Assembly (NCBI RefSeq): GCF_004210375.1
Contig: NC_134834.1
Location: 98,708,170-98,772,169 of the forward strand
DNA length: 64,000 nucleotides
DNA from: Tachypleus tridentatus
Lineage: Eukaryota > Arthropoda > Merostomata > Xiphosura > Limulidae
Direction: 5' to 3'
The position numbers were made by a program, and so were the translations under genes. The notes under the pieces were generated by a model. That model was not told the DNA's origin, did not search any database, and saw nothing but the letters and a program-made list of their open reading frames with translations. Of this stretch, positions 1 to 64,000 are shown piece by piece. Every line of letters starts with the position of its first letter. Position 1 is the stretch's first letter.

Positions 1-54
1 AATGGAAGCAGTAATATAGGAACATGCAAGTCACTTACAGCCATTCAAGGAAGT

Positions 55-690
55 TCAGATAGTCAGCAGATTTGTAGAAGTAATCCGGCATTTTGACCAA
101 TTACTCTGAACCATAACATGATTACGTTTAAACTTAAAAATGGGCCTTTAAAATGTGACGTCCTGTATTTCCACACTAACGAAGCTGGTACACTTCAGTG
201 CGGAATATTTTAAATACAAATTGTTAAATGGTGAACCGATTCATCGACAATATTTGATGCATTCCAATTAAGACGATGCTCTGTACTGTTTTGCTTGTAA
301 ATTTTCACTTTACCTACAGAAATCAGCAGTAGATTGGCAAAAAAAGGCATTCGTGATTGTGGAAAAACATCGGTGCAAAATTGTCTGAACCAGAATAAGG
401 AAAAGACAACGTTGATGCTATGATGAATCGGATTGAACTGTATAAATTTTAAAAAAATGGGTGACGACAATTAATGAAATTGATGAACTCATAAAAAAAA
501 GTCATTTGCATAAAAAAAGGCTAGCCTTTGATGAAGGAAGTGATGAGGCAATTGATAATTAAAAACACTGAAACTGATTTTGTGTGTGTTTTGGACAGTG
601 CATTGGTAGAACTCAAATAGAGAATCCGACAACTGAAAAACTATGAGTTTTATTTAAAGTTGATGTTGTGGACGAAGATGAACTAAAGAG
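55..690 (+). pseudogene. hAT/ZMYM-type transposase remnant
   Basis: Conceptual translation in changing frames gives pieces typical of the TTF/ZMYM zinc-finger hAT-related transposases: a 'NPAFWP' segment near 83, 'LLNGEPIHRQYLMHSN' near 225-270 followed by a stop, 'DDALYCFACKF' (a CxxC zinc-finger half) near 273-305, 'WKNIGAKLSEPE' near 360-395, and 'VLDSALVELK' near 588-617. At least four stops or frameshifts separate these pieces, so it cannot make a transposase. The family call rests on remembered family motifs. The fragment runs off the left end of the window. Confidence 0.55.
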
Positions 691-740
691 TTAAGTGGTA
701 GAATTTAGAGAAAGTTTCGAGTAATAGAAATAAGCGTAAC

Positions 741-1823
741 AAAGAAAGATTGTGGGAAGAATTAGTATTACCCCAACTTCATTACTGATCATAAAACAAA
801 GAAAGATTGTGGGAAGAATTAGTATTACCCCAACTTCATTACTGATCATAAAACAAAGAAAGATTGTGGGAAGAATTAGTATTACCCCAACTTCATTACT
901 GATCATAAAACAAAGAAAGATTGTGGGAAGAATTAGTATTACCCCAACTTCATTACTGATCATAAAACAAAGAAAGATTGTGGGAAGAATTAGTATTACC
1001 CCAACTTCATTACTGATCATAAAACAAAGAAAGATTGTGGGAAGAATTAGTATTACCCCAACTTCATTACTGATCATAAAACAAAGAAAGATTGTGGGAA
1101 GAATTAGTATTACCCCAACTTCATTACTGATCATAAAACAAAGAAAGATTGTGGGAAGAATTAGTATTACCCCAACTTCATTACTGATCATAAAACAAAG
1201 AAAGATTGTGGGAAGAATTAGTATTACCCCAACTTCATTACTGATCATAAAACAAAGAAAGATTGTGGGAAGAATTAGTATTACCCCAACTTCATTACTG
1301 ATCATAAAACAAAGAAAGATTGTGGGAAGAATTAGTATTACCCCAACTTCATTACTGATCATAAAACAAAGAAAGATTGTGGGAAGAATTAGTATTACCC
1401 CAACTTCATTACTGATCATAAAACAAAGAAAGATTGTGGGAAGAATTAGTATTACCCCAACTTCATTACTGATCATAAAACAAAGAAAGATTGTGGGAAG
1501 AATTAGTATTACCCCAACTTCATTACTGATCATAAAACAAAGAAAGATTGTGGGAAGAATTAGTATTACCCCAACTTCATTACTGATCATAAAACAAAGA
1601 AAGATTGTGGGAAGAATTAGTATTACCCCAACTTCATTACTGATCATAAAACAAAGAAAGATTGTGGGAAGAATTAGTATTACCCCAACTTCATTACTGA
1701 TCATAAAACAAAGAAAGATTGTGGGAAGAATTAGTATTACCCCAACTTCATTACTGATCATAAAACAAAGAAAGATTGTGGGAAGAATTAGTATTACCCC
1801 AACTTCATTACTGATCATAAAAC
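741..1823. repeat. 57-bp minisatellite, 19 identical copies
   Basis: A 57-bp unit (from aaagaaagattgtggg to cattactgatcataaaac) is repeated 19 times in 1083 bp with no difference that I can see between copies. Because 57 is a multiple of 3 and the unit has no stop in one frame of each strand, long open frames appear on both strands (19-residue periodic peptides). Neither has coding character beyond the repeat, so I do not call a gene. The perfect identity means very recent expansion or homogenisation. It follows directly on hAT-derived sequence, but I could not show that the unit comes from the transposase. Confidence 0.95.
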
Positions 1824-1895
1824 ATTTTCCAGTGCTTTACTGTTTCACTACAAACTTACTTGACCAACTAATTAACTCACCCTGTTCATAATATA

Positions 1896-2055
1896 CTCCT
1901 TCTTGGATAACGAAAGACCCGTTTAAAATAAAAATGTATCTCAGAACGGATATTAACACTTACTGATAAGCAGAGAACATTTCGACCTTCCTACATCTTC
2001 AGGTGTTTTATTAATAAAAGTGTTAATACCCGACCAGCCATTCTGAGATACATTT
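1896..2055 (-). mobile_element. Penelope-type flanking-repeat fragment with inverted arms
   Basis: The segment reads gtatctcagaacgg...attaacacttactgataagcagagaac, then a short centre, then the inverse: agtgttaatacccgac...attctgagatac. The minus strand of the left arm carries 'CTGAAGAT..AGGAAGGTCGAAATGTTC', a decayed form of the hammerhead-like core seen at 30097-30138. Related sequence occurs at 31195-31290. Inverted partial copies of flanking repeats are known for Penelope-like elements. The assignment is by motif resemblance only. Confidence 0.45.
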
Positions 2056-2178
2056 AAACTCACTTTTCAATCTAACCCTTGTTCCGAATATTTATAGTAA
2101 CCTTTCGTTTATTAAGAATCCCTAATATCTTTGGTCTGACATGATCTGAATGTAATGTGCTCTCTAAAAAGGCATACA

Positions 2179-2248
2179 CAGTGGAACCCCTCTAATCAGG
2201 CCAGTTTGTCTCAGTCCTTAAGGTGGCTGCTTTAGAGGGGTTCCACTG
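2179..2248. mobile_element. 70-bp MITE with 17-bp terminal inverted repeats
   Basis: The left end cagtggaacccctctaa and the right end ttagaggggttccactg are exact inverse complements over 17 bp, and about 36 bp lie between them. The CAGTGGAACC start resembles pogo/Tigger-type termini. There is no coding capacity, so it would be a non-autonomous element. A TA lies next to the right end and near the left end. The superfamily is inferred from the terminal sequence. Confidence 0.5.
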
Positions 2249-2259
2249 TATATACATAT

Positions 2260-2820
2260 TCTTAACGTTCTACTTTAGGTATCTTATAGAATACACTCCT
2301 CTCTTGATATAAACATAGAACAGGAGAGCAGTTAATATTTCCTCTGGATTATTAATCATATGTATTTATTACGTACCCATTACTGACTGACTGGAAATCA
2401 ACCAGTCACAGATGTCTTCCACTTTCCATGTTAAGAGATCCACTATCACTCTTGTAACCAGTGGCGTATTTAGATAGGGAATACATGGGACCCATTGATT
2501 AGTCTATCTAAATTTTCAAAAGATGTAGGGCCCACGTAACCTTAAATTCGTCACTCTTTATAAAGCTGGATTGTATCATACATTTCTTATCCCCTTAACT
2601 GGTATGTAAATTTTTTGAAAAATGTTTTCGACTTTTAGCAATTTAGTCTTGTTTTTGCATTTCATTTTTGTATACAAAGCTATGGTTTACTCTGCAACGT
2701 CAGCGTTATTTTTATCCATATTTGTATTGATACTTAACCCTTAACTGCATTAAATGTTTTCCATTGAGAGACGTTAATTAACTCTTATACTTTTAACTTC
2801 GAAAGTTTTATTTCAACTTC
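2260..2820. other. Unassigned AT-rich stretch
   Basis: I see no coding homology, RNA gene or clear repeat here. Confidence 0.4.
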
Positions 2821-3075
2821 GGTCCAGTATGGCCACGTGGTTAGGACGGTCGGGTTGCGGATTCGAATCTCCATCTCAACAAGCATGTTCAATCTTTCAG
2901 CTGTAGTTATGTTACAATAAGACGGTCAATCCTACTATTCGTTGGTTAAAGAATAGCTCAAGAACTGGCGGTGGGTGGTGATGACTAGCTGCTTTCCTTC
3001 TAGTTTTCCCTGCTAAATTAGGGATAACTAGCACAGATAGTCCTCGTGCAGTATTGCGCGAAATTCAAAACAAAA
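2821..3075 (+). mobile_element. tRNA-derived SINE (diverged copy)
   Basis: It begins with a tRNA-like head (ggtccagtatggccacgtgg, then a B-box-like cggattcgaatc), followed by the family body shared with the other copies: caatcctactattcgttgg, ggcggtgggtggtgatgac, tagctgctttcc, gctaaattaggg, tagcacagatagtcctcgtg, and a gcgaaattcaaaacaaaa tail. It shares this body with copies at 3397, 5153, 30894, 44050, 46794, 47225 and 63064. It is a dispersed retroposon, not a functional tRNA gene. Confidence 0.85.
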
Positions 3076-3396
3076 CTTTCAGGCTGTTATTATTCGTTTA
3101 GTAACCAAATAATCAGGGGTAAATATTGATTACTTACATTTTTACTTAACATTCAGAAAACTTATATGCAATAGTCATTATTGTAACATGTAAAAGTGTC
3201 GTTATTTTAGTCCACAACTGTAAACTTAGATTTCTATCTGGGTGTCAACTTTTATAGTAAACTTAACACCCCAGCCCAATTCACTTGTCAATCCGCTGCT
3301 TGATTTAGTAAAAATGTTTAAAAATCATACTGTTATGGCAACAACATTGTGTCCACGAGGTTCATCCACTTTCAAACCTTTTCGTTCATCCTCGAA

Positions 3397-3661
3397 GGCC
3401 TAGCGCGTAAGGCGTGCGACTCGTAATCCGAGGGTCGCGAGTTCGAATCCCCATCACATCAAACATGCTCGCCCTCCCAGCCGTGGGGGTGTATAATGTG
3501 ACTGTCAATCCCACTATTCGTTGGTAAAAGAGTAGCCCAAGAGTTGACGGTGGGTGGTGATGACTAGCTGCCTTCCCTCTAGTCTTACACTGCTAAATTA
3601 CGGACGGCTAGCACAGATAGTCCTCGAGTAGCTTTGTGCGAAATTGCAAAACAAACAAATT
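3397..3661 (+). mobile_element. tRNA-derived SINE with 9-bp target-site duplication
   Basis: This is the best preserved SINE copy of the window. The head ggcctagcgcgtaaggcgtgcgac and B box ggtcgcgagttcgaatcc lead into the family body and a caaaacaaacaaa tail. The 9-bp sequence atcctcgaa stands directly before the element (3388-3396) and directly after it (3662-3670), a target-site duplication that fixes both ends and shows retroposition. Confidence 0.92.
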
Positions 3662-3671
3662 ATCCTCGAAT

Positions 3672-4084
3672 CTTTTTTTTTTTTAAATCTAAGCCGTCAA
3701 ATTATATTCAATATTTATGAAATTAGTGTACACGAAAATGCACACGTATTCTATCTCTCCTCTTTTCAGGGCCACGTCTATTATCATACCATAGCATTTA
3801 GTTCTAATTTGCAACATCACTTCATTTGGTCATTTAGTAAACAATTGGCAACCAGTTCCATGAACAAAGTGTTTTCACTGCAGTTGCAAACTCTGTTAAC
3901 CTGAAGACGACCTCAGATGGTCACAACGTTGTTCTGTACTTTAATTTTAATTAGTTTAATACCCATATAATCAACTTTCCCCAGATTTTTGAATGGGATT
4001 CTAAATCTAGTCCTTGAGCCACATATTATCCTTCTGATAGATTTTCTCTTTCCAATGCTTAATTCACTGAAAATCCCTGCTTTG
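3672..4084. other. Unassigned stretch
   Basis: AT-rich DNA with no recognised homology. A short open frame over the SINE tail and this region (3644-3904, +) has no coding signature. Confidence 0.4.
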
Positions 4085-5150
4085 CTAGTCTAACCACAGA
4101 ATAGAACAAAAGCAAGTCTCATAATGTACCATATACTCAGTTTTGCCTGGTGCAGAGAATAATTTATAGAAGTGTCTAAGACTGCATTTCAGAATTGAAG
4201 TTATAAAAACAGCTTTCTGCTTAGGAACTTTATTGGAAAGAAACCACCTGAATACAGACAGTGTTACAAGATCATTAATGCTTGTTTCATTTGAAGCACC
4301 CAGAATAGGGCTTGTTGACATTTGACGTGGATTCAGACACTGTAGATTTCTCACCAGTGAGTACTTGATTGGCGCCTTTAGCTGTCGTTCCTTTGCGTGC
4401 CATCCTAAGTTCCATTGCTTGTGAACATATTTAAGTAGTTGTCAGTGCCTGTTTTGCTTCCATGCCCACCATCTGTTTTACTGCAGGCCACTTGAAGTTT
4501 ATTTTTTCCTAACATTAAGAGGAATGAATTTCCTTGGTGTCTTACTTCCTTTCTCAACTTATTCACATCTGAAATATTTATTAGTTCAGTCACCACTTCT
4601 GCCATGTTCTTGGCTACAAAAGGTAGTATGAGACTTTGGCTGATACTGTACGAGGATTTATCATTTTTGCAACCCTTTAAAGACGACTAGCTTCACAGTA
4701 GTCAATGGATCATCACGACTGATCATCAAAGGATTTTTGTCTCTGGGTTTGTCACTTTCATCTGACCAACTGCTTGTACATTCAACTTAATATCTGGTCA
4801 AACCTTGAGTGCTCTTCCCTACCAGATTTTATAGCCATCCGTGATGACAAAACTTCATAAGAAATATATCACTTCTGTATAATCTAGGTGGTGTATCTTT
4901 AAATAACCATTAAAAGTGTGGAGATGTGTGATATATTGCATTGTGAAGCAGCTACTCCATCTTTAGAAGCCACAACTTTCAATATCCACCAGTTCTGTGG
5001 GATGACCTTTTTCCATCTGTGTTTGGAAGTCTGCATCAGGGAGCCAGTCTAAACAGTTAAGTAGGAACACTTCTTTTCTGACAATACAATAATTAAACAG
5101 GTCAGGTAGACCACTGCATGAACTATACAAACAGCTTGATGTCATGGTTT
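4085..5150 (-). pseudogene. hAT-like transposase C-terminal remnant
   Basis: Read on the minus strand, broken frames at 4405-4605 and 4085-4354 join a segment with 'LRKEVRHQGNSFLLMLGK' to one with 'LKAPIKYSLVRNLQCLNPRQM'. The latter resembles the 'PLKYKLVRxLxCLDPR' block common in hAT-related transposases of aquatic invertebrates. A further frame at 4963-5145 may be an upstream part. Several stops and frameshifts make it non-functional. The family is recognised from memory and the boundaries are approximate. Confidence 0.4.
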
Positions 5151-5152
5151 TT

Positions 5153-5421
5153 GGCCCAGTATGGCCATATGGTTATAACACTCACCTCGCAATCCTAGGG
5201 TCGCAGGTTCAAATCCTTGTCACATCAAACATGCTTACCCTTTCAGCCATGGAGTATTATAATGTGATGATCAATCTCACGATTTGTTGGTAAAAGTAGC
5301 CCAAGAGCTGGCAGTGGGTGGTGATGACTAGCTGCCTTCCTTCTGGTCTTACACTGCTAAATTAGGAATGGCTAGCTCAGATAGCCCTCGTGTAGCTTTG
5401 CGTGAAATTCAAAAACAAACA
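5153..5421 (+). mobile_element. tRNA-derived SINE
   Basis: Same family as 3397-3661: head ggcccagtatggccatatgg, B box cgcaggttcaaatcc, body with gctggcagtgggtggtgatg and gctagctcagatagccctcg, and tail gaaattcaaaaacaaac. A convincing target-site duplication was not found. Confidence 0.88.
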
Positions 5422-5759
5422 GTGCTATGATTTGCAGTGTCCACAATATTTCAACTTTTAGGATATTATTCCCTCCAATATATGAGGAAACTGAAGTTCT
5501 TCTAGTTGGTATTTTACTAGTTTCATCCTGAACGATACATGTAGTTTTTGTAAAAAAGAAAGTCAAGTTAGGCATAGCACAATACTATTCATAATTATAA
5601 TACACAGTTATGTTTTAATTTGTTGATAAAATTGTCAAACAATGATCAGCAAAAAAATAAAACAGATCTACACTTATACTGATAGTTACCTAGCTATTTT
5701 GGATAAACCGTATAGAGCAGCCTTGATAAACATTTTTATTTATTCATTAATTATAAATT

Positions 5760-8700
5760 TTAACATAAATCGCAAATTAACCACGAAATGATACTCATCC
5801 GTTGTTTTCTATTCTAAATGTACATGTTGAGTCATCATGCAGTTTCCTTTTGCACCACTTCTACTTGCTAACTCTCCCATGTTTGGCACAAAGGCTTTCC
5901 TAAACAGCTTACAAAATTAGACTTCAAGTGTTTGTCAGGTCCCAGTATGATAAAATGTCAAATGCTTTCTTTATATCAAGAAAGCAGGTGATAGCTCATT
6001 AGTCAGTATTAAAACCACCTTTTATGGTTTCAGTTAATCTAACTAGATAATCCATAGTTCGCTGAAATTTAAACTTCAGGTAATCCTGACGTTCTCTCAA
6101 AGTGTTGAAAGTTTATTACCAATTATTTCTAAAATTTTGCCTAATTTGGTCTAAAATTCTCTTTGCTACTTTACTTTCTTTTAGAAACATAAGAACACTT
6201 GCTTGTTTCCAAGAGGCCAGAATATAACCTGAAATTATGGATAGGTTAAACAATGCTGGTAAATGATTAAACAATTTCCAAGCGCTTTTATGTGTCTTCA
6301 TCTGGTTCTATTTTACATATTTTTAGCAGAGATGATTATTTCTGTTTTAACGGTTGGTTTTGCTATTTCATTTGCCAAATTTTTGTTAAAGTTCTCAGTT
6401 GAGAATAGTGGATTATATAATTGTTTTATTTAATATACTGATTACTGTATTAAAATATTGGGTGTTCATATCTTGTGTTTTAACTGTTTTTTGGATGTTT
6501 CACTATTTTGCAAGTTTATTTTAATGGTTAAGCAATATTAATTAATTATTCGATGTTGTTCAGAATAGTTTTCAATACAAATACCCATTGAGTTTTGAAC
6601 AGGAAGTATCTTGGGTTTTGTTTTTACTTGCTTTTATATTTCATTTTCCAATGTTTGAATTAGTTGATTCATGTATAAATGTCTCTGCTCCATTATTAGA
6701 TTCATTATTTGTTTGCAGTGCATGCTGATCTTGTTTCAGTTTCAGGAAATAATGTAACAAGTAATGTATAAAAATCATTTGCATATTCTTTCCAATTTTC
6801 TTTTTGATAATTAAATTTTAAAGTAGGGGTACATTCAGGTGAGGTTAAAGGTCAGACACCACATACATAAATTATCACTGTTTACCATCATGATCTGTTA
6901 AAATTTAAAAATGCCACTTTCTGTACAACAAATAAGCAGATCCACAATATTTCTAGTGTTAGTGTTAAGTCATTCATGACACACTGACATTTAAACATCC
7001 AGTTTTTTTACCACTTCTCGATGTTCCATTACATTCGTATTTTACATTTGATACTAAAATCGCTAATCATAATTAGTTTCTAGCAATAATTTATTTAGTT
7101 TAATAAATAAGCTGATATTTGAAATATTAGTAAAAGTGAAATTTAGTAGTAACAATGACTGGTCAGCTTGATTAATTTAGTGTTCCTGCCAGGATACCAT
7201 TTTTATTTGTAGATGAATTGGGTGAAGAGCCATTCTGTTTATGACTTTTTTTTTTTTATACGTCTTTATTCAAGGGAAGGCCATTGGGGTTAATTAGGCA
7301 GGTCTTTGCTGTTGGAAAAGGATTACAGTGAATGAGGACATGAACAAATGATTGTTTTCCATATTGGGACAGAAGAAGATGTATCCAAGGAAATGCCCGT
7401 ACCCAAAACTAAAAGAAGTGGATCTTGGGATTTGCTGGAATGTATGTTAGAAACAGAGATGGGTGTTGAAGTTGATTCATCAACTGTTTTTAACCATGTA
7501 GATCAAAAGACTTTGTTTTGAGAACAATTCTTTTGGAGGCACAGAGATCTATCTGCATTCTCACTGTTGTAGTGGAATGAAGTGCAGCAGCATACATCCG
7601 AGATGAAGCAGTGGATAGCAACTTTCAAGCCTCAGTGTAAATAATGTTATAAATTGCTTTCAAACACTGCACCTCTGTTTCTTCCGACCATTTAAGGCAA
7701 GAACGAAACTAGGACAGGTGAGTGCCATTACAATTGATGCAATAAGAGTCCGTTTCACACTCACAGGTATCATGGTCCTTGCCACTGCAATGAGCACACA
7801 TCATGGAACCACGACATGATGTCTGAGTGACCAAACTGCTGACAATGGAGACAGGGTTTGTAATGTATGGCCATACCAAGCAAATAAGATAACCTACCTT
7901 GATGGTGGCAGGTGGATGTGGTGATGTAAATGATAGAATGAAGATACTGGTCAGCATTGTAATTCTATCTTTGTAAGTAGAGAAACCAGCAAGAATCTCT
8001 GACTTGGGTATGTTCTTCAAATCCCTCTTAACAATAACTCCTCATGATGAATTCAAGGTAGCATGAGGGGTAACCTCAATAGGTATATCCCCAATTGCCT
8101 TTGAATTCAAGAGGAGTTCACTGTATTGAGATGTGGATGTTTCCACCAATATGTCACCAGAGCAAAGCTTCTTTAGTGACTTTGGAGAGCCAGCAATTCC
8201 CTTCTGAATAAAAATGGAAGACATTTGCCGTAAAGGTTTGTCTGAAAGATAATGTATGATAAAAAATGAGGTACAACAGGTGTTGAAGATTGCTGCTCAG
8301 AATCTTCAAGATACAGTCATTTACCTATGGACTGTTTTTCACTATTTTATTTAAGTTTTTATTTGGAAGATTCATAATAAAAAAAAAGGGAAATTTCAGT
8401 GCTCATTGACTCCACCCACCATGAAGCCCTAGGAGGGGATGCACTACAATGTTAAACAAGGACACTGCAGCATTGCCATGGTTTTGTGAGTACTATACCC
8501 AAACACCAGCATCAGATGCAATGTTTACAACACCTGTTGAGAACATCTAATGCTAGTAGTTGGACCAGCCAACTGACCCAAGGGAGGTCACCCCAAGGCT
8601 GCCCATCTACAGAAATTCAAGGGCAAAGTGGTGTGTTAGGGTTGGACCCCTCAACCACCAGGATCTTCTCTTCATGAGTCACCACACACATGGGTGGATG

Positions 8701-8810
8701 TTTAGATCACAGAGAAGATAAACTGAAAGAACAAAACCATCCTTAGAAAGTCCCCTCACCACCTACAGAAATCCACACAGAGGGGTCTGTTCTGGGAGAA
8801 ACGATTTTAG
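5760..8810 (-). mobile_element. Decayed Jockey-like non-LTR retrotransposon (5' UTR, ORF1, part of ORF2)
   Basis: Read on the minus strand, the parts come in the order of a Jockey-type LINE. About 8810-8280 is non-coding and conserved-looking, probably the 5' UTR. 8280-7300 is the gag-like ORF1. About 7200-5760 is ORF2, with a C-terminal endonuclease piece ('FNYQKENWKEYANDF' near 6790-6830) and reverse transcriptase pieces ('SGYILASWKQASVLMFL' near 6190-6250, 'VRLTETIKGGFNTD' near 6005-6045, motif A 'CFLDIKKAFDIL' near 5950-5985). Numerous stops and indels are present, and the 3' part (motifs B and C onward) is missing. Family motifs are known; the joining into one insertion is inference from order and orientation. 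Confidence 0.7.
7709..8224 (-). pseudogene. ORF1 (gag-like) fragment of the Jockey-like LINE
   Basis: Two consecutive open pieces (8042-8224 and 7709-8020) are separated by one in-frame stop. The first carries 'SIFIQKGIAGSPKSLKKLCSG'-like sequence and 'HATLNSS', and the second ends in a Cys-rich knuckle region ('CAHCSGKDHDTC', 'CINCNGTHLS'). This is the usual layout of a LINE ORF1 nucleic-acid-binding protein: an RRM-like part, then CCHC knuckles. The Cys/His spacing is disturbed, and further stops follow toward 7560. It is not functional. Confidence 0.65.
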
Positions 8811-9404
8811 AATAGCATTATGAACCACCATACTGGTTTCATAAGTGATCACATGTCATCGTGCTCAGTAAAAGACAAAAATTTATTTAACATGCAAGTA
8901 TAGATAATACTGACAGAGGACTAACACCATTTGTCAAAAACATTCTAGAAAATACAAAGTAGTTCACACAACTCTTTTTCCCAGTCAGTTGTACCTAAAC
9001 ATATGTACAGCAAAAATGAGTTTTGAACTCAAACTTGAGTATTATACACCATGCAAATTCATTCAGCACACAAGTTTAAGCTATTGCGTAATCTGCTCAG
9101 GTGCATGCATTAATCTGTTGAAGTCAGAAGCATGTGTCATTGTACTTTAGTAGTAGTAAATGTTTATTTAAGAATCAAGTTCAGTTGTTAAAATTCCAGT
9201 AAAAAATCTAGTTTTTATATTTAAGTGTTACTGGTTTATAAAACACACAACTCTGAAAACATTAACTTGAGAGTCAATGACTGAATGAAACACTATCACA
9301 TTCTGTGTATATAGTTTTCATTTTAACTCCTTAAAAGGAATTCAGGAAAGTTTAACATTGATAAACCTGACATCTTATTCACTGGTAAGAAAATGGGAGA
9401 AAAA
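8811..9404. other. Spacer downstream of RPS7
   Basis: AT-rich DNA between the RPS7 poly(A) site and the LINE. No feature recognised. Confidence 0.4.
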
Positions 9405-9421
9405 CAGACTTGAACACCTGT

Positions 9422-9427
9422 TTTATT
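9422..9427 (-). terminator. RPS7 polyadenylation signal
   Basis: On the minus strand AATAAA begins 38 nt after the RPS7 TGA stop (9465-9467). Cleavage would be expected 10-30 nt further on, around 9395-9412, giving a 3' UTR of only about 55-70 nt, as is usual for ribosomal protein mRNAs. Confidence 0.75.
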
Positions 9428-9464
9428 CGAGTGTTTTCCCAAGTTATACATACTTCACATACTT

Positions 9465-25309
<15,845 letters not shown>

Positions 25310-26861
25310 CTGTTAAAAACAACATATCCGTAAGTAAAATTCTCAAAGATACTAATTATACAAAAAAAAAACTGAAGATGCTAACACCACTGAAAATTGT
25401 TACACAAAATTATTTGATGATTAGTTGCATGTACATTTTACATGTTAAGATTAAACCTTCCATTTATGAGTGGGGTGAAATCCACCCAGCTTGCAACAAA
25501 AGTATCCACAAGAATTACACTGGTTTCTGTTAATATACATGTACCATTACAAAATTTTGCAACTTACTGGTAAACATTACAAGGCTTTTGTACACAAAAT
25601 ATTTATAACAAGTGTTAAGATTTTTTAATTAAAGAATTTTTCATAAAACCTTTTCTTTCAGAATGATTGTCCAACATAAGTAATTTTCATTTTAAGATTA
25701 AAACCACTATGCATCAGAAAATTTTCATATTACACATGACCTACAGATAAATTGTTTTTTCAAATATAAAACTTTGTATTTTATCTGTCATTTTCACTAA
25801 CAAATTGGAATCTGTTTAGAAGAATCGAGCAATCTTGTAACCACCACAAAAAAATTGAGAAATTATGCTTTCTTCATTCTAGAATAACTACAAACTAAGT
25901 TAAAAACACAAATGCATAGTGTAAGTAGCTTAAATTTCATAACATTATACATTTATAAATGTATAACATTACAGCTGCACCTGGCTAACATCACAGAAGT
26001 TACAATGACATGGCTCATGTTACCATATTCAAGAATATAAAACTGACTTGTCTTGACTGTGTTATTAGTGAACTAGTATTTGACAAAACAAAATAATATT
26101 TCAGTTATTATATGCTGTATATATTTAGATTAATGAAATTTACAAACAAGTTCTTAAACTTATTAGAAACAATTACTTTCTAGTTACAATCTTTCTACTT
26201 GGTTGTTGTGAATAAGAAATATCCACTACAATTTATCACGTTAAGTACCTGGGCTATCAAAAGTATGAAATTTTAAACAGTAAAACTGAACTTACTAGTA
26301 CAAAGAAAGAGACACCACTATATTTGAAAAAAATCTTTGATGCACATTGAGTTTATGATTGATTATTCATGTCGTGTAGAAGCACACGTATATTATGGAC
26401 TCTTTCCAAAAGTGAAGAGATGAACAGTGCTTAATGTAATTCAGTAAAAGTAATATCTCTAGCAAATACAAAAGACAGGAGGTTCTTATTCTATATTCTA
26501 ACTTTTCAATATTGGTAATTAGTTTCTAATTCTTAACAAGCTACAGACTTGTATTAAGACACCATCTTCAAGATATTAAGACAAATATTGTGTTTGACAT
26601 TTACTTTTTAAATTAAGAAATTAAAGTATGATATGAACCTTTGAATTTAATTAGTTTGATACCAAATTTAATGATAAATATTTAAAATAGCGGTTCAACA
26701 AAAATTTGAATATGAATCAAGAAATGTGATGACACGGCCTGTGTGAAGGGGTAACCTAAGTTATATTCACAATACTTCAAGAATGTGATTTTAAAACTGA
26801 AATAAACATGAATTTTTTTACTACTTCAAAATAACTCAAAGTAGTTTCAACTATTCAATAT

Positions 26862-27095
26862 TATATATGTAAAAATGGTTTGTTTGGGTCGAGAAAATTT
26901 TTTACCTTCAGTCATTGTCAGGTTCACAAAGAGGTAACTGACTGGAAGTTGACCACATGTTTGAAAGGGGTTATGCAACTGATTGTCAAAACTGTTCGCT
27001 CCTCTACATAAAAAAATTTTTCTCAACCCAAACAAGCCATTTTTTACGTATATATTTTTCTCTACAAGTGGGTTTTCTCATCACTGATTATTCAA
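26862..27095. mobile_element. Head-to-head Penelope flanking-repeat copy, RPS7 intron 1
   Basis: Inverted arms gtaaaaatggtttgtttggg and its near inverse, ctcaacccaaacaagccattttttac, flank a centre with a reversed partial flanking repeat (caggttcacaaagaggtaactgac). It ends aagtgggttttctcatcactgatta, as does the PLE at 30225. The hammerhead-like core is decayed here. Same family as 30587-30770. Confidence 0.6.
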
Positions 27096-28241
27096 CATTG
27101 TTATGGAACATAGTAACTCAAAGCTGAAACAAGTAAAAGCAGTAAATAGTTTTACAAATAAAATCAACTTTTGGAGATAATAGTAGTATGAGCTACAAGG
27201 GGTTCTGGAATCAGTCCTTTATGTTAGCAAGCTCTTTATTTTACACATCATGAATTCTTTGTGCTGATTGTGTTTCCTCTAGATCAATTCTTCTCAAGTT
27301 TAAACATTTAATGGCCTATACTTAAGTTACTGTTTTCTCAATACAGATCTACAAGAAACCTTGATAAATCTGGTTTTGTCAAGAGTTAGAATTTAAGGAG
27401 GGGAGGTCATAGTTTGCAACAGCTATAAAACTTTAATCATAAGTACAATCTTGTACAATCATTACCAGGAATTTCTAGATGTAGCTTGAAACATCAAACA
27501 TTTACCTTACACCTTATTTTTAGTCAAATATTAGTTCACAGGTACATGTCTATGTTCCAAACATTAATGTAAACAGAAGAGTTATTGGGGTCACAGGGTG
27601 AAATATTTAATCTTAAAATACAAAACCTAATTTAAAACACTAAGGTACACTTCGAATATCACTAATCAAATATTTCAACTGCATAAGCCCATGATCTGTA
27701 GCCATTTTTAATTTCATATTTGAAACCTCCAAAAATATACACGATATTTTTAAAACCTGTACCACAGTACATTTAAAAATCAGTAATTCATGTTCAACTT
27801 CAAGTTATGACTATTTACACATTTCTTAGTCTTGGATTAATATCGACTTTAACTTTTTAAAATAAAATTACGTCCTTATTAATTCTTCCAACTACTACAG
27901 TAGTTGCATTCTATTTCTCTAAAATACGAAAACACCAAGTAAAAAATAATAAAAACAGAATGAAAAACCATTACTTGATAAATTATAAACACCACTTTAT
28001 TTCAGATGAAAAGCCTAACCATAATGACTAATGCTGTAATAAAACATGATTAAAAACCGCTCAAACCTATGAGCCAAATCAATCCGAAATCATCTATTTT
28101 AAGAGATACAATACCTCTCTGTTACATTACCTGAAGAAAAATATAGATTTCAGAGAATATTTTTGTTTAATTTTAAAATTATTGGCAGAATTTACCACGA
28201 AAAACTGGAACTTTATCGACAAATACAATACATAACTTTAC

Positions 28242-28268
28242 CTTGCTTCGGGAGCTAAACGAAAGAGG
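28242..28268 (-). promoter_or_regulatory. RPS7: RPS7 non-coding exon 1 with 5' TOP/TCT start
   Basis: On the minus strand TTTTCCTCTTTCGTTTAGC leads to a perfect donor GCAAG|GTAAAG at 28241/28242. A pyrimidine tract (CCTCTTTC) at the start is the hallmark of 5' TOP mRNAs and of the TCT initiator of ribosomal protein promoters. It places the start at about 28267-28268 and links translation of this mRNA to growth (mTOR/LARP1) control. The exon would be only about 27 nt. It is supported by motif, donor and position only; transcript data would settle it. Confidence 0.65.
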
Positions 28269-28357
28269 AAAATTAATCTCCTACTCAGCCTTCATAAGTT
28301 TGATAAAACACACTAGAGGACGCTATATAATAAAAGTTCTTAATTTAAAATTTAGAA

Positions 28358-29341
28358 ATTCTAAAAGCAGATAAAGGTAACGCTATAGTCATAATGAACA
28401 CGAATGAATACATCCAAAAAATGAATAACATCCTATCAGACACGAACAAATTTAAACCAATACACACAAATCCAACAAAGACACACGAGACGCAACTGAA
28501 CAAATTACTACTACAAATGAAAAAAGCCAACACAATTTCACAAACACTTTATTCCTACCTACGTAAAACCGACTCACGCACACCACAAATATACGGCATC
28601 CCCAAACCTCATAAACCAGATTGTCCATTACGACCAATAATGTCCACATATGAATCGTTTAATTACAATCTTGGTAAATACATAGCATGGGCATTCTCCA
28701 AATATGTAACATCAGCCAGCTCATTCATCAAAGACTCTTTTAATTTCAAGTCTAATCTAAATCAACTTAATCATAAAGCCTTAATGGCCAGTTTCGATGT
28801 TATATCCCTCTTTACAGAAGTTCCAACCACTGAAGCCTGCAAGATAGCCTTAGAACTCTATATCCCAGACCCTAACCCAACTATAGAAATTCTCATTAAC
28901 CAATTAGCAACCCTCATAGAATTCACCACGATAAAGACAAACTTCATGTTCAACAACCAAAACTATATACAAACAAATGGCCTAAGCATGGGCAACCCAG
29001 TATCACCAGTTCTAGCCAATATTTTTATGACACAAGTTGAAACACAAGCAATTAACACAGCATTACATCCACCACTATACTGGTACAGATATGTAGATGA
29101 CACGGTTGCGGGATTCAAATCTACAGAACACATGATTTTTTCAATCACATTAACTCTATACATCCCAACATTAACTTCACATGTGAACAGGAAGAAAGCA
29201 ATCAAATATCATTTCTTAACCTCAAAATTACAAGAACTGACACACAATTCAAAACAGAAATCCACCGAAAAATCACCCATACTGGACTATACATTCCTTG
29301 GGACTCAGCACATGAAACAAAACAAAAACTCAACATACTAA
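28358..29341 (+). pseudogene. PLE reverse transcriptase part
   Basis: Open frame from 28358 to the stop at 29339-29341. Visible motifs: 'IYGIPKPHKP' (near 28590), 'PLRPIMS', motif A 'SFDVISLFTEVP' with its catalytic Asp (near 28792), motif B 'GLSMGNPVSPVLANIFM' (near 28978), motif C 'YVDD' (29092-29103). The catalytic Asp triad is intact. After 'YVDDTVAGF' the frame becomes nonsense at about 29136-29141, a run of six T, while PLE-like sequence continues in another frame. A one-base deletion in the T run explains this. The 5' end is truncated. Confidence 0.88.
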
Positions 29342-29940
29342 GAAACCAAATAAACACAGCCATAAAACTATGCTCACCAGATAAAATTAACGATGAATTA
29401 GACAAAATAAAACAATACTTCATCAACATCAATAAGTTTCCTCCACAAACCGTAAAAAACATTATACGCACACACCTAGACAGAAAGCAAAATCAACCAA
29501 CTAAAGTAAATACAGCTCACGAATCAAAAAATCACGAAACCATATACTGCTGTATACCATATATTCCTGACATCAGCAAACAAATAACCAACATTTGGCA
29601 AAAATTAGTAACAAAATATGACATTCCAGTTAATACCAAATTTATTCAAAAACCAGGCACAAAACTGAGGTCTATACTATGTAAAAACTACACTGACAAA
29701 CACCACACCAACATTATTTATAAAATACAATGTGATAACTGCCACGACTTCTATATTGGAGAAACAAGTAGAAAAATGGAAACCAGATTCAAAGAACATA
29801 AAAAGTCACCTTCACACGTTTTCGAACACTGCAACTCAAGTAAACCCAACATAACCATAGAAAACACTCAAATACTAAATAAAGAAACAAACGCAAAATT
29901 AAAAAAGCCTTACTTATACAACAACTTAAACCCAAAATAA
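29140..29940 (+). pseudogene. PLE C-terminal part with GIY-YIG endonuclease
   Basis: In the frame that follows the frameshift, coding continues without a stop to TAA at 29938-29940. It includes a conserved linker ('SFLNLKITRTDTQFKTEIHR', 'GLYIPWDSAHETKQKL') and the endonuclease block near 29716-29805: 'IIYKIQCDNCHDFYIGETSR' then 'ETRFKEH'. The YIG, the CxxC before it and the Arg/His region are present, while the usual GIY/GVY tripeptide reads IIY. GIY-YIG nucleases nick target DNA for PLE insertion. The frame being otherwise clean indicates a fairly young copy. Confidence 0.85.
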
Positions 29941-30096
29941 ACCAATATAAAGGAACGCCTTTATACCTATATTAATATAATAAAATAAATAAAATTATAT
30001 ATGCAAACATCTAATACCGCCCTCTACATTTCGACACACAGTTACACAACTCCTTTCACACATGTGGTCATCTTCCGGTCAGTTACCTCTTTCTTT

Positions 30097-30138
30097 GTGA
30101 ACCTGACGATGACCGAAGAAGGTCGAAACGTTGTTCGC
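30097..30138 (+). ncRNA. Hammerhead-ribozyme-like motif in the PLE repeat
   Basis: GTGAAC (stem I 5' side) - CTGACGA (core CUGANGA) - T - GACC gaagaa GGTC (stem II) - GAAA - CGTT - GTTCGC (stem I 3' side, complementary to GTGAAC with one G-U pair). ACGT after GAA is self-complementary, fitting the minimal stem III that would close only in a dimer. Minimal hammerheads in PLE flanking repeats that may act as dimers are established knowledge. The single T between core and stem II is a departure from the consensus and could weaken or abolish activity. Confidence 0.5.
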
Positions 30139-30225
30139 TCTTCTATGTAAAATATTTTCTCAACCCAAACGAGCCGTTTTTGCATATAAATTTCTCAACA
30201 AGTGGGTTTCTCGACATCACTGATT

Positions 30226-30586
30226 AATTTAAATACGTAAAATACATCACAGACCATGATAATATGTTTAACATCTTAATATTATTTTCAGTACAATGAT
30301 TATTTTACATGTTCTTACACAGAAAGAGCTTTTCATAATATAAGACACTGAATCAATAAGGTATACTCGTAAATTCCAGTTAGCCTCGATTAAACTGTAA
30401 ATGTACGAGTAATAAAAGTTAAACAAGTCTCTGACAAAAATTATAAATAGTATTTTGAATTATTAATACACATGCACAAAAGGTTTAATTGGTTTACATT
30501 TGAATGCTAATTTGGTTTGCTTAAAGTTTTGTAAAATTTCAATAATTATAATCAAGAAACTATACACTAAACAAAATGAGTTGATT
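30226..30586. other. Unassigned stretch between two PLE-derived copies
   Basis: AT-rich DNA, no feature recognised. Confidence 0.4.
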
Positions 30587-30770
30587 TATATACGCGAAAA
30601 CGGCTCGTTTGGGTTGAGAAAATATTTTACGTGAACCTGACGATGACCGAAGAAGGTCGAAACGTTGTTCGCTCTTCTATGTAAAATATTTTCTCAACCC
30701 AAACGAGTTGTTTTTGCATATATATTTCTCTACAAGCGGGTTTTCTCGACATCACTGAAAATGAGTTGAT
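30587..30770 (+). mobile_element. PLE-derived hairpin with hammerhead-like loop
   Basis: Two 44-bp inverted arms (30587-30630 and 30681-30724; about 39 positions complementary, containing gagaaaatattttac / gtaaaatattttctc) enclose a 50-nt loop. The loop is exactly the hammerhead-like motif (30631-30672) in the same sequence as in the complete PLE. The right arm continues with the PLE terminus (...gggttttctcgacatcactga). There is no coding part, so it is a solo or non-autonomous copy. Confidence 0.7.
30631..30672 (+). ncRNA. Second hammerhead-like motif
   Basis: Identical over all 42 positions to the motif at 30097-30138, including the extra T before stem II, although the surrounding repeats differ at several sites. 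Confidence 0.5.
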
Positions 30771-30893
30771 TAAAAACTGTTAAAAAACTTTTTTTTGCAT
30801 AAAGGCCAATTATCGTTTTACTTTATTTTGTTATTTGTATCAAATATTCATAAACTGGAAGCATCTGTAAAAGTTACCCGGTTAATACTGTTG

Positions 30894-31166
30894 TTGTTTT
30901 CTTAAATTCGCGCAAAGCTACACAAGAGCTATGTGCGCTAGCCGTCCATACTTTAGCAGTGTAAGACTAAAGGGAAGGCAGCTAGTCATCACCACCCACT
31001 GCCAACTCTTGGGCAACTCTTTTACCAACAAATAGTGGGATTGACCGTAACATTAGAACGCTTCCACGGCTGAAAGGGCAAGCATATTTGGTACAACTGG
31101 TATTCGAATCCGCGACTCTCAGATTATGAGTCGAACGCTTTAACCCACCTGGCCATGCTAGGCCTC
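30894..31166 (-). mobile_element. tRNA-derived SINE
   Basis: Reverse-oriented copy of the window's main SINE family: left end ttaaattcgcgcaaagctac, body with catcaccacccactgccaac and aatagtgggattgacc, and head ending attcgaatccgcgactctc and ggccatgctaggcc. Confidence 0.88.
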
Positions 31167-31194
31167 ATGGTTAGTAAGCAGTCAGTGCATACAA

Positions 31195-31352
31195 TTCTTG
31201 ATGACGAGAAACCCACTTGAAATAACGGCTGGATATGGGTATTAACACTTTTATTGATAAGCAGAAAACAGCATTTCGAAACAACGGTTTAGCGATACGT
31301 CTCTTGACTTATAACACTTCAAATCAGATTTCGATACCCGCGGTGGTTGCAA
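31195..31352 (-). mobile_element. Penelope-type repeat fragment plus second tRNA-like fragment
   Basis: cgagaaacccacttgaaata and tattaacacttttattgataagcag match the family at 1896-2055. It is followed by acttataacacttcaaatc and gatttcgatacccgcggtgg, which resembles the B box and 3' part of another tRNA-related SINE. Both are partial. Confidence 0.4.
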
Positions 31353-32165
31353 AATAAATAGACGATTTTGTAGTTTTTACTGAACAAAAGCCCAAACAAA
31401 GAATTCCAACTAATACTAAGGTTATTTGAATCGATTGGGATAGGACGAACACATTAGTATTTGTAACTTTATTCATATTAACGAACTAATGTTGTTGTTT
31501 TTGTTTGGCTTTTTATGGTACAAAGTAATTAGGTAACTGCGCCAAACAACCGTTAAAATATAAAATAACAGTAAAATTATTATAAGGTGTAAAAGGAAAT
31601 TAAGTTGAAACAAAAACAGTGACCCAACATCGGGGAAAACTTAAATAGAATTAAAAGGCCAACTACCCTTAAACAATTAAAAACACTTGTAAGGTGGACG
31701 GTGTGATATTCGCCAATGACACTGTCCAACGTCAGGGGTGATCTAATGGTAAAAACATGCCGAAAACTGTGCCATCGCTCACGGTTGTAACGACAGTAAA
31801 ATGTGGTCTATTGTGAATACCGACGTGGCCTAGTATCCAGAAGAACTAGATAGAAGTAGATGATAAAGAAAAATGAGCCAGTCGACTTAACTTAACCGAC
31901 TCGCTTAACTCTCTAGTGGTTCTCGCTTAATGTTAGTTCTCACCCTGTTTTCGTCGATATAAATATTACAGTTTGTGTACTGCATAGCGTTTGCGTAACT
32001 CAGGACAAAAACAGTAGAGGAGATCCTCTGTGCAACCATAGAGTCAACTGATTTCGAACTTCCGTATAAATTGGAATAAAATAATAGTTCGAGAAATATT
32101 CAGCATATAGAAGACGGCCCTTCCAATCGGGAGCATCCGCTTTTTTTAGATGACTCAAAGAAAGG
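31353..32165. other. Stretch downstream of the LINE fragment
   Basis: The part nearest 32165 could be the 3' end of the LINE read from 32166, but I see no recognisable domain. The rest is unassigned. Confidence 0.3.
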
Positions 32166-32950
32166 TCAAACTTGAGGATGGTAATAAACCATGGTGGAAT
32201 GGGCTAACCAGTGGAGACAGACAGCAACGGCATCTGAAAACAGAGCCAATTGAGTCAATTGCGCCTGAATACGAAGGCCAAAAGGAACAATGACAGAGCA
32301 TTTATTCTGAAAAACATGGCCCACTGGGGAAGGAAAACACAACCCCAGTTTCGAAACATACAGTAAATACAGTTCCAAACAGCTGAGGTGTAGATGAGGT
32401 TCATGAGACTCTGTGTAAAAGCTCTGAACTGGAGATGTGTGGAAAGCCCCCGTGCAGAGCCAAAGCCCTAGAGGGCGAATAGGATTTAACAAATTCAAGG
32501 CCAAGGTCCTGACAGGACCATAGACTAGATTTGATTGAATGAAGATATGATAGATTTTTAGCATAGAATATCGATCCACTCCCCAAGAGGTGGAAGAGAT
32601 GATACAAAGGATGTTCAGTGCCCTTATACACTTGACACATAGCTGCTTGATGTGTGAAATAAAAGTCAACTTACGATCAAATATAAGCTCCCAAAAGTTT
32701 GCCTCGGAGACCACAGGAAACATAACTTCACAAAGCCGGAGCTCGGGTTCTGGGGAAATATTCTGTTGGTAGCAAAAGTGCATGCAAACGGTTTTAGAGA
32801 GAGATAAAGTAAAACCGGCTGCTGTGGTCCACTTCAGTAAACGATTGAGGGCAGTTTGTAGCTGGCGCTCAATAAACCTCATGCTTGACGACTGACCCGA
32901 GATGTAGAAGTCGTCGACATAGAGTCAGTTTGCTACTGTAGGGAGAATAT
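32166..32950 (-). pseudogene. Jockey-like LINE reverse transcriptase, C-terminal fragment
   Basis: On the minus strand an open frame begins before 'LYVDDFYISGQSSS' (motif C YVDD at about 32914-32925) and runs through the thumb and C-terminal region: 'RLLKWTTAAGFTLSLSKT', 'IFDRKLTFISHIKQL', then 'GAFHTSPVQSFYTESHEP', all typical of Jockey-clade ORF2 in arthropods. The segment around 'NFWELIFDRKL' has diverged from the usual 'KFLGLIFDRKL'. Everything N-terminal to motif C is absent (a stop lies just upstream), so it is a fragment. It is the same broad family as the LINE at 5760-8810. Confidence 0.8.
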
Positions 32951-33644
32951 CGAACTAATTGAACAGCAGTTGTTTTGATGTACGATAGACTAAGGTGATG
33001 AGTTGTAGTTTTTATCAATTTTTTAAGGCTTACATCTCCATGTAATTTTGCATTAAAAACGAAAACATATCCTAAATTAAGCCATTAATTACCGTGACTA
33101 ATCTATATTGATTTAGAATATCTATTAAACAGTTAAAAAATAAGGTCAAATAAGTAACTGAACATTGTTTCCTCACAGAGGCGTTATTTTATATACGGGA
33201 ATTATGGCAAATATCCTCCCAGCCTTTGAAGATTGTTATAAAAAGAAATACAATTTTTTAAACACCATGATTTACTGTTCTAACCCTTAAATGAAGTTGC
33301 TTAATATGTGATGTTATCCTGCAATGTCAGAGTTGGATTTATATCACTTTTTATTACCACATTGTGATAGATATCTTATTTTGAATTTGATGATGAGGTA
33401 CCTACTTTGAGATAATAAAGTATGAAGACGGCTTGAGTGCATAATAAGAAACAATTTATTACAAGATTAACATAGTAACAAATATACATCGTTTTGACAG
33501 GGTTTTTGTTAATACCAGGTACAAGTAGTTTACACAGACACAGTATGGAACAATAAGGCCACACGACCAGAGATTGCTTAACAAATTAATGAAGATACCT
33601 TCGTACCCTGGAGCGTTGTTTTACAGTAGGGCTGTATCTACAAT
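32951..33644. other. Unassigned AT-rich stretch
   Basis: No coding or repeat feature recognised. Confidence 0.4.
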
Positions 33645-33880
33645 ATTAAAATAACTTCTTTTATTTTACGTTTGTTGATGTTAAATCCTTATTTAAAATT
33701 ACAGCGTTTGTAATATATATACTACAGTTTTTCGGATTACAATAATGGTAAACATGGGAGGTTTTTTTATTACATTCGGTGAATCCGGTTTCCAGTTTTC
33801 TCCGATTTGGTATTCTGGACAGTTATTACACGTTATTTTATAAATGACGTAGATATTGTATGATTATATGTAATACTTTT
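33645..33880. repeat. Dispersed repeat, copy 2
   Basis: Counterpart of 20615-20850: ggattacaataatggtaaac, atgggaggtttttttattac, attcggtgaatccggtttcc in the same order and orientation. Confidence 0.6.
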
Positions 33881-34090
33881 TGGAATTACTTTAATACGGT
33901 TTTGTTTTTTTGTTTTTTTTACTGGTGAAAAAGACTTACAACATGGTAGCATCCAAATACACATTGAAAATGTTAAATTGAAAATATTACACATGGAAAT
34001 CTCACGAATGTGAATTTCAAAATGGATTTTTGGAAAATATTTTATCTTTATAGCATTTATAGCAAAATAAACTCGACACAGTGTAAGAGT

Positions 34091-34326
34091 TTATTCTTCT
34101 TTAAAGAATAATCTCTGAGATAATGATTCAAAATTTCTATGGTTGTGACCAAGGCAATGCACGATGTTAAACATATAGTTCTGGAGTTTCTGAAGCCATC
34201 TTGCTATCTCACTTTCTTGATTATAAAATTTATTAACCACTTCAGTGCTCACGAGTTCTCTGGAGTGTAAGCTTTTGTCCATCTATGTAATGATAGAAAT
34301 AAGTTTTGGTCATAACTAAATTTAGT
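34091..34326 (-). pseudogene. Ty3/Gypsy pol remnant: end of RNase H domain
   Basis: On the minus strand, after the 71-bp array, pieces in shifting frames read 'FYHYIDGQKLTL', then 'NQESEIARWLQKLQNYMF' and 'NIVHCLGHNHRNFESLSQR'. These correspond to the conserved end of Gypsy RNase H and the 'ARWLxxLQxYxFxIxHRxGxxHxNADxLSRR' connection. This part directly continues the ORF cut by the array. No integrase was found downstream. Disrupted by stops and frameshifts. Confidence 0.8.
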
Positions 34327-37300
34327 AGCAATATCCGGTTGTGCAATACCTCCTTTCTGTAACATTCAATGCCTTGCTCTAGTAGGCTATCAGAACTAGC
34401 AATATCCGGTTGTGCAATACCTCCTTTCTGTAACATTCAATGCCTTGCTCTAGTAGGCTATCAGAACTAGCAATATCCGGTTGTGCAATACCTCCTTTCT
34501 GTAGCATTCAATGCCTTGCTCTAGTAGGCTATCAGAACTAGCAATATCCGGTTGTGCAATACCTCCTTTCTGTAGCATTCAATGCCTTGCTCTAGTAGGC
34601 TATCAGAACTAGCAATATCCGGTTGTGCAATACCTCCTTTCTGTAGCATTCAATGCCTTGCTCTAGTTGGCTATCAGAACTAGCAATATCCGGTTGTGCA
34701 ATACCTCCTTTCTGTAGCATTCAATGCCTTGCTCTAGTAGGCTATCAGAACCAGCAATATCCGGTTGTGCAATACCTCCTTTCTGTAGCATTCAATGCCT
34801 TGCTCTAGTTGGCTATCAGAACTAGCAATATCCGGTTGTGCAATACCTCCTTTCTGTAGCAATCAATGCCTTGCTCTAGTTGGCTATCAGAACTAGCAAT
34901 ATCCGGTTGTGCAATACCTCCTTTCTGTAGCAATCAATGCCTTGCTCTAGTAGGCTATCAGAACTAGCAATATCCGGTTGTGCAATACCTCCTTTCTGTA
35001 GCATTCAATGCCTTGCTCTAGTTGGCTATCAGAACTAGCAATATCCGGTTGTGCAATACCTCCTCTCTGTAGCATTCAATGCCTTGCTCTAGTAGGCTAT
35101 CAGAACTAGCAATATCCGGTTGTGCAATACCTCCTTTCTGTAGCAATCAATGCCTTGCTCTAGTTGGCTATCAGAACTAGCAATATCCGGTTGTGCAATA
35201 CCTCCTTTCTGTAGCATTCAATGCCTTGCTCTAGTAGGCTATCAGAACTAGCAATATCCGGTTGTGCAATACCTCCTTTCTGTAGCATTCAATGCCTTGC
35301 TCTAGTTGGCTATCAGAACTAGCAATATCCGGTTGTGCAATACCTCCTTTCTGTAGCATTCAATGCCTTGCTCTAGTAGGCTATCAGAACTAGCAATATC
35401 CGGTTGTGCAATACCTCCTTTCTGTAGCATTCAATGCCTTGCTCTAGTTGGCTATCAGAACTAGCAATATCCGGTTGTGCAATACCTCCTCTCTGTAGCA
35501 TTCAATGCCTTGCTCTAGTAGGCTATCAGAACTAGCAATATCCGGTTGTGCAATACCTCCTTTCTGTAGCATTCAATGCCTTGCTCTAGTAGGCTATCAG
35601 AACTAGCAATATCCGGTTGTGCAATACCTCCTTTCTGTAGCATTCAATGCCTTGCTCTAGTTGGCTATCAGAACTAGCAATATCCGGTTGTGCAATACCT
35701 CCTCTCTGTAGCATTCAATGCCTTGCTCTAGTAGGCTATCAGAACTAGCAATATCCGGTTGTGCAATACCTCCTTTCTGTAGCATTCAATGCCTTGCTCT
35801 AGTAGGCTATCAGAACTAGCAATATCCGGTTGTGCAATACCTCCTTTCTGTAGCATTCAATGCCTTGCTCTAGTAGGCTATCAGAACTAGCAATATCCGG
35901 TTGTGCAATACCTCCTTTCTGTAACATTCAATGCCTTGCTCTAGTAGGCTATCAGAACTAGCAATATCCGGTTGTGCAATACCTCCTTTCTGTAACATTC
36001 AATGCCTTGCTCTAGTAGGCTATCAGAACTAGCAATATCCGGTTGTGCAATACCTCCTTTCTGTAGCATTCAATGCCTTGCTCTAGTAGGCTATCAGAAC
36101 TAGCAATATCCGGTTGTGCAATACCTCCTTTCTGTAGCATTCAATGCCTTGCTCTAGTAGGCTATCAGAACTAGCAATATCCGGTTGTGCAATACCTCCT
36201 TTCTGTAGCATTCAATGCCTTGCTCTAGTAGGCTATCAGAACTAGCAATATCCGGTTGTGCAATACCTCCTTTCTGTAGCATTCAATGCCTTGCTCTAGT
36301 AGGCTATCAGAACTAGCAATATCCGGTTGTGCAATACCTCCTTTCTGTAGCATTCAATGCCTTGCTCTAGTAGGCTATCAGAACTAGCAATATCCGGTTG
36401 TGCAATACCTCCTTTCTGTAGCATTCAATGCCTTGCTCTAGTAGGCTATCAGAACTAGCAATATCCGGTTGTGCAATACCTCCTTTCTGTAGCATTCAAT
36501 GCCTTGCTCTAGTAGGCTATCAGAACTAGCAATATCCGGTTGTGCAATACCTCCTTTCTGTAGCATTCAATGCCTTGCTCTAGTAGGCTATCAGAACTAG
36601 CAATATCCGGTTGTGCAATACCTCCTTTCTGTAGCATTCAATGCCTTGCTCTAGTAGGCTATCAGAACTAGCAATATCCGGTTGTGCAATACCTCCTTTC
36701 TGTAGCATTCAATGCCTTGCTCTAGTTGGCTATCAGAACTAGCAATATCCGGTTGTGCAATACCTCCTTTCTGTAGCATTCAATGCCTTGCTCTAGTAGG
36801 CTATCAGAACTAGCAATATCCGGTTGTGCAATACCTCCTTTCTGTAGCATTCAATGCCTTGCTCTAGTAGGCTATCAGAACTAGCAATATCCGGTTGTGC
36901 AATACCTCCTTTCTGTAGCATTCAATGCCTTGCTCTAGTAGGCTATCAGAACTAGCAATATCCGGTTGTGCAATACCTCCTTTCTGTAGCATTCAATGCC
37001 TTGCTCTAGTTGGCTATCAGAACTAGCAATATCCGGTTGTGCAATACCTCCTTTCTGTAGCATTCAATGCCTTGCTCTAGTTGGCTATCAGAACTAGCAA
37101 TATCCGGTTGTGCAATACCTCCTTTCTGTAGCATTCAATGCCTTGCTCTAGTAGGCTATCAGAACTAGCAATATCCGGTTGTGCAATACCTCCTTAGCAT
37201 CTGCTCTAGTAGGCATTCAATGCCTTGCTCTAGTAGGCTATCAGAACTAGCAATATCCGGTTGTGCAATACCTCCTTTCTGTAGCATTCAATGCCTTGCT

Positions 37301-40300
37301 CTAGTAGGCTATCAGAACTAGCAATATCCGGTTGTGCAATACCTCCTTTCTGTAGCATTCAATGCCTTGCTCTAGTAGGCTATCAGAACTAGCAATATCC
37401 GGTTGTGCAATACCTCCTTTCTGTAGCATTCAATGCCTTGCTCTAGTAGGCTATCAGAACTAGCAATATCCGGTTGTGCAATACCTCCTTTCTGTAGCAT
37501 TCAATGCCTTGCTCTAGTAGGCTATCAGAACTAGCAATATCCGGTTGTGCAATACCTCCTTTCTGTAGCATTCAATGCCTTGCTCTAGTAGGCTATCAGA
37601 ACTAGCAATATCCGGTTGTGCAATACCTCCTTTCTGTAGCATTCAATGCCTTGCTCTAGTAGGCTATCAGAACTAGCAATATCCGGTTGTGCAATACCTC
37701 CTTTCTGTAGCATTCAATGCCTTGCTCTAGTAGGCTATCAGAACTAGCAATATCCGGTTGTGCAATACCTCCTCTCTGTAGCATTCAATGCCTTGCTCTA
37801 GTAGGCTATCAGAACTAGCAATATCCGGTTGTGCAATACCTCCTTTCTGTAGCATTCAATGCCTTGCTCTAGTAGGCTATCAGAACTAGCAATATCCGGT
37901 TGTGCAATACCTCCTTTCTGTAACATTCAATGCCTTGCTCTAGTAGGCTATCAGAACTAGCAATATCCGGTTGTGCAATACCTCCTCTCTGTAACATTCA
38001 ATGCCTTGCTCTAGTAGGCTATCAGAACTAGCAATATCCGGTTGTGCAATACCTCCTTTCTGTAACATTCAATGCCTTGCTCTAGTAGGCTATCAGAACT
38101 AGCAATATCCGGTTGTGCAATACCTCCTCTCTGTAACATTCAATGCCTTGCTCTAGTAGGCTATCAGAACTAGCAATATCCGGTTGTGCAATACCTCCTT
38201 TCTGTAACATTCAATGCCTTGCTCTAGTTGGCTATCAGAACTAGCAATATCCGGTTGTGCAATACCTCCTCTCTGTAACATTCAATGCCTTGCTCTAGTA
38301 GGCTATCAGAACTAGCAATATCCGGTTGTGCAATACCTCCTTTCTGTAACATTCAATGCCTTGCTCTAGTAGGCTATCAGAACTAGCAATATCCGGTTGT
38401 GCAATACCTCCTTTCTGTAACATTCAATGCCTTGCTCTAGTAGGCTATCAGAACTAGCAATATCCGGTTGTGCAATACCTCCTTTCTGTAACATTCAATG
38501 CCTTGCTCTAGTTGGCTATCAGAACTAGCAATATCCGGTTGTGCAATACCTCCTTTCTGTAACATTCAATGCCTTGCTCTAGTAGGCTATCAGAACTAGC
38601 AATATCCGGTTGTGCAATACCTCCTTTCTGTAGCATTCAATGCCTTGCTCTAGTAGGCTATCAGAACTAGCAATATCCGGTTGTGCAATACCTCCTCTCT
38701 GTAGCATTCAATGCCTTGCTCTAGTAGGCTATCAGAACTAGCAATATCCGGTTGTGCAATACCTCCTTTCTGTAGCATTCAATGCCTTGCTCTAGTAGGC
38801 TATCAGAACTAGCAATATCCGGTTGTGCAATACCTCCTTTCTGTAGCATTCAATGCCTTGCTCTAGTAGGCTATCAGAACTAGCAATATCCGGTTGTGCA
38901 ATACCTCCTCTCTGTAGCATTCAATGCCTTGCTCTAGTTGGCTATCAGAACTAGCAATATCCGGTTGTGCAATACCTCCTCTCTGTAGCATTCAATGCCT
39001 TGCTCTAGTAGGCTATCAGAACTAGCAATATCCGGTTGTGCAATACCTCCTTTCTGTAGCATTCAATGCCTTGCTCTAGTAGGCTATCAGAACTAGCAAT
39101 ATCCGGTTGTGCAATACCTCCTTTCTGTAGCATTCAATGCCTTGCTCTAGTAGGCTATCAGAACTAGCAATATCCGGTTGTGCAATACCTCCTTTCTGTA
39201 ACATTCAATGCCTTGCTCTAGTAGGCTATCAGAACTAGCAATATCCGGTTGTGCAATACCTCCTCTCTGTAGCATTCAATGCCTTGCTCTAGTTGGCTAT
39301 CAGAACTAGCAATATCCGGTTATGCAATACCTCCTCTCTGTAGCATTCAATGCCTTGCTCTAGTTGGCTATCAGAACTAGCAATATCCGGTTGTGCAATA
39401 CCTCCTTTCTGTAGCATTCAATGCCTTGCTCTAGTTGGCTATCAGAACTAGCAATATCCGGTTGTGCAATACCTCCTTTCTGTAGCATTCAATGCCTTGC
39501 TCTAGTAGGCTATCAGAACTAGCAATATCCGGTTGTGCAATACCTCCTTTCTGTAACATTCAATGCCTTGCTCTAGTAGGCTATCAGAACTAGCAATATC
39601 CGGTTGTGCAATACCTCCTTTCTGTAGCATTCAATGCCTTGCTCTAGTTGGCTATCAGAACTAGCAATATCCGGTTGTGCAATACCTCCTCTCTGTAGCA
39701 TTCAATGCCTTGCTCTAGTTGGCTATCAGAACTAGCAATATCCGGTTGTGCAATACCTCCTCTCTGTAGCATTCAATGCCTTGCTCTAGTTGGCTATCAG
39801 AACTAGCAATATCCGGTTGTGCAATACCTCCTCTCTGTAGCATTCAATGCCTTGCTCTAGTTGGCTATCAGAACTAGCAATATCCGGTTGTGCAATACCT
39901 CCTTTCTGTAGCATTCAATGCCTTGCTCTAGTTGGCTATCAGAACTAGCAATATCCGGTTGTGCAATACCTCCTTTCTGTAACATTCAATGCCTTGCTCT
40001 AGTAGGCTATCAGAACTAGCAATATCCGGTTGTGCAATACCTCCTTTCTGTAACATTCAATGCCTTGCTCTAGTAGGCTATCAGAACTAGCAATATCCGG
40101 TTGTGCAATACCTCCTTTCTGTAGCATTCAATGCCTTGCTCTAGTAGGCTATCAGAACTAGCAATATCCGGTTGTGCAATACCTCCTTTCTGTATCATTC
40201 AATGCCTTGCTCTAGTAGGCTATCAGAACTAGCAATATCCGGTTGTGCAATACCTCCTTTCTGTATCATTCAATGCCTTGCTCTAGTAGGCTATCAGAAC

Positions 40301-42004
40301 TAGCAATATCCGGTTGTGCAATACCTCCTTTCTGTATCATTCAATGCCTTGCTCTAGTAGGCTATCAGAACTAGCAATATCCGGTTGTGCAATACCTCCT
40401 TTCTGTAGCATTCAATGCCTTGCTCTAGTAGGCTATCAGAACTAGCAATATTTGGTTGTGCAATACCTCCTTTCTGTATCATTCAATGCCTTGCTCTAGT
40501 AGGCTATCAGAACTAGCAATATCCGGTTGTGCAATACCTCCTTTCTGTATCATTCAATGCCTTGCTCTAGTAGGCTATCAGAACTAGCAATATCCGGTTG
40601 TGCAATACCTCCTTCTGTAGCATTCAATGCCTTGCTCTAGTAGGCTATCAGAACTAGCAATATCCGGTTGTGCAATACCTCCTTTCTGTAGCATTCAATG
40701 CCTTGCTCTAGTAGGCTATCAGAACTAGCAATATCCGGTTGTGCAATACCTCCTTTCTGTAACATTCAATGCCTTGCTCTAGTAGGCTATCAGAACTAGC
40801 AATATCCGGTTGTGCAATACCTCCTTTCTGTAACATTCAATGCCTTGCTCTAGTAGGCTATCAGAACTAGCAATATCCGGTTGTGCAATACCTCCTTTCT
40901 GTAGCATTCAATGCCTTGCTCTAGTAGGCTATCAGAACTAGCAATATCCGGTTGTGCAATACCTCCTCTCTGTAACATTCAATGCCTTGCTCTAGTAGGC
41001 TATCAGAACTAGCAATATCCGGTTGTGCAATACCTCCTCTCTGTAACATTCAATGCCTTGCTCTAGTAGGCTATCAGAACTAGCAATATCCGGTTGTGCA
41101 ATACCTCCTTTCTGTAACATTCAATGCCTTGCTCTAGTAGGCTATCAGAACTAGCAATATCCGGTTGTGCAATACCTCCTTTCTGTAGCATTCAATGCCT
41201 TGCTCTAGTAGGCTATCAGAACTAGCAATATCCGGTTGTGCAATACCTCCTCTCTGTAACATTCAATGCCTTGCTCTAGTAGGCTATCAGAACTAGCAAT
41301 ATCCGGTTGTGCAATACCTCCTCTCTGTAACATTCAATGCCTTGCTCTAGTAGGCTATCAGAACTAGCAATATCCGGTTGTGCAATACCTCCTCTCTGTA
41401 ACATTCAATGCCTTGCTCTAGTAGGCTATCAGAACTAGCAATATCCGGTTGTGCAATACCTCCTCTCTGTAACATTCAATGCCTTGCTCTAGTTGGCTAT
41501 CAGAACTAGCAATATCCGGTTGTGCAATACCTCCTTTCTGTAACATTCAATGCCTTGCTCTAGTAGGCTATCAGAACTAGCAATATCCGGTTGTGCAATA
41601 CCTCCTCTCTGTAACATTCAATGCCTTGCTCTAGTAGGCTATCAGAACTAGCAATATCCGGTTGTGCAATACCTCCTTTCTGTAACATTCAATGCCTTGC
41701 TCTAGTTGGCTATCAGAACTAGCAATATCCGGTTGTGCAATACCTCCTTTCTGTAACATTCAATGCCTTGCTCTAGTAGGCTATCAGAACTAGCAATATC
41801 CGGTTGTGCAATACCTCCTTTCTGTAACATTCAATGCCTTGCTCTAGTTGGCTATCAGAACTAGCAATATCCGGTTGTGCAATACCTCCTTTCTGTAGCA
41901 TTCAATGCCTTGCTCTAGTTGGCTATCAGAACTAGCAATATCCGGTTGTGCAATACCTCCTTTCTGTAACATTCAATGCCTTGCTCTAGTAGGCTATCAG
42001 AACT
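34327..42004. repeat. 71-bp satellite, about 108 copies, derived from Gypsy RNase H coding sequence
   Basis: 7678 bp of head-to-tail 71-bp units (plus strand: agcaatatccggttgtgcaa, tacctcctttctgtagcatt, caatgccttgctctagtagg, ctatcagaact). On the minus strand the unit reads 'VLIAY*SKALN', then a variable residue, then 'TERRYCTT', a Gypsy RNase H block; the flanking pol pieces continue it on both sides. Variant sites: gta(g/a/t)cattc, gtagcaatc, agt(a/t)ggc, c(t/c)tctctg. Variants cluster: gtatcattc only at about 40190-40550, gtagcaatc only at about 34855-35145. One scrambled unit lies near 37190-37215 and a 70-bp unit near 40612. This clustering is what unequal crossing-over produces. Confidence 0.97.
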
Positions 42005-43560
42005 TCATTTCCATACTATACTTATGCGAACACTTCTCCCTCTGAAAAATCCCTGGCAGCTGTACCTAAAATGAGTTGGCATTCAAACAGTTCGTAAAGC
42101 AATTATTTTATGATTTTACTGAGTTCATGTTCCCAGAACGTATTTGTGTTTTCAATTAATATGTGTCGAAAGTGAACTATGCCAGAGAATTGATTTACGA
42201 TGATAATAAGAATACAGTCCAAAGTTCCTTGATGTTGGCTAATTCTTGAGTAAATCTGGGCAGATTCAGTCTTAAATGGATCCTTAAACCCTTCACTTCT
42301 GTTGATTATGTGTCCCAAGAAATTCACTTGTTGATGAAATAGTTCTTAAGATTTTGCTTAAGGTTCTCTTTCTTTGATCAATCTAGAACTTTTTCAGCCC
42401 ATAATGAGTATTATCAAGAATCTTCCCATATGTAATCATGTAAGTTAATATGACGAGTATGACACTTTAGAGAAAGCACACATGTAGCAGGTGCATTACA
42501 TAATAGAAATATGGCAACATAAAGTTAATACAAACAGTTTTGTAATAGAGCTTATTTTCACTCTGCTTGCTTCATTACCTTCTACGTGCCAATATCCATT
42601 CTTAAAATTCATTGCTGAGTGTCCTTTTGATCCAGGTAAAGCATCGAAAGTAGAGTAGATCCTTTGCAGTGGGTGTAAATCCTTTTCTGAGATTCCATTC
42701 ATATTCTGGTAGCTCATAAAGACCCTTGTTGATCCATCCTTATTTTGTATAGGTTCTGAAGATAAGGCCCAAGGGATAATATTCAATTTTGCCACTTTGT
42801 TTTTATACGACTTTGAAAGTTTCAGCATGTTTTTCAAGTGAGAATCGTTTGGCTGAATAACAGATTGGAGCTACGCTTCCACTATCGATGTAGTGAGATA
42901 TTTTATTTATTTGGTCTAAGTCATGAGGGTTCCTGGAGGAGGTATATAAATATTCCATGAGCTGTAAAACTTTTTCATCTCTTGTGAGGTAGTAAGCTTT
43001 CCTTATTTTAGTATCTGACCTGATACTTCTGACATTTTGTTTCAAATTATTTGAATTTTATAGTTTGTTGCGTTTATATCTCTAATAATAATATATTTAT
43101 TCTTCAGATTCGCAAAAGTTCTTCAAACCATTGATCTTCCAGGAATTCTGGAATATTTGACTCTACTACATTCCAGTCACGAAATAAAACTTATTCTCAG
43201 TACGTCTTGATATAATTACATTTCTTGGTGGCACAGTGACTGCTCTCTTTGTTGTTACTGGAAGTTCAACTTCTAACGTAGTAACTGTCACGCAGTTCAT
43301 TGAGATTTCCTGACCATATACCATGAAACTATTTGAAGTTACCCTGACTTGACAATTGCGTATTTGCATGAAGCTGCTTTCTAATATGCACACATTCTTT
43401 CTTGAAGTCAATTACGCATCCTTCATGATGTATAAGAAAGTTTCCTATAATAAAAGTGACATTCAAATTTCTCTTACTACACATTTATGTACACTTGCTG
43501 TTCGTATCTTCTTTTTTCTATCAGCGAACAATTTACTTTTCATCAGCAAATTGATTTGAA
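42005..43560 (-). pseudogene. Ty3/Gypsy pol remnant: protease end, reverse transcriptase, start of RNase H
   Basis: Read on the minus strand, in order: protease C-terminal piece ('IIGNFLIHHEGCVIDFKK' near 43385-43450); linker; start of reverse transcriptase ('HYIDSGSVAPICYSAKRFSL' near 42840-42900); RT block with 'KDGSTRVFMSYQNMNGISEK' and 'LDAL/FDALPGSK...MNFKNGYWHVE' near 42580-42740; 'VNFLGHIINRSEGFKDP' near 42275-42330; and RNase H start ('LILGTAARDFSEGEVFA', 'YGNEVLIAY') near 42000-42075. RT motif C was not recognised. Stops and frameshifts occur throughout, so it is an old non-functional copy. LTRs and gag were not identified with confidence. Confidence 0.82.
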
Positions 43561-44049
43561 CTATAGCAGTTAAAAAACTAGTGTTTTCAACACATCAGAA
43601 AACTTGTCCTCAATAAACCCTGGGACTATTTTCGTTTAGTAATGATCTTATTTCATTTGAGGTAAATGGAGTATTCTCAGTTGAACTTTGCTCTGTCAGT
43701 CACTTATTTACTGTTTTCCGGTGTTCTTCTTGAGGTGTTAGGAGCTGTTGATTCACTACAGTTTCAGCTATAATGGCTATGCTTTCCACATTTATAAAAA
43801 TTACATTTTCCTCAGATCATTCTTGTTACAAATAGGTTTTCTCTACAATTTTTTTCCGATATATCTTTTCAAGTTACATTAAAAACAGCTTGTGACTTAT
43901 TTCCTCCATTCTTTGCAAAGTTCTTAAACTTAATCCTTTAAGGTTTTCTAGACCATCTTAAGGGGGAGTTGATGTTTCGGAACCACTTAATTTTTATGAT
44001 CTCCTAACTTAAAGATGATTCCTTTACTTGTCTAACTGTCACTTTAATG
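43561..44049. other. Unassigned stretch upstream of the Gypsy remnant
   Basis: It could include decayed gag/protease-linker sequence on the minus strand, but no motif is convincing. Confidence 0.3.
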
Positions 44050-44270
44050 GGTTCAAGCTCCATCCTCGTCGCGCCAAACATGCTCGCCCTTTCAGCCGTG
44101 TGGGCGTTATTATGTTATGGTCAATCCCACCAATCGTTGGTAAAAAAGTAGCCCAACAGTTGGCGGTGATGAGTAGCTGCCTCCCCTCTAGTTTTACAGT
44201 GCTACATTAGGGACGGCTAGCACAGATAGCCCTCGAGTAGCTTTGTGTAAAATTCAAAAACAACACAAAA
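44050..44270 (+). mobile_element. tRNA-derived SINE, 5'-truncated
   Basis: Lacks most of the tRNA head. Starts about gggttcaagctccatcctcg, continues with cgccaaacatgctcgccctt, ggtcaatcccacc, acagttggcggtgatgag, ggacggctagcacagatagc and a gtaaaattcaaaaacaacac tail. Confidence 0.85.
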
Positions 44271-46793
44271 CAAGCATCATCCTCAATACTAAAGTTCCCT
44301 TTAACGATGTAAAATTACTTTGCTTCAGTCTAATTTACATATTATAGCTTGTTATTGTATCTATAAATTGGTTACGTGCCAATGAATCCATTATTGTACG
44401 TGGAGTATACGAGTAAAACAATTAGGCAAATCGTTCAAAATCTTCTGCAAGTTCAGCTAAGGTCTCTTCATTCCTCTGTATTTTGTTCCGAAACTTTACT
44501 TTTGGATATTTCCTTCTATTCATAAGGTTTATCACTACAATTGTATTTCATACATTATAAACCTTCATAGTTAATAAAGTGTATATATTTTAGTATTGAA
44601 TAATCTTTTCAAACTCTTGAAGATAGATTTTAAGGTGATTGGTCCAGTAGTTGCTCAGTGATCCTGGACTGCACCTCAAATGACGTTATAGTTACTTGTA
44701 TGTATAATTCCTCATTCTGTTTAGTCTGTCTTTACGAAAATCTATTTGACCGGATGATATTTGTTGCTACTTCATGGATACTTTCACATCCATGAATAAA
44801 GTTCACTGTGAAAACCTTATGGATTCTGTTTATATGTATATATACCCTTTAAAGGGGACAATAGTTAGAATCACTTTACGTGAGACTCCTCTCACTGACA
44901 CGCAGACAATGTTTGATGCACATGGGAGTTGTTCTTGGCAGGTGCGTTCGATGTTTGTTTTTCATTTGCATTTCACACCTATTATTTTGCAACACGTCCT
45001 CAAGATTATAATTTAGCCATAACGAAAACTTAGCCAAACATTTCTCTAGTATTTTACAACAGGACCATTAATCTGTTGTTAACCCATGTGAAAGTTCAGT
45101 TTGTTTATTTTAGACACTTCACTGGTAAGCAACTTGCCAATATTCTTTATGTCCTCTTCACCATCCTTATTTAGAAACTCGTGTAACCTTTTTGAAAATG
45201 TTCGATGTTATTCTTTGTGTTCACCACTTTTGTCAAAGATAAACCTTAATTTATATTTTTTACACCTTACTTTTGGAGGTTATTGATATGTCATCATGAT
45301 CACATATACCACTGTTACACTGGCAACATTCTGAACATTTTGCGACAGTGACGTTGCAGGTCGACTTTGAAACTAATGCTTTTGACATTTTTATCGAATT
45401 TAGAATAATTGACATAAGTTGTTGAAAACAAGTCAATGTATTCTCAGTGAAATAACATTTAAACAACTGATGACTAAAAACCAATTTTCAGCAAAAAAAA
45501 ATCGCTTTCACTAATTCTATGAAATTCACTTATTTTTTGTCTAAAAAAAGGAAGAAAACTCATGCTCTACATACGAAACATTTCTTTCGGTTGTGATATT
45601 TTATATCTGAATGCAAAAAGTTCATAAAATGTAAAGGCAATGCTGTGTATACAGACTAATTAAAACGGGTAAGTGACCTCCCTAGACTACCACTATTAAA
45701 CCTAATAAGAACCACTATTATTTCACTAAGGAGCTGTAGTTAAACTGGTATGGAAGCTATACTCAACATATAAACCTGAAATAGTTACTTGATCCAAGAT
45801 TCACAATAATAACCCTCCCATGCTTAATTATATTACTCACACTCATGTGATGTCAAACTTCTCCATTCACAATTGTGTGAATTGTCCAGAGTGACAGTAG
45901 AAATGATAGTGACTGATATACCCTAAAACCAATTAGTTCCCTAGCTTGTATTTAGATACTTGCACGGGTAGACACCAAACCATGCTTTGTCCTATAATTG
46001 TACTAACCACTATGCTTAAAGGAACACACAAACGATATTTTCTCGTAGACCAGCAGTTACATATTATTTAAGAACACTGGTTTGTTTTAACTAATGAATC
46101 TGACAGCATTCACAGATTGTCATCATTGTTTCTTTTCTTGTGCAGATAGCACGTGCATCTTCTTTACTATTTTCATGGTTCTAAACCAATAACCATCTGT
46201 AAAATTATTCAGCAGGCTTCAAATGTCTTTACTGGTCAGATGACCAAATTGAACAAATTCATCATGCAACATTTAACAAACTCTTGCTTTGTAACTACTA
46301 ATAATTGTAATTTCTGTAGTACCAGTATGGTGTTTCATGGGTTCACCAGGAAGCCCTTCCAAAAAAGTATACATGACCGTATCTTCTCGGTTCTCCGACA
46401 TTATGGTGATTTTCTTTAAGCGTAAATATTGCATCTATTTGGCACACCTAGCCATGTTATCATTGGTATCATGTTTATCAGCTTTGCATTCTACTGCAAA
46501 GATGATTTTGTTTCTTACTACGTTAAAGTTATGACAATTCTCAACTCCACTACCACGTCTTCTCTAATGCAAATTTAATCAGGTTCCAAATGTTTCATGT
46601 CGTCAAGTGAAAGACATCCATACTAAGCAGCAAATTCTGCTTTGTTTGGTCCTGGGTCTAAGGAAGTGATATAGAATTTTCTTTATTTCTTTTTGAATTT
46701 TGCATAAGGCTAACTGAGGGTTATCTCTTCTAGATCTCTCTAATTTAGAAATGACAAACTAGATGGAAAGGAGCTAGACAACACCAGCTCTTA
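44271..46793. other. Unassigned AT-rich stretch
   Basis: Only short open frames without recognised homology. On the minus strand 46230-46540 has a slightly protein-like run ('DTVMYTFLEGLPGEPMKHH'), possibly from a retroelement gag, but this is not supported by a known motif. Confidence 0.3.
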
Positions 46794-46935
46794 GGCTATT
46801 TTTACCAACAAGAAGTGGGATTTACCATCACGTAATACCACCCCAACAGTTAAAAGAACAAGCATATTATGATGGGATTCGAACTCGCAACTCTCAGATT
46901 GTGAGTCAAGTACCATAGTGATCAGGTTATGCAAA
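46794..46935 (-). mobile_element. tRNA-derived SINE, head fragment
   Basis: ttaccaacaagaagtgggat, then aacaagcatattatgatggg, attcgaactcgcaactctcag and attgtgagtcaag: the tRNA head and first part of the body only. Confidence 0.7.
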
Positions 46936-47224
46936 ATTCGCTTCCCAACTGAACCTGTAAAACATTGAAATGTATTTCTTCCTTTCACTAGTTCCTGTTG
47001 ATTATAATAACGACAACAATCAATTAGTGGTGTCACTTGACATGAAAGACGGTGTGCCAATATAGACATCAACTCCATCTGTGTAGTGGCTGAATTTCTA
47101 CATCATGCTGAGTGTTAAATTTGTTCCCATTCTCACTTGAGAAACATCACAGAATAAAAATAACGTAATGTTGCTCTTCCTTCTCAAGTTACTGTACAAA
47201 GAGGTTGTGTCATCCTTCTATTTG

Positions 47225-47372
47225 TGAAAGGCTATTACGGCACTAGCAGTTCATAATTTAGAAAGAAGAGGGAAAGCAGCTAGTTATCACCATCAACGCT
47301 TGGGTGACTCTTACCAACAAATAGTGGAATTGACTGCGACATTATAACACCGTACAGCTAAAAAGGGCGAGA
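47225..47372 (-). mobile_element. tRNA-derived SINE, body fragment
   Basis: gagggaaagcagctagttat, caccatcaacgcttgggtga and accaacaaatagtggaattg match the SINE body. Both ends are lost. Confidence 0.65.
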
Positions 47373-48269
47373 TTTGTTTTTTACATTACAACTATTTTAT
47401 TAAATATCAGCCTTGACTAGAATACTCTATGTCAAAAATAATGAAGTATTGAGTGATTCCACTCGCATATTTTGTTTGATACACAGGTGGACACATTGTA
47501 GCAGAGGATGAAATTTCTTAATAAAAAAATAGTAAAACAATTACGCATTGTATATGAAGACTGGAGACAAGAATAATCCTTCCAACATTTCTTTGTTGTA
47601 CAAGTAGTGTAAAAATCTATAAACTTCATTATTTCTCAAAGTTAAAACGAACTTAAGTTAAACAATAAGAATTATTTAAATTTAGAAAAATGGTAAAGTT
47701 TATGCTTTTACACACATTACAAACTTGGATTCCGAGTAGATATCTCATAAAAAATACACGCAGTTGTAAAATAGTCTGTTAACACACAGCCGTGGACAGC
47801 ACAGCAGTTACCTGTCAACACACAGTAGTGAACAGTAGAGCCATCATCAGTTCGACATACAGCTACACATATTACACTTAATGGTTGAATGTTATCATAT
47901 ATAATAAAAGATATTTTAACCAGATTCGGACAGAGATAAAGGGTTTCTAATTTGATGAATTAAAAATTATAATTGACTAATTACGATTTCACGTACCAAA
48001 TAAGGACTTGAAACGTAACTTTATGGTATCGGTATGCACAAGTCATGTAAAAAGATGCATCAAATCTAATCACACAGTATACAATTACCAATACTTAGTT
48101 CAATCAATGTAAAGCATTATATCAAGTCTAGATTACAAAGTTAATCCATAAAACAGTATCACCAACTTGGATAATTATAATTTAAAGTCACTTAAAGCAG
48201 TCTGATAGTGTTAAATAACAAGCATGGTTCCACTAAGGAATAAGTTTAACATATCTTCTGACATTCTTT
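47373..48269. other. Unassigned stretch
   Basis: AT-rich, no feature recognised. Confidence 0.4.
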
Positions 48270-48642
48270 GAATATATTACTGCAATAGTTGATGAAAGAA
48301 ATACTGTGGATTTAGTTTACCTTTGTTTTAAAAAAAGATTTGACAAAGTGTCTCACAAAAAATAAATGTGTGAGTGTGTGTGAGAAATATTATTAAATTG
48401 GATAGAAAATTTGCTGGAGAGTAAAAAGGCCACAGTAATAATAAACTTAAATCATCTAGACAGTGTATTAAGCTTGTTATAGGACTCGTATGATTTGGGG
48501 CAGCATTTACAGAAACACTGAACAGAAGACAAGGGACATTATTGTTTCACTGTACAGCTCATTGGTAAGGCCTCATCTAGTGTACAGTTTTGGGTTTCCT
48601 TCCTCAAGAAGGACATTAAATTGTCAGAGGAAGTACAGAGAA
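48270..48642 (+). pseudogene. CR1-like LINE reverse transcriptase, 5' piece
   Basis: 'VDERNTVDLVYLCFKKRFDK' then 'VSHKK' (48288-48363) is the motif A region of CR1-type RT, with Cys at the place of the catalytic Asp (usual YLDFxKAFD) and a stop after it. 'WIENLLES' follows, then an internal deletion, then 'LYSSLVRPHLVYSFGF' (near 48551-48598) and, after a frameshift, 'KKDIKLSEEVQRKDTQ' (near 48607-48654), the CR1 segment close to the C-terminus. The 33-bp array starts inside that last block. Confidence 0.75.
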
Positions 48643-51415
48643 AAGACACTCAAGTAATATATTGGATGTTGTGATAAGACACTCAAGTAATATATTGGAT
48701 GTTGTGATAAGACACTCAGATAATATATTGGATGTTGCAATAAGACACTCAGGTAATATATTGGATGTTGCAATAAGACACTCAGGTAATATATTGGATG
48801 TTGCAATAAGACACTCAGGTAATATATTGGATGTTGTGATAAGACACTCAAGTAATATATTGGATGTTGTGATAAGACACTCAAGTAATATATTGGATGT
48901 TGTGATAAGACACTCAAGTAATATATTGGATGTTGTGAAAAGACACTCAGATAATATATTGGATGTTGTAATAAGACACTCAGGTAATATATTGGATGTT
49001 GTAATAAGACACTCAGGTAATATATTGGATGTTGTAATAAGACACTCAGGTAATATATTGGATGTTGTAATAAGACACTCAAGTAATATATTGGATGTTG
49101 TAATAAGACACTCAGGTAATATATTGGATGTTGTAATAAGACACTCAGGTAATATATTGGATGTTGTAATAAGACACTCAGGTAATATATTGGATGTTGT
49201 AATAAGACACTCAGGTAATATATTGGATGTTGTAATAAGACACTCAGGTAATATATTGGATGTCGTAATAAGACACTCAGGTAATATATTGGATGTCGTA
49301 ATAAGACACTCAAGTAATATATTGGATGTCGTAATAAGACACTCAAGTAATATATTGGATGTCGTAATAAGACACTCAAGTAATATATTGGATGTCGTAA
49401 TAAGACACTCAAGTAATATATTGGATGTCGTAATAAGACACTCAAGTAATATATTGGATGTCGTAATAAGACACTCAGGTAATATATTGGATGTTGTAAT
49501 AAGACACTCAGGTAATATATTGGATGTTGTAATAAGACACTCAGGTAATATATTGGATGTTGTAATAAGACACTCAAGTAATATATTGGATGTTGTAATA
49601 AGACACTCAGGTAATATATTGGATGCTGTAATAAGACACTCAAGTAATATATTGGATGTTGTAATAAGACACTCAGGTAATATATTGGATGTTGTAATAA
49701 GACACTCAGGTAATATATTGGATGTTGTAATAAGACACTCAAGTAATATATTGGATGTTGTGAAAAGACACTCAGATAATATATTGGATGTTGTAATAAG
49801 ACACTCAGGTAATATATTGGATGTTGTAATAAGACACTCAGGTAATATATTGGATGTTGTAATAAGACACTCAGGTAATATATTGGATGTTGTAATAAGA
49901 CACTCAAGTAATATATTGGATGTTGTAATAAGACACTCAGGTAATATATTGGATGTTGTAATAAGACACTCAGGTAATATATTGGATGTTGTAATAAGAC
50001 ACTCAGGTAATATATTGGATGTTGTAATAAGACACTCAGGTAATATATTGGATGTTGTAATAAGACACTCAGGTAATATATTGGATGTCGTAATAAGACA
50101 CTCAGGTAATATATTGGATGTAAGTAATAAGACACTCAAAGTAATATATTGGATGTGTAATAAGACACTCAAGTAATATATTGGATGTCGTAATAAGACA
50201 CTCAAGTAATATATTGGATGTCGTAATAAGACACTCAAGTAATATATTGGATGTCGTAATAAGACACTCAGGTAATATATTGGATGTTGTAATAAGACAC
50301 TCAGGTAATATATTGGATGTTGTAATAAGACACTCAGGTAATATATTGGATGTTGTAATAAGACACTCAGGTAATATATTGGATGTTGTAATAAGACACT
50401 CAAGTAATATATTGGATGTTGTAATAAGACACTCAGGTAATATATTGGATGTTGTAATAAGACACTCAGGTAATATATTGGATGCTGTAATAAGACACCA
50501 AGTAATATATTGGATGTTGTAATAAGACACTCAGGTAATATATTGGATGTTGTAATAAGACACTCAGGTAATATATTGGATGTTGTAATAAGACACTCAG
50601 GTAATATATTGGATGTTGTAATAAGACACTCAGGTAATATATTGGATGTTGTAATAAGACACTCAGGTAATATATTGGATGTTGTAATAAGACACTCAAG
50701 TAATATATTGGATGTCGTAATAAGACACTCAAGTAATATATTGGATGTTGTAATAAGACACTCAAGTAATATATTGGATGTAAGTAATAAGACACTCAGG
50801 TAATATATTGGATGTTGTAATAAGACACTCAGGTAATATATTGGATGTTGTAATAAGACACTCAGGTAATATATTGGATGTTGTAATAAGACACTCAGGT
50901 AATATATTGGATGTTGTAATAAGACACTCAGGTAATATATTGGATGTTGTAATAAGACACTCAGGTAATATATTGGATGTTGTAATATGACACTCAGGTA
51001 ATATATTGGATGTTGTAATAAGACACTCAAGTAATATATTGGATGTTGTGATAAGACACTCAAGTAATATATTGGATGCTGTAATAAGACACTCAGGTAA
51101 TATATTGGATGTTGTAATAAGACACTCAAGTAATATATTGGATGCTGTAATAAGACACTCAAGTAATATATTGGATGCTGTAATAAGACACTCAAGTAAT
51201 ATATTGGATGTTGTAATAAGACACTCAAGTAATATATTGGATGTTGTAATAAGACACTCAAGTAATATATTGGATGTTGTGATAAGACACTCAAGTAATA
51301 TATTGGATGTTGTAATAAGACACTCAGGTAATATATTGGATGTTGTAATAAGACACTCAAGTAATATATTGGATGTTGTGATAAGACACTCAAGTAATAT
51401 ATTGGATGCTGTATT
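48643..51415. repeat. 33-bp minisatellite, about 84 copies, derived from CR1 coding sequence
   Basis: 2773 bp of a 33-bp unit (aagacactca(a/g)gtaatat, attggatgttgt(a/g)at). The first unit is the continuation of the CR1 ORF at 'RKDTQVIYWML', and the last runs back into CR1 sequence ('LGETKISELLFF'), so the unit is a piece of the LINE ORF. Variants fall in blocks: tgcaat at 48733-48830, gtcgtaat at 49260-49470, caggt/caagt runs. A few units carry indels (about 50120, 50150, 50495, 50780). Since 33 is a multiple of 3, long frames run through both strands; I do not call them genes. Confidence 0.97.
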
Positions 51416-51770
51416 AGGAGAAACTAAAATCTCTGAACTTCTTTTCTTTCAGAGAGGGCAAGGGTCAGAGGTGATCTGATTGAAGTGTTTAAGGGTACTG
51501 ATAATATAGATCAAACATTTCTGTGTTTAGAAGTGAAAACAATATGAAGATGGGGCATAAATTCAAATTTTAGTGATGTTGGAGTCATTCAAACTTTACA
51601 CATATTACTTTTCACACAAAGTGGTTAGCTGTGGTAATGAGCTGCCTTCTAGGGTGGTGGAGGTAGAAAATTAAAAAATATATTAAATGAATACATGAGA
51701 AGTAAGGGGTGGTTACAATTGGGAATTGAGACATCCTCGATGGGTTAATAAATCCCTTTCAAATTTTATG
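51416..51770 (+). pseudogene. CR1-like LINE reverse transcriptase, C-terminal piece
   Basis: Continues the CR1 ORF past the array: 'LGETKISELLFF', then in shifted frames 'GDLIEVFKGTDNIDQTF'-like, 'WGINSNFSDVG', 'LPSRVVEVEN' and 'LNEYMRSKGWLQLGIETSS', which match the RRxRGDLIEVFK ... LPxxVVxAxxxxxFKxxLD end of CR1 ORF2. Frameshifted and non-functional. Confidence 0.75.
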
Positions 51771-53589
51771 AATCTATAAAAGATTTATGAGTATTGCAAG
51801 TTATTTAACATTTATGGTTATTACAGCTCAAAACGTTTGTACTAACATTTTCTATATGCACACCAGTAGAAATATATATTGGCTTATCTTCTAAATACTA
51901 GTAATGGTTCTATAAATAAAGATCACTTACTTTGGTAAAAAGGTTTAATGATGCACTGTTGGTTAAGGGTAGGTGGTCACCTGAACAGTCCTAAAATAAG
52001 GCACTTTTTATTTTGATCTGATAACAGCTATTCATTACCACTAGTTCTGCCTATTCATACTAAAGTAGTAAAACTGAACTGTTAATTTCAACAACACAGT
52101 ACTTTTCCCATTGTACCCTCATAATTTTAATAACGTTTAAAAATATATAAATATAAAAAACATATGTATTTTATTCACATAGTAAATGTCCATAATAAAC
52201 TTCTAAAAATATAGTAAGTACATTATAACCACATTATAAGCATTTTCTATCAAATATACAATAACACGTATGAGATAAGTGAAACTTCATTTCTGTTACA
52301 AGATTGTCATTTAAGTTTGCACGTCTATTAGTGATTTAATTACAATGATATTTTAATATATTAAACAAACACAAAGTTGTACATTGCCAATTCTTTAACA
52401 AAACTCTATAAATCATGTAAATAAATAACTTGGTAATTTGATGTTGTTCTCTTGACTGAAAATAAACACAATATAGTTTTAAATCTGATATTTATTATGT
52501 AACAAATTTTTCTAAACTTTACAACAAATGAGTGTACTAAAATATTCATAAAAGAATTTTGCTGAGTGACCCAAGGTATTCACAATACTACCAACTACCA
52601 TGTCACAATCTTCCATTACTCCATCAACAGTTTGAAACTATTTTAAGTTTTTAATAACCTTCTCTAACTGTTTGACACGTTACACTTGGCAAGTATATTT
52701 TACTGCTTAAAATGTTTAGTGGACTTGACAATTCCCCTCTCCATAACCAAGTGTTTAAAAGTCAATTTTGACTTATTACATGCCTTTTAGTGCATTAAAC
52801 AAATTGGGTTTCTATCTCACAAGATGAAAACTTTGCAACTCAGTCTTAATTATTAAAATGATAGTTAGAGAGCTCTTGCTGGTTATTTTGCAAGTTTAGT
52901 AATTTAACTTGGAAATATTACCAAAGTCTAATTCTGTTTTTCACAGGTTATGAAAGTTGTGCCTAGTTAGTCAACAGGTGAAATCAGTTATACCATAATG
53001 TTATGTAGCAGATCTGACAAGCCACACCAATTGTTTTTCACGAATTTTAGAAACATCAAAAATAGTTACTTAATAAGCTTATTCAACCCTTTCACAGTCT
53101 CAGTTTGTTGGAAAAGGTGACATGGGGGAATATCTACCACATGTTGAAGCATAAAAGGTGACATGGGGGAATATCTACCACATGTTGAAACATAAAAGAA
53201 ATTTCAGCATCTTAATTTTCAAAAAGTTGATTTTGAGGCCAAGAGACAAAAATTATCAAACAATTCAGAATGAATAATTAAAAGTGCTTTAATATAAAAT
53301 AGTCCTAATAGTTGCTGATAACTAAAAGGATAAAGATAATTAAACATAACTGATAAAGACAAAGGAAAGTGGGGAGCAGTGCTTGGACTTTGTATTTTTA
53401 CCTTATTTAAATCAGTGGAAACGTTACTATTAAGCTATTGAAATTTGAAGACAAAAATAAACATTTGGGCATTTCTAGCAATAGAGAATGTTAGAATATT
53501 ACAGAATGACTTGTATAAAGAGGTAAGTTCAAAGAATTTTTAATAAATTATTTTTGATTATAGTAAGTGCATTTAGATTTTCATAACTT
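51771..53589. other. Unassigned stretch with a small duplication
   Basis: AT-rich. A 42-bp tandem duplication (aaaaggtgacatgggggaat, atctaccacatgttgaaaca) lies at about 53114-53199. A 90-bp stretch at 53268-53352 recurs at 54863-54955. No coding feature. Confidence 0.5.
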
Positions 53590-54160
53590 GATTACATGGT
53601 TAATGAAAAAACACTCAACAGTGCAAATGAAGTAAAGGATCTTCACTTCAGTTTGGTGGAAACATCTCTCAAGCCATCAAAGCAGTTTCTCTGTTAGTAG
53701 CAGTAAACTTAATTAGACAATTAGTATGTACTTATAAGACACAATGATTACAAGTAGAAAGGATACAAGATATGTTTATGATCTCCTTATCAAGGAAAGG
53801 ATACTGACTTACTGAAAAGATTTAAGAAGGATTGTCAGAATGGTTCAAGGGTTGTCCTTAAGGGATAAGTTAAGATCTATTAACTTATTTTCTCTTGACA
53901 GAATAAAGGTATAAGGAGTTGATCTTACCAAAGTTTACAAACCTATCCTTGGTGTTTGATAGTATGAAGTCCTCTAACTTTCTACACTGTATTATGAACA
54001 TAAAAAAAAAAAAAATTAGGCTAGCTTTCAGTTAAAATAGTTTATTGTTTTCAAAATCATGACTGACTTAATTACAGAGGGAGTTTCCATCAGCCGCTAC
54101 TTGATGGGAGTTTAACAAGAGATTCAATGATTTCCTAGAAAACAGGAAAGTGGGGTCTTA
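53590..54160 (+). pseudogene. Second CR1-like LINE C-terminal fragment
   Basis: 'LKRFKKDCQNGSRVVLKD', 'KLRSINLFSLDRIKV', 'VYKPILGVFDSM' (about 53810-53985) and, further on, 'EFNKRFNDFLENR' (about 54108-54146) follow the order of the CR1 ORF2 end. Broken by stops and frameshifts. Confidence 0.55.
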
Positions 54161-57100
54161 AATATTTACTTGTCAGAAGTGTGGGTGTGCAAAGACAGCT
54201 TTGAAGGACCAAAGATTCTGTTATTGTCTGTATATTATGTCAAACACAAACTTATGTAAACCCTGTTTGATCATTCCATAAAATTCTGCTAAGCATAATT
54301 TAGCATTAAGGTTCTTAATAACCACAATAGAAAATTTCAAAACCATTAAGTGAGTATCTTGAGTCATGACAAAGATTATTTAAGATTTTTACAAAATGTT
54401 CAACTTTTTAGCAAAACATTTCACTAAGGTTACAGAAATTATTTAGCAGATCTTTGAAGTCTTAAAGTGTTTCAGAAGGACATAAAAGTCATATTATAGA
54501 GGAATTTTAATAAGACTAGATAGTCTTGTCACAAAAATGACATGTAGTAAGAGTTTGGTAACACTTACTTCTAAAGTTTCCCAAAGGTATATTATACAAT
54601 ACTATTAAATAATATATATCCTTTATAGATACTGTTACATCTATCACGGCAGTTTGACATACACATACTATGAGTATGTCTGTTACAGTTTTAGACAAAT
54701 TAAAGACCTTACATTTCAGTAGTAACATTAAATCTATTCTCTATGCAATATATATTTTTTTAATATCTTCCAATGTAGAGGTTTAATGACATATGAGGTA
54801 AAAAGAGTATCTGAGTATAAATACTTTTATATACTATTCAACCTGTTATCATAAACAATTAGGAATGAATAGTTAAAAGATGCTTTAATATAAAATAGTC
54901 CTAATAGTTGCTGATAACAAAGAAAGAAAAGGATAAAGAAAATTAAACATAACTGGATTACTAGTAAAGATAGAAAAATCAGATCTGAAATAAAAAGAGT
55001 ATCTCACTATATTTTTATATACTATTCAACCCATAGTGAGACATGAGGCTTGATATTTCAATCCAAGTTAACCACTGCCCATCGTGTTTTAAGGCTACTT
55101 GTAATAAAATTGAGGGGGATAACACTCATATTCCAATCTAAAGCTTAAAAGGTTTACACAATGTTCTGTTCATTAGAAGTATACAAACACATGAACACAT
55201 TCATTTAAGCAAAAAGCACTGACTTTTTATCTGTCTCAAATCTCTGTGAATAATTTCATACAACATCTTAAGTAGTACATGTTTCACACCAAAATATTGA
55301 AAACTATTAATGGTTAAGGTATGGAGGAGAATTATTAAAGCATTTGTCTTAAACTAGGCATTACCTGAAAACATTTGTTCTGCATTTTCCACTACTCCTT
55401 AACAAAACAATTACAAATATTGATTTCAATATGCAAGTTGCATGGTTGTAATGTGAAGATGTCATGAACCCGTTTAGGCATTGAGCTGGTGCTTGATAAA
55501 ACAGTGAAAGCTCACGTATGTTATTTTCATTATAAAGACATATTACATATGAGCACTTAATGACTACAGTGTACAACTGACACACCTAAATGTAATGTAA
55601 CGTTAGAGCTAAAGCTTTTTTACACATTCTACTTTCATAAGATAAAAAAAAAACAGTATCTACAAACTAATAGCAAGAAATAGAAATTACCCTACATTAT
55701 ATTGTTTCTACTTTGCCATTCTACATCTAAATAAACAAAGGAATAACTTATGGACACTGAACAACTTATAATCTTTATTATTAGTTGTACTTCACAACAC
55801 ATTTATTGAATGCTATTGTCTCACTATTTTCAAAGTTCCCAGTTTTTACTTCATAGTACATTCACATTTTCATCCCAATGTACATGATACTGTATTATTT
55901 TTTTCAACACACACTTACATTGTGTTCCTGTTCATGCATGCCTACTATTCCCAGACATTTATCTATAGCATCAAGGAAATCACCTCAAGGTGTTTACTGT
56001 TTTATTACATCTGTCTCACACCAATCAGGAGACATTAGCTCTAACGTTCTGCTTATTCTTCACCCATTGGCTATGGTGTAACAAGACAAGTAGAGAAATA
56101 GTAGTTTAATTATCTATGAAAAAACGTACCTAAGGAAGGAAAGATAATCTCTTGAAATTGTATAAAATGTGAAACATTAACTAAAAGATGGAAACAAAAT
56201 TTGATTTCAATGATCACAAACTGAAAGTATAAGTAATGAACATTTTGTGTTCACTACATTGACAGTAAGATATGTAAAATGTTCTATTTTTTCTTTAGAT
56301 TTCTAGTTATTCCAACATATAAACATTTTTGACAAAGACCCTATATAAACAAAATTACATTTCTTGTTTCAGGCTTTTACAGACCTCTTTGCATAATTTC
56401 AGCCTAAAACAGAAATTTAAGCTATGCCAAAAAAAAACATATACAAATTATTTTGGTATTTTTTCGTTGGGTACAAGGGTTGCACTCTTAAATTAAGTTA
56501 TTACAGACTAACTTCAAACCACTAATTAAAACATTCAACTACTTATTAGGACACAATATTTAACCCCAACAACATTCACTTATTCACAAACTTTACTGGG
56601 AATGAAACTTTTACACACAATAAAGTTTTCTAAAAAGAATAACACTGGAATTGCAAGGTTTCAAAAACAGAATTAATGTTATTACAAATTTAATATTAAG
56701 TGAAATATTTCCCTATTTATGTTTTTTCCCAAGGTTCACACCATATCTTGCTACCTGAACCTCACTGTAAAATGATATATTATGTCAAACACAAGTTTTA
56801 ATACCAAATGATAAATCTCACAGACATTTAAAAATATTTTTCAGCCATGCTAGTTAATGCAGTAAAAAATTAGTACAAAGTGAAAGTTCTGCAAAAATAG
56901 TATTACATAGCAGAATAATTCTACAGAAACAATGACATCAGTGCTGTTTCTTGGAGCTCCATATGACCAGGCATTTCAAGAACCATATGAACTGAAGGCA
57001 CAGCAGATCTGCCTATCACAGGCTAAGAGTAAATCCATTTTAGCCAATCAGATTGTGACAAGCTTGCATGATTCCAACAGCAATGCCCAGTCTTCAGTAT

Positions 57101-57674
57101 TTTTTATAAATAAAAATAACATTATTTGAAAAAAGCTATTTATAGTTTTGATTTTTGTATTAAAAACTGCATGGAAGTTAAAAAAAGAAGAGCAAAACAG
57201 AAGTAAACAAATAGCAATACTTTGTATTAAAATAATTTTACTGTAAGTTATTCAGTGGATCAAATCTCTAAAAAACAAACAAAAAAGATTCTTTTGGTAT
57301 GGTTTGAAAGTTTAAAATTATACTTGAAAAATAACATTTTAAAATGTTTGCACATGAGGCCACAAAGTCTAGTTATGTTTGTTCAATTTAGTACACTTAC
57401 ATACTGAACACAGCATTGACTGAGGCTTTTGGCTGCTGTGTACAATACAGGTACTTAATTTCTTTCCACATACAATAGTTCTTTCTGTTTGTTTAACAGG
57501 TTACTTTAGCTGTTCATTCACGCACTTTCAGCAATAAGAAAACACTGCAATAACCAACACGGAAATTTTGAGTAACAAACAAACAAACAAACAAACAAAA
57601 TAACCAAACCAAGTTAAATTTTTAGGTAAAAAAGTAAGTTCAGCAATCTAAAAAAGTTTGCTGCCATCAGAAGT
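54161..57674. other. Unassigned AT-rich stretch
   Basis: Nothing firmly recognised. A plus-strand open frame at 56932-57129 (65 codons) is less AT-rich than its surroundings, but it has no known homology and could be untranslated sequence. An (AAAC)n microsatellite lies at about 57573-57600. Confidence 0.35.
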
Positions 57675-58174
57675 NNNNNNNNNNNNNNNNNNNNNNNNNN
57701 NNNNNNNNNNNNNNNNNNNNNNNNNNNNNNNNNNNNNNNNNNNNNNNNNNNNNNNNNNNNNNNNNNNNNNNNNNNNNNNNNNNNNNNNNNNNNNNNNNNN
57801 NNNNNNNNNNNNNNNNNNNNNNNNNNNNNNNNNNNNNNNNNNNNNNNNNNNNNNNNNNNNNNNNNNNNNNNNNNNNNNNNNNNNNNNNNNNNNNNNNNNN
57901 NNNNNNNNNNNNNNNNNNNNNNNNNNNNNNNNNNNNNNNNNNNNNNNNNNNNNNNNNNNNNNNNNNNNNNNNNNNNNNNNNNNNNNNNNNNNNNNNNNNN
58001 NNNNNNNNNNNNNNNNNNNNNNNNNNNNNNNNNNNNNNNNNNNNNNNNNNNNNNNNNNNNNNNNNNNNNNNNNNNNNNNNNNNNNNNNNNNNNNNNNNNN
58101 NNNNNNNNNNNNNNNNNNNNNNNNNNNNNNNNNNNNNNNNNNNNNNNNNNNNNNNNNNNNNNNNNNNNNNNNNN
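57675..58174. other. Assembly gap, 500 N
   Basis: Exactly 500 undetermined bases, a round number that may be a placeholder rather than a measured size. LINE-derived sequence begins just after it. Confidence 0.99.
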
Positions 58175-58990
58175 TTGCAGAATGGAGAAACCTTCTAATA
58201 AAAAATGGAGAATAAAATTCAAACTACAAGGAATTGAATAACATGACCAAACATATATTCGCGATAGAATAATTAAAAAAGCCCTGAAATCAGGAAAAAT
58301 TGATCATTGCTACTGAACTTGACTGTGTACTGCGCAGGTCCAGGAACTGAGTCAAGTAACAACGTACTGGGTTTTATTGTTTTCATGATGTTCAAACAGA
58401 CACACCACAGATTAAAAATTTGGAAGAAACTGTATGTTGTATCATCCAGAAGCCAGGAAAAGATCCATCAAATTCACAGAATTTTAGGCCTGTCTCACTT
58501 TGTACCTCTTTTACTAATCATATGAACACTTCATGCTAATCCATTTGACTCCTATTATTGAAGGTTGGTTTTTCCATCAAACAAATTATGTATGGCTAAG
58601 ATTCGCCACGTACACAGTATATCGAAACAACATGATAATTGGTACCATTTTTGTTGAGCTCTAGGCATAATATAACAAAGTCAATTCGCATATATTTGAC
58701 TCTTATGTGTTCAACATAACAGAATCACAAACGTTTTTCTATATGGTCAGTCGTTCCTTCATTAACACCTCCGTGGCACAGGGGATGTCTGTGGACTTAA
58801 AACACTAGAAACATTATCTTCAAATAACCACAACAAAACAAAATCTACGTTGAACTGTGTGGGAAGTGCAACTACCACAGCACACTCTCAAAACTCCTGT
58901 TTAACATCTACATGAGTGACCAGATCGTAATCCCAACAAGTGCAGGTCCGTCTACTATTGTGTAAAAAAAAAAGTAATTGCCCCATAATA
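58175..58990 (+). pseudogene. Jockey-like LINE reverse transcriptase remnant
   Basis: 'CIIQKPGKDPSNSQNFRPVS' and 'LCTSFTNHMNT' (58439-58526) is the RT motif 1-2 region (PKPGKDPxxxxNFRPISL). About 400 bp further 'KLLFNIYMSDQIVIPTSAG' (near 58892-58950) is the segment between motifs B and C. The part between is very decayed, and at about 58770-58830 includes a tRNA-like piece (cctccgtggcacaggggatg). Truncated by the gap on the left. Confidence 0.6.
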
Positions 58991-59407
58991 GAAAAATGTT
59001 TTACTGTTCTGCATAAAGCTATCTTAGAAAATACCATGTTTTTTCTATATAAAGCTGTTCAAGAATAAAATAAGTTTTGTTATTTTCTAAATTATCCTAA
59101 AATATGTCAATATAAAGCTAAATTACACTATATCAAGATTTGTTGATTTGCATGAAACTATCTTAGAATAGTCAGTATTGTGTTTGTTCGTTTTAAAACT
59201 GTTATTGAATTCTCTTTTATTTCTGCTTCTTTAAGATTCACTATGCTTATAAATGGTGGTATAGTTTGAAGAATTAATTCACTGCATGAGGGAGCAGCAT
59301 AGGAAGTGTTTACTTATACATCCTCAAATTATTATCAGTTTAACCATATACTACTGAAGTTTTTATATATTTGTTTAATTAAACAGTTCTGACTATCTTA
59401 TTGGTGC
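58991..59407. other. Unassigned AT-rich stretch
   Basis: No feature recognised. Confidence 0.4.
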
Positions 59408-59468
59408 ACTTTTGAAGACTCATCAAGCTTTCTTATGGATCAAGAAAGCTCGATGACTTTTCAAAAGT
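59408..59468. other. 61-bp imperfect hairpin
   Basis: Arms 59408-59434 (acttttgaagactcatcaag, ctttctt) and 59442-59468 are complementary at about 23 of 27 positions, with a 7-nt loop (atggatc). The size is compatible with a miRNA precursor or a very short inverted-repeat element. Neither is shown. Confidence 0.45.
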
Positions 59469-60293
59469 ACTTTATGTTTTTATGCTCATTACTTATCGCA
59501 GGTGCTAAGCCTGACATATAAAATGGTAAAATTAAAGGGAATCATACTAGGATAATTTTTATCATATTTTCTTCCTCAAAGGTTTGAAGAGAAGGGTTTT
59601 ATAACATTGAAGATACTCGCCACAACCAACTTCGAATAAAGTGTTACAAATAGTTCTAAGAAAATGTTTCATTATTAAAATAGGATTTAGTTATTACTGT
59701 ATTACAAGTTGTTAGAAGGGGATGTGTAACAATAAGCTGAACTATATGATCGACTATGTCATTCATCCAGTACAATATACAAATATAAAAACAGGTCGTT
59801 TTAGTTTTTCGCGTAAAGCCACAAAGTGCTAATTTTCTGTTCATAGTTAAAAAGGAAGATATCTAGTTAAAATAATTGATCGCTAATTTTTGGGAAACTT
59901 TTAACTGATTTAATAGTGAAGCTGTCTGTCACTCTTATAGTGTACCTACAACCAGAAAATATGTAATTCATTTTTTTTTTTCAGAAGGAATTTATAAGAA
60001 ATTAATCATCAAATTCACAGTCGAGACTTGCAAACTACCTTTACACTGAAAGATTTAATGAAGTTATATGGCATTGTTAATGTTTTATTACACTGTTTTA
60101 CAACATTTTTCCAACTAGTGTAACAACATTATTACATCAATAACAGTAAAACACAAGTTGCTATGACAGCAGTTAAATATACTTTTTGGGATAAACGAAA
60201 ACCACAAAATTTATTATTCTCTATTTCAAAAACCTCAATACCCAATCAAAATTAAGGGCTGTAAGTCACGAAGATGCGTGAACGATGACTGGT
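59469..60293. other. Unassigned stretch
   Basis: Contains the possible 3' UTR and AATAAA (minus strand, about 60207-60212) of the gene below. Otherwise nothing recognised. Confidence 0.35.
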
Positions 60294-60997
60294 TCATTTC
60301 TGCCATACAACAGTCCCATATAAGACTTGTTCTCTTTCGTCATTACAAATAGTTGATTTTGCTGGTTGTCTGTGAAAATTTTCAGGGTATACCATTGACG
60401 CAAGAAAACCTGTATACAAAATAAAATAGATGAAGCTTGGATACTAAATGACACAAGTTGTAGATGTTTAAACAAAAATAATGCAGGTGCTAGACCTAAA
60501 TATACAGTTATAACGTTTATGAATGTTTAACTACTACGGGCAAGAGTAATCCATTTGTACAATATTAACTGTGTATTGGAAGACAAGTATCTGTGAACAA
60601 AGGAAGGGAAGGAATAATTTAGTTTTCCAACAAAATGTATCACTGTGTAACAGTAATAGTTTATTACAATATCAGTGTATCATAATCACAATGTAATACT
60701 AATAGTTTATTAGTGTATTTGTGTCTTTATCCTAATGAACACACAGTTTAACATCATTAAAAGGAAATTAAGTTCTAGTTTGAATATCTTGATATGTGTA
60801 GGTAAATTTTCAGTCAGTTTAAGTATTATGGCACAATTATATTGTAATAAACTCTCAGTTTTATATTGAATAAATTAGATATAAGCTCATAACTTACCGA
60901 TGAAAGAAATACTTCCAATCAAACAAAATGTTGCAAACCATCCGAAGTAAGGAAACGTTATTTGAATTATCAGAGGCCAGACGACAACAGAAGTACC
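60294..60997 (-). CDS. Possible last two exons of an unrecognised membrane protein gene
   Basis: Minus strand. Exon 60898-60997 (100 nt) lies between a pyrimidine-rich acceptor (TGTCTTCATGTAG) and donor TCG|GTAAGT. It encodes a strongly hydrophobic run ('SVVVWPLIIQI', 'YFGWFATFCLIGSISFI'), one to two membrane helices. It splices in phase (1 nt left over) to 60294-60409 after acceptor TTTTGTATACAG, giving a hydrophilic tail of 38 residues that starts 'GFLASMVYPENFHRQ' and ends in TGA. A minus-strand AATAAA follows about 85 nt later. The helix-then-tail layout recalls the last helix of a major facilitator transporter, but I do not recognise the family. Upstream exons would lie beyond 61 kb or outside the window. 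Confidence 0.35.
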
Positions 60998-61117
60998 CTA
61001 CATGAAGACACAAGATAACTAAGCAGTTAATGTATAACCTAACATTTATCAGTAAAGTGATGGACCAGTTACAGGAAAGTACACTGTCACTAAGTGGTCA
61101 GAAGGTTGAGAAATCAG

Positions 61118-61637
61118 CAAGGTAAATTATCAGGCAGAAGAATGTATATGTAGTCACTCAGGTAGAATAATGTATATGTAGTCACTCAGGTAGAAGAATG
61201 TACATGTAGTCACTCAGGTAGAATAATGTATATGTAGTCACTCAGGTAGAATAATGTATATGTAGTCACTCAGGTAGAATAATGTATATGTAGTCACTCA
61301 GGTAGAATAATGTATATGTAGTCACTCAGGTAGAAGAATGTATATGTAATCACTCAGGTAGAATAATGTATTATATAATCACTCAGGTAGAATCGTATGT
61401 AGTCACTCAGGTAGAATAATGTATAGTAGTAGTCACTCAGGGTAGAGAATGTACATCTAGTCACTCAGGTGAAGAATGTACATGTAGTACTCAGGTAGAA
61501 TAATGTATATGTAGTCACTCAGGTAGAAGAATGTATATGTAATCACTCAGGTAGAAGAATGTATATGTAGTCACTCAGGTAGAAGAATGTACATGTAGTC
61601 ACTCAGGTAGAATAATGTATATGTAGTCACTCAGCAG
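61118..61637. repeat. 28-bp minisatellite, about 18 copies
   Basis: Unit tagtcactcaggtagaata, atgtatatg, with aataatg/aagaatg and gtatat/gtacat variants and several short indels near 61360-61490. Confidence 0.93.
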
Positions 61638-61789
61638 TTAGATGGTTGTTAAATAAAAATATCAGTAAGATGGAGTAATAGATAGAAAGATATGTCACTT
61701 AGAAGTTAGATGTTTCAAGAATAAAGATGAATATCTAGATTAAAGTATGAAACAGAAGAAAATATATCGACAATCAGTAGTTAAATGTC

Positions 61790-63050
61790 TATCAAAAAGT
61801 TCAAGTAAATATATATATATTATGGTTTGAGAGATACTACGATGATGAAGCAAAGAATGTTTTTAATTTTAGAAAATCTAGGAAGGAGTAAACTAAAAAT
61901 ATATGAATAGACCATATATTTAGTGTTTAATTTTAAAAACAATAAAGAGGAAATTAAACAGTATATATCAATAGATCACACACTTACATTTAATTTAATA
62001 TCAAAGAGGAAGTTAAACATATATTAATAAATCTTATATTTAGTGTGGAGTTTTAAAAACAATAAAGAGAAAACTGTGAATTGATCATATACTTAATGTT
62101 TAAAGTTAAAGTTAGCAAAGAGGACACTAAAGAATGTACATCAATATATCATATATTTGGTATTTAATTTTAGAGTAAAGAGAAAACTAATCAATATATA
62201 TGAATAGATCGTATACTTGGTCTTTAGTTTTGTAAAGACTAAAGAGCAAACTAATCAATATATATGAATAGATCGTATATTTAGGGTTTAATTTTGTAAA
62301 GACTAAAGAGCAAACTAATCAATATATATGAATAGATCGTATATTTAGTCTTTAGTTTTGTAAAGACTAAAGAGCAAACTAATCAATATATATGAATAGA
62401 TCGTATATTTAGGGTTTAATTTTGTAAAGACTAAAAACAAACTATATGAATAGATCATATATTTAGTTTTAATTTTAAAACAATAGAGGAAGCTAAACAC
62501 CATATATATGAATAGATCAAATATTTAGCGCTTTTTAAAAAAGAATTAAGAGGAAACTAAACAATATGAATAGATAATATATGTGGTGTTTAATTTTAAA
62601 AATAATAAAGAAAACTAATATCATATATTTAGTGTTTGATTAATTTATATGAATAGATCTTATATTTAATGTTTACTTTTAAAAAGACTAAAATGATCAC
62701 AGAACATTGTTTGAAAAAAATGGTATTTTGTGTTTAATTTCAAAAATACTAAAGAATGAATTAAACAATACATATGAAAGGATGATATTCTTAGTGTTTA
62801 ATTTTAAAAACAAAAAAGGAAACTACTCAATATATGAATACATAAAATATTTAGTGTTTAATTTTGAAACGGCTAAGGACAAAATTATAGAAGGTAAATG
62901 AACAGATAATGTGTTTGTTTAATTTCTAAAAAGGCTAAAGAGAAACTAAATATATATTGAAGTCGTGTATTTAGTATTTAATTTTAAAATTAATAAAGAG
63001 GGTAGTAAAGAATATATCTCAATAGATTATGTGTTTAGTTTTTAAAAACA
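61790..63050. repeat. Diverged ~60-bp tandem repeat
   Basis: Irregular copies of a unit containing aatatatatgaatagatc, gtatatttagtgtttaattt and taaagactaaagagaaaact. The cleanest copies are at about 62200-62430. It appears to be the older, degenerate part of the satellite continuing at 63315-64000. Confidence 0.85.
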
Positions 63051-63063
63051 ATAAAGAGGGATT

Positions 63064-63303
63064 GTTTTGAATTTCGCAGAAAACTACACGATGGTTTTCT
63101 CCCCTAGTCGTTCCAAGTTTAGCATTGTAAGACAAGAGGGAAGGCAGCTGGTAATCACCACCTACCCCCAACTCTTGGGCTACTCTTTACCAACAAATAG
63201 TGGGATTGACAGTATTTTATAACGCCCCACAGCTTAATGGACGAGCATGTTTGGTGTAACAGGGATTCGAACCCACGACCCACGGATTACCAGTGAAACT
63301 TAG
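63064..63303 (-). mobile_element. tRNA-derived SINE inserted into the satellite
   Basis: Reverse copy of the main SINE family (ttttgaatttcgcagaaaac ... accaacaaatagtgggattg ... ggattcgaacccacgaccc). The 11-bp sequence ataaagaggga occurs at 63051-63061 and again at 63304-63314, a likely target-site duplication in satellite sequence, though the satellite itself contains similar words. Confidence 0.85.
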
Positions 63304-63314
63304 ATAAAGAGGGA

Positions 63315-64000
63315 ACTAAACAATATATATATTAAAATGTCATGTATTTAGTGTTTAATTTTAAAATTAATAAAGAGGGTATAACATACAGTATAAGTGA
63401 AAACAAAAGAATATGTATGAATATATCGTATATTTAGTGTTTAATGTTAAAGAGACTAAAGAGGAAACAAAAGAATATGTATAACATACAGTATAAGTGG
63501 AAACAAAAGAATATGTATGAATATATCGTATATTTAGTGTTTAATGTTAAAGAGACTAAAGAGGAAACAAAAGAATATGTATAACATACAGTATAAGTGA
63601 AAACAAAAGAATATGTATGAATATATCGTATATTTAGTGTTTAATGTTAAAGAGACTAAAGAGGAAACAAAAGAATATGTATAACATACAGTATAAGTGG
63701 AAACAAAAGAATATATATGAATATATCGTATATTTAGTGTTTAATGTAAAAGAGACTAAAGAGAAAAAAGAATATGTATAACATACAGTATAAGTGGAAA
63801 CAAAAGAATATGTATGAATATATCATATATTTAGTGTTTAATGTTAAAAGAGGCTAAAGAGGAAACAAAAGAATATGTATAACATACAGTATAAGTGAAA
63901 ACAAAAGAATATGTATGAATATATCATATATTTAGTGTTTAATGTTAAAGAGACTAAAGAGGAAAACAAAAGAATATGTATAACATACAGTATAAGTGAA
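63315..64000. repeat. 100-bp higher-order satellite, at least six copies, cut by window end
   Basis: ataacatacagtataagtg starts at 63381, 63481, 63581 and 63681, then near 63778, 63878 and 63979. Each ~100-bp unit also contains gaatatgtatgaatatatc, gtatatttagtgtttaatg and ttaaagagactaaagagg, so it is a compound of the ~60-bp unit and a new segment. Neighbouring units are nearly identical. Confidence 0.92.

Follow-up and report, generated by a model that had tools for sequence, protein, structure and literature searches.

A 71-bp tandem array within a decayed Gypsy RNase H sequence of Tachypleus tridentatus, present in two lengths in one genome assembly

Tandem arrays derived from transposable elements

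In the human genome, 7,276 transposon-derived minisatellites account for 23% of the minisatellites and satellites examined, and the starting mechanisms postulated for them explain only 6% of the cases (Ahmed and Liang, 2012; PMC3389668). The arrays of this human set began at or after the insertion of individual transposon copies and grew by local duplication, and the array from Tachypleus tridentatus described here resembles them in both respects, its unit being likewise homologous to a transposon. It differs from them in having arisen from the sequence coding for RNase H in a Gypsy element, and in that its locus is available for comparison in two versions, one of 108 units and the other of 61.

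Closer in the type of element are the satellites from Ogre Ty3/gypsy elements of Lathyrus sativus (Vondrak et al., 2019; PMC7004042) and PisTR-A of pea (reviewed in PMC9659126), which are likewise Gypsy-derived tandem arrays, traced to the interior of the element through the order of the protein domains on either side. In the Ogre elements, however, short tandem subrepeats pre-exist downstream of gag-pol and expand later (PMC7004042), whereas the relatives of our array that were examined contain the stretch only once, the array derives from pol coding sequence of an apparently dead copy, and no spread was found; tandem subrepeats were absent from the 18 slices of this part of the element that we took from other copies of the family. 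Retroelement coding sequence is the source of the unit also in HinfI from chicken (CR1 ORF2), PROsat from Phodopus (LINE-1 ORF2) and E3900 from rye (gag), although these satellites stem from other parts of their elements (PMC9659126). The legend to Figure 2 of the same review includes POL among the possible source regions; in its table of transposon-derived satellites, those from Gypsy elements come from LTRs, UTRs, subrepeats or gag, and there is no row for RNase H (PMC9659126). Within the open-licence literature that we searched, we found no case of a satellite from a Gypsy RNase H. The phenomenon is already known in kind, and the locus is unusual in how well it displays the founder sequence, its flanks, unexpanded relatives and two length versions.

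A 71-bp array within a Gypsy RNase H sequence

The window, which here means the whole stretch of 64,000 nt that was analyzed, corresponds to C10:98708170-98772169 (C10 is NC_134834.1) in a genome of 2.17 Gb in 205 contigs. Its features around the array, in window coordinates, are the following:

34097..34325, minus strand: downstream flank, the remaining RNase H, decayed and frameshifted (tblastn, E 0.006; DNA match to the relative L015, E 1.6e-29; alignment)
34326..42003, minus strand: 71-bp array of 108 head-to-tail units (Tandem Repeats Finder, TRF, and splitting at the unit boundary)
37166..37247, minus strand: single variant unit of 82 bp, rearranged internally through what looks by eye like reuse of its own sequence (unit splitting)
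42004..42330, minus strand: upstream flank, the first part of RNase H (by eye, with the end of RT) from the same Gypsy fragment, decayed (tblastn, blastn to L015, alignment)
42496..42870, minus strand: open frame resembling, by eye only, a decayed Gypsy RT palm (reading frame)

TRF gave a single array for this span, with a period of 71, 108.0 copies and 98% matches (34326-42004); its end at 42004 is the array end at 42003 plus the one base common to unit and flank. Apart from one unit of 82 bp (at 37166) and one of 70 bp (at 40585), the units measured 71 bp (106 of 108), and in the window's version these 71-bp units showed a mean pairwise identity of 98.1%, with recurrent variants at unit positions 30, 37, 40 and 59. 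Read on the minus strand, which is the sense of the element, each unit consists of VLIAY-stop-SKALN..TERRYCTT, or a near variant, followed by a tail in another frame, and the TAG stop is present in all 108 units; a unit length of 71 bp, not being divisible by three, rules out an in-frame coding repeat for the array. Like units were clustered at lags 1-5 in the window's version, and a higher-order repeat, sought up to lag 40, did not emerge (z < 2 at every lag from 6 to 40, reaching 1.98 at lag 22). All eight two-state combinations of three variant sites were seen, one of them in a single unit, as expected from exchange inside the array. At the end of the array, flank and unit share a single base, so the first duplication would have had almost no homology to use.

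For the identity of unit and flanks, we used as protein reference a Gypsy RT/RNase H piece from contig L001, recorded as a Nitrospinota MAG and which we take for eukaryotic contamination, and compared it by tblastn with the window. Across the upstream junction, positions 185-229 of the reference aligned without gaps to window 42078-41944 (44% identity, E 3.4e-4), and across the downstream junction positions 211-310 aligned to window 34393-34097 (E 0.006), with gaps through the frameshift. Positions 3-50 of Pfam RT_RNaseH also cross the upstream junction, in a match (E 0.0025) that falls under Pfam's cut-off, and the downstream pieces, one of them queried with one wrong residue, had no Pfam match; Pfam DUF7583 (E 0.033) and RPN11_C (E 0.12), returned for two pieces, are weak and unrelated. 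The RT-like frame at 42496..42870 had neither a Pfam RT match nor tblastn support from the N-terminal RT piece of L001, whose one match in the window (E 0.33) is irrelevant, and the integrase-side piece of L001 (one frame, 483 residues, one stop) matched nothing in the window. Outside the window, a translated-piece search of viral contigs gave 17 pattern matches, none of them a relative; a degenerate DNA pattern gave none in viral contigs and one in genome contigs, which was L001; and solved structures gave none in one search and an irrelevant one (E 1.6) in another. Judged from these alignments, the host fragment appears to be the RT-RNase H region of an element of the Gypsy/Ty3 (Metaviridae) type, the RNase H being established by comparison and the RT part read by eye. 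The original prediction had read the minus strand of the unit as Gypsy RNase H and the two flanks as the preceding and following parts of the same pol in the right order; for the RNase H, both readings are borne out by the tblastn matches across the junctions and, for the flanks, also by the DNA alignments presented below.

A 401-base query from the array retrieved 53 matches in the genome, 47 of them in two array blocks on C10, namely that of the window and a second one on the opposite strand at 99402281-99406612, and the remaining six being short single-copy matches on C13, C3, C10 (near 50.97 Mb), C7 (two) and C6. None of the 8 candidates scored was a 71-mer array at a site with unrelated flanks; among them, the 71-mer occurred as an array at one locus, in two assembly versions, and not at many loci as in a dispersed satellite. 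In a second genome query with the copy from C6 (L015), we scored 40 of 130 candidates, which corresponded to 38 other places (that of L015 included) and the two array loci. L015 aligned to window 34108-34392 (query 30-316, 72%, E 1.6e-29) and to window 41945-42022 (query 8-84, 79%, E 8.5e-9), and the two alignments overlap over one unit. Since it aligns at both junctions, this single-copy element is collinear through the upstream flank, the unit and the downstream flank, placing the array inside one transposon copy and collinear with both of its flanks. The alignment continued uninterrupted through the entire unit-equivalent stretch and for 26 bases or more past it in 21 of the 38 places (query locus included), while 11 began inside the unit-equivalent stretch and 6 beyond it.

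Eighteen distinct copies were compared, comprising 12 fetched from the L015 search (aligned with L015) and the six from the array query, and TRF detected no array in the 18 slices fetched around this part of the element. A blastn search with the unit against 13 slices gave one match each in 10 and no match in three; the extra HSPs of three relatives were chance matches of 9-12 bp. The existence of single-copy, collinear relatives supports an expansion in place, to 108 units by our count (about 108 in the original prediction), and the expected alignment of the unit to other Gypsy copies was obtained with the six plus 12 genomic copies; nor was the array found to lie mainly elsewhere with unrelated flanks among the 8 candidates scored. 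By eye, the unit appears in the alignments as a continuous piece of the element that lacks one base close to its end, and the aligner placed the tail differently in the two rows from the window.

Mean identity of the relatives among themselves was 67% over the unit, 66% downstream and 63% upstream, and that of the window's copy to the relatives was 67% over the unit, 63% over the downstream flank and 58% over the upstream flank. To judge by these values, the Gypsy family seems old (relatives on average 63-67% alike), as opposed to the 98% identity among units of the array. The identities show no clear effect of a better preservation of the unit than of the flanks, which would suggest a frozen older state.

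The TAG codon occurs in the 169 units of the two versions (108/108 and 61/61), and the stop in every unit indicates, most simply, that the founder segment was already dead and contained the stop before amplification. Homogenisation after expansion could also have spread the TAG. In either case, the amplified sequence encodes no working RNase H. We rejected the idea that the stop is private to the array locus, because one of the 18 relatives, L013, also has a TAG codon at that place; therefore, the stop need not have arisen at the array locus. By eye, L049 has another stop at the TAG codon and L011 has a stop one codon earlier. Together, the unexpanded relatives and the stop in 169 of 169 units indicate, indirectly, that the expansion started at or after the insertion of this copy, and not in its mobile parent. 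Since the unit can be recognised as coding sequence, its relatives fix the direction of change, from one copy to many, which is seldom possible in anonymous DNA; this direction rests on other copies, on average 58-67% identical, and not on a single-copy state of this same copy.

Two assembly versions of the locus and their neighboring arrays

The locus is assembled twice on C10, in inverted orientation and 622 kb apart, and two further features of the window, to which no strand applies, delimit the duplicated sequence:

1..57674: part of the 128-kb contig C10:98637526-98765843, present again in inverted orientation at C10:99388577-99499353 (sequence comparison)
57675..58174: 500-N assembly gap, at whose first base the homology to the second version ends (sequence comparison)

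The comparison covered 124 kb surrounding the window and 140 kb surrounding the second place. The inverted match ends at window position 57674, the last base before the 500-N gap. On the other side, the match was recovered at C10:98650001 and 98643001. Of two queries taken further out, one of 250 bases from C10:98600001 found no place but its own, and one from C10:98625001, which consists of repeat sequence skipped by the search, did not find even its own place. Another 500-N gap occupies 98637026-98637525, and the base that follows it aligns to 99499353. From gap to gap, the window's version forms a contig of 128,318 bases, and its counterpart in the second version measures 110.8 kb and has no N bases at 99340001-99480000 and 99494001-99498000. 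The correspondence of the two versions is based on both contig ends, 88 kb compared in full and sampled points between them. Outside of the arrays, their identity is 98.98% in 41,189 aligned bases, with indels disregarded. Ribosomal protein S7e is encoded as a rule by one gene in animals, and matches to it were found in this genome only at these two places. Because a contig bounded by gaps matches the other version at both of its ends, the two versions are probably unmerged haplotypes of one diploid animal.

Both versions are composed of the left flank, a whole number of units (108 vs. 61) and the right flank, in the same phase, and the flanks of the 61-unit array are the same as those of the window's array. 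Nevertheless, the two arrays share no unit order: the longest common run of unit types was 4, and none of at least 4 included three or more types, whereas 141 of 300 shuffles do have such a shared run. Position 30 is a C in 22 of 106 units of the window's version vs. 44 of 61 in the second version, and unit identity, at 98.1% inside the window's version and 98.0% inside the second one, is 97.5% when units of different versions are compared. This pattern fits a frequent short-range gain and loss of units, and allows for a comparison of rates, with a unit order lacking any match while the surroundings differ by around 1%. With two probable haplotypes as a basis, the array can be regarded as a length-variable, local minisatellite rather than a spread satellite. 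The term satellite birth, used in the original prediction, is thus appropriate for the birth in place but not for the product, which is a local array of variable length (108 vs. 61 units).

Arrays detected by TRF (at least 3 copies and a score of at least 150) occupy 33% of the compared sequence around the window (124 kb) and 19% of that around the second place (140 kb), and their pairing between versions, by position and unit sequence from the TRF tables, yielded 15 loci. Copy number differs between versions at 14 of these 15 arrays (e.g., 19.1 vs. 6.0 for a 57-bp unit, 83.9 vs. 23.9 for 33 bp, 140.9 vs. 34.6 for 51 bp and 24.7 vs. 75.7 for 39 bp), one of them differing only marginally (34.7 vs. 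32.5 for 43-44 bp), and is equal at a 45-bp array (5.4 in both). Small two-copy repeats of 35, 34 and 39 bp have equal or nearly equal copy numbers in the two versions. Additionally, within the 88 kb of paired sequence there are four sites that are single-copy in one version and have from 2 to around 30 copies in the other: a 96-bp site (4 vs. 1 units; 9 bp common at the join), a 48-bp site (2 vs. 1; around 6 bp common at the join), a 33-bp site (1 vs. 2; no shared base seen at the join) and an 89-bp site (1, followed by a 48-bp partial repeat that is 77% similar, vs. 30.3). A fifth one-vs-many site, of 97 bp, is less clean. The 96-, 48-, and 33-bp sites display the first steps of array formation, with the caveat that at one-vs-many sites the one-unit state could be a contraction, the direction being given by the relatives in the case of the 71-mer. 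As the neighboring arrays behave alike, array formation seems to be a tendency of the whole region, to which the Gypsy origin of the 71-bp array would be incidental.

Origin of the array

According to the mechanism that we propose, an old and inactive Gypsy (Ty3-type) fragment would have been present at the locus with its RNase H segment in one copy, and a 71-bp stretch of it would have been duplicated head to tail, with around 1 bp common to both sides of the join. The array would then have gained and lost whole units, by unequal exchange, slippage or break repair inside it, a turnover that would also have kept the units alike. The locus would have been assembled twice, most likely once from each haplotype of a single diploid animal, with 108 units in one and 61 in the other. 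Taken as a whole, this sequence of events, that is, expansion in place in a dead Gypsy fragment and subsequent turnover of whole units in two probable haplotypes, is very probably the correct explanation. We observe the flank-unit-flank collinearity with single-copy relatives, the whole unit numbers, the universal stop, the lack of a shared unit order and the short-range clustering of like units. The array presumably has no function.

It is highly improbable that the array was made elsewhere, e.g., in a mobile Gypsy copy or in circular DNA, and delivered to the locus by transposition or insertion. Whole unit numbers would also result if rolling-circle amplification were followed by homologous re-entry at the same site, and the TAG codon is carried by one relative, L013, as well. 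However, the 71-mer array was found only at the locus and its second version (8 candidates scored), the 18 other slices of the family have no array, and the unit supplies the stretch lacking between the flanks, as an unrelated insertion would not. We likewise give hardly any credence to the array length being an assembly artefact. Long, near-identical arrays are often misassembled, and the lengths reported here are those of the assembly, but the unit variants follow an irregular order and the two separately placed versions both contain the array, with different variant frequencies.

A further alternative concerns the haplotypes alone, and not the expansion in place: the two versions could be true inverted segmental duplicates, 622 kb apart, whose arrays changed afterwards. 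The placement of both on one chromosome-size sequence, in opposite orientation, agrees with such duplicates, which we nevertheless consider unlikely given that the window's version is a 128,318-base contig between 500-N gaps and has the terminal base at each end matched in the other version, that S7e matches were found only at these two places, and that the non-array identity of 99.0% fits allelic difference. We therefore maintain expansion in place, with two probable haplotypes, as the best explanation for the locus.

The beginnings of minisatellites and satellites are poorly resolved, and here the founder sequence, its flanks, its relatives and two array lengths are found together in one genome, in a locus that shows how tandem repeats start and change. 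It is quite possible, although we propose it tentatively, that in this animal array starts are so frequent that one diploid carries both unexpanded and expanded versions of the same sites, with the Gypsy array being one older product of a genome-wide process. If this were true, the poorly understood starting step of array formation would be directly readable.

Arrays differing in length between the two versions of the locus

The locus has an inverted near-copy 622 kb away on the same contig (C10), here called the second version. Two larger arrays and three small sites differ in copy number between them (window's version vs second version):

738-1824: 57-bp array, 19.1 identical copies vs 6.0
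48643-51413: 33-bp array, 83.9 copies vs 23.9
19511-19903: 96-bp unit, 4 copies vs 1, 9 bp shared at the join
23650-23751: 48-bp unit, 2 copies vs 1, about 6 bp shared at the join
26738-26770 (C10:99413763-99413828 in the second version): 33-bp unit, 1 copy vs 2, 0 bp shared at the join

The 96-, 48- and 33-bp sites are candidate nascent arrays. An 89-bp unit is single-copy in the window, where a 48-bp partial repeat (77% similar) accompanies it (11670-11809), whereas the second version holds 30.3 copies (C10:99426922-99429624); this site is a case of either array birth or array collapse, seen against a background of 99% identity between the versions in non-array sequence.

Coding matches and neighbouring elements

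Two open frames match ribosomal protein S7e and are probably exons:

10276-10440, minus strand
11082-11264, minus strand

A third match (19331-19471) fell below the cut-off and is interrupted by TAG in frame three times; should it nevertheless be an S7e exon, the arrays at 14.4-17.1 kb would be intronic. In the genome, we found S7e matches only in the window and at their counterparts in the second version.

The reverse transcriptase ORF at 28349-29940 (plus strand; Pfam RVT_1, E 1.7e-12) appears, by eye, to be a Penelope-like element. Adjoining the decayed Gypsy pol fragment that hosts the 71-bp array, 33646-33846 is 75.6% similar to 20614-20802.

Contig edge and status of the second version

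Among the matches listed, a satellite with a unit of about 55 bp (by eye) forms long near-identical arrays on two chromosomes (C10:98623751-98637025 and, on another contig, C19:65559236-65596637), and its C10 array extends to the gap bounding the window's contig.

C10:98637526-98765843 is probably an unmerged haplotype contig remaining in the assembly, inverted and 622 kb from its partner, C10:99388577-99499353. Such a contig would swell both gene and repeat counts.
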